Below are positions 1 to 64,000 of a DNA stretch of 64,000 nucleotides, in pieces. Both the position numbers and the translations under genes were made by a program. A model generated the notes under the pieces. It was given only the letters and a program-made list of their open reading frames with translations. It was not told where the DNA came from and searched no databases. The DNA is from Isoetes taiwanensis (Eukaryota > Streptophyta > Lycopodiopsida > Isoetales > Isoetaceae), in the NCBI GenBank assembly GCA_021234155.1, contig JAJEKV010000577.1, positions 78,171 to 142,170 of the forward strand. The letters run 5' to 3'. How positions within the stretch are numbered: position 1 is the stretch's first letter; every line of letters begins with the position of its first letter.

Positions 1-519
1 ATGATTTCAGAATATGTTACATGCCTCCTCAAACAGCCTGCAGTCTGCTGGAGGTAAACATTTTTTTAAAATGGTCCAGGATATCTTTTTTGGATCTCAA
101 TCTGCATTAGATCTCATGCATTCTTTCTGCGACAATTTGCACCTAAGTAATATCATGTATATGCACATTCAACAGTTTCTGTCTGATGTACTGGACTATC
201 ACCTCATGTTGTCCTATTTACTACATTGCTATCGTCATGCACATATTCTTAGCCACAACATTGCTCAAGGGCACAAACTATGAAGTCATGCACATATTCT
301 TAGCCACAACATTGCTCAAGGGCACAAACTATGAAGTTCCGTCTGATATAAGCAACTTGCCATACATGTTTGTTCTAGCCAGTTTATTACAAATTGATTT
401 GTCTAATTGTAGATATCTCTTAAGAACAAGAACATGTGTAAGATTTGTTTGTGAGATCTCCATGCTTTCAAGTTTTATCTTAATTTTGCCTAATGGTCTA
501 AATATTGACATGGCAATAA
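1..519. other. AT-rich sequence with no recognisable gene
   Basis: Open frames of 60-124 codons occur on both strands but resemble no family I know. They are short, overlap each other and lack codon structure. The one visible structure is a tandem duplication, listed separately. Nothing else is supported. Confidence 0.4.
236..337. repeat. 51-bp perfect tandem duplication
   Basis: Positions 236-286 and 287-337 are identical, beginning catgcacatattcttagcc. The unit is 17 codons long, so it keeps an overlapping open frame and appears as a repeated peptide there. Perfect identity points to a recent slippage or replication event, or to an assembly duplication. Confidence 0.9.
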
Positions 520-528
520 TTTTGTATA
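520..528. repeat. 9-bp target-site duplication, left copy
   Basis: ttttgtata directly precedes the left terminal inverted repeat. The identical right copy is at 1141-1149. Confidence 0.9.
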
Positions 529-1140
529 GGGAAATTTACCAAAATAACCCTAATTGTTGACTTATTTCCCAAAAAGCCCTTCATATTTTTGAAATTCCCA
601 AAATGCCCTTAATTCTTAAGTATTTTCCTAAATAGCCCTTTGTAATTTAAAAATCACTAGAGATAAGCCTATCATTCCAATACTAGAAATGATCGAAGCT
701 AACTAATTTAATGCTTTTACAAAAATCGTATTGAAGGAGAAGCTTTGTGGGCATCTTGTGGAGAAGCTGCTTCATACCCATCCAGATTACTTGTAGAGCT
801 CATTTTGCTATTGATATGTTGGAGCTATTTATCCTCCAAATATTGAACTTCTTGAAAATGATGACGTATTGCCTTTGCAACATGTCGTCCGGCTCCTGGC
901 GAACCTAAAAGAAGACAAGATAAGACAGAGGATCGGGATAGAGAAAAGCGTGTGTACAAGTGCACACGTTGTGGTAATGTCGGACAAAATGAACGTAGTT
1001 GCAGAAATCCTATTTGGCATTTTACATTTGCATATTGGGAAAATACTTAAGAATTAAGGGCTTTTTGGGAATTTCAAAAATACAAAAGGGCTTTTTGGGG
1101 GAATTAAGTGAACATTTAAGGTTATTTTAGTAAATTTCCC
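529..1140. mobile_element. Mutator-like element (MULE), internally deleted
   Basis: The two ends are inverted copies of each other for about 100 bp: 529-632 begins gggaaatttacc, and 1038-1140 ends with its complement. The element is flanked by a perfect 9-bp direct repeat, ttttgtata, at 520-528 and 1141-1149. A 9-bp target-site duplication with long terminal inverted repeats is diagnostic of the Mutator superfamily. The interior keeps a remnant of a MURA-type transposase C-terminus. At 612 bp it is non-autonomous and must have been moved by a transposase encoded elsewhere. The intact duplication suggests a fairly young insertion. Confidence 0.9.
865..1050 (+). pseudogene. Remnant of MULE transposase C-terminus (zinc knuckle)
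   Basis: Plus-strand frame 1 reads a basic linker (RPAPGEPKRRQDK) followed by YKCTRCGNVGQNERSC and a stop at 1048-1050. This matches the end of MuDR-type transposases, where a basic GRPKK-like stretch leads into a CCHC zinc knuckle. The histidine of the knuckle is replaced by Gln, so the finger is not canonical. Upstream, the reading continues in another frame with stops (750-876: YPPNIELLEN), so a frameshift near 880 separates the two pieces. The DDE catalytic domain is absent. Confidence 0.7.
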
Positions 1141-1149
1141 TTTTGTATA
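1141..1149. repeat. 9-bp target-site duplication, right copy
   Basis: ttttgtata directly follows the right terminal inverted repeat and is identical to 520-528. Confidence 0.9.
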
Positions 1150-2219
1150 TATCTTTGCGAAGGGGCTCGCATTGTGCGATCTATTGTTTATGCAAACAAG
1201 GAATTGATGATGATGTTTCTTGAGAGATATTGACAACCAATGGATCAACCATGGTTGCTTAGGTGTTTATAGCAGATCTCTTTGTGTGATGGCATCCAAA
1301 GCACAAGAACAAGCATAAGAACTTGGGTATATTGAAGCTGATGCTATAAACAACATCTTTGGAATTCAATCAACTTGAGTATGTGTTACTTCATAGTTAT
1401 TGGTGAAGATTTATAAGCCCATTCGACATATCATATATGTCATACCCCATAATCATAACCCAAAGACATGCTATGAATGTGCTACAAAACATGCAAAAGT
1501 TCTTTAATTTCTAGCCAATGCAATGTAAACTCTACACTTAATCAACCACATGGAGTGCCCACCTTTGTCATAGGCGTGAGTGCCTACCTTTGTCATAAGC
1601 GGAGTTCACCATTAATTTCTAGCTAATGCAATATCATGCCCACCAATTTTTAGCGAATGCAATAGAGTCGCGACACTCCATTCCCACACTCACTGCGTAA
1701 AATGCACATTTTAAAAAGGCCCAGCAATTTTTAGCCAATGCAATGGAGTGCACACACCACACTCCATTGCCCACCCCACTTAAGAAATGCACACTTCAAA
1801 AAAAAAAAAGGCACACCAAACACACCTTTGTACTAAGGCAAACTTCATTTGAAGAAAGGTTTGTTTTTAAATCAAACTTTTTTTTTTTTACATAAACGCC
1901 ATGACCTTTCTTTTTAAACTTTGCCTACTTAAAATGCAAAAAATTGCCTACTTTTAAAAATTGTTTATGAGTTTTTTAGCGTAAACCAAAGGTCATGGGA
2001 AAACATTAGCATATCTCTTCCTTTGTCAATAGGGAAAACTATGCTAGACCTTCATGGCTCGATAAGCTATGCTCAACCTTCAAAAAGAGCTCGCCTTCCT
2101 GCAAGACGATGCGGAGTGGGAGAAGACGCTCGAAGACGCGAGCATCTTCAAGATGCCAATGCAGCTATGCCAGACATTCGCATTCATTGTAGGCAAAACA
2201 TTTACAGACTTCCAACTTA
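1150..2219. other. Non-coding sequence with a dispersed 19-bp motif
   Basis: No gene is recognisable. A degenerate motif, aatttctagccaatgcaat, occurs four times in the same orientation at about 1506-1524, 1614-1632, 1645-1663 and 1726-1744. It is mixed with variants of ggagtgcccacc and its complement. An imperfect inverted repeat around catgacctttc (about 1899) and aaaggtcatgg (about 1987) encloses an AT-rich stretch. The Helitron 3' end directly downstream suggests this may be Helitron interior, but no 5' end was located. Confidence 0.4.
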
Positions 2220-2248
2220 TGCCCAGCAACGCTGGGCACCGTTACTAG
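2220..2248 (+). mobile_element. Helitron 3' terminus (copy 1)
   Basis: An 8-bp stem TGCCCAGC/GCTGGGCA with loop AAC (2220-2238) is followed 6 nt later by CTAG (2245-2248) and then T. A short GC-rich hairpin shortly before a CTRR end, with insertion before T, is the standard Helitron 3' signature. Nearly the same terminus recurs at 11045-11073 and, inverted, at 11784-11812, so this is a multi-copy family. The 5' TC end was not identified. Confidence 0.75.
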
Positions 2249-2259
2249 TCTATGTATAA

Positions 2260-2905
2260 AATCTATATATAATTAAGCAATCATCCCAGCATCAAGATAT
2301 GGTGTTAATGTCTGAAAATTTTTGTTTGAGATGTCTACCATCTTTTGATCAACATGTAGACCCCAGCTCAAATGGCATCCTGACCAGACAGTCAGTTTAA
2401 TCATATGGCATTGTTAATATCTAGACCATCTTTGTTGAAGATGTTAAAAATAGTACACAATGTTTTCCCTTTTGCAGTATCACCTTGAGGCCCCAAAGGC
2501 CCCTCCTGCTAATGAATTTTGGTGAATATCTCTGTCAAAAAATGTCAACTTTGAAAAAAGAATCTTAGCTTTCAATTTCTGCCATTACATGCTTTCCATC
2601 ATATCTTCTTGTTGGTGCTTTTCCTTTCTATCATGGCAAATGCCAAAAGCGGTGCTATTAAGAATGATGATGGAGTTCTCGATCCTAGTTGAGGAGTTAG
2701 AAGTCACGACAATCGTGGCGGGGAGGCACCTTTACTAAACTTACGCTTGCCTTTGTTTAGATGAAATCGAGCTTACACCGCAAAGTTGTGGCGAGGCAGC
2801 AACAGAATAGTTTGTCTTAGATGTAGTTTTGAATACTTAGAGATCCAACTCCATAGAGCCTATTTAAAGACCCGGGGAAATAGGATTAGGGCCAAATTGT
2901 TATCA
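2260..2905. other. Intergenic sequence
   Basis: No gene or conserved element was recognised. The stretch ends at the decayed minus-strand gene. Confidence 0.4.
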
Positions 2906-3743
2906 TCATCTCAACTTCTCAGTTTCTTCCTTAATCATTCTCATTGTTTCTTTCCTCGACTTCTCTTCCTCCATCTCTTCATCCATAAGTCGTTGGGCTC
3001 TCTTCTCCTCCTCTTCATCCCTTATACTTTTGCGGATGTGCTTTCCAAGCACGGAGAGATATCACGAGGCCTTGGCGTACCCCATAGTTTTTATTTTTTT
3101 GGAAGTGTTTGCAAGGTCATTCAACCACTTCACGACTCTCTGCACATGCATTTTCGTTCAGCTTGTTTCTTGCTTGATGCAAGCCCTCCGATAAATGACA
3201 GCGTCTAAACTCTACACTTGATCCCGAACACATTGTGACCTAGCCGCTTGGGCGTTATGCTTGCCTTTATGTTAATTCCATTATTACAAAGAGCCTCCGA
3301 AGCTTATTTTTTGAATCCATCGTTTCGGATCATTGTATGGTGTATTTGCCGCGGGCATGATCCCTTTGGGCTGGCATGTTTTGGCCAAAGAAGAAAGCGA
3401 CAAAGTGCATTCATGTTCATTCATGAGTATCCTAGCGGCGAGCTGCTCACCTTCTTTATATACATCAAGTTGAGGATCTGAAGTTTTGTTTTCATGCACC
3501 AACACTATTGAGTCAATATGTACGCCGATACACATTAAAAATGAGAAAAGTTCCCCAAAACCGATAAAAATGAGCGAATAATCTTCATTTTTATTCGATT
3601 GCAAAGTTGATAAATCACCTTTTTTTTGAATAAGTTGGTCAAGCTCCTCACGAAAGGCTGCAAGTATATCTTAGCCGGTTGGGGTATTATGACAAATTCT
3701 AGCAAGTCCTTGCACATGCCTAACCGCCAGTGGAGGAATCAAG
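2906..3743 (-). pseudogene. Decayed protein gene, Lys/Glu-rich C-terminus, family unknown
   Basis: One minus-strand frame reads from a probable acceptor (pyrimidine tract then AGAGCAG, exon start 3743) to a TGA at 2906-2908. It has seven internal stops and no frameshift: TAA at 3671, 3284, 3281 and 3272, TAG at 3212, TGA at 3158 and 3062. Between stops it is clearly protein-like, for example DILAAFREELDQLIQKKGD, MHVQRVVKWLNDLANTSKK and a charged coiled-coil-like tail RDEEEEKRAQRLMDEEMEEE. Each stop can come from CAA, CAG, CGA or TGG by one C->T or G->A change. I do not recognise the family. A second acceptor-like site (cttcag) near 3480 could split it into two exons. Confidence 0.65.
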
Positions 3744-4560
3744 CTGCTCTTCGAGCGAGAAAAAATAAAATTTAAGTTCTCACGTGGTGAATTGTTACCT
3801 TAATGCAAATTTGGGTTTACCACCAAATAGCAAAAGTGTTGAATCGGAACCATTTGTTGAGTCGTATAAAAATGCTTGATGTTCTTACTTTCTCAACAAA
3901 CACTAACCACGGACCTCTTGAGCTCCACACATTTTGCATTGATAGAATTGTAACATTTAGATATATAAGATGAGATAAAATGCAAAGAGCCCAATATAGA
4001 TCCACACATTCCATTATGACTAAAACACAAAGTGAAAATCGTCTCCACCATTGAATTTCTACGTTATATTTGATTTTCAAACAGGATTTCTTGAGGGCAT
4101 GAAATAGAGGTTTGTTAGAAGTTACACGAGAACATCTAGCTTTCAATAACAAAGGGTGAATATACCACGGCACCTCTGTAGCTTGGCCACTAAAAGGGCT
4201 GAAAAGCCTCAGAATGCACCATCATAGATTGAAGGTCAAGCCCGAGTAGCTGGGGTGAAAGGCTTGAGCGGGGAGCTGAGCGGCGGTGGGAATGAAACTT
4301 TTCGTATAAGTTAATTCAGGGGCACCCATCATAGATTGAGGAGGGATCATAGTAGGAGGAGTAGTTTTGGGGCTTGAAACAAGTAGCAGAGGCGGAGTAA
4401 GCGAGAAGGCAAGAAAAGGCGGTGCGGAAAGGATTGAAGGTAAATTCTTGTCAATCAAAAAAGCATGGTGAGCTCCAGACCCAGACCCGATGTTCCTGCT
4501 CCAAAGCCACTGCTGCCGCTCCGATAATCCATATATCCAGATCCTAAATCCAGCAAAATA
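3744..4560 (-). pseudogene. Possible upstream exons of the same decayed gene
   Basis: Two open stretches lie upstream on the same strand. 3817-4173 contains PWYIHPLLLKARCSRVTSNK. 4222-4458 is proline-rich (TPPLLLVSSPKTTPPTMIPP). Just beyond, near 4470-4550, the minus strand reads a Gly/Ser-rich peptide (MDYRSGSSGFGAGTSGLG). Another minus-strand frame also reads plausibly but with several stops, so frame choice is uncertain. These may be 5' exons of the gene ending at 2906, or unrelated sequence. No family was recognised. Confidence 0.25.
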
Positions 4561-5453
4561 AAAGTTTAATAAGAATACGGCTCTTTGTAAAATGGAAGCT
4601 TGAACTTCGTTTTACCTCTACCTAAGCACAATCCAGTCTGATGTATTATGTTTGCCTGTGCCGTGTGGGTTGAAAATGATATCTTGCATTAGCTACAGAG
4701 ATTAAAACTAATCTAGAACCATACCTTAGAAAATGTCTAATGGTGTTGCTGGAAGCTGGGGGGTCAGAATTGAAAATCCCATAACCAGCATTGCCCTTCC
4801 CTTTGGACCACTCTAGGCAGAGATATGCACCGGAACCTACTATCCTAAGAAGGTCGGTTTAGTCTTGATTCAAGGTTGAGGCTTGCGAGTTGGCATTCCC
4901 ACTTCTTTGCCATTCAACGTCACGGAGCTTTACCACAGCAGGTGCTTAAGATTGAGGTTCTTTGGAATGGCCCTATAATTTGGAATAGAAATAAAAGCAA
5001 GCTGGGTAGCCCAAGAAGAGCGGCATCATCTCTACCCTAAGGACATATCCACATTTGTCGGGCATCGCCATACACGCACCGCCATCCCCGCATCGCCAAT
5101 GTGAACACGGTTTGCTCCTTAACCAGCAAGTTTTGGATCAAAGATAGGCAAGTAGACTGCCATAAACTTTGCATGCCACTATTGTGCAAAGCAGACCAAA
5201 ACAGAAATGAAAACTATCTTGTTTATAAAGCTTCTTCCACAGAGGTCGCTCTGATGCAAACTTTGGCAATGATGGAGAAGAAGAAGAGGAGCAGAATCGG
5301 GTTTGGGCTTGGCCGCCATGGCCATCTTTGGAGTTTTGTTTTGACGCCCTATTCGTGATGAAGCTGCTCCGGTAAAGAAAAACCCTAAAAGAAAGATGAG
5401 GTTGGAAGAGAGGTGCAAGATGATGCCACGTGGCATCGATTAATCTGAGCCGC
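4561..5453. other. Intergenic sequence with short ambiguous open frames
   Basis: Overlapping open frames of 85 codons occur on both strands at 5101-5436. Neither matches anything I know and neither has convincing codon structure. Positions about 5390-5453 lead into a repeated junction sequence. Confidence 0.3.
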
Positions 5454-5497
5454 CCAAATTAGGGCGTGGTCCATTACACAACATTATAATATAAGAT
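5454..5497 (+). repeat. Dispersed junction repeat, copy 1
   Basis: The 44-bp sequence starting ccaaattagggcgtggtcc and ending ataatataagat recurs almost unchanged at 14271-14314 (+) and inverted at 27473-27528. The homology extends leftward, including a gatgatgcc motif. In the other copies it borders tRNA array or polypurine DNA, so it may be the end of a mobile or duplicated segment. Confidence 0.7.
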
Positions 5498-5536
5498 GAA
5501 CGTTACTGTGTAAAATTTCAAAATAATAATTTTCAG

Positions 5537-6469
5537 CCAGGTACAGATCCCAATAAGTTAGTGGAAGCTATGTTGAAGAACATAGGGAGTCTGGAATGCA
5601 AGCTAGGCATGGATGTATAATACACTGCATTGGTAGTTACCGGCTTAGAAAGACAAGGGTTAATTTTCCCTTTTTGGAATGGAGGTTCGTTGGCAACCTT
5701 CTTTACAAGTCATGGGTGCAATGCTTTTGCAGAGCTTGCGTTTAAGAAGTTAGGAGCCGTCCCCAAAGTGGAGACGGACTTGATACACCTTGAGGAGCGC
5801 ATAAAGAAAGAATTGTTTGTTGCCTCTAGGGTTGGGGAAATGTCATTCTGCAGCGGCCTACGAAAACTTCATCAAGAAAGATATTTGCATATGGACTTGC
5901 ATCCGGGCAATATATTGCTCCATTTTGAGTATGGAAAGGAGAGGGGATGCATTGATCCTCAGGCTGTATATATTGGCATTTGTGATTGGGGTGAATCCAA
6001 GTTGATGGGCGAGACAGTGGAGGTAAAGCGATGACATTACAAGGGTTTGGATGGCGAGGGTAAGAAAAGAATTGAGATGGAAAGGGCCAGGCATCCATAT
6101 ATGCACGATGATCTTTATTTTGGTAGTGGCTCAAAGACAGTGGCTGCAAGGGTTGACTTTGATTTGCGCGGGGCAGCGTACATTGTCTATTACATAGCTG
6201 ATTTTGCTAGTAAGCATTCCTACATGGAGTCAATAGGAAGCCTGGAGCAGCAAGGCAAGCATCGGAGAATGTGCGACTATTTGAAACATAGTGTTGAGTC
6301 GCCAATGAGAGACAAAACACGGAAATTTGATCTGACCCAGCTACTTGACACCATGTGGGCGGTTTTCATTGCTCTCAATTTAGATTTTTGCGAGGCCACA
6401 ATTGGAATCAGATTGGATTCTTCAACTTGGCCACGGTGGGGACGACACAGTAGACCAAGCTGGTCCTAG
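5537..6469 (+). pseudogene. Protein-kinase-like gene, decayed
   Basis: The exon opens after a pyrimidine-rich acceptor (ttttcag, ending 5536) and reads in one frame to 6469. In-frame stops lie at 5618-5620 (TAA) and 6032-6034 (TGA). The catalytic loop is HMDLHPGNIL (about 5888-5917, fitting HxDLxPxN with catalytic Asp and metal-binding Asn). The activation-loop start is CDWGES (about 5981-5998, DWG in place of DFG). A C-lobe-like region follows (HPYMHDDLYFGSGS, then a conserved-looking DLRGAAYIVYYIADF). The N-lobe with the glycine loop and VAIK lysine is not visible and would need exons upstream of 5537. The last 20-30 codons look frameshifted. Both stops can be single C:G->T:A changes. Subfamily not recognised. 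Confidence 0.6.
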
Positions 6470-6733
6470 TCACGTTTAACGTGCATATTCTGTTATTCAC
6501 ATGATCATAAATTTATATTCAAACATTCTTGTACTATATAATATTCAAAAGAAATTCATTAAATGCTTGTTTGATGCTACTTGAGAAATTATTGTCCATG
6601 TGCATAGCTTAGCTCTTCTTTTAGTGTGTTTTTGTGTTATTTATTTGTGTGCTTTTTTATATGTCATGACTACTTGAAAATTATAAAGACAAGAAGTCAA
6701 AGCACACCTATACAAAAGTCGGACACTATAATT
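6470..6733. other. AT-rich spacer or intron
   Basis: About 265 bp of AT-rich sequence without coding signal separates the kinase-like fragment from the coiled-coil/RING fragment. It could be an intron of one fused gene or an intergenic gap. Confidence 0.3.
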
Positions 6734-8159
6734 ATGTCTCATGAACAGCACGACCAATCTCCACACAACGTGGACACATCGGAGCAGTAGGGTATACCTT
6801 CGGGTCAGCATGATTTTTCATTGCCTTCGCAATTCAGGACCCCCTCTCCTTTCTTACAAAGCATGGAGAACGAGCTTGAAATGTCAGCTGCTCGGCAAAT
6901 GGAGAGAGCAGCAGCACATGCAAAAGCGAATGAGTATCGCATGACTGAGTTACGAAGGCTGCGTGCGATGGATGACATTTCTAAGAGAGAATATTGCACC
7001 ATCACAGAGGTGCATAATGTAGCTGGCGAGGCAGGGCCAGGCTATTGTCCGCATGCAGCAGACTACGAGGATGTGATCACAAATTTGGACAAGAATGAGT
7101 TTGAAAGAGATTGGCCTAGTAGGAGGGGTAAGTACAAAGCTTACGAGTGCAAGATTGCTGTGGTTCAAGCAAAAGCAGTCGAGCGGCAATGTCCAAGTGA
7201 AAGGACACTTACCCCACAATGGTGAGTTTAGTAAGAGTTTTGCGTAGCAAGTATACTACGAGCTTGTGAAGGAAGTTCCCGTAAATTATGGGAGTAGAAA
7301 ATGGAGGCAAGGAAGCGGTAGTGGCAGCACCAAGAGGGTTAAGCTATCAGAAGATAGCGAGAGTGGGGCGCATGGTAAGCCTATCACCATTACATACTTG
7401 GTTGCTGACGCTATCCGACTTTTGGAGGTGGCAGGGGTAGCCGTGGCTGGAGCCGTGAATGAGCTTGTAGATATTCGAGCCCAATTGGAGAATGAGAGAA
7501 GTCGGAACCTAAGCCTTTCCGAAGAGAATATTCGCTTGAAGGACCGTGCCGATGGGTATGAGAAGATGGCTGCCGAATTAGAGGACACTAAGCGGCTGAC
7601 TAAGCGGCGATGAGCGAGAGAGGCAGCGGTCCTCGGGGAAAACAACGATCACTGGCGACAAGATCGTTGGACTCTGACCCTTTTAGGGTGACTTCGGAGG
7701 AGTCGATATCCTATCTCCCTCGCGAGTATTTGTATGAGAGCCAGTGGGAAGAGCTAAAGGTTGCTGACTACATATATTGCGTGTGGTGTGCTTACAACTT
7801 GACACAGGTGGGCTGGTACACTCTAGGGTGTGGGCATCGTATGCACATGCGATGTGTTCTTGATTGGATGTTGCAAAGCCGCTTCTGTCCAATGCAAGAC
7901 GGATGGATTTTTTCTGAATTACAATATGCCATATTAAATATGCAAGATCGCATGCCAGCTTTGCCACAACTAGTCGCTCGCAGGAGGGATGGGCAAATGC
8001 ATACTTTTGAGAGTTATCGGGAGATGGAATTGTGGAGGGAGTAAAAGGAGCCTTGAAGGAGAGGTAGTTCCAGACATTAACCAGTTCCTACCACCACCTC
8101 CAGGGCCGCAGGGTGATTGGATTGATGCAACAGAGACCAATGAAAATAATGTCGAGTGA
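6734..8159 (+). pseudogene. Coiled-coil plus RING-like gene, decayed
   Basis: An ATG at 6734 starts MSHEQHDQSPHNVD, interrupted by TAG at 6788. A charged helical region follows (QMERAAAHAKANEYRMTELR). The reading moves to frame 3 before about 7200, meets TAG at 7245, and gives a second coiled coil (NERSRNLSLSEENIRLKDRA, about 7490-7550) with TGA at 7611. It returns to frame 2 near 7650 for a RING-like domain: C-x2-C (7778-7789), CGHRMHMRC (C-x-H-x2-H-x2-C), then CPMQ where a canonical RING has CPxC. A final shift near 8040 leads to a Pro-rich tail ending at TGA 8157-8159. An E3-ligase-type role is possible for the ancestor. As read it is not functional. A GTGAGT at 7221 could be a splice donor, so some frame changes may be introns. 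Confidence 0.55.
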
Positions 8160-8456
8160 CGTATAATGAGACAGATTAAATTTTGACTTGTATCATTTTG
8201 CGAATGGATAATAAGGTATAATGACATTATTTCAAATAAACTCCATTGTCTAAGGAAGCATCAAAGCAGGCATTAGGTATTCTAGAACCTTTCACTCTGA
8301 ATTCCTTGGGTCAACTGCCATCTCTTTCACCTCGGCATGGTCTTTTTTTGTTTGTCCTGTTTGATGTATTTAAAGTGCCCCTTAGGATGAGTTTGCTCAC
8401 TCATTTTAGATGGCTCTTTAGATATTGTCAAATAGGAAAATTGAAAAGAGAGTGAG
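8160..8456. other. Spacer downstream of the RING-like gene
   Basis: AT-rich sequence leads into the foldback cluster. No gene or element was recognised. Confidence 0.35.
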
Positions 8457-8565
8457 CCTGGACTGCGATTCGGCTTCTCCACACCCTTCGGGATGGTTGC
8501 CGACTAACCAGGCTTGATATTGTTCGCGGAAAACAATGTAGATTTCTCAAAATTCTTGTTACCTC

Positions 8566-8700
8566 CTCTAGAAAGAGCGAGCTTTGCTCTCGCTCTCTTT
8601 TGGGGCCTCTCTGTGTCAATGTAGCTTAGTTACTTTGCTAGGTTATATGACACAAAGAGGCTCCAAATGGGATGTTGAGCAGAACTCGTTCTTTCTAGAG
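8566..8700. ncRNA. Foldback HP1 (53-bp arms, 29-nt loop)
   Basis: Arm 8566-8618 pairs with 8648-8700. CTCTAGAAAGA at the base and GCCTCT.TGTGTCA at the tip match almost exactly, with mismatches in the middle. The loop contains atgtagcttagtt, which is shared with the loop of the foldback at 9215-9346, so the two are probably paralogues. Confidence 0.6.
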
Positions 8701-8703
8701 GTG

Positions 8704-8922
8704 AAAGTTCTCGTATACAAGTTGCTATGACGTCAGAGGTGAGAGCGTTCTTTAATTTCAAGCCAAAATGCTGCTTGAGCTTTGTCCATTCGTATAGCGG
8801 TTGTTAGGCACCAAATCATGGAATATCCTATCTCCTGCTATTGATGGAGAACCTTGAGTAGCATTGTGACTTGAAATTAGAGAACGTGTCCCCTTCGGAG
8901 TCGTGGTAGATTGTACAGGGAC
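8704..8922. ncRNA. Foldback HP2
   Basis: GCGTTCTTTAATTTCAAGCC (8745 on) pairs with the complement of 8834-8887, which contains TTGAAATTAGAGAACGT. Weaker pairing extends outward to about 8710 and 8922 around TACAA. The arms are about 55 bp in the strong part. The loop is about 33 nt and unrelated to the HP1 loop. Confidence 0.55.
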
Positions 8923-9159
8923 AGAGGTAACAAGATTTTTGAGTACTCTATTTCATTGTGGCCGCGGATGTATCAAACCTAGTGGTTGCTTGCGATTCTG
9001 AAACATGAAGGTCATCGAGTTCTGAATCAAAACATTTGGGCCAATAATGCCTTTGACGTCTGGACCTCTTGTGATCAGGCCTTCTTTCCTTTGAGCAACA
9101 TGACAGATAAAATCATGATGACCACTGAAAAGAAGGGTCTGATGTAGAGGGACAGATTC

Positions 9160-9410
9160 CATTGGGATTAGCAGTCGAAGCGTGGAGGGGTTCATCACTC
9201 ATCATGTGATTGACGAGTAAAAGCATCGAGACTTTCCAATCTTTCTTTCCCCGCCTCTTTGGGCAATGTAGCTTAGTTTACATCCTAAGTTCCATTGTTC
9301 AAAGAGGCACGAAAGCAAGATTTGGGAATTCGCGATGCTTTGACTCTGATATTCCGTGAGGCAGCTGATGGTTCTTGCCATGCTATAGGCCATATCCTGT
9401 GAACCTTTCT
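9160..9410. ncRNA. Foldback HP3 (strong core 9215-9346)
   Basis: Arm 9215-9268 (GAGTAAAAGCATCG ... GCCTCTTTG) pairs with 9293-9346 in about 80% of positions. Weaker pairing continues outward to about 9160 and 9410. The loop begins tagcttagttta, like HP1. An alternative pairing of 9050-9108 with 9125-9180 competes with the outer left arm, so more than one fold is possible. Confidence 0.55.
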
Positions 9411-9447
9411 TAATAGGAGAGTACATGGTAATCATCAACAGTGGATC

Positions 9448-9622
9448 GTGCCTCTTGCGAGACTTCATCTCCATCAAAATCGGTTCGACTGGTCTGTGGT
9501 TGTTTGGCCCCTTGGCATGCATAGATTACTTCTCATCAGCAAGATTTTGTGGCATGCAAAGGGGCAATCAGCAACGGAAGTCAAGGCGGTTTTGATGAGG
9601 GATGAAATCCCTCAACTGGCTC
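9448..9622. ncRNA. Foldback HP4 (about 70-bp arms)
   Basis: The arms are 9448-9520 and 9552-9622. The tip is GCCCCTTGGCATGC against GCATGCAAAGGGGC. Lower stem segments TTCATC..CATCAAAA also pair. The loop of about 31 nt is nearly identical to that of HP6, so HP4 and HP6 are tandem duplicates about 505 bp apart. Confidence 0.6.
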
Positions 9623-9665
9623 AGGTCGAGTAAGGGTGGTCTCTCTATGCCATAATGATGCTTAA

Positions 9666-9903
9666 CATCGTCCCATCCACTGGATAGGTAAGGTGTAACT
9701 CCGGTATGCCAAATCGGCATTTGAATGCCATCTGGACCTATAATCTGTACCTCCATTCCTTTGGGCAGCACCTGCCATGTAAACCCATCTTGTATTCAGA
9801 GCATGTGCCACCCAAAGGAATAGAGTACAGATTATAGGTTGATAACATTCAAATCTCAATTTGGCGTGCGGGTTATCTTACCTATAAATTGGGTGGGACG
9901 ATG
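9666..9903. ncRNA. Foldback HP5, the best-paired of the cluster (about 110-bp arms)
   Basis: The arms are 9666-9780 and 9801-9903. ACCTATAATCTGTAC and ATTCCTTTGGG are perfectly paired and separated by a small irregularity. The lower stem includes CATCGTCCCA, ATAGGTAAG and GCCAAAT..ATTTGAATG pairs. The loop is about 20 nt. Long near-perfect pairing over more than 21 nt is what a plant DCL substrate would show. No conserved plant miRNA sequence is present. Confidence 0.65.
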
Positions 9904-9952
9904 GGACAGAAATAATGGAACACGGTGACACATAATCATTGGAGAGTGGATC

Positions 9953-10121
9953 GTGTATCTAGTGAAATCTCATCTCCGTCAAAGTCGGCTCGATTGATCC
10001 GTGGCCGTTTGACCCCTTGGCATGCGTAGATTACTTCTCATCAGCAAGATTCTGTAGCATGCGAAGGGGCAACCAGCAACGGAAGTCAAACTGGCTTTGG
10101 GGCCGAGGTTTCTCTAGGCAC
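9953..10121. ncRNA. Foldback HP6, duplicate of HP4
   Basis: Arms 9953-10025 and 10057-10121 have the tip CCCCTTGGCATGC against GCATGCGAAGGGG. The left flank (gtggatcgtg), left arm and loop follow HP4 closely. Arm differences from HP4 are partly matched on the other arm (e.g. GGTTG against CAACC). Confidence 0.6.
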
Positions 10122-10126
10122 TTAGG

Positions 10127-10206
10127 TCGAAAGAACCATCATACATGAAAGAACAATCATACATGAAAGAAACATAGAAAGAACCATCATACATGAAAGA
10201 ACCATT
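10127..10206. repeat. 18-bp short tandem repeat
   Basis: gaaagaaccatcatacat and close variants repeat about five times directly after the last foldback. Confidence 0.8.
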
Positions 10207-10249
10207 ATTAATAGTGCCAGGGACGGTTACAATAATTTGAAAATCCTCA

Positions 10250-10960
10250 TGCGGTTACAATAGCATAAAAGGAAGAGCAAAATAGAAAAAAAAAAGAGAA
10301 GGAAAAAAAAGGAAAAAAGGAGGGGGGAGGAAAAAAGGTGAAGAAAGGGGAAAAGAGGAGCGAAAAAAGAGAGCATGAAAAAATAGAAGAGAAAAGGGAC
10401 ATGGCAAAAAAAGGGAAGAGGGAAAAGGGTGAGGAAAGGGGAAACCTAAGGAAAAATGGACATGGAAAAAAGGGAAAGGGAAAGAGGGAAAAGAAAAAGG
10501 AGGGGGGGGAAAAGGAAGGGAAAAGGGCACTAGAAAAAAAGGAAGACTGAAGGGCTGGGCAAAAGAGGAAAAGGGAAGGGAAAAGGGGAAAAAGAAAAGG
10601 TGGGGAGAAGGAAAGGGAAAAGGGAAGGGAAAGGAAAGGGGAAATAAAGGAAAACTTAGAAAGAAGGGCACGAGGAAAATGGGAAGAGGGAAATGGGAAA
10701 AGAGAGGGGGAAAGGGCACAAGGAAAGGGAAAAAGGGCAACCACAAATTGGAGAAAAGGGAAGGAAAAATAGAAAAAGGAAAAATGGGAAGCGTAGAAAC
10801 AAAGAAGAAAAAAGAGGAAATGGAATAATGGAAAAAAGAAAAAAGTAAATTGAAAAATGTAAAAAGGGAAAAGTGGCAAGGGGGAAATAGGAAAAAAAAA
10901 TAGTAGACAAAGGCAAAATTAAAAAGGAAAACGGAAAAGATAAGGGGAAGTGTGAAATGT
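10250..10960. repeat. Polypurine (G+A) tract 1
   Basis: About 700 bp of the plus strand is nearly pure purine, made of irregular ggaaaaggg-type runs. Long open frames on the complementary strand (Phe/Pro/Ser/Leu repeats) are a consequence of composition, not genes. Such tracts can form triplexes and are error-prone in sequencing. Confidence 0.9.
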
Positions 10961-11044
10961 GGTCGAATGCTCTTGATTATCCAATTTTAAAAACAAGAAT
11001 CCATTTAACAATTGCTCCAATATGTCATTCACAGTTTCTAGCTA

Positions 11045-11073
11045 TGCCCAGCAACGCTGGGCACTGTTACTAG
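11045..11073 (+). mobile_element. Helitron 3' terminus (copy 2)
   Basis: The hairpin TGCCCAGC-AAC-GCTGGGCA (11045-11063) is followed by CTAG at 11070-11073. The next base is T, within tgtaaaagtta of the tRNA array unit. An uninterrupted unit reads actatgtaaaag here, so the insertion fits the A^T target of Helitrons. Everything to the left, possibly including the polypurine tract, would be Helitron cargo. The 5' end was not found. Confidence 0.75.
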
Positions 11074-11206
11074 TGTAAAAGTTAATCCAATAGTACCTTT
11101 TTGTCTATGAAAGATCTTCAGTGCTACTCCATAATTCTTTGGAATAGCTTCGATGATAAGGTTTTATCGACAACAGGACTTGATGATCGTAGATCAACGC
11201 TAATAG

Positions 11207-11280
11207 GGCTGCATAGCGCAGTGGATTAGCGCGTTTGACTTTGGATCAATAGGTTGTGGGTTCAATTCCCACTGTAGTCA
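11207..11280 (+). tRNA. tRNA-Arg-like, anticodon TTG variant
   Basis: 74 nt with GGCTGCA/TGTAGTC acceptor arms, an intact D arm (TAGCGCAGTGGATTAGCGC), B box GGTTCAATTCC and discriminator A. The anticodon loop reads CTTTGGA, so the anticodon is TTG where the array consensus is TCG. This is a CpG->TpG change inside the anticodon. With TTG it would read Gln codons, but the body is tRNA-Arg. It may be a dead copy. Confidence 0.7.
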
Positions 11281-11336
11281 ATATGGCAACAACATTCTAA
11301 GATCCTTGCAATCTATGCATAAAAATACAACTACTA

Positions 11337-11417
11337 TGTTGAGAATGGGATTTGAACCCATGCCCTTTCGGACCAGAACCTTAATCTGGCGCCTTAGACC
11401 AACTCGGCCATCTCAAC
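11337..11417 (-). tRNA. tRNA-Leu(AAG), intact
   Basis: 81 nt and a perfect cloverleaf: acceptor GTTGAGA/TCTCAAC, A box TGGCCGAGTTGG, anticodon stem CCAGA/TCTGG with loop TTAAGGT (anticodon AAG), long variable arm, B box GGTTCAAATCC, discriminator A. A TTTTT Pol III terminator lies about 15 nt downstream on the minus strand. CAA lies just upstream, as is usual for plant tRNA genes. Confidence 0.95.
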
Positions 11418-11563
11418 ATAATTGCACTATGTAAAAGTCAAACCAATAGTACCCAGATGTCTATGCAAGATCTTCAGTGCTACTCCATAATTCTTTGGAA
11501 TAGCTTCGCTGATAAGCTTTTATCGACAACAGGACTTGATGGTAGATCAACACTAATAGGGCT

Positions 11564-11638
11564 GCATAGTGCGATTCTTTGGATTAAGCGTTTGACTTCG
11601 GATCAAAAGGTCGTGGGTTCAATTCCCACTGTGGTCAA
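11564..11638 (+). tRNA. tRNA-Arg(TCG), D arm damaged
   Basis: The anticodon loop CTTCGGA and the T arm are normal, but the D arm reads tagtgcgattctttggatt in place of tagcgcagtggatt. Transcription could initiate poorly because the A box is broken. Confidence 0.6.
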
Positions 11639-11693
11639 TATGGCAACAACATTCTAAGATCCGTGCAATCTATGCATAAAAATACAACTACTA

Positions 11694-11774
11694 TGTTGAG
11701 AATGGGATTTGAACCCATGCCCTTTCGGACCAAAACCTTAATCTGGCGCCTTAGACCAACTCGGCCATCTCAAC
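11694..11774 (-). tRNA. tRNA-Leu(AAG), near-intact
   Basis: 81 nt, identical to the copy at 11337-11417 except TTTGG for TCTGG in the 3' anticodon stem, which keeps a G.U pair. A and B boxes are intact and TTTTT follows downstream. Confidence 0.9.
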
Positions 11775-11783
11775 ATAATTGCA

Positions 11784-11812
11784 CTAGTAACGGTGCCCAG
11801 CGTTGCTGGGAC
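11784..11812 (-). mobile_element. Helitron 3' terminus (copy 3, inverted)
   Basis: Read on the minus strand, the hairpin GCTGGG(t)..GCCCAGC family end leads to CTAG (11784-11787), adjoining tgcaattatg of the array. The right half of the hairpin has one extra base (gctgggaca). The Helitron body extends to higher coordinates and includes the minisatellite at 11878-12250. Its 5' end was not found before the array resumes near 14 kb. Confidence 0.7.
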
Positions 11813-11877
11813 ACCACAATTTACCTTAAACAAAACCACCACACACACATCGTAATCCATCTAATAAACACCAGATA

Positions 11878-12250
11878 GTTTGCCCTTCTATCCATTCAAC
11901 TTTAGTTTGCCCTTCTATCCATTCAACTCAACGTTGCTTCTCTTTGCATCTCAAAAGTCTATTATTTTCTGTGTCATCACCGGCCGGTTTGCCCTTTTAT
12001 CCGTTCAACTAAGCATCTCAAAAGTCTATTATTTTCTGTCTCATCACCGGCCCGGTTTGCCCTTTTATCCGTTCAACTAAACATTGCTTCTCCTGCATCT
12101 CAAAAGGTCTGTGTCGTCACCCCGGCTCGATTTGCCCTTTTATCCATTTAACTAATGACTCGGACTTTTGCCCTTTTATCCATTTAACTAAACATTCCTT
12201 CTCCTCGCATCTCAAAGTCTATTATTTTTCTGTCTCGTCACCGGCTCAAG
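11878..12250. repeat. Minisatellite, about 60-85-bp unit, 5-6 copies
   Basis: The unit contains tttgcccttttatcc, gttcaactaa, catctcaaaagtctattatt and tctgtctcatcaccggc. Copies vary in length, some lacking the middle block. It lies just inside the inverted Helitron end. Helitrons often carry subterminal minisatellites. Confidence 0.8.
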
Positions 12251-13929
12251 GGTCAATTGCTTTCACGTTCCTCATCGGCTCTAGTAGAGATAAGTCCCAA
12301 GGAATAGACATCCATTTTTTTATCGACCACTTTGGGTATATCCTAATTGCCTTTGTGGCAACATGACATTTTTAAATTCAAAAATCAATAAAGCGGATCA
12401 TTATTGTTTGAGACAACAACATTTTCTTGGAAACATGGAGCTCAGAGGATTGAACCTCGGTTTAACCATTATCTCTAACAATATAACAATACAATCACAA
12501 AGTATAACGCGATTATAACACAATAAGTTCCCTATAAAAGCCCTATCACTTTCCTATCATTATGGCATAGATATCAGCAGACCAAGCGCGGTAAAAGCTG
12601 CTCTAAACTTCGGTTAAAACCGCATGAACTTCGTTCATGTTTTATCTGCTACAAATTCAACCAAAGTTCTAGTACAATTAGAGCACTCTTCATTAAACTC
12701 CAAGGCAATAGTGTGCAGAATCAATGCATGAGTAATAAACATAGATCTAGAATCACATGTGCTATTATATGTGCTACAACGCCAAAACCATGCAATTTTC
12801 GATTCCATCTACCCCAAAAGCAAACTATGTATTTTGTGTTCTAAAGCAAACTATATTTTCCTTAATGATATGTATGTAGCTTATGAGACTGCACATAATG
12901 GAGCTACATTTACATGCGTGGTAAGATTTTGAGAGAGAAAAACAAAAGTCAGCATTTGCCCACGGTTAATATAAACTCCATCAAGCCCGATACCCTAAAA
13001 AGATAAAATTATGGTTGTTAAGGACACGGAACAAATAACATGTGGATGTTGAGAAGAGATGCTCTTGCAATGGCCAATTCAAGCAGATGACATTGTAAGC
13101 TTTCTAGAGAATGCAAACGAAATCTAATCAACATCATTTGTTAGCTTCCGTTGTCTAAGATGTATCAGAGAATCTACTTTACAAAGCAAATATTGAAGAA
13201 TGTGAATCTAAAAGATTCACACGAGACCCATTATGTGAAGAGGCATGCCATCAAAAGATGCGGCCATCTCAACGACTATATCATCATGATGAACTTCAAT
13301 CTAAAAACGCGATAATCGCTGAAAGAGGATGCAATAGATATATAGATCAGCTACTTCCTTTTTGCGAGTCTTTATTTGTCAAAGCTACTTCCTTTTGTGC
13401 AATTCCAACAACCCAGTTTTTCTAGAATAAAAAAAAGACTTGCAAGCGTGAACAAAACATAAAACATTCACTAAAACATAAAACATAAAACATCATTTCA
13501 GATCTTTGTAACTATATCCTAAAACTCATTGTTTTCTTAATGAGTTGGGAAACATGTGATGCCTGACTTACGGAACTCGGGTTTTGATCTTCAAAGAGGG
13601 ACAACATGACACAGCTATGGCGTCCTTTTCGACTCTTTTGAGAATTTTAAAGCATGAATATTAAAGGCGAGAGCCAAACCCAATCATTTCGACCAACATA
13701 AGCATCTTAGATCTCTTTGAAGATGACCAGGACATCAGATTCTTTGGATTTTGTATTTACACGGTTGATATGCGGTGCTACACGGAAAAAGGAATAAAGC
13801 AAATTGAGGAGTTGGCGCCATAGTTAAAGCAAACATCGGTTTAGATCGATTTGAAGTCTTAGGACGAGGGCAAAGTTCGGCATCACCATTTGCTATAACA
13901 ATTCCGGCTATCTCGTGTCCGCAACCATG
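12251..13929. other. AT-rich sequence, no gene recognised
   Basis: It is probably the interior of the inverted Helitron. A small perfect hairpin, CATGAAC-ttc-GTTCATG, lies at 12623-12639. Open frames near 13735-14177 are short and unconvincing. Confidence 0.35.
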
Positions 13930-14320
13930 CGTTTCTACCAAAGGGCCATGTTGGGCGGCAAAGCTCTTCTAGGGTTTGCAAGCCATAGCGTGCTGCAACC
14001 CTGCACTCTATGCATAAAAACGCGACGAGGACCGGATCGAACCATAGCCCGATCGGAGTGAAGGAAGCCCAAAGGCAACATGTGCATTAAATAGAAGCTA
14101 AAGAAACCCTTAAGGTTTGATTCATTCTTTGGAATCCGTGAAGATTCATCAACAACGACTTGATGGTAGATCAACACGATTGAAGAAGAAACTTTAAAGA
14201 GAGGTAAGTTGCAAGAAAAGGTGGGGATGATGCCAACATTCTAAGCATGAATGAAGAATGGGATTAAAACCCAAATTAGGGCGTGGTCCATTACACAACA
14301 TTATAATATAAGATATGTAA
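13930..14320. repeat. Diverged edge of tRNA array
   Basis: Recognisable but strongly altered unit pieces: cattctttggaat, cttgatggtagatcaacac, ctatgcataaaaa, gaatgggatt. The junction repeat copy 2 (14271-14314) separates it from better-preserved units. Confidence 0.6.
14271..14314 (+). repeat. Dispersed junction repeat, copy 2
   Basis: Nearly identical to 5454-5497 and joined directly to a tRNA array unit (atgtaaaagttaaacc), which marks a duplication or insertion breakpoint. Confidence 0.7.
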
Positions 14321-15893
14321 AAGTTAAACCAATAGTACGGTTTGCAAGATTTTGATGCTACTCCATAATTCTTTGGAATAGTCGATGATAAGCTTTTATC
14401 AACAACATGACTTGATGGTAGATCAACACTAATAGGCTGCATATAGCGCAGATGGATTAAGCGCGTTTGACTTCAGATCAAAAGGTCGTGGGTTCAATTC
14501 CCCTTATGGTCAATATGGCAACAACATTCTAAGATCCGCTTCTTGCAATCTATGCATAAAAATACAACTACTATGTTGAGAATGGTATTTGAACCCATGC
14601 CCTTTTCGGACCGTTTGAAAAACCTCAAATCTAGCGCCTTAAACCAACTTCGGCCATCTCAAAATAATTGCATTATGTAAAAGTTAATCCAATAGAACCT
14701 TTTTGTCTATGAAAGATCTTCAATGCTACTCCATAATTCTTTGGAATAGCTTCGATGATAAGCTTTTATCGACAACGGGACTTGATGGTAGATCAACACT
14801 AATAGGGTGACAGCATAGCGATGGATTAGGTTCAATTTTGACTTCAGATCAAAAAAGGTCGGGTTCAATTCCTTTCAAATGGGATTTCGTGGTTAATATG
14901 GCAACAACATTCTAAGATCCGTGCAATCTATGCATGGTAAAAAATACAACTACTATGTTGAGAATGGGATTTGAACCCATGCCCAAGGGACGAGAACCTT
15001 AATCCGCGCCTTAGACCAACTGAAAAAAAACTTTCGGCCATCTCAAAATAATTGCACTATGTAAAAGTTAAACCAATAGTACCCGGTGTCTATGCAAGAT
15101 CTTGAGTGCTACTCCATAATTCTTTGGAATAGCTTCATAAACTTTTATCGAACAACAGGACTTGATGGTAGATCAACACTAATAGGGCTGCATAGAAGGA
15201 TGATGGATTAAGCGTTTGACTTAGGATCAAAAGGTCGTGGGTTCAATTTCCACTATGGTGAATATGGCAACAACATTCTAAGATCCGTGCAATCTATGCA
15301 TAAAATACAACTACTATGTTGAGAATGGGATTTGAACTCATGCCCTTTCGAACCAAAACCTTAATTGGGGGCCTTAGACCAAACTTCGGCCATCTCAACA
15401 TAATTGCACTATGTAAAAGTTAAACCAATAGTACCCGTGTCTATGCAAGATTTTGATTGCTACTCCATAATTCTTTGGAATAGCTTCAGCGATAAGCTTT
15501 TATCGACAATAGGACTTGATGGTAGATCAACACTAATAGGGCTGCATAGCGCAATGGATTAGTAGCGTTTGACTTGGATCAAAAGGTGGGTGGGTTCAAT
15601 TCCCCTTTGTGGTCAATATGGCAACAACATTCTAAGATCCGTGCAATCGATACATAAAAATACAACTACTATGTTGAGAATGGGATTTGAAGCCATGCCC
15701 TTTCGGACCAGAACCTGAATCTGGCGCCTTAGACCAACTCGGCCATCTCAACATAATTGCATCATGTAAAGTTAGTCCAATAGTACCCTTGTGTCTATGC
15801 AAGGTCTTGAGTGCTACTCCATAATTCTTTGGAATAGCTTCGATGATAAGGTTTTATCGACAACAGGACTTGATGGTAGATCAACACTAATAG

Positions 15894-15967
15894 GGCTGCA
15901 TAGCGCAGTGGATTAGCGCGTTTGACTTCGGATCAAAAGGTCGTGGGTTCAATTCCCACTGTGGTCA
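15894..15967 (+). tRNA. tRNA-Arg(TCG), intact
   Basis: 74 nt. D arm TAGCGCAGTGGATTAGCGC, anticodon stem TTTGA/TCAAA with loop CTTCGGA (anticodon TCG, reading CGA), T arm GTGGG-TTCAATT-CCCAC, discriminator A. The acceptor stem GGCTGCA/TGTGGTC holds only through G.U wobbles. No T run of four or more follows within about 60 bp. atCAACActaat precedes the gene. Confidence 0.9.
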
Positions 15968-16868
15968 ATATGGCAAAAACATCCTAAGATCCGTGCAATT
16001 TATGCATAAAAATACAACTACTATGTTCAGAATGGGATTTAAACCCATGCCCTTTCGGACGGAACCTTCCTTAACGGCGCTTTAGACCAACTCGGCCATC
16101 TCAACATAATTGCACTATGTAAAAGTTAAACCAATAGTACCCTAGTGTCTATGAAATGTTCCATAATGGGATTTAAACCCATGCCCTTTCGGACTAATAG
16201 AACCTTAATCGGGCGCCTTTAGACCAACTTCGGCCATCTCAACATAATTGCACTATGTAAAAGTTAAACCAATAGTACCCTAGTGTCTATGCAAGATCTT
16301 GATGCTACTCCATAATTCTTTGGAATAGCTTCGCTGATAAGCTTTTATCGACAACAGGACTTGATGGTAGATCAACACTAATAGGGAGCGCATAGCGGTG
16401 GATTAGCGTGTTTGACTTTGGATCAAAAGGTCGTGGGTTCAATTCCCACCGTGTGGTGAATATGGCAACAACATTCTAAGATCAAATTGCAATCTATGCA
16501 TAAAAATACAACTACTATGTTGAGAATGTAATTTGAACCCATGCCCTTTCGGACACAGAACCTTAATGTGGCGCCTTAGACCAACTCGGCCATCTCAACA
16601 TAATTGCACTATGTAAAAGTTAAACCAATAGGACCCTCGTGTCTATGCAAGATCTTCAGTGCTACTCCATAATTCTTTGGAATAGCTTCGATGATAAGGT
16701 TTTATCGACAACAGGACTTGATGGTATATCAACACTAATAGGGCTGCATAGCGCAGTGGATTAGAGCGTTTGACTTCGGATCAAAAGGTCGTGGGTTCAA
16801 TTTCGCGGGTCAATATGGCAACAACATTCTAAGATCCGTGCAATCTATACATAAAAATACAACTACTA

Positions 16869-16949
16869 TGTTGAGAATGGGATTTGAACCCATGCCCTTT
16901 CGGACCAGAACCTTAATCTGGCGCCTTAGACCAACTCGGCCATCTCAAT
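16869..16949 (-). tRNA. tRNA-Leu(AAG), near-intact
   Basis: 81 nt. Matches the consensus except the first base (G1 to A), which weakens the terminal acceptor pair. A and B boxes, anticodon AAG and the anticodon stem are intact. Confidence 0.85.
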
Positions 16950-17260
16950 ATAATTGCACTATGTAAAAGTTAAACCAATAGTACCCTGGTATCTATGCAA
17001 GATCTTGATGCTACTCCATAATTCTTTGGAATAGCCTTCATTGATAAGCTTTTATCGACGAGGACTTGATGGTAGATCAACACTAATAGGGTACATAGCC
17101 TTGATGGATAAGCGTGTTTGACTTCGGATCAAAAGGTGGGTGGGTTCAATTCCCCACTTCGTGGTCAATATGGCAACAACATTCTAAGATGTGACGTTCG
17201 GTATGATAAAACGGTCATACTATGTTATGGGATTTGAACCCATGCCTTCCGCCACGCTTA

Positions 17261-17740
17261 ATCTGGTGCCTTAGACCATTCCAAGTGGCATTATGTAAAA
17301 TGTTGCCGTACGTCTATGCAAGATCTTGATGCTACTCCATAATTCTTTGGAATGGCCCAGCGATAGGGGCAATTCGAGCAAGGGTCAACACTTATTAATG
17401 TGCGACTTTAGACGCGTTTAACCAATACATGGGTTCAAGGGTCATGGAAACCCTAACCTAAGATCCGTGATAGCTATACATAAGGCCAACCAAAGAATAA
17501 TTTTCCCTTTTTCGGACCCACGGACCTTAGACCAACTTCCGCCATCTCAACATAATTGCACTATGAGTCAATCCGGATGCTCCCAAGATCTGCTGAGCAC
17601 TCTAGCTCGTCGATTTCCTTTTCAAAATTCGTGGGTTCAATCCCCAAGCAAGACGGACATGGACGATTCGGATCAAGAACTACTAAGCCGAGGATGGGTA
17701 TTTGAACCATCAATTCAATAGCCCTAATCCGCCTTTCGGC
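17261..17740. repeat. Diverged tRNA array edge (right)
   Basis: Scattered unit pieces with heavy substitution, then acttattaatgtgcgac and the tail gccctaatccgcc. The same diverged block recurs at 26660-27190, so the divergence predates duplication of the module. Confidence 0.65.
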
Positions 17741-18356
17741 ATCTTATATATTATAATGTTATAGCATGGTGTGTCTTCAATGGAGCCCTAGATCTTTTGG
17801 ACGATCATGGATTTGATTGACCAACGGTGGAGATGATGTGCGTGTCTTCAACTAAAGTTTCATCTTGACAATGGCTCCAATATGATTAACTCAATCCAGC
17901 AATGAATACATGCGATGAAAGGGAAAAGGGAAAAAGGAAAAGGGGAAGGGAAAAGGAGAGAAGGAAAAGGAAAAGTGAGAGAGAAAGGACAAAAGTTAAA
18001 AAAAGGAAACCGGGAAAGGGAGAAATAAGAATATGAAAAATAAAAATGGAAAAGGAAAAATAGAAAACAAAAAGGGGAAGAAGGAAAAGAAACAAAAAGG
18101 GTAAGGAAGGGAAAACAAAAAGAGAAGGAGAAAAGGGAAAAGGGGAAGATAAAATGACCGATGGCCAAAATTCACTCAATCCGATAGTCAAAAAGGGAAA
18201 TCGGAAAAGGAAAAAGAAAAAGGGGAAGGGAAAAAAGGAAGAGGGAAACAAGAAAAAAAATGAAAAAGGAAAAAAAGAAAAGGAAAGAGGGAAAAGGAAA
18301 AAAAGAAGGAAAGAAGAAAAAGGTAAAAAGGGTAAAAGTGAAAAAGAAATGTTATA
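17741..18356. repeat. Boundary block plus polypurine tract 2a
   Basis: A block of about 140 bp (gttatagc, cttcaatggagccctagatc, gacgatcatggatttgattg, gacaatggct) leads into a G+A tract beginning agggaaaagggaaaaagg and containing the island aaaatgaccgatggcc. The same order recurs at 18350, 27200 and 31700. Confidence 0.85.
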
Positions 18357-19800
18357 GCGCAGGTCTTCAATGGAGCCCTAGATCGGACGATCATGGATTT
18401 GATTGATCAAATCGGTGGAGATGATGTGTGCGTGTCTTCAAGGCTAAAGTTTCATCTTGACAATGGCTACTAATATGATTAACCAATCCTTCCGGACCGA
18501 GCGATGAAAGGGAAAAGGGAAAAAGGAAAAGGGGAAGGGAAAAGGAGAGAAGGAAAAGGAAAAGTGAGAGAGAAAGGACAAAGGTTTCTTGATCAGAGGA
18601 AAAAGGAAAGCGGGGAAAAGGGAAAAGGAGAAATAAGAATATGAAAAAATAAAAATGGAAAAGGAAAAAATAGAAAAAAAAAAAGGGGAAGAAGGAAAAG
18701 AAACAAAAAAGGGTAAAGGAAGGGAAAAACAAAAAAGAGAAGGAGAAAAGGGAAAAGGGGAAGATAAAATGACCGATGGCCAAAATTCACTCAATCCGAT
18801 AGTCAAAAAAGGGAAATCGGAATGGGGAAGGGAAAAAAGGAAGAGGGAAATAAAGATAAAGGGAAACAAAAACAAGAAAAAAAAATGGAAAAGGAAAAAA
18901 AGAAAAGGAAAGAGGAAAAAGGAAAAAAAAAGAAGGAAAGGCCAAAAAGGTAAAAAAGGGTAAAAGTGAAAATAGAAATGAAGTGAAAAGAAGTAAAGGA
19001 AAAAACTCCAAAAACTAGGAAGGACGAAAAAGGAATTAGAAAGGATGAAAAAGAAAGATGGGAAAAGGAAAGGAAAAGGAAATAGAAAAGGGGACTGGAA
19101 AAGGAGAGGTCAAAAGGGCAATATGGGAAAAGGGTAAGAAAGTAAGGTGGGAAAAGGACAAAAAAGTTAAGGGAAAATAAGAAAAGGTGGGAAGAAGGGG
19201 ACAAACAAAGCGCATGGGAAAAGTGAAATGGAAAGGACAAAGAAAAAGAGAGGGAGGAAAGGGCAAAAGAGAATCTAGGAAAAGGGCACGAGGAAAAGGG
19301 GAAAAGGGAAAGGGTAGTGGAGAAAGGGTGAAGAAAAAGAGGAAAAGGGAAGCAAAAAGAGCATCTAGAAAAAGGGAGACGAAAAAGATGGAAAAAAGGA
19401 GGAAAAGGGTGGTGGAAAAGTAGAAGAGGCAAAGGGTAAGGAACAAGGAACAGAAAAGGAGGAAGGGGAAAAGGGCATGGGACAAAAGGGAGGAAGAAAA
19501 GAGTGATTAAAGGGGAAAAAGAAAGGGAAAAATAGCATGGGAAAGGGAAAAGTAACAAGAAAAATAGGAAAGGAGAAATTGGAAAGGCAAAAAAAGGGGG
19601 AGGAGGATGGAGAAAGAAGGAAATAGAAAGAGGCACATAAAAAAAGTTGAGAAAAGGGAATAGAAAGAGGCATATGAAAAGGGAAAGGGAAAGGGAAAGA
19701 GAAAATGAAAAGGAAGCGGAAAGGAAAAGGAAAGGGAAAAAGGGCACGGAGAAAAGCGAAAGGGTGGGGAAAGGATGTGAAAGGACAGGGGAATTTTATT
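18357..19800. repeat. Boundary block plus polypurine tract 2b
   Basis: A second, adjacent copy of the boundary block and purine tract, here extended to about 1.3 kb. The extension matches 31.7-33.2 kb including rare words such as catggacacataaaaaag variants. Complementary-strand frames of over 300 codons are low-complexity artefacts. Confidence 0.85.
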
Positions 19801-22800
19801 TGGAGGGTTTTTTTGTGGATGGCTTGGAGGGTTTTAGAAGAGAATATTCCTTAGAATATTTTGTTATCGCATGTTGTACTAGTTGCCATTTTTTTGGTAA
19901 CATGTATCAGAATGAACATATACCAGAATGAATTCTGTACGAGTCAACGTATAGCTAAATCAAAATGGACTGAATAATATATGTATTGCATACATTCACT
20001 AATATATTTGGAGGCAAGGTTACCGATACCACACTATTAACTATTAGAATTTGATATGAAAAAGCGCTGCATACAAAAAAGCGCCGTTTCTTCCTCAAGG
20101 AAGGGTTCAATTATGTAGAACATCCTCAACAACAATACATCCGTGCAATGATGTCCAAAAAAACCTAGGGTCATGGTTGAGGACTTTCGCAAATCGGCCA
20201 TCTCAACAGATGTTTGCATGGAATATATACCTTTTCAGCTCGACCATGAAATCGGGCATGTGCATGTGGGATAATTCTTTGGACCCCATCTGATAAGTTT
20301 CATCCGGTCGAGGACTTGATTGTACTCAACACTAACATCCGTGTGGTGGATATTGACCTTACGGACTCTATATCACACTCTAGTTGTAAAGCTTGATTAA
20401 GCTTTGTTAAAACTTCTACACAAAGCTGAGAATGGGATGCGTTCATGCGCTTCCCAAAACGTTCCATGAAGTGGGAAGAGCCATCACAACATAATTGCAC
20501 TGGGAGAATTCACACTAGTCACATTGGGAATTGAGCTCCTTGGATTAATCCTCTAATAGAAAAGTTTCCTTTCTCCAATGTTTCCAACTCTACACTAGTG
20601 ATATTCACACCCTTTGCTAGCGTTTGAGGCCAATCTCGCCGGTTCAGTAGGTGTGGCTATGATGCCCGCAATCGATAGTAGGTATCTTCGCAAAAATACA
20701 ATTTTGAGGACAAAACCAAAACCTTTGTGTGACCTCTCTACCATTTGCTTTCCTTTGTAAAACTTGAAGCATGGTGCAATAGTGGATTGCATGCGTAATT
20801 ATTAATTTAGAATTGCATCTTGACCATTGGACTTGATTCTACCTTGACATCTTATTTTACTACTCAAAAGGCTGGGTTCTTCCGATAGCCAAATCCAACA
20901 ACATTCGGCATATCATACGCTGCACAAGATATGTAGCATCATCAAAAATTATATTCCGTTTTCTTTGAAGCATCTACCCCTAACTCTAGAGCCATCTCAA
21001 GTATGGGCCCTCTTGTAAACGATGACTAATGGAACCTACATCCTTGCTATATTGACCTCGTGCTATGATAATTCTTTGGGTCCTTTTTTAGAATAGTCCG
21101 ATTATTTCCTAATATGGGCCGCATGAATGGGTTAAGGATTCCACTATGTAAAAAAGCTGGGGAAGTTCAACTGCTTTTGGTCAATATGGACACAACGACG
21201 GGGTAACATTACTAGTCATTGAAGTGCCCATTCTCAGGAATCAAAGTATCCATACTTCGGACCTATTCCAACAAAATTATGCTCTCTATGGGCTTTGCAC
21301 TTTGCACTTTGGAAAAAAGACAAACTTAGACCAGGATCGTCAACAAAGCATGCATCGTTACAAAAGGATAATTTATTCACATACCCTCTTGATGCCAACC
21401 AACTAGCATGCATGCGATTCAGATAGATTGGTGTTAGGGATTTGAGCCGGAAATTGATTGTTAGATTCACTCCATCCTCCCATGGAAAGTTTGCCCCATC
21501 TGCTCACTCTTTGATGCCACCATGCTAGCCATGAGCCTAAGGAACTTATGTCGAAGGGCTAGTTTTTCCGAGCCACCAATTGACAATATTAGAAAAGCAA
21601 CTCCAAGATCTTGGAATAGTGGGTGCGGATCTCCGAGGCCCCCGAAGATCCAATCTATGTTCTTGTGATATGTTCTCGAAGACACTTTGCTCCCAAAAAG
21701 CGTCATTTTGCGGTGAAAGCAAGAATCTCACGTGCGTTTTTCCCATTGCTTGAAGAAAAAATTTGTGGAAAATGGGACAACACACCCTCTGGCGAAACAC
21801 AGACAACACATCCTCTCGGCCATCAAAACTAGAATGCTAATACAAAGAAAATCCGTTAACACATTAAATCCCTTTGGCACATTAAATTTGGGCCATGAAA
21901 AATAATTATAATTAGCTTTAAATGCACTACTACAATTTATGGGAGAAGATAATTAAATTTGTACCTTTCTTGCCAAATTGAAATTTTACCACATTAATTA
22001 TATACGTTATAGAATTGTCCGATTTATTTGCAAAAACTAGAAAATTGTGCTTCCTTTAAAATTGTTCTATCATTTTAAAAAGTTGACTTTCATTTGTTAA
22101 AAATCTAAGTTCATTAGGAAAAAAATTTGGAAAAAAGTTTTCTTCGTTTGAAAAAACGATCGGGGGAAGTGGCGGATCCTTTTGGACGTAGTCTTGGGCG
22201 CTCCCCATTGTTCCTGGCAACAGCGGAAATGATCCGTGGGCCTCCCTCCATAAAAGCTAAATGGTGATTTTGACAACCGGTAAATAATCTTCTTTTGATT
22301 TTTCAAACTTCTTCATTTTTGATTAAAAAAAAAAAAGTACCGCCTTCGGAGGGAAAGATCGAAAAGCGGCTACTCGCTCCTCAAAAATTTTCTTTTGTGC
22401 AATCCGGACTCGCAACACAACGCCATTATAGGTAATAGATCTGTCTTAAGCTTGTTTTCAATAGTAACTACTTTGAAAAAATCTTGATTCTTCCTTTGCA
22501 AAAATACAACTATTATTTGTGATCCGGAATGGGCCCTTCGGATCGGACTTGATGGCGGGCTCCTCAAAGTTTTGTGCAATCAGGACTGCAGACACATCGC
22601 TATTACGGGTAATAGATTGCGTCTTAAGTTTTTTTCGAACTACTTTGAAAAAATACTATTCTTCCTTTGAATAAAATACGTTCTTCGTGATCCGAATGGG
22701 GTCTTCGGGGCTGCATAATCGACGGCGCCTTTAACCAACTTGCTCCAACTATTTGTGCAATCCGGTTAAGTTAAATATATCCTTCAAAGTTTATCTCGGC

Positions 22801-23430
22801 TCCATACTCCAACTACTAGGCCGGAAATCCGGTTTTTCTTTAGTGCCTTTTGGACATAGTCTTGCCTTAGGCGGCCCTCCATGGATTTGTTCAGCTCTAG
22901 CCCTTGGACTAGCCTAAGTGACCGGGACTCTTTCGGATATAGCGATATTGGATGTTTTTGGATATGCCTCCTTTTATGCCCAATAGCATTGACCTTTAGA
23001 CCACATTATTGCAAGTAATAGATGGGCTATAGTGAATTGTAAACCTTCCGTTCAAATTGTAATACTTAATTATGTGCAAGGCCTTTTAACGAGATAACTT
23101 CTAGATGCATTTGGGGCTAGCGGGTTGATGTTCAAAGCGGGTTCAATGCATAGGTCCAGTGCTGCGGTGTTACCAAGTTGTAATCCCTATGTTTTTGGCC
23201 AAGAGGTACCCAGTTCAATATCATGTTGTTGAATTCACGATCCGTTTGCATCTTACTTATCCCTTTTGTGGTTAGCTTCTATTTCCTATCAATTTACATT
23301 TTCTTTGCTTTAAATTCAACACATAACGAAAGGCTTTGCATAAATTAGAAGGGTGCCATACAAAACGTTATATTAACTAGGCAAACTTTCAACATAATAC
23401 ATCATAAGGGGATCAGCCCTCCATCATCAC
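19801..23430. repeat. Highly diverged tRNA array remnants
   Basis: Pieces of the unit appear in the correct order but with heavy substitution: about 20180-20215 and 20420-20500 (tRNA-Leu remnants, catcacaacataattgcact), 20270-20330 (taattctttgg, gaggacttgat), 21065-21190, and 22500-22560. A secondary tandem duplication of about 180 bp lies at 22377-22700. No usable tRNA remains. Short minus-strand frames at 21467-21809 were not recognised. Confidence 0.5.
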
Positions 23431-23689
23431 TTTTCTTTGCAAGAAACAAGTGCTACTCCAGACTTGCCGCGATGCGCCCAAGAACGTTTTACATCAAAAG
23501 CCTTCCTTATCTTCTATGTCCACATCCGCTCCATGTCTAATCAACATTGGGTGCAACCTTACATGATAAGAGCATCTTCTACACCTCAAAACCAATGGCA
23601 AAAGCAAAATTTGATGTGAAAATCTAAAACCTTCTAAACCCTTCCTTAAAAAAACCCTCTCAAAAAAATTGCAATGTAAAACTCAAAAG

Positions 23690-24110
23690 GACAAGGGAAT
23701 GCAAGATCTTCGGTGCTTCTCCAAAAGGGAATGGAATAAAGTTGAAAAAAGGGCACGAGGAAAAGGTAGAGGGAAATGGGAAAGAGATGGAAAAAGGTTT
23801 GACTTTGATCAAGAGAAAGTGGGTGGGAAAGGAAGAAAAAGGGCACATAAAAAGGTGAGCATAAAAAGAGAACGGAAAAATGCATGGGAAAGCGGAAAGA
23901 AAAAAGAATAGGAAAAGGAAAAGGATCTCAAAAAAACAAAGGGAAAAATAGAACCTTTTTGGGGAAAGATAAAAAAAAAGAAAGGAAAAAGCCCATGAGA
24001 AAAAGAGAGGGGAAAAAAGGGAAGGGAAAGGGAAGGTAAAGGGAGGGACAAGGGATTAAAAAAGAAAAAAGAGAGAGCGAAAAAATGGTAGAATGAATAG
24101 GTTTTGGCAA
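23690..24110. repeat. Polypurine (G+A) tract 3
   Basis: Plus-strand purine tract interrupted by words from the unit (gcaagatcttcggtgcttctcc). It is a copy of the end of the 31.4-33.6 kb tract. Confidence 0.85.
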
Positions 24111-24250
24111 CATCCAGATTTCTAATTTATGCCAAAAAAATGGCAACCACTAGTACCCTAGAGTTAGAATTCTTTGCTTAGCCTATTGAATTGCCCATAG
24201 TAGTTCCCACATAGAACCCCGGATTCGAGCCCTCAACTAAAAGAGCACTA
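24090..24250. repeat. Array left-boundary block, copy 1
   Basis: gaatgaataggtttt, ctaatttatgcc, gagttagaatt, agcctattgaattgccca and cacatagaacccc join the purine tract to the array. The same block occurs at 33560-33720 with the same neighbours. Confidence 0.8.
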
Positions 24251-26659
24251 TGTAAAAAGTTAAACCAATAGTACCCACGGGTGTCTATGCAAGATCTTGA
24301 TTGCTACTCCATAATTCTTTGGAATAGTCACGATAAGCTTTTATCGACAAATAGGACTTGATGGTAGATCAACACTAATAGGGCTGCATAAGCGCGATGG
24401 ATTAAGCGTTTGACTTGGATCAAAAGATCGTGGGTTCAATTCCCACTGTGGTCAATATGGCAACAACAATCTAAGATCCGTGCAATCGATACATAAAAAT
24501 ACAACTACTATGTTGAGAATGGGATTTGAACCCATGCCCTTTGGACCAAAACCTTAATCGGTGCCTTAGACCAACTCGGCCATCTCAACATAATTGCACT
24601 ATGTAAACGTTAAACCCAATAGTACCCAAAACCACCTATGCAAGATCTTGTCTACTCCACGGAATTCTTTGGAATAGCTCAGATGATTTGGTTTTATCCA
24701 TTCAACAACGAGGACTTGATGGTATATCAACACTAATAGGGCTGCATCACCAGCCCGGTTGGATTAGCGTTTGACTTGGATCAAAAAGGTGGGGTTCAAT
24801 TCCCACCGGTTCAATATGGCAACAACATTCTAAGATCCGTCCAATCGATGCATAAAAATACAACTACTATGTTGAGAATGGGATTTGAACCCATGCCCTT
24901 TCGGTCGTAACCTTAATCGCCTTTAGACCAACTCGCCATCTCAACATAATTGCACTATGTAAAAAGTCAAACCAATAGTAGTGGGTGTCTATGCAAGATT
25001 TTGGGTGCTACTCCATAATTCTTTGGAATAGCTTCGCCGATAAGCATTTTTATCGACAATAGGACTTGATGGTAGATCAACACTAATAGGTTAACCATAG
25101 CGCTAATGGTGGATTAGCGTTTGACTTTTGGATCAAAAGGTCGTGGGTTCAATTCCCACTGTAGTCAATATGGCAACAACATTCTAAGATCCGTGCAATC
25201 GATGCATAAAAATACAACTACTATGTTGAGAACGGTATTTGAACCCATGCCCTTTCGGACCGAGAACCTAAATCATGTGCCTTAGACCAACTTCGGCCAT
25301 CTCAACATAATTGCATTATGTAAAGTTAGTCCAATAGTACCCTTGTGTCTATGCAAGATCTTGAGTGCTACTCCATAATTCTTTGGAATAGCCGTGATAA
25401 GGTTTTATCGACAACAAGACTTGATGGTAGATCAACACTAATAGGGCTGCATAGCGGAACAAATAACATGATGGATTAAGCGTTTGACTTGGATCAAAAG
25501 GTCGTGGGTTCAATTCCCAAGCGTGGTCAATATGGCAACAACATTCTAAGATCCCGTGCAATCGATACATAAAAATACAACTACTATGTTGAGAATGGGA
25601 TTTGAAGCCATGCCCTTCGGACTGTAACCCCGAACCTTAATAAGCCTTAGACCAACTTCGGCCATCTCAACATAATTGCATATGTAAAAAGTTAGTCCAA
25701 TAGTACCCTTGTGTCTATGCAAGGTCTTGAGTGCTACTCCATAATTCTTTGGAATAGCCCATGATAAGGTTTTATCGATAACGGGACTTGATGGTAGATC
25801 AACACTAATAGGGTGCATAAGCGCAGTAATGGATTAACTCAGCGTTTGACTTAGGATCAAAAGGTCGTGGGTTCAATTCCCACTGTGGTCAATATGGCAA
25901 AAACATCCTAAGATCCGTGCAATTTATGCATAGAAATACAACTACTATGTGAGAATGGGATTTAAACCCATGCCCTTTCGGACCCGAAACCTTAATCCGG
26001 GCCTTAGACTAACTCGCCATCTCAACATAATTGCATTATGTAAAAGTTAAACTAATAGGACCCCGGTGTCTATGCAAGATCTTGAGTGCTACTCCATAAT
26101 TCTTTGAATAGCCGATGATAAGGTTTTATCGACAACAGGACTTGATGGTATATCAACACTAATAGGGTTGCATAAGCGCAGGATTGGATTAGAAGCGTTT
26201 GACTTTGGATCAAAAGGTCGTGGGTTCAATTCCCCTTGGGTGGTCAATATGGCAACAACATTCTAAGATCCGTGCAATCTATACATAAAAATACAACTAC
26301 TATGTTGAGAATGGGATTTGAACCCATGCCCTTTGGACCGAACCTTTTTTAATCACTTATTTTTAGACCAATTCTTCGGCCATCTCAACATAATTGCACT
26401 ATGTAAAAGTTAAACCAATAGTACCACGGTATCTATGAAAGATCTTGATGATACTCCATAATTCTTTGGAATAGCTTCATTGATAAGCTTTTTATCGACA
26501 ACGAGGACTTGATGGTAGATCAACACTAATAGGGCTGCATAAGACCAAATGGATTAAGCGTGTTTGACTTTTGGATCAAAAGTCGCGTCGTGGGTTCGAT
26601 TCCTTTTCGTGGTCAATATGGCAACAACATTCTTTGGAATCTATGCGTAAAAATAAGCG
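24251..26659. repeat. tRNA-Arg(+)/tRNA-Leu(-) tandem array B, about 7 units
   Basis: Same unit and orientation as array A. Nearly every copy has small insertions or deletions at CG/CNG sites, e.g. aagcgtttgacttgg for the Arg anticodon region. No fully intact tRNA was found. Confidence 0.9.
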
Positions 26660-27190
26660 ATATACGGTCTCCAAGACCCATACCGTACTTCTAACCGCCG
26701 CAGCGTCATATTTTAACGCCATTCAATTGAAGCGGTACGCCGACATTTTTATCATCATTTTTAAATCTATGTCATTTTGTTAAAACAGCGGCCTCTAGGT
26801 TGAGGGGGTTGCCCTGTAAGGGTGCACACACTTATTAATGTGCGACTTTTAGACCTTTAACCAATACCAAAGGGTCATAAAAACCCTAACCTTAACCGAT
26901 AGCCTACATAAGGCCACCAAACCCCTAACTTTCCCTTTTTCGCAATTCCCATCGAAGACCTTCCGAGCTCCGCTTCAAATACCGATTTCAAGAGTCAATC
27001 CCACTCCCAAGATCTGTACTATTTCAGCACTCTAGCTCAAGATTTTGCAATCGGACATGTTTTTCCCGGACAGCTAAACTGGATATCCCCAAGCAAGACA
27101 TGCCCATGGACGATCTTGATCAAGAGGAGCAAGCCGAGGACCGGCAATTTAATTGTCAATTCAATAGCCCTAATCATTGCCAAATATGAT
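26660..27190. repeat. Diverged array edge, duplicate of 17261-17740
   Basis: It shares acttattaatgtgcgac, aaaaaccctaacc, cataaggcc, ctttcccttttt, caattcaatagccctaatc with 17.4-17.7 kb. One insertion of unique sequence lies near 26650-26800. Confidence 0.65.
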
Positions 27191-27475
27191 TCTTATATTA
27201 AAATGTTATAGCGAATTGTGTCTTCAATGGAGCCCTAGATCGGACGATCATGGATTTGATTGACCAACGGTGGAGATGATGTGAAAAAATCGTATCTTCA
27301 ACTAAAGTTTCATCTTGACAATGGCTCCAATATGATTAACTCAATCAAAATGGGATTTGAACCGATGAAAGGGGAAAGGGAAAAAGGAAAAGGGGAAGGG
27401 AAAAGGAGAGAAGGAAAAGGAAAAGTGAGAGAAAAGGACAAAAGGAAAAAGGAAATCGGATAAAAAGGAGAAATC
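27191..27475. repeat. Boundary block plus short polypurine tract
   Basis: The boundary block is as at 17741, but the purine tract is only about 110 bp and ends at the inverted junction repeat. Confidence 0.8.
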
Positions 27476-27528
27476 TTATATTATAATGTCAAATTTTTAG
27501 TGCAAGTAATGGACCACGCCCTAATTTG
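27473..27528 (-). repeat. Dispersed junction repeat, copy 3 (inverted)
   Basis: Reverse complement of the 5454-5497 repeat, with a short insertion. Homology to the flank of copy 1 continues to about 27580 (cacgtggtatcatcttgccc). Confidence 0.65.
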
Positions 27529-27639
27529 AATGGTTCAGATTTATTTTGGCCACGTGGTATCATCTTGCCCTTTCTTCCAACTTACCTTTGTTTAGGCTTT
27601 CTTTCTTACAGTAGGAGCCGCTTCTCGAGCTATTCAATG

Positions 27640-27711
27640 GTGGAGCCTGCTATTGCGACGGAGTCTTTCCATTTCCCGAAACGGTGGAGCCTGCTATCGC
27701 GACAGAGTCTT
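27640..27711. repeat. Tandem duplication of about 36-42 bp
   Basis: ggtggagcctgctattgcg..agtctttccat occurs at about 27640 and again at about 27682 with few changes. Confidence 0.75.
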
Positions 27712-28531
27712 TCCATCTTCACGGCTATGCAAGTATGCTTATTATTTGCAGATGCATGCTTCTATTCAAGTAATTAGCGGCTACAAGAAGAAAATTATCA
27801 GGCGTTCTTTACAGCGATGACGGCTTATACCTTGATAATAACGTGAGATATGAAACAGGTATTGCAGGCATATCTCAGATATTGCAAGGAACACTGTGTT
27901 TAAGTTCCTTCTGGAAATGATCGAAGGACAAGCCCCCAAGGAACATATGATCCTTTTAAGGATATATGGTATGGGCGTGCAAGAACAGAATCAAGAGCAA
28001 CATGTAAAACTCATGCATTATCATATAGGTAAACCAAAATAACACAAATTTGACAAACACAAATCTTTGTGGTTGCAATTCTTTGGAATAGCTTGATAAA
28101 TAACACAAATGCATTTTTCTTTCTTTCTAGACTGTTTTTTGAATGGAAAAATTAGGCTGCGGTGGCGACAAATTGCCTAAAATTAAAATCTTTTTCTGGG
28201 ATATAAATGGTATATGGACATGGTCTTGGAGCAAGCATATAGGGTAAACATAGGAAAGGAACCAATGCAGTTCACATAACACAAATGCAGTTGAGCAGAT
28301 CCAAATTTTTTCAATTTGGTCAAATTGCCAAAATCATTGTTGCAACCGACCACGGTTGACTAAATTTGGTCTCTGTTTCGACTAATCTTCTTAAATAAGC
28401 AAAGAGCCCGGTTGCAAATCGTCATTTTAAGGAAGAAATTAAAGATTAGATAGACTGGAGGGATTGTATAGATGCATGTGACGAAGCCTTCATCATGTCA
28501 CAGCTCTTCAGCTTAAGGTTTTGTTTTAAAG

Positions 28532-28687
28532 CTCGAAGCCATTAGGTATGAACGTTCCATTCGACATTCTGCCAGCCGAGGGCCTGTCATCTACAAACCC
28601 ATCGCAACAGCAGAAGCTGTTGCTGAAGTCCACGAGATTTGTTTTGCAGAGTCTGTGCCATATGCTCTGACGAGCTTAAGAGATGAA
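28532..28687 (+). CDS. Candidate exon of an unrecognised gene
   Basis: 156 bp with 52 open codons between an acceptor-like ttttaaag and a donor-like GTATGT. The peptide includes RGPVIYKPIATAEAVAEVHE and FAESVPYALTSLRDE and has natural amino-acid composition. A second protein-like stretch at 28981-29080 (MDKMEEVMRLYTEPLSPNAK) ends at a GTAAGT donor, but its phase does not join directly to this exon. I do not recognise the family. It may be a gene fragment. Confidence 0.4.
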
Positions 28688-28974
28688 GTATGTGTTGTAG
28701 ATTAAAATCTTATTTCTTTTATATGCATGATGTCTCTGTTGTCAGTTCTTGATAGTCATCCTGTGACTTGGTAAGATAAGCAGCACAATACTTAAAGAGG
28801 AAGTCTATAGTTTATATTAATATGTGTGTTTCAATTTATCTCTTCTAAGTTATTCCTGATTGTTTGTTCGACAAACTTTTGTTGTTTGTCAACCAAACTC
28901 CGTGATAAGAAATTCTTCAACTGTTTTTGGGATTTGTTGGTGCTCCCTTTTATGCACAAGATGCAACCGATTGA

Positions 28975-29083
28975 TTACAAGATATGGACAAGATGGAGGA
29001 GGTAATGAGGCTCTACACAGAACCTTTATCGCCAAATGCAAAATTAGAGATTCATCTAGAAGTAGTGTTTGTTAATAGCTATG
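28975..29083 (+). CDS. Second candidate exon, same unrecognised gene
   Basis: The plus-strand frame through the ATG at 28984 is open to a GTAAGT donor at about 29084. Upstream in the same frame is TGA (28972), so the exon must begin after it, perhaps at cag/aag acceptors near 28981. Phase mismatch with 28532-28687 implies a missing exon or sequence error. Confidence 0.3.
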
Positions 29084-30065
29084 TAAGTGCATGTGTGCTG
29101 CTTGAATACTTCTCAATCTTTGCCACCAAATAGGTGTAAGATTTTTGGTTGAGAGCATCATATGGTATGTCTATCAATTTGTTACATAGTTCTTTTAATT
29201 ATTTTACGATTACCAAATATCTTCCTTGCATCACAAATATTGTGGACATTTTTGCTTCCTTAAAATAAACCCCTATTGTATGATTTCATACGTCCTGATC
29301 AATATTGTCTTTTGAAGTGCTTTTAACGGTTAGAAAGCTCTATATGCGAATTAGATGGATGCGCAATTGATTCAATTCCATGCATAAAACGACACCTCAT
29401 ATCCTCTATTTTTTCTTAATTGGCTTGAAGATGGATCAAACTCTAAGTACTTCTGCCTGCAAAGTCAGAAATTGAACTTTTGAGTATCTTATATTGGTGA
29501 TGGTTCCACTATTCTAACATATAATCCTAGCATATACTTTGAACAAAGGGAGTATAGAATTTGAAGGTTGTCAAGGCAACCAAGTGAAGATAACAAGCTG
29601 TTGATATCAAGGCCAGCCTACAAAAATATTAGGGCTTTATGTACAAGTTAGGTTTACTGCATCTCACTGGTCCACTAAAAAACTGTGGATGTACTTTTGA
29701 AGATGCTTGGAGCATATGAACAACACTATTAGCAAAGCTAGAGGTTACTAAAATTCTTACATCTAGCAAATTTCTTTCCACCAAGAAAGGGGACTTAGGC
29801 TCTTTACAAAAAATTTAAATACATCGAGGCTCTTCCAAATATCCAAGAAGATGAAGGGTAACAAGAAAAAGTTGTTGAGACTTTGGTAGCAAATATAAAT
29901 TTGCACTATAGAATTGCGTATAAATAAGATTTGAACTAACGGTTTTAGAATGCAGGTTAGCATTGTGGAAGTTAACGAGTTATTTAACTTTTTGTCGTCT
30001 GCAGAACCCTGCCCTCTATTCATGTAAAGCCCGAACAACTTATGCCTCATTCAACAGATATACTA

Positions 30066-30167
30066 CAAGATATTGGTGTCCATTACGCAACCATTCTCAT
30101 GTTGAAATACATATTACAACATACTGGTGTCCATTATACAACAAATCTCATGTTGAAATATGGCATA
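30066..30167. repeat. 51-bp tandem duplication
   Basis: The unit with tactggtgtccattatacaa and tctcatgttgaaata is repeated with about 85% identity. Confidence 0.8.
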
Positions 30168-31173
30168 CACATCACCAAATACAAAAACAACAAAGTGGTG
30201 AGAACCAATAAAAGATTAGTTTAAGAGGATGCACGCTTTTCTCATTGTGGCCAAAATATTTGCAAGCTCGAAACTTATGCCCTACAACGCTCCCGCAATA
30301 TAAAATGAAATGGCATTGGCATAAAATTCCACCCATTATACGGTGGCACCCAAACAATGCAACACTAATTACACCAACACATGAAAAGTAGTTTTTTGGA
30401 TTATAGCCTCATTTATTTGCATAAAAAATTCAAATCATGTTTCAAATACACAAATACTCTTTATCTTCTATATTTCGATCATCTCAAATATAAATATAAG
30501 TCTTTTAGCCTAACTGAGAAAGCTAAATCGTTCCAAACTAGAGTTTGCTTGGTCCAATTGGCTTTCTTGAAAACCAGAGGTTTCTACATAAGCATGCATT
30601 ATAACCCACTAGATGTACAATCATATAGAACGCCCACCGAAGGTGGGCAATTTCCTATACCATATATTGTGTTCCCTTTAACTACTGCAATTGAAACCAA
30701 CTTCAATTCTTCAGTTGTACTTAAAAAATTGCTCATCTTTAAAAAGAGATAATCACCTTATAGTTCTCATAAGAGTTATTCATGGTCCATATATTGTATG
30801 CATACCTTGAATTAGGCAAGCCCGCTCATATTCCATGATATTCAATTACTTTACCATGAATAAAAAACAAGCATGGACCTTTAATATCAAATGAACCATA
30901 AAAACACAAACAGGGATAAACTTAACATATTGTTAACCCCAACACGTGTGTGAAATAAGGGAGACAGATGTGGACTTGCTTGCGGTATGATAGGTGCCAA
31001 ATTTGAGCCCTCATATCATTTATACTACGAATTGAAATAAGGGAGGCAGATATGCACTTCCTATATGACAAAGATCAGTGAAGCCATGCATAAAGATCAA
31101 CAACAAGGTTTTCAAAGGGTCACGGGGATCGTCTTTGTTCTACTCAAAGCTTCTCAAAGATATATCGATCTAA

Positions 31174-31273
31174 CACTATCTAATATGAAGGAGCTAGGGT
31201 TTTTTTTTAATGTTGTTAAGTCGCACTATCTAAATATGAAGGAGCTAGGTTTTTTTTTAATGTTGTTAAGTTG
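31174..31273. repeat. 50-bp tandem duplication
   Basis: cactatctaatatgaaggag through atgttgttaag is repeated almost perfectly. A run of 9-10 T varies between the copies. Confidence 0.85.
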
Positions 31274-31364
31274 AAAAGTTACGTAAACTTGGATTATTCT
31301 TGTATGGCTCATTGCATCCCAAAACATTTACAACCTCTCAACTTATGCCCATGGCAATTTCATT

Positions 31365-33560
31365 CTAGTAATAAGAATATGAAAAATAAAAATGGAAAAG
31401 GAAAATAGAAACAAAAAAGGGGAAGAAGGAAAAGAAACAAAAAATTTAAGGAAGGGAAAACAAAAAAAAGAGAAGGAGAAAAGGGAAAAGGGGAAGATAA
31501 AATGACTTTTGGCCAAAATTCACTAATCAGATAGTCTTTCTCGAAAAAGGAAAAAGAAAAGGGGAAGGGTTCAAATCCAAAAAAGGAAGAGGGAAACAAG
31601 AAAAAAAATGACAAAGGAAAAAAGAAAAGGAAAGAGGGAAAAGGAAAAAAGAAGGAAAGAAGAAAAAGGTAAAAAGGGTAAAAGTGCATAGAAAAAAGAA
31701 ATGTTATAGCGTGTATTATAATTCAATTATGGAGCCCTATTCGGACGATCATGGATTTGATTGACCAACGGTGGAGATGATGGTGTGTCTTCATTTTAAA
31801 GTTTCATCTTGACAATGGCTCCAATATGATTAACTCAATTGTACCCTTTTTGATGAAGCGATGAAAGGGAAAAGGGAAAAAGGAAAAGGGAAGGGAAAAG
31901 GAGAGAAGGAAAAGGAAAAGTGAGAGAGAAAGGACAAAAGGAAAAAAGGAAATGGGAAAAGGGAAAAGGAGAAATAAGAATATGAAAAAATAAAAATGGA
32001 AAAGGAAAAATAGAAAACAAAAAGGGGAAGAAGGAAAAGAAACAAAAAAGGGTAAGGGAAGGGAAAACAAAAAGAAGGAGGAAAAGGGAAAAGGGGAAGA
32101 TAAAATGACCGATGGCCAAAATTCACTCAATGGAGATAGTCAAAAAGGGAAATCGGAAAGGGGAAGGGAAAAAAAAGGAAGAGGGAAATAAAGATAAAGG
32201 GAAACAAAACAAGAAAAAAATGGAAAAGGAAAAAAGAAAAGGAAAGAGGGAAAAGGAAAAAAAAAGAAGGAAAGAAGAAAAAAGGTAAAAGGGTAAAAGT
32301 GAAAAGAAATGAAGTGAAAAGAAGTAAAGGAAAAAAAAATAAAAACTAGGAAGGACAATGAAAAAAAGGAATTAGAAAGGATGAAAAGGAAAGATGGGAA
32401 AAGGAAAAGAAAATGAAATAGAAAAGGGGACATATAAAAAGGAGAGGTAAAAAAGGGCACGGGGAAAAGGGTAAGAGTTAAAAGTAAGGTGGGAAAAGGA
32501 GAAAAAGTTAAGGGAAAATAAGAAAAGGTGGGAAGAAGGGACAAACTTTGAAAATGGGAAAAGTGAAATGGAAAGGACAAAGAAAAAAGAGGGAGGAAAG
32601 GGCAAAAGAGAATCTAGGAAAAGGGCACGAGGAAAAGGGGGAAAGGGAAAGGGCGGGAAAAACAAGGGAAGAGAGAAAGGGTGAAGAAAAGAGAAAAGGG
32701 GGGAAATAAAAAGAGCATCTAGAAAAAAAAGGCGAAAAAAAAAAAAGATGGAAAAAAAGGAGGAACTGTTTTGGTGGAAAAGTAGAAGAGAAAAGGGTAA
32801 GGAACAAAGGAATGGGAAAAGGAGGAAGGGGAAAAGGGCATGGGCAAAACAAAAAGGGAGGAAGAAAAGAGTGATTAAAGGGGAAAAAAGAAAGGGAAAA
32901 ATAGCATGGGAAAGGGAAAAGTAACAAGAAAAATAGGAAAGGAGAAATTGGAAAGGCAAAAAAGGGGAGAAGGATGGAGAAAAAAAGGAAATAGAAAGAG
33001 GCATGGACACATAAAAAAGTTGAGAAAAAGGGAATAGAAAGAGGCATATGAAAAGGGAAAGGGAAAGAGAAAATGAAAAGGAAAAGGAAGGAAAAAAAGG
33101 AAAGGAAAAGGAAAGGAAAAGGAGCCACATAGGGGGAAAAGCGAAAGGGTGGGGGAAAGGATGTGAAAGGATAAGGGTGGGAAGATAAAAGGAATGTAAA
33201 AAGTTGAAAAAGGGCCACGAGGAAAAGGGGGGAGGGAAATGGGAAAAGAGATGGAAAAAAAGGGCACGTGATCAAGAGAGAAAGTGGGTGGGGAAAGGAA
33301 GAAAAAGGGCACATAAAAAAGGTGAGCAAAAGAGAACGGAAAAAAATGCATGGAAGCGGAAAGAGAAAAGAATAGGAAAAGGAAAAGGAAGGGAAAAACA
33401 AAAGGGAAAAATAGAAAGATTTGGGAAAGATAAAAAAGAAAGGAAAAAAACCCATCGAAAAAAAAAAAGAGAAAGGGAACAAGGGAAGGGAAAAAGGGAA
33501 GGTAAAGGGAGGGACAAGGGGATTAAAAAAAGAAAAAAAAAAAAGAGAAACGAAAAAATG
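31365..33560. repeat. Polypurine (G+A) tract 4 with boundary block
   Basis: The longest purine tract in the window at about 2.2 kb. It is interrupted at 31700-31860 by the boundary block (gttatagcg, gacgatcatggatttgattg). 31860-33200 parallels 18480-19780, and 33200-33560 parallels 23740-24090, so this tract is the parent form, or a fusion, of tracts 2b and 3. Long complementary-strand frames are artefacts. Confidence 0.85.
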
Positions 33561-33720
33561 GTAGAATGAATAAGTTTTTGTGTACAGTTTTCTAATTTAT
33601 GCCCCTGAAGAACTTGACCTCCATGGCACCCACTAATAGAGTTAGAATGTTTAGCCTATTGAATTGCCCAAAAATAGGCCTGACCACATAGAACCCGGAT
33701 AGCGAGCCTAACTAAAGAGC
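33561..33720. repeat. Array left-boundary block, copy 2
   Basis: A copy of 24090-24250 in the same position between a purine tract and the first array unit. Confidence 0.8.
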
Positions 33721-34589
33721 ACTATGTAAAAGTTAAACCAATAGTACCACGGTGTCTATGCAAGATCTTGATGCTACTCCATAATTCTTTGGAATAAGAA
33801 AAAGCTAATAAGCTTTTATCGTGTCCAGGACTTGATGGTAGATCAACACTAATAGATTTTGCATTGCATGATGGATTAAGCGTTTGACTTGGATCAAAAG
33901 GTCGTGGGTTCAATTCCTTTGTGGTCAATATGGCAACAACATTCTAAGATCTGTCAATCGATGCATAAAAATACAACTACTATGTTGAGAATGGGATTTG
34001 AACCCATGCCCTTTCGGACGAGAACCTTAATGCGCCTTAGACCAACTTCGGCCATCTCAACATAATTGCACTATGTAAGCGTTAAACCAACGAATTACCA
34101 CGGTGTTTATGCAAGCTTTTATCGACAACGGGACTTGATGGTATATCAACACTAATAGGGGCTGCATTGCATGCGCGGATGGATTAAGCGTTTGACTTGG
34201 ATCAAAAGGTCATGGGTTCAATTCCCCGTGGTCAATATGGCAACAACATTCTAAGATCCGTCAATCGATGCATAAAAATACAACTACTATGTTGAGAATG
34301 GGATTTGAACCCATGCCCTTTCGGGATAGAACCTTTAATTGGCGCCTTAGACCAACTCGGCCATCTCAACATAATTGCATTATGTAAAGTTAGTCCAATA
34401 GTACCCTTGTGTCTATGCAAGATCTTGAGTGCTACTCCATAATTCTTTGGAATAGCTTCGATGATAAGGTTTTATCGACAACAAGACTTGATGGTAGATC
34501 AACACTAATAGGGCTGCATAGCGCAGTGGATTAGAGCGTTTGACTTCGGATCAAAAGGTCTTGGGTTCAATTCCCACTGTGGTCAATAT
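33721..34589. repeat. tRNA-Arg(+)/tRNA-Leu(-) array C, 2-3 units
   Basis: The second unit is shortened in its spacer (gtttatgcaagcttttatcg). The array is cut after a tRNA-Arg at 34585 and its continuation is found at 35385. Confidence 0.9.
34512..34585 (+). tRNA. tRNA-Arg(TCG), near-intact
   Basis: 74 nt with anticodon loop CTTCGGA and a complete acceptor. The D arm has TTAGAGCG for TTAGCGCG, and the T stem has one mismatch (TTGGG). This is the last gene before the array is interrupted. Confidence 0.8.
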
Positions 34590-35384
34590 ATGGAAAAAAT
34601 TAGTAGCTATTAATAGCCAAATGGCGATTTTTTAGGGGGTCTAGACAATTTTTGCGGCGAATTTTATAAAGGGAGATTTCTTTTAAAAAAATAAAAAATA
34701 GCCATAGTTAAAACAAGTACTCCATTATTTTTTTAGGATTAGCCAAACTATTTTTCCCCTTTTCCCTAAAGAAAAAGGGATTAGCTTTTCTTTATATTAT
34801 AATAATTACATATTAAATTATTAATAGCCAAACAAAAATGAATTCTTATTACAGACTTTTACATGTCCCCATTTACCATCATCAGTGATACTAGTTTTTC
34901 AAAATATAAACTTTTATTATATATACTATATATGAATCTTCAAAAAGGAATTGTAAAAGATGGCCAATATCCCTCTAGATGCCCGAGTTGGTTGCATAAC
35001 ATCTTCCTTTACAGGTTAGAAATAAGTGCAACTTGATCAGTACATCTAGAAGATGTCATTGCATTGAATGTAGTTTAGACAATTGATGTGAGCTTCTGTT
35101 AAAACTTTTCTAATATTATTATATGTTCCTTGATTGTTGATTATTATTTGTAGTTGTAGTACAATATATCTAAAGCTAGAAAATTTACATTTTTGCATTT
35201 TCAGAGTTAGAAAAAAATAGCTAAGTAAAAGTTTATAGTACTTAATTCAAAAGTTTCGCCAAGTCCAAATACATATAAATGTAATGATAATAATAACTTT
35301 AGCCAAATGTATATATCATAAAATACTGTAAAATTTTGAAAAATAGCCAAACTATTTTTTATGGAAAAATATATAGTATGCTTA
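34590..35384. other. About 795-bp AT-rich insertion in the array
   Basis: The array sequence stops at gtggtcaata and resumes with aatatggcaacaaca. In between is AT-rich DNA with about seven degenerate copies of atagccaaactattttt. No clear terminal inverted repeats or target duplication were found beyond a possible aata. Class unknown. Confidence 0.6.
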
Positions 35385-35440
35385 ATATGGCAACAACATC
35401 CTAAGATCCGTGCAATCTATGCATAAAAATACAACTACTA

Positions 35441-35521
35441 TGTTGAGAATGGGATTTGAACCCATGCCCTTTCGGACCAGAACCTTAATCTGGCGCCGTA
35501 GACCAACTCGGCCATCTCAAC
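35441..35521 (-). tRNA. tRNA-Leu(AAG), near-intact
   Basis: 81 nt, consensus except one base in the D arm (GGCGCC preceded by TAC in place of TAA, read on the minus strand). Anticodon stem and boxes are intact. It is the continuation of array C after the insertion. Confidence 0.9.
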
Positions 35522-37010
35522 ATAATAGAACTACTAGAAACGTGTGCCCGTGATCGATGCATTTTTTTCATGGACGCATGACTAAGTAGGCTTAATAGAG
35601 TTTGTAGGTGGAATAAATAGTTGTAAATATAATTGTGTTAATGTAATGGAGTGCCAAGTGTAAAGCATTATAGCAGATCCAATACATAGTGGAGTGTAGC
35701 GGGAAATTGGATATTAGCATTGTATGCACATGAATTGTAATCGACGTGTATGTGTGTGCATGCATGTGTGTTCATAGTATCTAGTCTATGTACTTTCTTG
35801 GATTGATGGTGAAAAATGTTCTTGTAAAAATCATATTGTCGCAACATATAAATAATAGAGTCAAAGTTGTAGATTGATAGGTGGGTGGCTGGCTATTCAA
35901 GATCATGTAAGATAGCAATGAACATACATGCAACATACATTCTAATGCTTTTGTCCGTCTATATGATTATATGTGGAGTCTATAATAAATCGTGGAAGTT
36001 GTGGAAGTGTCAGAAGGCCAATCATTCTTCGAGTTGTGGTTAATTTAATGAAAAATCTTATATTGGCCTTTGGTTAAAAACCTTAAAATGGCATTAAAAT
36101 TTTGTAAAAAAAATTTGTATATGTAAAATCAAGCAATAAAAATATTGATGCAAAATCAAGTAATAAAAAACGGGTCAAAAACATTGACTTGAGAGCTTTA
36201 ACAAACAACTGTTAATATAGAATGTGGACTAATTGAAATAATATTTTATCTTGTCATCTAGTTTGTAATGACTTGAGAGCTAATAGTGCCAATATAGAAT
36301 GGAATAATACTTTATCTATCACTGGTTCAGTAGTTTAAAAATCAGTGAGTGCAAGAAGCGACTTGTAAGATACGTTCTCTATATTATAAATGTGTTAAAC
36401 ACATTTTCATTAAATATGGACTTTCCGCAAGTCCATAAATATCTCAAATGGTAGCTATTGTCTAGAATACAGGGTTGTAAGAGCATATTTTGCACAAAAA
36501 GATGAACTAGAACAACTTTAAGACATTAAAATTATACATAATTTCATTAAAATATCATACACTTTTCAAAGCTTTCATATAGCAATTGAAAGTAAAGTTA
36601 ATGTTATGAAAATGTTAAAGTTTCAAATATCCATCATCAGGTATGTTATGGGATTGCAATTCCTCATCAATTGGGAGACTTTTCTCGGCTCTTAAGGATT
36701 ATTGCTATTTTCTGCACATACACGGGTAAATGTTAGTATTGTAATAGGTTATCGAGAGGGACATACAAGTGTGAAATGGGGTGGTGACCGTGTTTATTTA
36801 AGTCTAGCTTCATGTCCAATAACATATTTATTAATGTTATGGAAGTGTTGCTTAAAGGGCATTATGCAAAAAGAATTCAATTAACTAAGAATGGTTTGCG
36901 TTGTGTAATTAAAATTAAAATTAAGTAAACTAAAGCTAACCTAACCTAACCCTAGCGTGCTAACCCTAACACGACTTCTAGCCATGGCAAAAACTCGTAT
37001 TGCCTTAACG
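35522..37010. other. AT-rich sequence, no gene recognised
   Basis: It begins with ctactagaaacgtgtgcccg, which resembles an inverted Helitron end but lacks a complete hairpin. Otherwise featureless on reading. A 60-codon frame at 36702-36884 has no recognisable motif. Confidence 0.35.
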
Positions 37011-37028
37011 GCTTAACCCTAACACGCT

Positions 37029-37214
37029 TTGTTAAGAGCTATGGCAAAACCTATTGGCTATGGTATGGTGACGCGGTGCTTGGTATGGCCGAGCTTGAAA
37101 CTGGCGGGGTATGGCCGAGATGGCGGGTATGGGTATGATGGCGGGTATGACCCATTTGAACTCCGCTATTCGGAAGAAGAAGCTCATGGAACTGAGTTTG
37201 GCACCATGGGCTGA
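37029..37214 (+). CDS. Short Gly/Tyr-rich open frame, doubtful
   Basis: The 61 codons include LAGYGRDGGYGYDGGYDPFE, a composition seen in glycine-rich proteins but also easily made by the ggtatgg repeat present here. The frame ends in a triple gagtttggcaccatg repeat. No start context or neighbour supports it. Confidence 0.15.
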   Translation: MLRAMAKPIGYGMVTRCLVWPSLKLAGYGRDGGYGYDGGYDPFELRYSEEEAHGTEFGTMG

Positions 37215-37244
37215 GTTTGGCACCATGTTGGAGTTTGGCACCAT
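37192..37244. repeat. Short tandem repeat gagtttggcaccatg, 3 copies
   Basis: Three copies of about 18 bp, each with gagtttggcaccatg. Confidence 0.8.
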
Positions 37245-37659
37245 GATCGGATTGAAATCATCCCCGATGAGCGAGGCGCCAGAATCACTCCTTCATTTTT
37301 GGCCTTAGCCGGACACAATATTTCATCGAGAGATCACGGCCAGAGTGAGGCTGCCATGAATCTGCTAGTATTCTTGTCTTTGCCATAAATCCTGTTAGTA
37401 TTCTTGCCATGAATCACACTCTTGTATTTCAAAGTAGTTCACGGAGGTGTAGATGCGACCATAATGGTTGAAATATTATAAGGATGAAGGATTTGCTTCA
37501 AATGGTGCTTGTTTTGAGGCATGTCTGCATCTAAGGATATAAGAAAATATTAAGTTTAACAGGATTTGTGCATCAGGAATTGCTTCAAAGAGCATATGTG
37601 GCAGGCAAATTGATGTGAAGCCCAATGGGAAATGTGGTTGTAATGGCCTGCAAATTGGG

Positions 37660-37935
37660 CGGTCGCCGGATTTCTTTCCAGACAGGACTAGGACTAAGTT
37701 ACAATTACTAGACAAGACAAGAGGTAAAAAAAATGATGCTCCTGCAAATTTCTTGCCGGATTTCTTGCCAGACATGACTCACTTATAGTTATTAGTTACT
37801 AGACTACAGGTTCCTAGACAAGACAAGATTTAAAGAAAATGAGTTTGTCCGACAAAGTGATCGATCACGCAAATGGACGCCAGATTTCTTGCCGAGACGG
37901 GGACTAGGCGAGAGGTCAAAAAAAATAAACCGTCA
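37660..37935. repeat. Tandem repeat of about 100 bp, 3 degenerate copies
   Basis: Each copy has gccggatttcttgccagac, then ctagacaagacaagag, then aaaaaatga or close variants. Confidence 0.65.
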
Positions 37936-38144
37936 CAAGATAGACAAGACCATTGTTAAGGGCCTTGAAATGAGTGATAAGCCCAATTCAGTACAAAGCT
38001 GGTCACTTGGAGATATATGGTGAACAATATTTACATTACAATACATATATTTCCTTCACATGTTTGTATTCAATATGCTAGAGAAGCACACTTCAATTCT
38101 TCATTGAGCATATTCTAATCATTTTTTTTTTATTTAATCATCGA

Positions 38145-38785
38145 TAATGCAGGCGAGGCATTATGCGAGGCAAGGTGGGGTGCCAAATTGGACCCGCCCA
38201 ATTTGCACCCCAAGTGATGTCAGGCGTGGCAATATGCGAGGCAAGGTGGGGTGCCAAATTGGGCGTTACCCTACACCCCTGGTGATGTGAGCAGGAAGGG
38301 CGTATCACGAGGCAAGGTGGGGTGCCAAATGCCCAATTTGCACCCTAGGTGATGTGCAGGCGAGGCCAAGTATCCACAGCAAGGTGAGCAAGGTGGGGTG
38401 CCAAATTGGAAGCCGCCTAATTTGCACCCCGGTGTGATGTAAAGGCGGTGCAGGCGGGCAAGGTGGGGTGCCAAATGCCCGCCCATTGTAACCCCCAGGG
38501 TGATGTTTGAAGAGGCGGTATGCAGGCAAGGTGGGGTGCCAAATTGGGTGCCACCCAATTTGCACCCCGTGTGATGTCCTGGGTTTAATTATTGATATGC
38601 GGGCAAGGTGGGGTGCCAAATTGAACCCATGCCCAATTTGCACCCCTAGGTGATGTAAGGCGAGGGATTATCGCAGGCAAAGGTGGGCAGGTGGGGTGCC
38701 AAATTGGGCCTGCACGTATTTCAAGTGTGATGTCTTTGCAAATATCTCGAGGGCAAGGTGGGGTGCCAAGTTGGAAACTCCATAC
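38145..38785. repeat. Minisatellite of about 70 bp, 9 copies, hairpin-forming
   Basis: Every copy carries gcaaggtggggtgccaaatt and most then carry gcccaatttgcacccc before gtgatgt. The first and second blocks are complementary (gtgccaaattgggc / gcccaatttgcac), so each unit can fold into a hairpin. Spacer parts vary in length. Minus-strand frames that repeat a histidine/proline-rich peptide follow from the repeat and are not supported as genes. Confidence 0.85.
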
Positions 38786-39387
38786 AACATGACAATGAGG
38801 TAAAGACCTAATGGGGCCAATCTTATTAAGTAAAAGTGAGCCTTGTTAAAGCAAAATACAACATGCACACCCAACAAAAGGTAAAAAAGAAAACAAGGGC
38901 CATGCACCATTGAAGTGGGCATATAAAGCCAATAGAACAAACTATACAAAAAGGAATAAAAACACTAATAAATGATACAAAAGGAATAAAAACACTAAGA
39001 AAGGAGATATGCTAACCTTTGGCAGCCTTGGACATTTCAAAGGAATCAAATGTCATGGTATTGAGGGCAAGGTGACATACAGCGGTGATATATACCGAAT
39101 TCCATAAGGCTCGAAGTTGGCATCCATTTTCAAAATTGCTTGCTATTTATGGGTGGGTTTGAAGATGCTTTTTTTAATTTGTCTGAACATGCGATCAATG
39201 AGTGCAACCTCTATTACGAACCCTAAATAATAGAATTCAACGATGATTGAAGACAATTAAAATAATGAAGCCTCTATTGAAATTAGCATTTGAGTATTTT
39301 TGAGCAAGAAGGATTAGGACCCTGCAATAATGTTGAACCAACTTTAAAATGGATATGAGCATTAGTTGTAGGCGTGCGGTGCGGAAT
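38786..39387. other. Sequence between minisatellite and large array
   Basis: AT-rich, with a short direct repeat (acaaaaaggaataaaaacacta twice near 38945-38998). No gene recognised. Confidence 0.35.
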
Positions 39388-41426
39388 GGGCAACATAGTA
39401 GTTGTAGTTTTATGCATAGATTGCGGATCTTAGAATGTTGTTGCCATATTGACCCACAATGGAAATTGAACCCACGACCTTTTGATCAGAAGTCAAGCGG
39501 CTAATCCCTGCGCTATGGAGCCCTATTAGTGTTGATCTACCATCAAATCTGTTGTCGATAAAAGCTTATCGTGAAGCTATTCAAAAAATTATGGAGTAGC
39601 AGCGAAGATCTTGCATAGACATAAGGGGTACTATTGGTTTAACTTTTACATAGTGCAATTATGTTGAGATGGCGAGTTGGTCTAAAGGCCGGATTAGGTT
39701 ACGGTCAGAAAGGGCATGGGTTCAAATCCCATTCTCAACATAGTAGTTGTATTTTTATGCATAGATTGCGCGGATCTTAGAATGTTGTTGCCATATTGAC
39801 CACGGTGGGAATTGAACCCCGACCTTTTGATCCGAAGTCAAGCGGCTAATCCTGCGCTATGCGACCCTATTAGTGTTGATCTACCATCAAGTCTGTTGTC
39901 GATAAAAGCTTATCGTGAAGCTATTCAAAAGAATTATGGAGTAGTAGCGAAGATCTTGCATAGACACAAGGGTACTATTGGTTTAACTTTTACATAGTGC
40001 AATTATGTTGAGATGGCGAGTTGGTCTAAAGGCGGAGATTAAGGTTACGGTTAGAAAGGGCATGGGTTCAAATCCCATTCTCAACATAGTAGTTGTATTT
40101 TTATGCATAGATTGCCGCGGATCTTAGGATGTTGTTGCCATATTGACCACGGTGGGAATTGAACCCGACCTTTTGATCTTGATAGCCTATGTTGAGATGG
40201 CTAGTCAAAGTCAAGCGCGCTAATCCATAGCTGCGCTATGCGACCCTATTAGTGTTGATCTACCATCAAGTCTGTTGTCGATAAAACCTTATCATCGAAG
40301 CTATTCAAAGAATTATGGAGTAGCGAAGATCTTGCATAGACACCGAGGGGTACTATTGGTTTAACTTTTACATAGTGCAATTATGTTGAGATGGATGGCG
40401 AGTTGGTCTAAAGGCAGATTAAGGTTACGGTCGAAAGGGCATGGGTTCAAATCCCATTCTCAACATAGTAGTTGTATTTTTATGCATAGATTATTGCGGA
40501 TCTTAGAATGTTGTTGCCATATTGACCCACGGTGGGAATTGAACCCCGACCTTTTGATCAGAAGTCAAAGCGGCTAATCCAACTGCGCTATGCAGACCCT
40601 ATTAGTGTTGATCTACCATCAAGTCTGTTGTCGATAAAACCTTATCGGTGAAGCTATTCAAAAAATTATGGGTAGCACTGAAGATCTTGCATAGACAAAG
40701 GGTACTATTGGTTTAACTTTTACATAGTGCAATTATGTTGAGATGGCGAGTTGGTCTAAAGGCGCGGATTAAGGTTACGGTCAGAAAGGGCATGGGTTCA
40801 AATCCCATTCTCAACATAGTAGTTGTATTTTTATGCATAGATTGCGGATCTTAGAATGTTGTTGCCATATTGACCACAGTGGGAATTGAACCCACGACCT
40901 TTTGATCGAAGTCAAAGCGCTAATCCTTTGCGCTATGCAGCCCTATTAGTGTTGATCTACCATCAAGTCTGTTGTCGATAAAACCTTATCATGAAGCTAT
41001 TCAAAAATTATGGAGTAGCACTGAAGATCTTGCATAGACACCAGGGTACTATTGGTTTAACTTTTACATAGTGCAATTATGTTGAGATAGCCGAGTTGGT
41101 CTAAGGCGCCAGATTAAGGTTATGGTACGAAAGGGCATGATTTCAAATCCCATTCTCAACATAGTAGTTGTATTTTTATGCATAGATTGCAAGGATCTTA
41201 GAATGTTGTTGCCATATTGACCACAGTGGGAATTGAACCCACGACCTTTTGATCGAAGTCAAGCGCTAATCCTTTGCGCTATGCAGCCCTATTAGTGTTG
41301 ATCTACCATCAAGTCTATTGTCGATAAAAGCTTATCATGAAGCTATTCAAAAATTATGGAGTAGCACGAAGATCTTGCATAGACACAAAGGGTACTATTG
41401 GTTTAACTTTTACATAGTGCAATTAT

Positions 41427-41506
41427 GTTGAGATGGCGAGTTGGTCTAAGGCGCCAGATTAAGGTTTTGGTTCGAAAGGGCATGATTTCAAATCCCATTC
41501 TCAACA
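41427..41506 (+). tRNA. tRNA-Leu(AAG), one base short in the A box
   Basis: The anticodon arm CCAGA-TTAAGGT-TTTGG is complete. The A box reads TGGCGAGTTGG (one C missing from GGCCGAG, as in most array D copies). The T arm has GATTTCAAATCCC, so the B box has GATTTC in place of GGGTTC. Confidence 0.7.
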
Positions 41507-44500
41507 TAGTAGTTGTATTTTTATGCATAGATTGCACGGATCTTAGAATGTTGTTGCCATATTGACCACAGTGGGAATTGAACCCCGACCTTTTGATCGA
41601 AGTCAAAGCAGCTAATCCACTGCGCTATGCGACCCTATTAGTGTTGATCTACCATCAAGTCAAATTCCTTTTGTCGATAAAACCTTATCATGAAGCTATT
41701 CAAAAGAATTATGGAGTAGCGAAGATCTTGCATAGACACCAAGGGTACTATTGGTTTAACTTTTACATAATGCAATTATGTTGAGATGGCGAGTTGGTCT
41801 AAGGCCGAGATTAAGGTTACGGTCCGAAAGGGCATGGGTTCAAATCCCATTCTCAACATAGTAGTTGTATTTTTATGCATAGATTACACGGATCTTAGAA
41901 TGTTGTTGCCATATTGACCCACGGTGGGAATTGAACCCCGACCTTTTGATCAGAAGTCAAGCAGCTAATCCTTTGCGCTATGCAGCCCTATTAGTGTTGA
42001 TCTACCATCAAGTCATTTGTCGATAAAACCTTATCATCGAAGCTATTCAAAAAATTATGGAGTAGCGAAGATCTTGCATAGACACGGTACTATTGGTTTA
42101 ACTTTTACATAGTGCAATTATGTTGAGATGGCGAGTTGGTCTAAGTGCCGGATTAAGGTTACGATTCAGAAAGGGCATGGGTTCAAATCCCATTCTCAAC
42201 ATAGTAGTTGTATTTTTATGCATAGATTGCGGATCTTAGAATGTTGTTGCCATATTGACCACAGTGGAAATTGAACCCACGACCTTTTGATCAGAAGTCA
42301 AGCAGCTAATCCTTTGCGCTATGCAACCCTATTAGTGTTGATCTACCATCAAGTCTGTTGTCGATAAAACCTTATCATCGAAGCTATTCAAAGTAGCACT
42401 GAAGATCTTGCATAGACACAAGGGTACTATTGGTTTAACTTTTACATAGTGCAATTATGTTGAGATGGCGAGAGTTGGTCTAAAGCCCGGATTAAGGTTT
42501 GGTCGAAAGGGCATGGGTTCAAATCCCATTCTCAACATAGTAGTTGTATTTTTATGCATAGATTGCGGATCTTAGAATGTTGTTGCCATATTGACCACAG
42601 TGGGAATTGAACCCACGACCTTTTGATCCAAAGTCAAAGCGGCGCTAATCCTGCGCTATGCAGCCCTATTAGTGTTGATCTACCATCAAGTCATGTTGTC
42701 GATAAAACCTTATCATGAAGCTATTCAAAAGAATTATGGAGTAGCACGAAGATCTTGCATAGACACAAGGGTACTATTGGTTTAACTTTTACATAGTGCA
42801 ATTATGTTGAGATGGCGAGTTGGTCTAAGGCCTAGATTAAGGTTACGGTCGAAAGGGCATGGGTTCAAATCCCATTCTCAACATAGTAGTTGTATTTTTA
42901 TGCATAGATTGCGGATCTTAGAATGTTGTTGCCATATTGACCCACGGTGGGAATTGAACCCACGACCTTTTGATCGAAGTCAAAGCGGCTAATCCCTTTG
43001 GCTATGCGACCCTATTAGTGTTGATCTACCATCAAGTCCTGTTGTCGATAAAACCTTATCATGAAGCTATTCAAAGAATTATGGAGTAGCACTCGAAGAT
43101 CTTGCATAGACAAAAGGGTACTATTGGTTTAACTTTTACATAGTGCAATTATGTTGAGATGGCGAGTTGGTCTAAAGGCCCGATTAAGGTTACGGTCAGA
43201 AAGGGCATGGGTTCAAATCCCATTCTCAACATAGTAGTTGTATTTTTATGCATAGATTGCCGCGGATCTTAGAATGTTGTTGCCATATTGACCACGGTGG
43301 GAATTGAACCCCGACCTTTTGATCAGAAGTCAAGCGGCGCTAATCCCCTGCGCTATGCAGCCCCTATTAGTGTTGATCTACCATCAAGTCTGTTGTCGAT
43401 AAAAGCTTATCATGAAGCTATTCAAAAAATTATGGGAGTAGCGAAGATCTTGCATAGACAAGGGGTACTATTGGTTTAACTTTTACATAGTGCAATTATG
43501 TTGAGATGGCGAGTTGGTCTAAGGCCCGGATTAAGGTTACGGTCAGAAAGGGCATGGGTTCAAATCCCATTCTCAACATAGTAGTTGTATTTTTATGCAT
43601 AGATTTGCGGATCTTAGGATGTTGTTGCCATATTGACCCACGGTGGGAATTGAACCCACGACCTTTTGATTGAAGTCAAGCGGCTAATCCCCTTTGCGCT
43701 ATGCAGCCCTATTAGTGTTGATCTACCATCAAGTCTGTTGTCGATAAAACCTTATCATGAAGCTATTCCAAAAGAATTATGGAGTAGCACTGAAGATCTT
43801 GCATAGACAAAGGGTACTATTGGTTTAACTTTTACATAGTGCAATTATGTTGAGATGGCGAGTTGGTCTAAAGGCGCGGATTAAGGTTACGGTCAGAAAG
43901 GGCATGGGTTCAAATCCCATTCTCAACATAGTAGTTGTATTTTTATGCATAGATTGCCGCGGATCTTAGAATGTTGTTGCCATATTGACCCACGGTGGGA
44001 ATTGAACCCACGACCTTTTGATCAGAAGTCAAAGCGCTAATCCCGCTGCGCTATGCAGCCCTATTAGTGTTGATCTACCATCAAGTCTGTTGTCGATAAA
44101 ACCTTATCGTGAAGCTATTCAAAAATTATGGAGTAGCGAAGATCTTGCATAGACACCGGGGGTACTATTGGTTTAACTTTTACATAGTGCAATTATGTTG
44201 AGATGGCGAGTTGGTCTAAGGAAAGCCCGGATTAAGGTTACGATTCGAAAGGGCATGGGTTCAAATCCCATTCTCAACATAGTAGTTGTATTTTTATGCA
44301 TAGATTGCCGCGGATCTTAGAATGTTGTTGCCATATTGACCCACGGTGGGAATTGAACCCACGACCTTTTGATCCGAAGTCAAGCAGCTAATCCCTTTGC
44401 GCTATGCGACCCTATTAGTGTTGATCTACCATCAAGTCCTATTGTCGATAAAAGCTTATCGTGAAGCTATTCAAAAAAATTATGGAGTAGCGAAGATCTT

Positions 44501-47500
44501 GCATAGACACCAGGGTACTATTGGTTTAACTTTTACATAGTGCAATTATGTTGAGATGGCCGAGTTGGTCTAAGGCCCGGATTAAGGTTACGGTCAGAAA
44601 GGGCATGGGTTCAAATCCCATTCTCAACATAGTAGTTGTATTTTTATGCATAGATTGCGGATCTTAGAATGTTGTTGCCATATTGACCACAGGGTGGGAA
44701 TTGAACCCCCGACCTTTTGATCAGAAGTCAAGCGCTAATCCTTTGCGCTATGCAGCCCTATTAGTGTTGATCTACCATCAAGTCTGTTGTCGATAAAACC
44801 TTATCATGAAGCTATTCAAAAGAATTATGGAGTAGCGAAGATCTTGCATAGACAAAAGGGTACTATTGGTTTAACTTTTACATAGTGCAATTATGTTGAG
44901 ATGGCGAGTTGGTCTAAAGGCGCCAGATTAAGGTTACGGTTCGAAAGGGCATGGGTTCAAATCCCATTCTCAACATAGTAGTTGTATTTTTATGCATAGA
45001 TTGCACGGATCTTAGAATGTTGTTGCCATATTGACCCACGGTGGGAATTGAACCCCGACCTTTTGATCGAAGTCAAAGCGCTAATCCTTTGCTGCTATGC
45101 GACCCTATTAGTGTTGATCTACCATCAAGTCTGTTTGTCGATAAAACCTTATCGTGAAGCTATTCAAAAGAATTATGGAGTAGCACTGAAGATCTTGCAT
45201 AGACAACAGGGTACTATTGGTTTAACTTTTACATAGTGCAATTATGTTGAGATGGCGAGTTGGTCTAAGGCGGATTAAGGTTACGGTTAGAAAGGGCATG
45301 GGTTCAAATCCCATTCTCAACATAGTAGTTGTATTTTTATGCATAGATTGCGGATCTTAGAATGTTGTTGCCATATTGACCACGGTGGGAATTGAACCCC
45401 CGACCTTTTGATCGAAGTCAAAGCGCTAATCCTTTGCGCTATGCGACCCTATTAGTGTTGATCTACCATCAAGTCATTTGTCGATAAAAGCTTATCATGA
45501 AGCTATTCAAAAAATTATGGAGTAGCACTGAAGATCTTGCATAGACAAATGTTGAGATGGCGAGTTGGGGGTACTATTGGTTTAACTTTTACATAGTGCA
45601 ATTATGTTGAGATGGCGAGGTTGGTCTAAGTGCAATTATGTTGAGATGTTAAGGTTGGTCTCAAAGGTTAAGGGTTACGGTCGAAAGGGCATGGGTTCAA
45701 ATCCCATTCTCAACATAGTAGTTGTATTTTTATGCATAGATTGCCTGCGGATCTTAGAATGTTGTTGCCATATTGACCACGGTGGGAATTGAACCCCGAC
45801 CTTTTGATCGAAGTCAAGCGCTAATCCCTTTGCGCTATGCAGCCCTATTAGTGTTGATCTACCATCAAGTCTTTGTCGATAAAACCTTATCGTGAAGCTA
45901 TTCAAAAAATTATGGAGTAGCGAAGATCTTGCATAGACACAAGGGTACTATTGGTTTAACTTTTACATAGTGCAATTATGTTGAGATGGCGAGTTGGTCT
46001 AAGGCGGATTAAGGTTACGGTCGAAAGGGCATGGGTTCAAATCCCATTCTCAACATAGTAGTTGTATTTTTATGCATAGATTGCCGCGGATCTTAGAATG
46101 TTGTTGCCATATTGACCACGGTGGGAATTGAACCCCGACCTTTTGATCCGAAGTCAAAGCGCTAATCCTTTGCGCTATGCGACCCTATTAGTGTTGATCT
46201 ACCATCAAGTCTGTTGTCGATAAAAAGCTTATCGGTGAAGCTATTCAAAAGAATTATGGAGTAGCACTTGAAGATCTTGCATAGACACGGGGTACTATTG
46301 GTTTAACTTTTACATAGTGCAATTATGTTGAGATGGCGAGTTGGTCTAAAGGCCGGATTAAGGTTACGGTCAGAAAGGGCATGGGTTCAAATCCCATTCT
46401 CAACATAGTAGTTGTATTTTTATGCATAGATTTGCGGATCTTAGAATGTTGTTGCCATATTGACCCACGGTGGGAATTGAACCCACGACCTTTTGATCGA
46501 AGTCAAGCGGCTAATCCGCTGCTATGCTATGCGACCCTATTAGTGTTGATCTACCATCAAGTCTGTTGTCGATAAAACCTTATCGCGAAGCTATTCAAAA
46601 ATTATGGGTAGCAGCGAAGATCTTGCATAGACAAAAGGGTACTATTGGTTTAACTTTTACATAATGCAATTATGTTGAGATGGCGAGTTGGTCTAAAGCT
46701 AGATTAAGGTTACGGTCGAAAGGGCATGGGTTCAAATCCCATTCTCAACATAGTAGTTGTATTTTTATGCATAGATTGCGCGGATCTTAGAATGTTGTTG
46801 CCATATTGACCCACGGTGGGAATTGAACCCCGACCTTTTGATCAGAAGTCAAGCGCGCTAATCCCTGCTGCGCTATGCAGCCCTATTAGTGTTGATCTAC
46901 CATCAAGTCTGTTGTCGATAAAACCTTATCATGAAGCTATTCAAAAGAATTATGGAGTAGCGAAGATCTTGCATAGACACAAAAGGGTACTATTGGTTTA
47001 ACTTTTACATAGTGCAATTATGTTGAGATGGCGAGTTGGTCTAAAGGCGCCCGGATTAAGGTTACGGTCGAAAGGGCATGGGTTCAAATCCCATTCTCAA
47101 CATAGTAGTTGTATTTTTATGCATAGATTGCCGCGGATCTTAGAATGTTGTTGCCATATTGACCACGGTGGGAATTGAACCCCGACCTTTTGATCGAAGT
47201 CAAGCGCTAATCCCAGCTGTGCTATGCAGCCCTATTAGTGTTGATCTACCATCAAGTCTGTTGTCGATAAAACCTTATCATGAAGCTATTCCAAAAATTA
47301 TGGAGTAGCACTTAGCGAAGATCTTGCATAGACACAAAGGGTACTATTGGTTTTAACTTTTACATAATGCAATTATGTTGAGATGGCGAGTTGGTCTAAA
47401 GGCGCCCGGATTAAGGTTACGGTCGAAAGGGCATGGGTTCAAATCCCATTCTCAACATAGTAGTTGTATTTTTATGCATAGATTGCGGATCTTAGAATGT

Positions 47501-48601
47501 TGTTGCCATATTGACCACGGTGGGAATTGAACCCACGACCTTTTGATCCGAAGTCAAGCGCGCTAATCCAACTTTAGCTATGCGGCCCTATTAGTGTTGA
47601 TCTACCATCAAGTCACATTTGTCGATAAAAGCTTATCGTGAAGCTATTCAAAAAATTATGGAGTAGCACTGAAGATCTTGCATAGACACCGGGGTACTAT
47701 TGGTTTAACTTTTACATAGTGCAATTATGTTGAGATGGCGAGTTGGTCTAAAGGCGGATTAAGGTTAAGTCAGAAAGGGCATGGGTTCAAATCCCATTCT
47801 CAACATAGTAGTTGTATTTTTATGCATAGATTTGCGGATCTTAGAATGTTGTTGCCATATTGACCCACGGTGGGAATTGAACCCACGACCTTTTGATCAG
47901 AAGTCAAAGCGCTAATCCAACTGCTATGCGACCCTATTAGTGTTGATCTACCATCAAGTCTGTTGTCGATAAAAGCTTATCATCGTGAGCTATTCAAAAA
48001 ATTATGGTAGTAGCGAAGATCTTGCATAGACAAAGGGTACTATTGGTTTATTGGTTTAACTTTACATAGTGCAATTATGTTGAGATGGCGAGTTGGTCTA
48101 AAGGTTGATTAAGGTTGATATTGGTCGAAAGGGCATGGGTTTCAAATCCCATTCTCAACATAGTAGTTGTATTTTTATGCATAGATTGCGGATCTTAGAA
48201 TGTTGTTGCCATATTGATTGACCCACGGTGGGAATTGAACCCACGACCTTTTGATCGAAGTCAAGATTGGGCTAATCCATGGGTTCAAATCAATTCTCAA
48301 CTGCGCTATGCAGCCCTATTAGTGTTGATCTACCATCAAGTCCTTTTGTCGATAAAAAGCTTATCGGTGAAGCTATTCAAAAAATTATGGAGTACCATCG
48401 AAGATCTTGCATAGACACGCTATTCGGGGTACTATTGGTTTAACTTTTACATAGTGCAATTATGTTGAGATGGTAGAGTTGGTCTAAAGGCGGATTAAAT
48501 TAAGGTTACGGTCAGAAAGGGCATGGGTTCAAATCCCATTCTCAACATAGTAGTTGTATTTTTATGCATAGATTGCGGATCTTAGAATGTTGTTGCCATA
48601 T

Positions 48602-48675
48602 TGACCACAGTGGGAATTGAGCCCACGACCTTTTGATCCGAAGTCAAACGCGCTAATCCACTGCGCTATGCAGCC
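48602..48675 (-). tRNA. tRNA-Arg(TCG), near-intact
   Basis: 74 nt, complete acceptor, D arm and anticodon arm (CTTCGGA). The only departure from consensus is GGGCTCAATTCCC for GGGTTCAATTCCC, which alters T54 in the B box. Confidence 0.85.
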
Positions 48676-49513
48676 CTATTAGTGTTGATCTACCATCAAG
48701 TCCTGTTGTCGATAAAAGCTTATCGTGAAGCTATTCAAAAAATTATGGAGTAGCAGCGAAGATCTTGCATAGACACGGGGTACTATTGGTTTAACTTTTA
48801 CATAATGCAATTATGTTGAGATGGCGAGTTGGTCTAAGGGCCGGATTAAGGTTCTGGTCGAAAGGGCATGGGTTCAAATCCCATTCTCAACATAGTAGTT
48901 GTATTTTTATGCATAGATTGCGGATCTTAGAATGTTGTTGCCATATTGACCACGGTGGGAATTGAACCCCGACCTTTTGATCCGAAGTCAAACGCGCTAA
49001 TCCTCTGCGCTATGCAGCCCTATTAGTGTTGATCTACCATCAAGTCACATTTGTCGATAAAACCTTATCAGCGAAGCTATTCCAAAAAATTATGGAGTAG
49101 CACTGAAGATCTTGCATAGACACCAGGGTACTATTGGTTTAACTTTTACATAGTGCAATTATGTTGAGATGGCCGAGTTGGTCTAAAGGGCCCGGATTAA
49201 GGTTAAGTCAGAAAGGGCATGGGTTCAAATCCCATTCTCAACATAGTAGTTGTATTTTTATGCATAGATTTGCGGATCTTAGAATGTTGTTGCCATATTG
49301 ACCCACGGTGGGAATTGAACCCACGACCTTTTGATCAGAAGTCAAAGCGGCTAATCCCTTTGCGCTATGCGACCCTATTAGTGTTGATCTACCATCAAGT
49401 CCTGTTGTCGATAAAAGCTTATCAGTGAAGCTATTCCAAAGAATTATGGAGTAGCGAAGATCTTGCATAGACAAAAGGGTACTATTGGTTTAACTTTTAC
49501 ATAGTGCAATTAT

Positions 49514-49595
49514 GTTGAGATGGCCGAGTTGGTCTAAGGGCCCAGATTAAGGTTACGGTCAGAAAGGGCATGGGTTCAAATCCCATTCTCAACAT
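49514..49595 (+). tRNA. tRNA-Leu(AAG), full A box, altered anticodon stem
   Basis: It keeps TGGCCGAGTTGG and the 5' stem CCAGA but has TTACGG in place of TTCTGG on the 3' side, which breaks pairing. This TCTGG->TACGG change is present in most array D copies. Confidence 0.65.
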
Positions 49596-52090
49596 AGTAG
49601 TTGTATTTTTATGCATAGATTGCGGATCTTAGAATGTTGTTGCCATATTGACCACGGTGGGAATTGAACCCCGACCTTTTGATCAGAAGTCAAGCAGCTA
49701 ATCCTTTGCGCTATATCGACCCTATTAGTGTTGATCTACCATCAAGTCCTGTTGTCGATAAAACCTTATCATGAAGCTATTCAAAAAAATTATGGAGTAG
49801 CACTGAAGATCTTGCATAGACACGGGGTACTATTGGTTTAACTTTTACATAGTGCAATTATGTTGAGATGGCGAGTTGGTCTAAAGGCATTTGATTAAGG
49901 TTACGGTCGAAAGGGCATGGGTTCAAATCCCATTCTCAACATAGTAGTTGTATTTTTATGCATAGATTGCGGATCTTAGAATGTTGTTGCCATATTGACC
50001 CACGGTGGGAATTGAACCCCGACCTTTTGATCGAAGTCAAGCGCTAATTAATGCAGCCTATTAGTGTTGATCTACCATCAAGTCCATTGTGATCTGTTCT
50101 ACCACCTATTTTGATGGTACCATCGATGTCGAAAGGGCATGGGCATAGTAGTTGTAATGCATAGATTGCGGATCTTAGAAATATTGAAAAATGGGAATGA
50201 ACCCTTACCTTTGATCAGAAGTCAACCCTTTGCTATTAGTGTTGATCTACCATCAAGTTGTTGTCGATAAAACCTTATCGTGAAGCTATTCAAAAAATTA
50301 GCACTGAAGATCTTGCATAGACAAAGGGTACTATTGGTTTAACTTTTACATAGTGCAATTATGTTGAGATGGCCGAGTTGGTCTAAAAGGGAGATTAAAG
50401 GTTACGGTTAGAAAGGGCATGGGTTCAAATCCCATTCTCAACATAGTAGTTGTATTTTTATGCATAGATTGCGCGGATCTTAGAATGTTGTTGCCATATT
50501 GACCCACGGTGGGAATTGAACCCCGACCTTTTGATCAGAAGTCAAGCGGCTAATCCCGCTGCGCTATGCGACCCTATTAGTGTTGATCTACCATCAAGTC
50601 TGTTGTCGATAAAACCTTATCGTGAAGCTATTCCAAAAAATTATGGAGTAGCGAAGATCTTGCATAGACAAAGGGTACTATTGGTTTAACTTTTACATAG
50701 TGCAATTATGTTGAGATGGCGAGTTGGTCTAAAAGGCGGATTAAGGTTACGGTCAGAAAGGGCATGGGTTCAAATCCCATTCTCAACATAGTAGTTGTAT
50801 TTTTATGCATAGATTGCGGATCTTAGAATGTTGTTGCCATATTGACCACGGTGGGAATTGAACCCACGACCTTTTGATCAGAAGTCAAGCGCGCTAATCC
50901 TTTGCTATGCGACCCTATTAGTGTTGATCTACCATCAAGTCTGTTGTCGATAAAACCTTATCGGTGAAGCTATTCAAAAGAATTATGGAGTAGCGAAGAT
51001 CTTGCATAGACAAAGGGTACTATTGGTTTAACTTTTACATAGTGCAATTATGTTGAGATGGCGAGTTGGTCTAAGGGCCGGATTAAGGTTACGGTCAGAA
51101 AGGGCATGGGTTCAAATCCCATTCTCAACATAGTAGTTGTATTTTTATGCATAGATTGCCGCGGATCTTAGAATGTTGTTGCCATATTGACCACGGTGGG
51201 AATTGAACCCCGACCTTTTGATCAGAAGTCAAGCGCGCTAATCCTTTGCGCTATGCAGCCCTATTAGTGTTGATCTACCATCAAGTCTGTTGTCGATAAA
51301 ACCTTATCGTGAAGCTATTCAAAAAAATTATGGAGTAGCACGAAGATCTTGCATAGACACAAAGGGTACTATTGGTTTAACTTTTACATAGTGCAATTAT
51401 GTTGAGATGGCGAGTTGGTCTAAGGCGGATTAAGGTTACGGTAGAAAGGGCATGGGTTCAAATCCCATTCTCAACATAGTAGTTGTATTTTTATGCATAG
51501 ATTGCGGATCTTAGAATGTTGTTGCCCATATTGACCACGGTGGGAATTGAACCCCGACCTTTTGATCCGAAGTCAAAAGCTAATCCTTTGCGCTATGCAG
51601 ACCCTATTAGTGTTGATCTACCATCAAGTCTGTTGTCGATAAAACCTTATCGGTGAAGCTATTCAAAAAGAATTATGGAGTAGCACTCGAAGATCTTGCA
51701 TAGACACAAGGGTACTATTGGTTTAACTTTTACATAGTGCAATTATGTTGAGATGGCGAGTTGGTCTAAAGCCCGATTAAGGTTACGGTCGAAAGGGCAT
51801 GGGTTCAAATCCCATTCTCAACATAGTAGTTGTATTTTTATGCATAGATTGCGGATCTTAGAATGTTGTTGCCATATTGACCACAGTGGGAATTGAACCC
51901 ACGACCTTTTGATCAGAAGTCAAAGCAGCTAATCCTTTGCGCTATGCGACCCTATTAGTGTTGATCTACCATCAAGTCTGTTGTCGATAAAAGCTTATCG
52001 TGAAGCTATTCAAAAAAATTATGGAGTAGCACGAAGATCTTGCATAGACACCAGGGTACTATTGGTTTAACTTTTACATAGTGCAATTAT

Positions 52091-52171
52091 GTTGAGATGG
52101 CCGAGTTGGTCTAAAGCGCCAGATTAAGGTTCTGGTCAGAAAGGGCATGGGTTCAAATCCCATTCTCAACA
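52091..52171 (+). tRNA. tRNA-Leu(AAG), intact (best copy in array D)
   Basis: 81 nt with full A box TGGCCGAGTTGG, anticodon stem CCAGA/TCTGG, loop TTAAGGT, B box GGTTCAAATCC and discriminator A. It differs from 11337-11417 only by AAGCGCC for AGGCGCC and TCAGA for TCCGA in the variable arm. TTTTT follows about 15 nt downstream. Confidence 0.92.
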
Positions 52172-52190
52172 TAGTAGTTGTATTTTTATG
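52105..52190 (+). promoter_or_regulatory. Representative Pol III control elements of the tRNA-Leu gene
   Basis: Internal A box (TGGCCGAGTTGG) and B box (GGTTCAAATCC) are present in this copy, and a TTTTT terminator lies at about 52186-52190. Just upstream, gtgcaattat supplies the CAA motif typical of plant tRNA genes. tRNA-Arg on the opposite strand has an upstream atcaacact but no T run in the convergent spacer. Confidence 0.6.
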
Positions 52191-53264
52191 CATAGATTGC
52201 ATGGATCTTAGAATGTTGTTGCCATATTGACCACAGTGGGAATTGAACCCACGACCTTTTGATCGAAGTCAAGCGGCTAATCCTTTGCGCTATGCATGCC
52301 CTATTAGTGTTGATCTACCATCAAGTCTGTTGTCGATAAAACCTTATCATGAAGCTATTCAAAAAATTATGGAGTAGCGAAGATCTTGCATAGACACAAA
52401 GGGGTACTATTGGTTTAACTTTTACATAGTGCAATTATGTTGAGATGGCGAGTTGGTCTAAAGGCGCGGATTAAGGTTACGGTCAGAAAGGGCATGGGTT
52501 CAAATCCCATTCTCAACATAGTAGTTGTATTTTTATGCATAGATTGCGGGATCTTAGAATGTTGTTGCCATATTGACCACGGTGGGAATTGAACCCGACC
52601 TTTTGATGAAGTCAAAGTCAAGCGGCTAATCATAATCCCTATGCGACCCTATTAGTGTTGATCTACCATCAAAGTTGTCGATAAAAGCTTATCGTGAAGC
52701 TATTCAAAAGAATTATGGGTAGCAGCGAAGATCTTGCATAGACAAAGGGTACTATTGGTTTAACTTTTACATAGTGCAATTATGTTGAGATGGCGAGTTG
52801 GTCTAAGGCGCGGATTAAGGTTACGGAAAGAAAGGGCATGGGTTCAAATCCCATTCTCAACATAGTAGTTGTATTTTTATGCATAGATTGCGGATCTTAG
52901 AATGTTGTTGCCATATTGACCACGGTGGGAATTGAACCCCGACCTTTTGATCCAGAAGTCAAGCGGCGCTAATCCCTTTGCTTGCTATGCAGCCCTATTA
53001 GTGTTGATCTACCATCAAGTCTGTTGTCGATAAAACCTTATCATGAAGCTATTCAAAAAATTATGGAGTAGCACTCAAGATCTTGCATAGACAAAAGGGT
53101 ACTATTGGTTTAACTTTTACATAGTGCAATTATGTTGAGATGGCGAGTTGGTCTAAAGCCCGATTAAGGTTCTGGTCGAAAGGGCATGGGTTCAAATCCC
53201 ATTCTCAACATAGTAGTTGTATTTTTATGCATAGATTGCGGATCTTAGAATGTTGTTGCCATAT

Positions 53265-53338
53265 TGACCACAGTGGGAATTGAACCCACGACCTTTTGAT
53301 CTGAAGTCAAACGCGCTAATCCACTGCGCTATGCAGCC
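53265..53338 (-). tRNA. tRNA-Arg body with TCA anticodon
   Basis: 74 nt, all arms intact, but the anticodon loop reads CTTCAGA, giving anticodon TCA in place of TCG. This is a CpG->CpA change. As written it would pair with UGA. Copies with the same TCA are seen in array A (about 14475 and 14843). Confidence 0.75.
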
Positions 53339-56300
53339 CTATTAGTGTTGATCTACCATCAAGTCTGTTGTCGATAAAAGCTTATCATGAAGCTATTCAA
53401 AAGAATTATGGAGTAGCGAAGATCTTGCATAGACAAAGGGGTACTATTGGTTTAACTTTTACATAGTGCAATTATGTTGAGATGGCGAGTTGGTCTAAGG
53501 GCGCCCGGATTAAGGTTGGTCGAGAAGGGCATGGGTTCAAATCCCATTCTCAACATAGTAGTTGTATTTTTATGCATAGATTGCGCGGATCTTAGAATGT
53601 TGTTGCCATATTGACCACGGTGGGAATTGAACCCCGACCTTTTGATCGAAGTCAAGCGGCTAATCCCTGCGCTATCAGCCCTATTAGTGTTGATCTACCA
53701 TCAAGTCTGTTGTCGATAAAAGCTTATCAGTGAAGCTATTCAAAAGAATTATGGAGTAGCAGCGAAGATCTTGCATAGACAAAAGGGTACTATTGGTTTA
53801 ACTTTTACATAGTGCAATTATGTTGAGATGGCGAGTTGGTCTAAAAGCTAGATTAAGGTTACGGTCGAAAGGGCATGGGTTCAAATCCCATTCTCAACAT
53901 AGTAGTTGTATTTTTATGCATAGATTGCGGATCTTAGAATGTTGTTGCCATATTGACCACGGTGGGAATTGAACCCCCGACCTTTTGATCAGAAGTCAAA
54001 AATGGCTAATCCTTGCGCTATGCGACCCTATTAGTGTTGATCTACCATCAAGTCTGTTGTCGATAAAAGCTTATCAGTGAAGCTATTCAAAAAAATTATG
54101 GAGTAGCACTCAAGATCTTGCATAGACACGGGGGTACTATTGGTTTAACTTTTACATAGTGCAATTATGTTGAGATGGCGAGTTGGTCTAAAGGCGCGGA
54201 TTAAGGTTACGGTAGAAAGGGCATGGGTTCAAATCCCATTCTCAACATAGTAGTTGTATTTTTATGCATAGATTGCGGATCTTAGAATGTTGTTGCCATA
54301 TTGACCACGGTGGGAATTGAACCCACGACCTTTTGATCAGAAGTCAAGCAGCTAATCCCTTTGCGCTATGCGACCCTATTAGTGTTGATCTACCATCAAG
54401 TCCTGTTGTCGATAAAAGCTTATCGAAGCTATTCAAAAATTATGGAGTAGCGAAGATCTTGCATAGACACGGGTACTATTGGTTTAACTTTTACATAGTG
54501 CAATTATGTTGAGATGGCGAGTTGGTCTAAGGGCCCGGATTAAGGTTACGGTCAGAAAGGGCATGGGTTCAAATCCCATTCTCAACATAGTAGTTGTATT
54601 TTTATGCATAGATTGCACGGATCTTAGAATGTTGTTGCCATATTGACCACGGTGGGAATTGAACCCCGACCTTTTGATCAGAAGTCAAGCAAGCGCTAAT
54701 CCCGCTGCTATATGCACCCTATTAGTGTTGATCTACCATCAAGTCACATTTGTCGATAAAAGCTTATATCGAAGCTATTCAAAAAATTATGGGTAGCAGC
54801 GAAGATCTTGCATAGACAAAGGGTACTATTGGTTTAACTTTTACATAGTGCAATTATGTTGAGATGGCGAGTTGGTCTAAGGCGCCCGGATTAAGGTTAC
54901 GGTCAGAAAGGGCATGGGTTCAAATCCCATTCTCAACATAGTAGTTGTATTTTTATGCATAGATTGCGCGGATCTTAGAATGTTGTTGCCATATTGACCC
55001 ACGGTGGGAATTGAACCCGCGACCTTTTGATCGAAGTCAAGCGCTAATCCCTTTATGCTATGCAGCCCTATTAGTGTTGATCTACCATCAAGTCTGTTGT
55101 CGATAAAACCTTATCATGAAGCTATTCCAAAAGAATTATGGAGTAGCACTGAAGATCTTGCATAGACACAAAGGGTACTATTGGTTTAACTTTTACATAG
55201 TGCAATTATGTTTGAGATGGCGAGTTGGTCTAAAGGCGGATTAAGGTTACGGTCGAAAGGGCATGGGTTCAAATCCCATTCTCAACATAGTAGTTGTATT
55301 TTTATGCATAGATTGCCGCGGATCTTAGAATGTTGTTGCCATATTGACCCACGGTGGGAATTGAACCCGCGACCTTTTGATCAGAAGTCAAGCAGCTAAT
55401 CCCTTTGCGCTATGCAGCCCTATTAGTGTTGATCTACCATCAAGTCTGTTGTCGATAAAAGCTTATCGTGAAGCTATTCAAAAAATTATGGAGTAGCGAA
55501 GATCTTGCATAGACACGAGGGGTACTATTGGTTTAACTTTTACATAGTGCAATTATGTTGAGATGGCGAGTTGGTCTAAAGGCGCCCGGATTAAGGTTAC
55601 GGTCGAAAGGGCATGGGTTCAAATCCCATTCTCAACATAGTAGTTGTATTTTTATGCATAGATTGCGGATCTTAGAATGTTGTTGCCATATTGACCCACG
55701 GTGGGAATTGAACCCACGACCTTTTGATCGAAGTCAAGCAGCTAATCCTTTGCGCTATGCAGCCCTATTAGTGTTGATCTACCATCAAGTCTGTTGTCGA
55801 TAAAACCTTATCATCGAAGCTATTCAAAAATTATGGAGTAGCGAAGATCTTGCATAGACAAAGGGTACTATTGGTTTAACTTTTACATAATGCAATTATG
55901 TTGAGATGGCGAGTTGGTCTAAAGGCGCGGATTAAGGTTACGGTTAGAAAGGGCATGGGTTCAAATCCCATTCTCAACATAGTAGTTGTATTTTTATGCA
56001 TAGATTTGCGGATCTTAGAATGTTGTTGCCATATTGACCACGGTGGGAATTGAACCCCGACCTTTTGATCAGAAGTCAAGCGGCTAATCCCGCTGGCTAT
56101 GCAGCCCTATTAGTGTTGATCTACCATCAAGTCTGTTGTCGATAAAACCTTATCATGAAGCTATTCAAAAAAATTATGGGTAGCGATAAAGATCTTGCAT
56201 AGACACAAGGGTACTATTGGTTTAACTTTTACATAGTGCAATTATGTTGAGATGGCGAGTTGGTCTAAGGCCCGGATTAAGGTTACGGTCAGAAAGGGCA

Positions 56301-59300
56301 TGGGTTCAAATCCCATTCTCAACATAGTAGTTTATTTTTATGCATAGATTGCGGATCTTAGAATGTTGTTGCCATATTGACCACGGTGGGAATTGAACCC
56401 ACGACCTTTTGATCCGAAGTCAAAGCGCTAATCCAGCTGCGCTATGCGGCCCTATTAGTGTTGATCTACCATCAAGTCTGTTGTCGATAAAAGCTTATCG
56501 TGAAGCTATTCAAAATTATGGGTAGCACGAAGATCTTGCATAGACACAAGGGGTACTATTGGTTTAACTTTTACATAGTGCAATTATGTTGAGATGGCGA
56601 GTTGGTCTAAAGGCGCCAGATTAAGGTTACGGTCGAGAAAGGGCATGGGTTCAAATCCCATTCTCAACATAGTAGTTGTATTTTTATGCATAGATTGCGG
56701 ATCTTAGAATGTTGTTGCCATATTGACCCACGGTGGGAATTGAACCCCGACCTTTTGATCGAAGTCAAGCGCTAATCCCTTTGCGCTATCGACCCTATTA
56801 GTGTTGATCTACCATCAAGTCTTGTTGTCGATAAAAGCTTATCGCGAAGCTATTCAAAAAAATTATGGAGTAGCGAAGATCTTGCATAGACACAAAGGGT
56901 ACTATTGGTTTAACTTTTACATAGTGCAATTATGTTGAGATGGCGAGTTGGTCTAAGGCGCCCTGATTAAGGTTACGGTCAGAAAGGGCATGGGTTCAAA
57001 TCCCATTCTCAACATAGTAGTTGTATTTTTTTATGCATAGATTGCGGATCTTAGGATGTTGTTGCCATATTGACCACGGTGGGAATTGAACCCCGACCTT
57101 TTGATCAGAAGTCAATGGCTAATCAACTTGCTATGCGGCCCTATTAGTGTTGATCTACCATCAAGTCTGTTGTCGATAAAACCTTATCATGAAGCTATTC
57201 AAAGAATTATGGAGTAGCACTGAAGATCTTGCATAGACACAAGGGTACTATTGGTTTAACTTTTACATAGTGCAATTATGTTGAGATGGCGAGTTGGTCT
57301 AAAGGCGGATTAAGGTTACGGTAGAAAGGGCATGGGTTCAAATCCCATTCTCAACATAGTAGTTGTATTTTTATGCATAGATTGCGGATCTTAGAATGTT
57401 GTTGCCATATTGACCACGGTGGGAATTGAACCCCGACCTTTTGATCGAAGTCAAGCGGCGCTAATCCACTGCGCTATGCAACCCTATTAGTGTTGATCTA
57501 CCATCAAGTCACATTTGTCGATAAAAGCTTATCATGAAGCTATTCCAAAAAATTATGGAGTAGCACTTGAAGATCTTTAGACACCGGGGTACTATTGGAC
57601 AACTTTTAAGGTTGAGATGGCGAGTTACTATTGGCATGGGTTTATTCTCAACATAGTAGTTGTATTTTTATGCATAGATTACTTGCGGATCTTGCAATTA
57701 TGTTGAGATGGCTATTGGACTTTTACATAATGCAATTATGTTTGGTCAGTTGGTCTAAGGCATGATTAAGGTTACGGTTAGAAAGGGCATGGGTTCAAAT
57801 CCCATTCTCAACATAGTAGTTGTATTTTTATGCATAGATTGCAACGGATCTTAGAATGTTGTTGCCATATTGACCCACGGTGGGATCTACCATCAAATTG
57901 AACTTATTATGTTGAAGATCTTGACCTTTTATTTTAAGTTTTGAGTTGGTCAAAGTCAAGGCAGTCAGAAAGGGCATGGGTTCAAAATCAACATAGTAGT
58001 TGTATTTTTATGCATAGATTGCGGATCTTAGGATGTTGTTGCCATATTGACCCACGGTGGGAATTGACCTTTTGATCTAACCATCGACCCTATTAGTGTT
58101 GATCTACCATCAAGTCTGTTGTCGATAAAACCTTATCATGAAGCTATTCAAAAAATTATGGAGTAGCACTCAAGATCTTGCATAGACACAAGGGTACTAT
58201 TGGTTTAACTTTTACATAGTGCAATTATGTTGAGATGGCGAGTTGGTCTAAAAGCCGGATTAAGGTTACGGTCAGAAAGGGCATGGGTTCAAATCCCATT
58301 CTCAACATAGTAGTTGTATTTTTATGCATAGATTGCGGATCTTAGAATGTTGTTGCCATATTGACCACGGTGGGAATTGAACCCCGACCTTTTGATCGAA
58401 GTCAAGCGGCTAATCCAACTGCGCTATGCGACCCTATTAGTGTTGATCTACCATCAAGTCTGTTGTCGATAAAGCTTATCATGAAGCTATTCAAAAAATT
58501 ATGGAGTAGCACTGAAGATCTTGCATAGACACAAGGGTACTATTGGTTTAACTTTTACATAGTGCAATTATGTTGAGATGGCGAGTTGGTCTAAAGGCCC
58601 GGATTAAGGTTACGGTCAGAAAGGGCATGGGTTCAAATCCCATTCTCAACATAGTAGTTGTATTTTTATGCATAGATTTGCGGATCTTAGAATGTTGTTG
58701 CCATATTGACCACGGTGGGAATTGAACCCACGACCTTTTGATCGAAGTCAAGCGGCGCTAATGAGCTATGCGACCCTATTAGTGTTGATCTACCATCAAG
58801 TCTGTTGTCGATAAAAGCTTATCATCGAAGCTATTCCAAATAATTATGGAGTAGCACTGAAGATCTTGCATAGACACAAGGGTACTATTGGTTTAACTTT
58901 TACATAATGCAATTATGTTGAGATGGCGAGTTGGTCTAAGGCGCGGATTAAGGTTACGGTTCGAAGGGCATGGGTTCAAATCCCATTCTCAACATAGTAG
59001 TTGTATTTTTTATGCATAGATTGCGGATCTTAGAATGTTGTTGCCATATTGACCACGGTGGGAATTGAACCCCGACCTTTTGATCGAAGTCAAGCAGCTA
59101 ATCCAGCTGCGCTATGCAGACCCTATTAGTGTTGATCTACCATCAAGTCTGTTGTCGATAAAAGCTTATTGTGAAGCTATTCAAAAATTATGGAGTAGCG
59201 AAGATCTTGCATAGACACAAGGGTACTATTGGTTTAACTTTTACATAGTGCAATTATGTTGAGATGGCGAGTTGGTCTAAAGCCCGGATTAAGGTTACGG

Positions 59301-62300
59301 TTAGAAAGGGCATGGGTTCAAATCCCATTCTCAACATAGTAGTTGTATTTTTATGCATAGATTGCGGATCTTAGGATGTTGATCTTAGAATGTTGTTGCC
59401 ATATTGACCCACGGTGGGAATTGAACCCGCGACCTTTTGATCAGAAGGCATGTTCGCTAATCATAGTAGTTGTATTTTTATGCATACCCTTATGTTGTGT
59501 TGATCTACCATCAGTCTTGTTGTCGATAAAATCTTATCATGAAGCTATTCAAAAGAATTATGGGTAGCACTGAAGATCTTGCATAGACACAAAGGGTACT
59601 ATTGGTTTTAACTTTTTACATAATGCAATTATGTTGAGATGGCGAGTTGGTCTAAAAAGATTAAGGTTACGGTAGAAAGGGCATGGGTTCAAATCCCATT
59701 CTCAACATAGTAGTTGTATTTTTATGCATAGATTGCGGATCTTAGAATGTTGTTGCCATATTGACCACGATGGGAATTGAACCCACGACCTTTTGATCGA
59801 AGTCAAGCGGCTAATCTGGCTATGCGACCCTATTAGTGTTGATCTACCATCAAGTCATTTGTCGTTGAAGCTATTCAAAAAAAATTATGGAGTAGCACGA
59901 AGATCTTGCATAGACACCGGGTACTATTGGTACTATTGGATGGGTTTAACATTTTACATGCATTTTGCGGATATGTTGTTGAGATGGGAATTGAACCCCG
60001 ACCTTTTTTGTCAAATTGGTCTAAGCTATTAGTGTTGATCTACCATCCCTATTGTCGATAAAACCTTTAAGCTATTCAAGAATTATTGATTACCATCAAG
60101 TGCAGAAAAGGGGCATGGGTTCAAATCCCATTCTCAACATAGTAGTTGTATTTTTTATGCATAGAACGGATCTTAGAATGTTGTTGCCATATTTTATGCA
60201 TAGTGCGCTATGCGGCCCTATTGAGATGGATAAAATTGAATCTAACCTATTCAAATTCTCCAACATGGGTTCAAATCCCATTTGTATTTTTTTATGCATA
60301 GATTGCACGGATCTTGGATGTTGTTACATATTGACCACAATGGGAAATTGAACCCACGACCTTTTGATCCAGAAGTCAAGCGCTAATCCCTTTGCGCTAT
60401 GCAGCCCTATTAGTGTTGATCTACCATCAAGTCACATTGTCGATAAAACCTTATCGCCGAAGCTATTCAAAATTATGGAGTAGCACGAAGATCTTGCATA
60501 GACACAAGGGTACTATTGGTTTAACTTTTACATAGTGCAATTATGTTGAGATGGCGAGTTGGTCTAAAGCTAGATTAAGGTTACGGTCAGAAAGGGCATG
60601 GGTTCAAATCCCATTCTCAACATAGTAGTTGTATTTTTATGCATAGATTGCGGATCTTAGAATGTTGTTGCCATATTGACCACGGTGGGAATTGAACCCA
60701 CGACCTTTTGATCGCTAAGTCAAATGGCTAATCCAAGCTCCCTATTCAAAAGCTATGCAACCCTATTAGTGTTGATCTACCATCAAGTCTGTTGTCGATA
60801 AAACCTTATCATGAAGCTATTCAAAAGAATTATGGGTAGCTTGATCGAAGATCTTGCATAGACACAAAGGGTACTATTGTTTAACTTTTACATAATGCAA
60901 TTATGTTGAGATGGCGAGTTGGTCTAAAGGCGCCGGAATTAAGGTTTGGTCAGAAAGGGCATGGGTTCAAATCCCATTCTCAACATAGTAGTTGTATTTT
61001 TATGCATAGATTGCGCGGATCTTAGAATGTTGTTTGCCATATTGACCCACGGTGGGAATTGAACCCACGACCTTTTGATCAGAAGTCAAGTCAAGCGGCG
61101 CTAATCCCTAATGCTATGCGGCCCTATTAGTGTTGATCTACCATCAAGTCACATTGTCGATAAAACTTATCTATTGTCGATAAAAATCGAAGCTATTCAA
61201 AATTATGGAGTACTTGAAGATCTTGCATAGACACAAAGGGTACTATTGGTTTAACTTTTACATAGTGCAATTATGTTGAGATGGCGAGTTGGTCTAAAGC
61301 CGGATTAAGGTTACGGTCAGAAAGGGCATGGGTTCAAATCCCATTCTCAACATAGTAGTTGTATTTTTATGCATAGATTGCACGGATCTTAGAATGTTGT
61401 TGCCATATTGACCCACGGTGGGAATTGAACCCCGACCTTTTGATCCGAAGTCAAAGCGCTAATCCGCTGCGCTATGCAGCCCTATTAGTGTTGATCTACC
61501 ATCAAGTCTGTTGTCGATAAAAGCTTATCAATGAAGCTATTCAAAAGAATTATGGGTAGCACTCGAAGATCTTGCATAGACACAAGGGGTACTATTGGTT
61601 TAACTTTTACATAGTGCAATTATGTTGAGATGGCGAGGAGTTGGTCTAAAGCCGGATTAAAGGTTAAGGTTGAAAGGGCATGGGTTCAAATCCCATTCTC
61701 AACATAGTAGTTGTATTTTTATGCATAGATTGCCGCGGATCTTAGAATGTTGTTGCCATATTGACCACAATGGGAATTGAACCCCGACCTTTTGATCAGA
61801 AGTCAAGCGGCTAAATCGCTGCGCTATGCGACCCTATTAGTGTTGATCTACCATCAAGTCTGTTGTCGATAAAAGCTTATCGTGAAGCTATTCAAAAAAT
61901 TATGGAGTAGCACTGAAGATCTTGCATAGACACAAGGGGTACTATTGGTTTAACTTTTACATAGTGCAATTATGTTGAGATGGCGAGTTGGTCTAAGGTG
62001 CGGATTAAGGTTACGGTAGAAAGGGCATGGGTTCAAATCCCATTCTCAACATAGTAGTTGTATTTTTATGCATAGATTTGCGGATCTTAGGATGTTGTTG
62101 CCATATTGACCACAGTGGGAATTGAACCCACGACCTTTTGATCAGAAGTCAAGCGCTAATCCCTTTGCGCTATGCAGCGGCCCTATTAGTGTTGATCTAC
62201 CATCAAGTCTTGTTGTCGATAAAACCTTATCGTGAAGCTATTCAAAAAATTATGGGTAGCTGAAGATCTTGCATAGACACAAAAAGGGTACTATTGGTTT

Positions 62301-64000
62301 AACTTTTACATAGTGCAATTATGTTGAGATGGCGAGTTGGTCTAAAGCAATTATTAAGGATTAAAAGGTTACGGTAGAAAGGGCATGGGTTCAAATCCCA
62401 TTCTCAACATAGTAGTTGTATTTTTATGCATAGATTGCGGATCTTAGAATGTTGTTGCCATATTGACCACGGTGGGAATTGAACCCCGACCTTTTGATCC
62501 AGAAGTCAAAGCGCGCTAATCCTTTGCGCTATGCAGCCCTATTAGTGTTGATCTACCATCAAGTCATTTGTCGATAAAAGCTTATCGGTGAAGCTATTCA
62601 AAAAAATTATGGAGTAGCACGAAGATCTTGCATAGACACGGGGTACTATTGGTTTAACTTTTACATAGTGCAATTATGTTGAGATGGCGAGTTGGTCTAA
62701 AGCCGGATTAAGGTTACGGTCAGAAAGGGCATGGGTTCAAATCCCATTCTCAACATAGTAGTTGTATTTTTATGCATAGATTGCGGATCTTAGAATGTTG
62801 TTGCCATATTGACCACGGTGGGAATTGAACCCACGACCTTTTGATCCGAAGTCAAGCGCGCTAATCCCTTTGCGCTATGCGACCCTATTAGTGTTGATCT
62901 ACCATCAAGTCACATTTGTCGATAAAAGCTTATCATCGAAGCTATTCAAAAAATTATGGGTAGCACTGAAGATCTTGCATAGACACAAGGGTACTATTGG
63001 TTTAACTTTTACATAGTGCAATTATGTTGAGATGGGCGAGTTGGTCTAAAGCCCGGATTAAGGTTACGGTCGAAAGGGCATGGGTTCAAATCCCATTCTC
63101 AACATAGTAGTTGTATTTTTATGCATAGATTGCCGCGGATCTTAGAATGTTGTTGCCATATTGACCACAGTGGGAATTGAACCCCGACCTTTTGATCCGA
63201 AGTCAAATCGCGCTAATCCACTGCGCTATGCAGCCCTATTAGTGTTGATCTACCATCAAGTCCTGTTGTCGATAAAAGCTTATCAGCGAAGCTATTCAAA
63301 AGAATTATGGAGTAGCACGAAGATCTTGCATAGACAAAAGGGTACTATTGGTTTAACTTTTACATAATGCAATTATGTTGAGATGGCGAGTTGGTCTAAG
63401 GCGCCCGGATTAAGGTTACGGTCAGAAAGGGCATGGGTTCAAATCCCATTCTCAACATAGTAGTTGTATTTTTATGCATAGATTGCCGCGGATCTTAGAA
63501 TGTTGTTGCCATATTGACCACGGTGGGAATTGAACCCCGACCTTTTGATCCGAAGTCAAGCGCTAATCCACTGCGCTATGCAGCCCTATTAGTGTTGATC
63601 TACCATCAAGTCCTGTTGTCGATAAAAGCTTATCAGTGAAGCTATTCAAAAAAAAATTATGGAGTAGCGAAGATCTTGCATAGACACCCGGGGTACTATT
63701 GGTTTAACTTTTACATAGTGCAATTATGTTGAGATGGCGAGTTGGTCTAAGGCGCAGATTAAGGTTACAGTCCGAAAGGGCATGGGTTCAAATCCCATTC
63801 TCAACATAGTAGTTGTATTTTATGCATAGATTGCACGGATCTTAGAATGTTGTTGCCATATTGACCACGGGAATTGAACCCCGACCTTTTGATCCAAAGT
63901 GCAATAAGCTAATCCAGCTGTCTTTACCCTGACTATTAGTGTTGATCTACCATCAAAGTCTGTTGTCGATAAAAAGCATCATGAAGCTAATCAAAGAATT

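Follow-up and report, generated by a model that had tools for sequence, protein, structure and literature searches.

The window analysed here is a stretch of 64,000 nucleotides that forms the final 64 kb of contig C305 (142,170 bases) in the 1.66 Gb assembly of Isoetes taiwanensis, which comprises 1110 contigs. In agreement with a plant source, the assembly has 91 matches to the NAC domain family, which is regarded as plant-restricted, and this family gave no signal in any of 14 control genomes. From position 39391 to position 64000, the last base of both window and contig, it consists of a tandem array whose unit carries one tRNA-Leu(AAG) and one tRNA-Arg(UCG) gene in convergent orientation. 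We located 69 spacer anchors in this array, allowing at most three errors per anchor, as well as 65 Leu and 62 Arg T-arms within 24.6 kb. Leu genes lie on the plus strand and Arg genes on the minus strand, so that their 3' ends face each other as they do in cleaner copies elsewhere, and the two kinds alternate nearly strictly, with exactly one Leu T-arm in reverse orientation. Tandem Repeats Finder (TRF) scores of 14676 and 11729 are far beyond chance. The original prediction of an array of more than 24 kb that reaches the end of the window and holds one gene of each kind per convergent unit is hereby confirmed. Counted from T-arms, the gene density of about 5 per kb exceeds the threshold of at least 3 tDNAs per kb used for plant tDNA clusters, which in the excerpts of PMC11700998 refers to high-confidence tRNAscan-SE genes.

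The same unit occurs in opposite orientation further left in the window. Two such units, with Leu on the plus strand's complement and the Arg-body gene on the plus strand, lie at 11069-11790, short arrays at 14314-17190 and 24245-26633, and broken units at 33832-35522. Between the short opposite arrays, long purine-rich stretches of the GGAAAA type are found at 17886-19795 and 31388-33520, over which GC skew and AT skew both reach about 0.6 in 2-kb bins.

The unit is read best on cleaner contigs. At 105-124 kb of C271 and in parts of C1022 it measures 352-353 bp and contains a tRNA-Leu(AAG) gene of 83 bases and a tRNA-Arg(UCG) gene of 74 bases, both full-length and at regular places. The predicted unit length of about 347 bp accordingly holds as the repeat period of the window as assembled (346-347 bp), whereas the true unit is probably 353 bp long. 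In four clean loci (L003, L004, L007 and L023) 101 Rfam tRNA matches lie above the cut-off, the best of them with 68 bits. The window as assembled represents full-length gene pairs of this kind poorly: of its 84 Rfam matches, 63 fall in the array, where T-arm or anchor counts predict 127-138 genes. Many of the window genes thus fail tRNA scoring in their assembled form. Among the best-scoring Leu(AAG) copies is the one at 52090-52172 on the plus strand (54.5 bits), and a cleanly read Arg(UCG) copy lies at 48602-48675 on the minus strand (63.9 bits). The top tRNA score of the window, 68.2 bits, belongs to an Arg-body gene at 53265-53338 on the minus strand, whose anticodon TCA would read UGA. 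ARAGORN, run with its bacterial setting, called 46 genes in the array and 10 further left with mixed anticodons, labels that mean little on corrupted copies.

Clean units are not identical units. The 15 clean units of C271 carry 7.7 substitutions per unit relative to the consensus. A 63-base Leu core is matched exactly by 2 of these 15, by 3 of 10 units of C1022, by 7 of 48 of C740 and by 0 of 64 of the window. Arg-body genes in six clean loci (L003-L007 and L023) have the anticodon TCG in 51 and TCA in 6 cases according to ARAGORN. The consensus Leu gene is followed by a TTTTT run 10 nt downstream, and the local word containing it is present in 66 copies in the window array, while the consensus Arg gene of the 353-bp unit has no four-T run for 238 nt downstream, a distance that spans the entire Leu gene in antisense. 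Single-strand folding of the consensus genes gave a z-score of -2.48 for Leu and of -0.94 for Arg, whose fold is not a full cloverleaf; Arg copies of the array nonetheless reach up to 68 bits in Rfam.

The unit is present on eight contigs, C305 and seven others, in both orientations. A 23-base spacer word has 423 exact copies genome-wide (299 and 124 on the two strands), compared to none for the reversed control word, and a 32-base word from the Leu 3' end has 388. C305 accounts for 80 and C740 for 62 of the 423 spacer words, C271 for 78 of the 100 places listed out of this total, and C18 carries a short array. On the 8.8-Mb contig C1070, all four stretches sampled between position 8,812,000 and the contig end at 8,844,606 were array, which suggests that the array continues between them. 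C305, C740 and C1070 break off within a unit, and the last exact spacer word of C271 lies 354 bases before its contig end, so the arrays are probably longer than assembled. C305, C740 and C1044 have in common the left flank and the short opposite arrays. C305 and C740, perhaps together with C1044, may therefore represent one and the same locus, perhaps as uncollapsed haplotypes, which makes the haploid copy number uncertain.

A 34-base word from the Leu 5' half has 84 exact matches genome-wide. We examined nine places outside the arrays known at that point: two, on C1070, turned out to belong to array, another six (on C223, C671, C908, C909, C941 and C985) are Leu(AAG) genes lacking the flanks of the unit, and one, on C1100, is a single partial unit. 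Given these dispersed genes, the plant does not rely on array copies for Leu(AAG). Four of the six were read by inspection (C908, C909, C941 and C985) and carry the T-stem pair GTGGG/CCCAC in place of the ATGGG/CCCAT of the array; as both sides of the pair have changed, the founder Leu gene was probably a working one. All 59 exact matches of a 30-base Arg core lie on array-carrying contigs, and an approximate query pattern for a dispersed Arg(UCG) gene, whose letters may be wrong, gave no match, so that other Arg(UCG) genes may exist. The partial unit at C1100:9269760-9270037 (L033) lies inside a 24.7-Mb contig, is 279 bp long with 91.8 % identity and includes the Leu gene; it is possibly a relic or a founder copy. 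tRNA-derived SINEs are dispersed copies with a tRNA-like head, an unrelated body and a simple-repeat tail. We ruled out such an element here, since the unit consists of two complete opposed tRNA genes repeated head-to-tail and only one of the nine outside places held a lone partial unit.

The letters of the window array deviate from the 353-bp unit in a highly uneven manner. Measured on 64 window units of 300-420 bp, taken from 68 anchor intervals, positions at most one base away from CG or CHG sites show 0.141 indels per base compared to 0.019 elsewhere (about 7-fold), 0.051 transversions compared to 0.004 (about 13-fold) and 0.072 transitions compared to 0.004. Of 48 hot positions, 36 fall within the unit's 85 CG/CHG positions (Fisher p 5e-16). 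The other 12 are not within one base of such a site, several being two bases off or common to other contigs, and some of them are probably real variants. Recurrent forms include TTCTGG read as TTACGG in the Leu gene in 49 of 64 window units, TTACGG being also present in 26 of 52 units at 131-151 kb of C271, and CAGC read as CGAC in 19 of 57 array units. C740 errs at other sites than the window, with CACGG at one site in 48 of 48 units compared to 5 of 55 in the window; different errors at like contexts are expected from strand-dependent base-calling of modified cytosines. Random raw-read noise was ruled out, as two 30-base words free of CG/CHG sites have 56 and 55 exact matches on the array strand.

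The noise also differs between and within contigs. C271 is clean in its 15 units at 105-124 kb (median 353 bp) and noisy towards its end, in 52 units at 131-151 kb (median 348-349 bp); C1070 (14 units), C1044 (7 units) and 7 opposite units of the window are noisy as well, C1022 (10 units) only slightly. Away from CG/CHG sites, the 161 units of the noisy long arrays (window, C740 and C271 131-151 kb) show 0.0073 substitutions per base in the spacer, 0.0034 in Leu and 0.0035 in Arg, compared to 0.0153, 0.0132 and 0.0116 in the clean set of 39 units, while indels away from these sites still amount to 0.9-2.3 % per base in the noisy arrays. Given their lower substitution rates, the noisy arrays appear to be the more uniform ones, which are those least polishable by short reads. 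Purifying selection on the tRNA bodies is unsupported by the clean copies, where gene and spacer rates are close; the wider gap in the noisy arrays is in part due to spacer variants such as that at position 38, which add to the spacer rate.

The left flank served as a control outside the array. Positions 34456-39390 match C740:32038-36965 over about 4.9 kb with 92.5 % identity, and C740 continues from this flank into array; 1403 bases from position 36200 are also found in C1044 (92 %), with outer copies of lower identity on many contigs. In a three-way comparison of these 1403 bases, long stretches of agreement are followed by differences clumped at CG/CHG sites. With contexts taken from C740, 63 of the 93 differences private to the window fall in the 286 CG/CHG columns (of 1429), an enrichment that persists but is weaker with contexts from the window letters. 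C740 has 33 private differences (17 at CG/CHG) and C1044 has 32 (17 at CG/CHG). The flank changes take the forms seen in the array, CCTGG becoming CACGG and GCAGCC becoming GCGACC.

Taken together, we read the array as a recombination-homogenised, CG/CHG-methylated and mostly silent tDNA satellite whose apparent gene decay is mostly base-calling error, and we put the probability of this reading at about 75 %. A convergent, structurally sound tRNA-Leu(AAG)/tRNA-Arg(UCG) pair within about 353 bp would have been the founder, multiplied head-to-tail most likely via unequal exchange, with continued exchange or conversion keeping the units nearly uniform. The error pattern suggests methylation of the array: if the errors mark methylated cytosines, it is methylated at both CG and CHG sites, and it would probably be largely silent in the sequenced tissue. 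The gene damage in the window would then most likely consist of miscalls at methylated cytosines in what we infer to be nanopore data, left in place because a long uniform repeat can hardly be polished with short reads. Misread cytosines and missing polishing would account for both the decayed-looking genes and the 346-bp period in C305, and the actual DNA of the array is most likely far more intact than the contig letters. The six UGA-reading Arg-body genes beside 51 regular ones in clean loci would also be easier to tolerate in a silent array. Among the three options offered originally, the evidence would favour a silenced satellite that arose by recombination-driven expansion, and we found nothing that points to selection for expression. 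Letter variants of this contig, suggested originally as tracers in tRNA-seq, would be a poor guide, as the indels and unusual anticodons seen in the window cluster at CG/CHG sites and are probably miscalls.

If the letters were correct, the array would be a real satellite of decayed tRNA pseudogenes with mutations gathered at methylated cytosines. CG and CHG sites of methylated DNA do mutate faster, and forms shared between contigs, such as TTACGG, could be inherited. Old deamination alone would yield only C-to-T changes, however, and does not fit the enrichment of indels and transversions next to that of transitions. The remaining 76 % of the unit is nearly uniform, the identical miscall forms occur in the non-array flank, and C740, which has the same left flank, differs sharply from the window at the CACGG site. 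On these grounds we rejected real decay as the main cause and regard it as quite improbable. As evidence for methylation in the past, deamination is likewise ambiguous. The clean copies show an about fourfold enrichment at CG/CHG sites for C-to-T/G-to-A changes and for other changes alike, so that there is no clean deamination signature and long-term methylation is not proven.

It is unlikely, too, that the pair was amplified because the plant benefits from additional Leu(AAG) and Arg(UCG) tRNA, either generally or in one tissue. The high-scoring full-length genes of the clean copies and the T-run past Leu would agree with such a role, and the Ser-Tyr-Tyr (SYY) cluster of Arabidopsis, expressed in the root cap despite its methylation according to the excerpts of PMC12308677, offers a precedent. 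Against it speak the Leu(AAG) genes at six of the nine outside places, substitution rates that are hardly lower in the genes than in the spacer of clean copies, the missing T-run near Arg and the tolerance of UGA-reading and other anticodon variants. We consider it very improbable that the copy number is a product of assembly, the assembler having multiplied a few units or included one locus more than once. The flank common to C305, C740 and partly C1044, which may be one locus, and the contigs that end in array could point that way, but C271, C1022 and the end of C1070 carry arrays as well, and contigs ending in a repeat usually indicate that the repeat is under-assembled.

As an extension of the satellite reading, the convergent layout itself might silence the array, an idea drawn from the sequence that we regard as rather unlikely. 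Pol III transcripts starting at Arg would run through the whole Leu gene in antisense, and the pair would give rise to double-stranded RNA that supplies small-RNA-directed methylation at CG/CHG sites; the absence of a nearby T-run allows such read-through and silencing but does not demonstrate it. If true, this would explain how hundreds of copies of a tDNA pair exist without a flood of tRNA, and why UGA-reading copies are tolerated.

Several known systems resemble the array in part, as far as the excerpts of the cited papers describe them. The SYY cluster on Arabidopsis chromosome 1 comprises 27 units in about 40 kb (PMC10701932), is methylated in the order CG > CHG > CHH and is silent in most tissues with expression in root-cap cells (PMC12308677); Arabidopsis clusters are described as methylated and mostly silent in both sources. 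Like our array it is a head-to-tail repeat with two tRNA kinds per unit, although methylation and silence are known there and methylation is only deduced here. In contrast to SYY, the present array has other isotypes, facing genes within 353 bp, a spread over eight contigs and more than 400 exact spacer words. Across 69 angiosperm genomes, Pro, Tyr-Ser and Ile clusters are named, with 28 Ile genes in maize as the longest stretch (PMC11700998), and Arabidopsis also has Pro and Cys clusters, the latter with units of about 420 bp (PMC10701932) and varying unit number (PMC11700998, PMC10701932). The Pro, maize Ile and Arabidopsis Cys clusters likewise consist of similarly sized tandem units that contain full tRNA genes, but they are smaller and have a single isotype. 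Outside plants, tDNA clusters of fifty and more are reported for Nematostella and teleosts, with mention of mixed-isotype and tail-to-tail pairs and of Entamoeba tandem arrays (PMC2888827), and a human tRNA repeat has 9-43 units of 7.3 kb (PMC4041453). These belong to other lineages and have other units than the 353-bp Leu/Arg unit; judging from the excerpts, high copy number and mixed or convergent pairs have precedents when taken by themselves.

Within open-licence PMC papers we found Pro, Tyr-Ser, Ile and Cys clusters but no Leu/Arg tDNA array in plants, in line with the initial impression that a convergent two-isoacceptor unit at such copy number was unfamiliar. The array is best read as a large variant of the silenced Arabidopsis-type tRNA clusters, the convergent Leu/Arg unit being the part without a counterpart in these papers. 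It would rank among the largest plant tRNA gene arrays in the literature searched and would offer a natural setting in which to examine the silencing of amplified Pol III genes by plants. General basecallers reportedly become less accurate on natively methylated plant DNA, for which polishing with short reads is recommended (PMC9749173, PMC7501810); the excerpts of these and the other papers searched contained no description of miscall forms like those of the window or of their effect on tRNA arrays. A methylated repeat in a nanopore assembly can look like decayed genes and mislead tRNA annotation, variant tracing and age estimates. Conversely, such errors may be of use in archived assemblies as a rough footprint of methylation.

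Besides those in the six clean loci, Arg-body genes with the would-be UGA suppressor anticodon TCA occur once in C1044 (L008) and once in the window, so that TCA is carried by the window, L003, L005, L007, L008 and L023; as TCG contains a CG site, some of these calls could be errors. The Leu anticodon is CAG instead of AAG in 15 of 50 Leu calls of clean arrays (4 of 11 in L003, 2 of 14 in L004, 5 of 11 in L007 and 4 of 14 in L023), and CAG is absent among the Leu calls of the window array at 39-64 kb.
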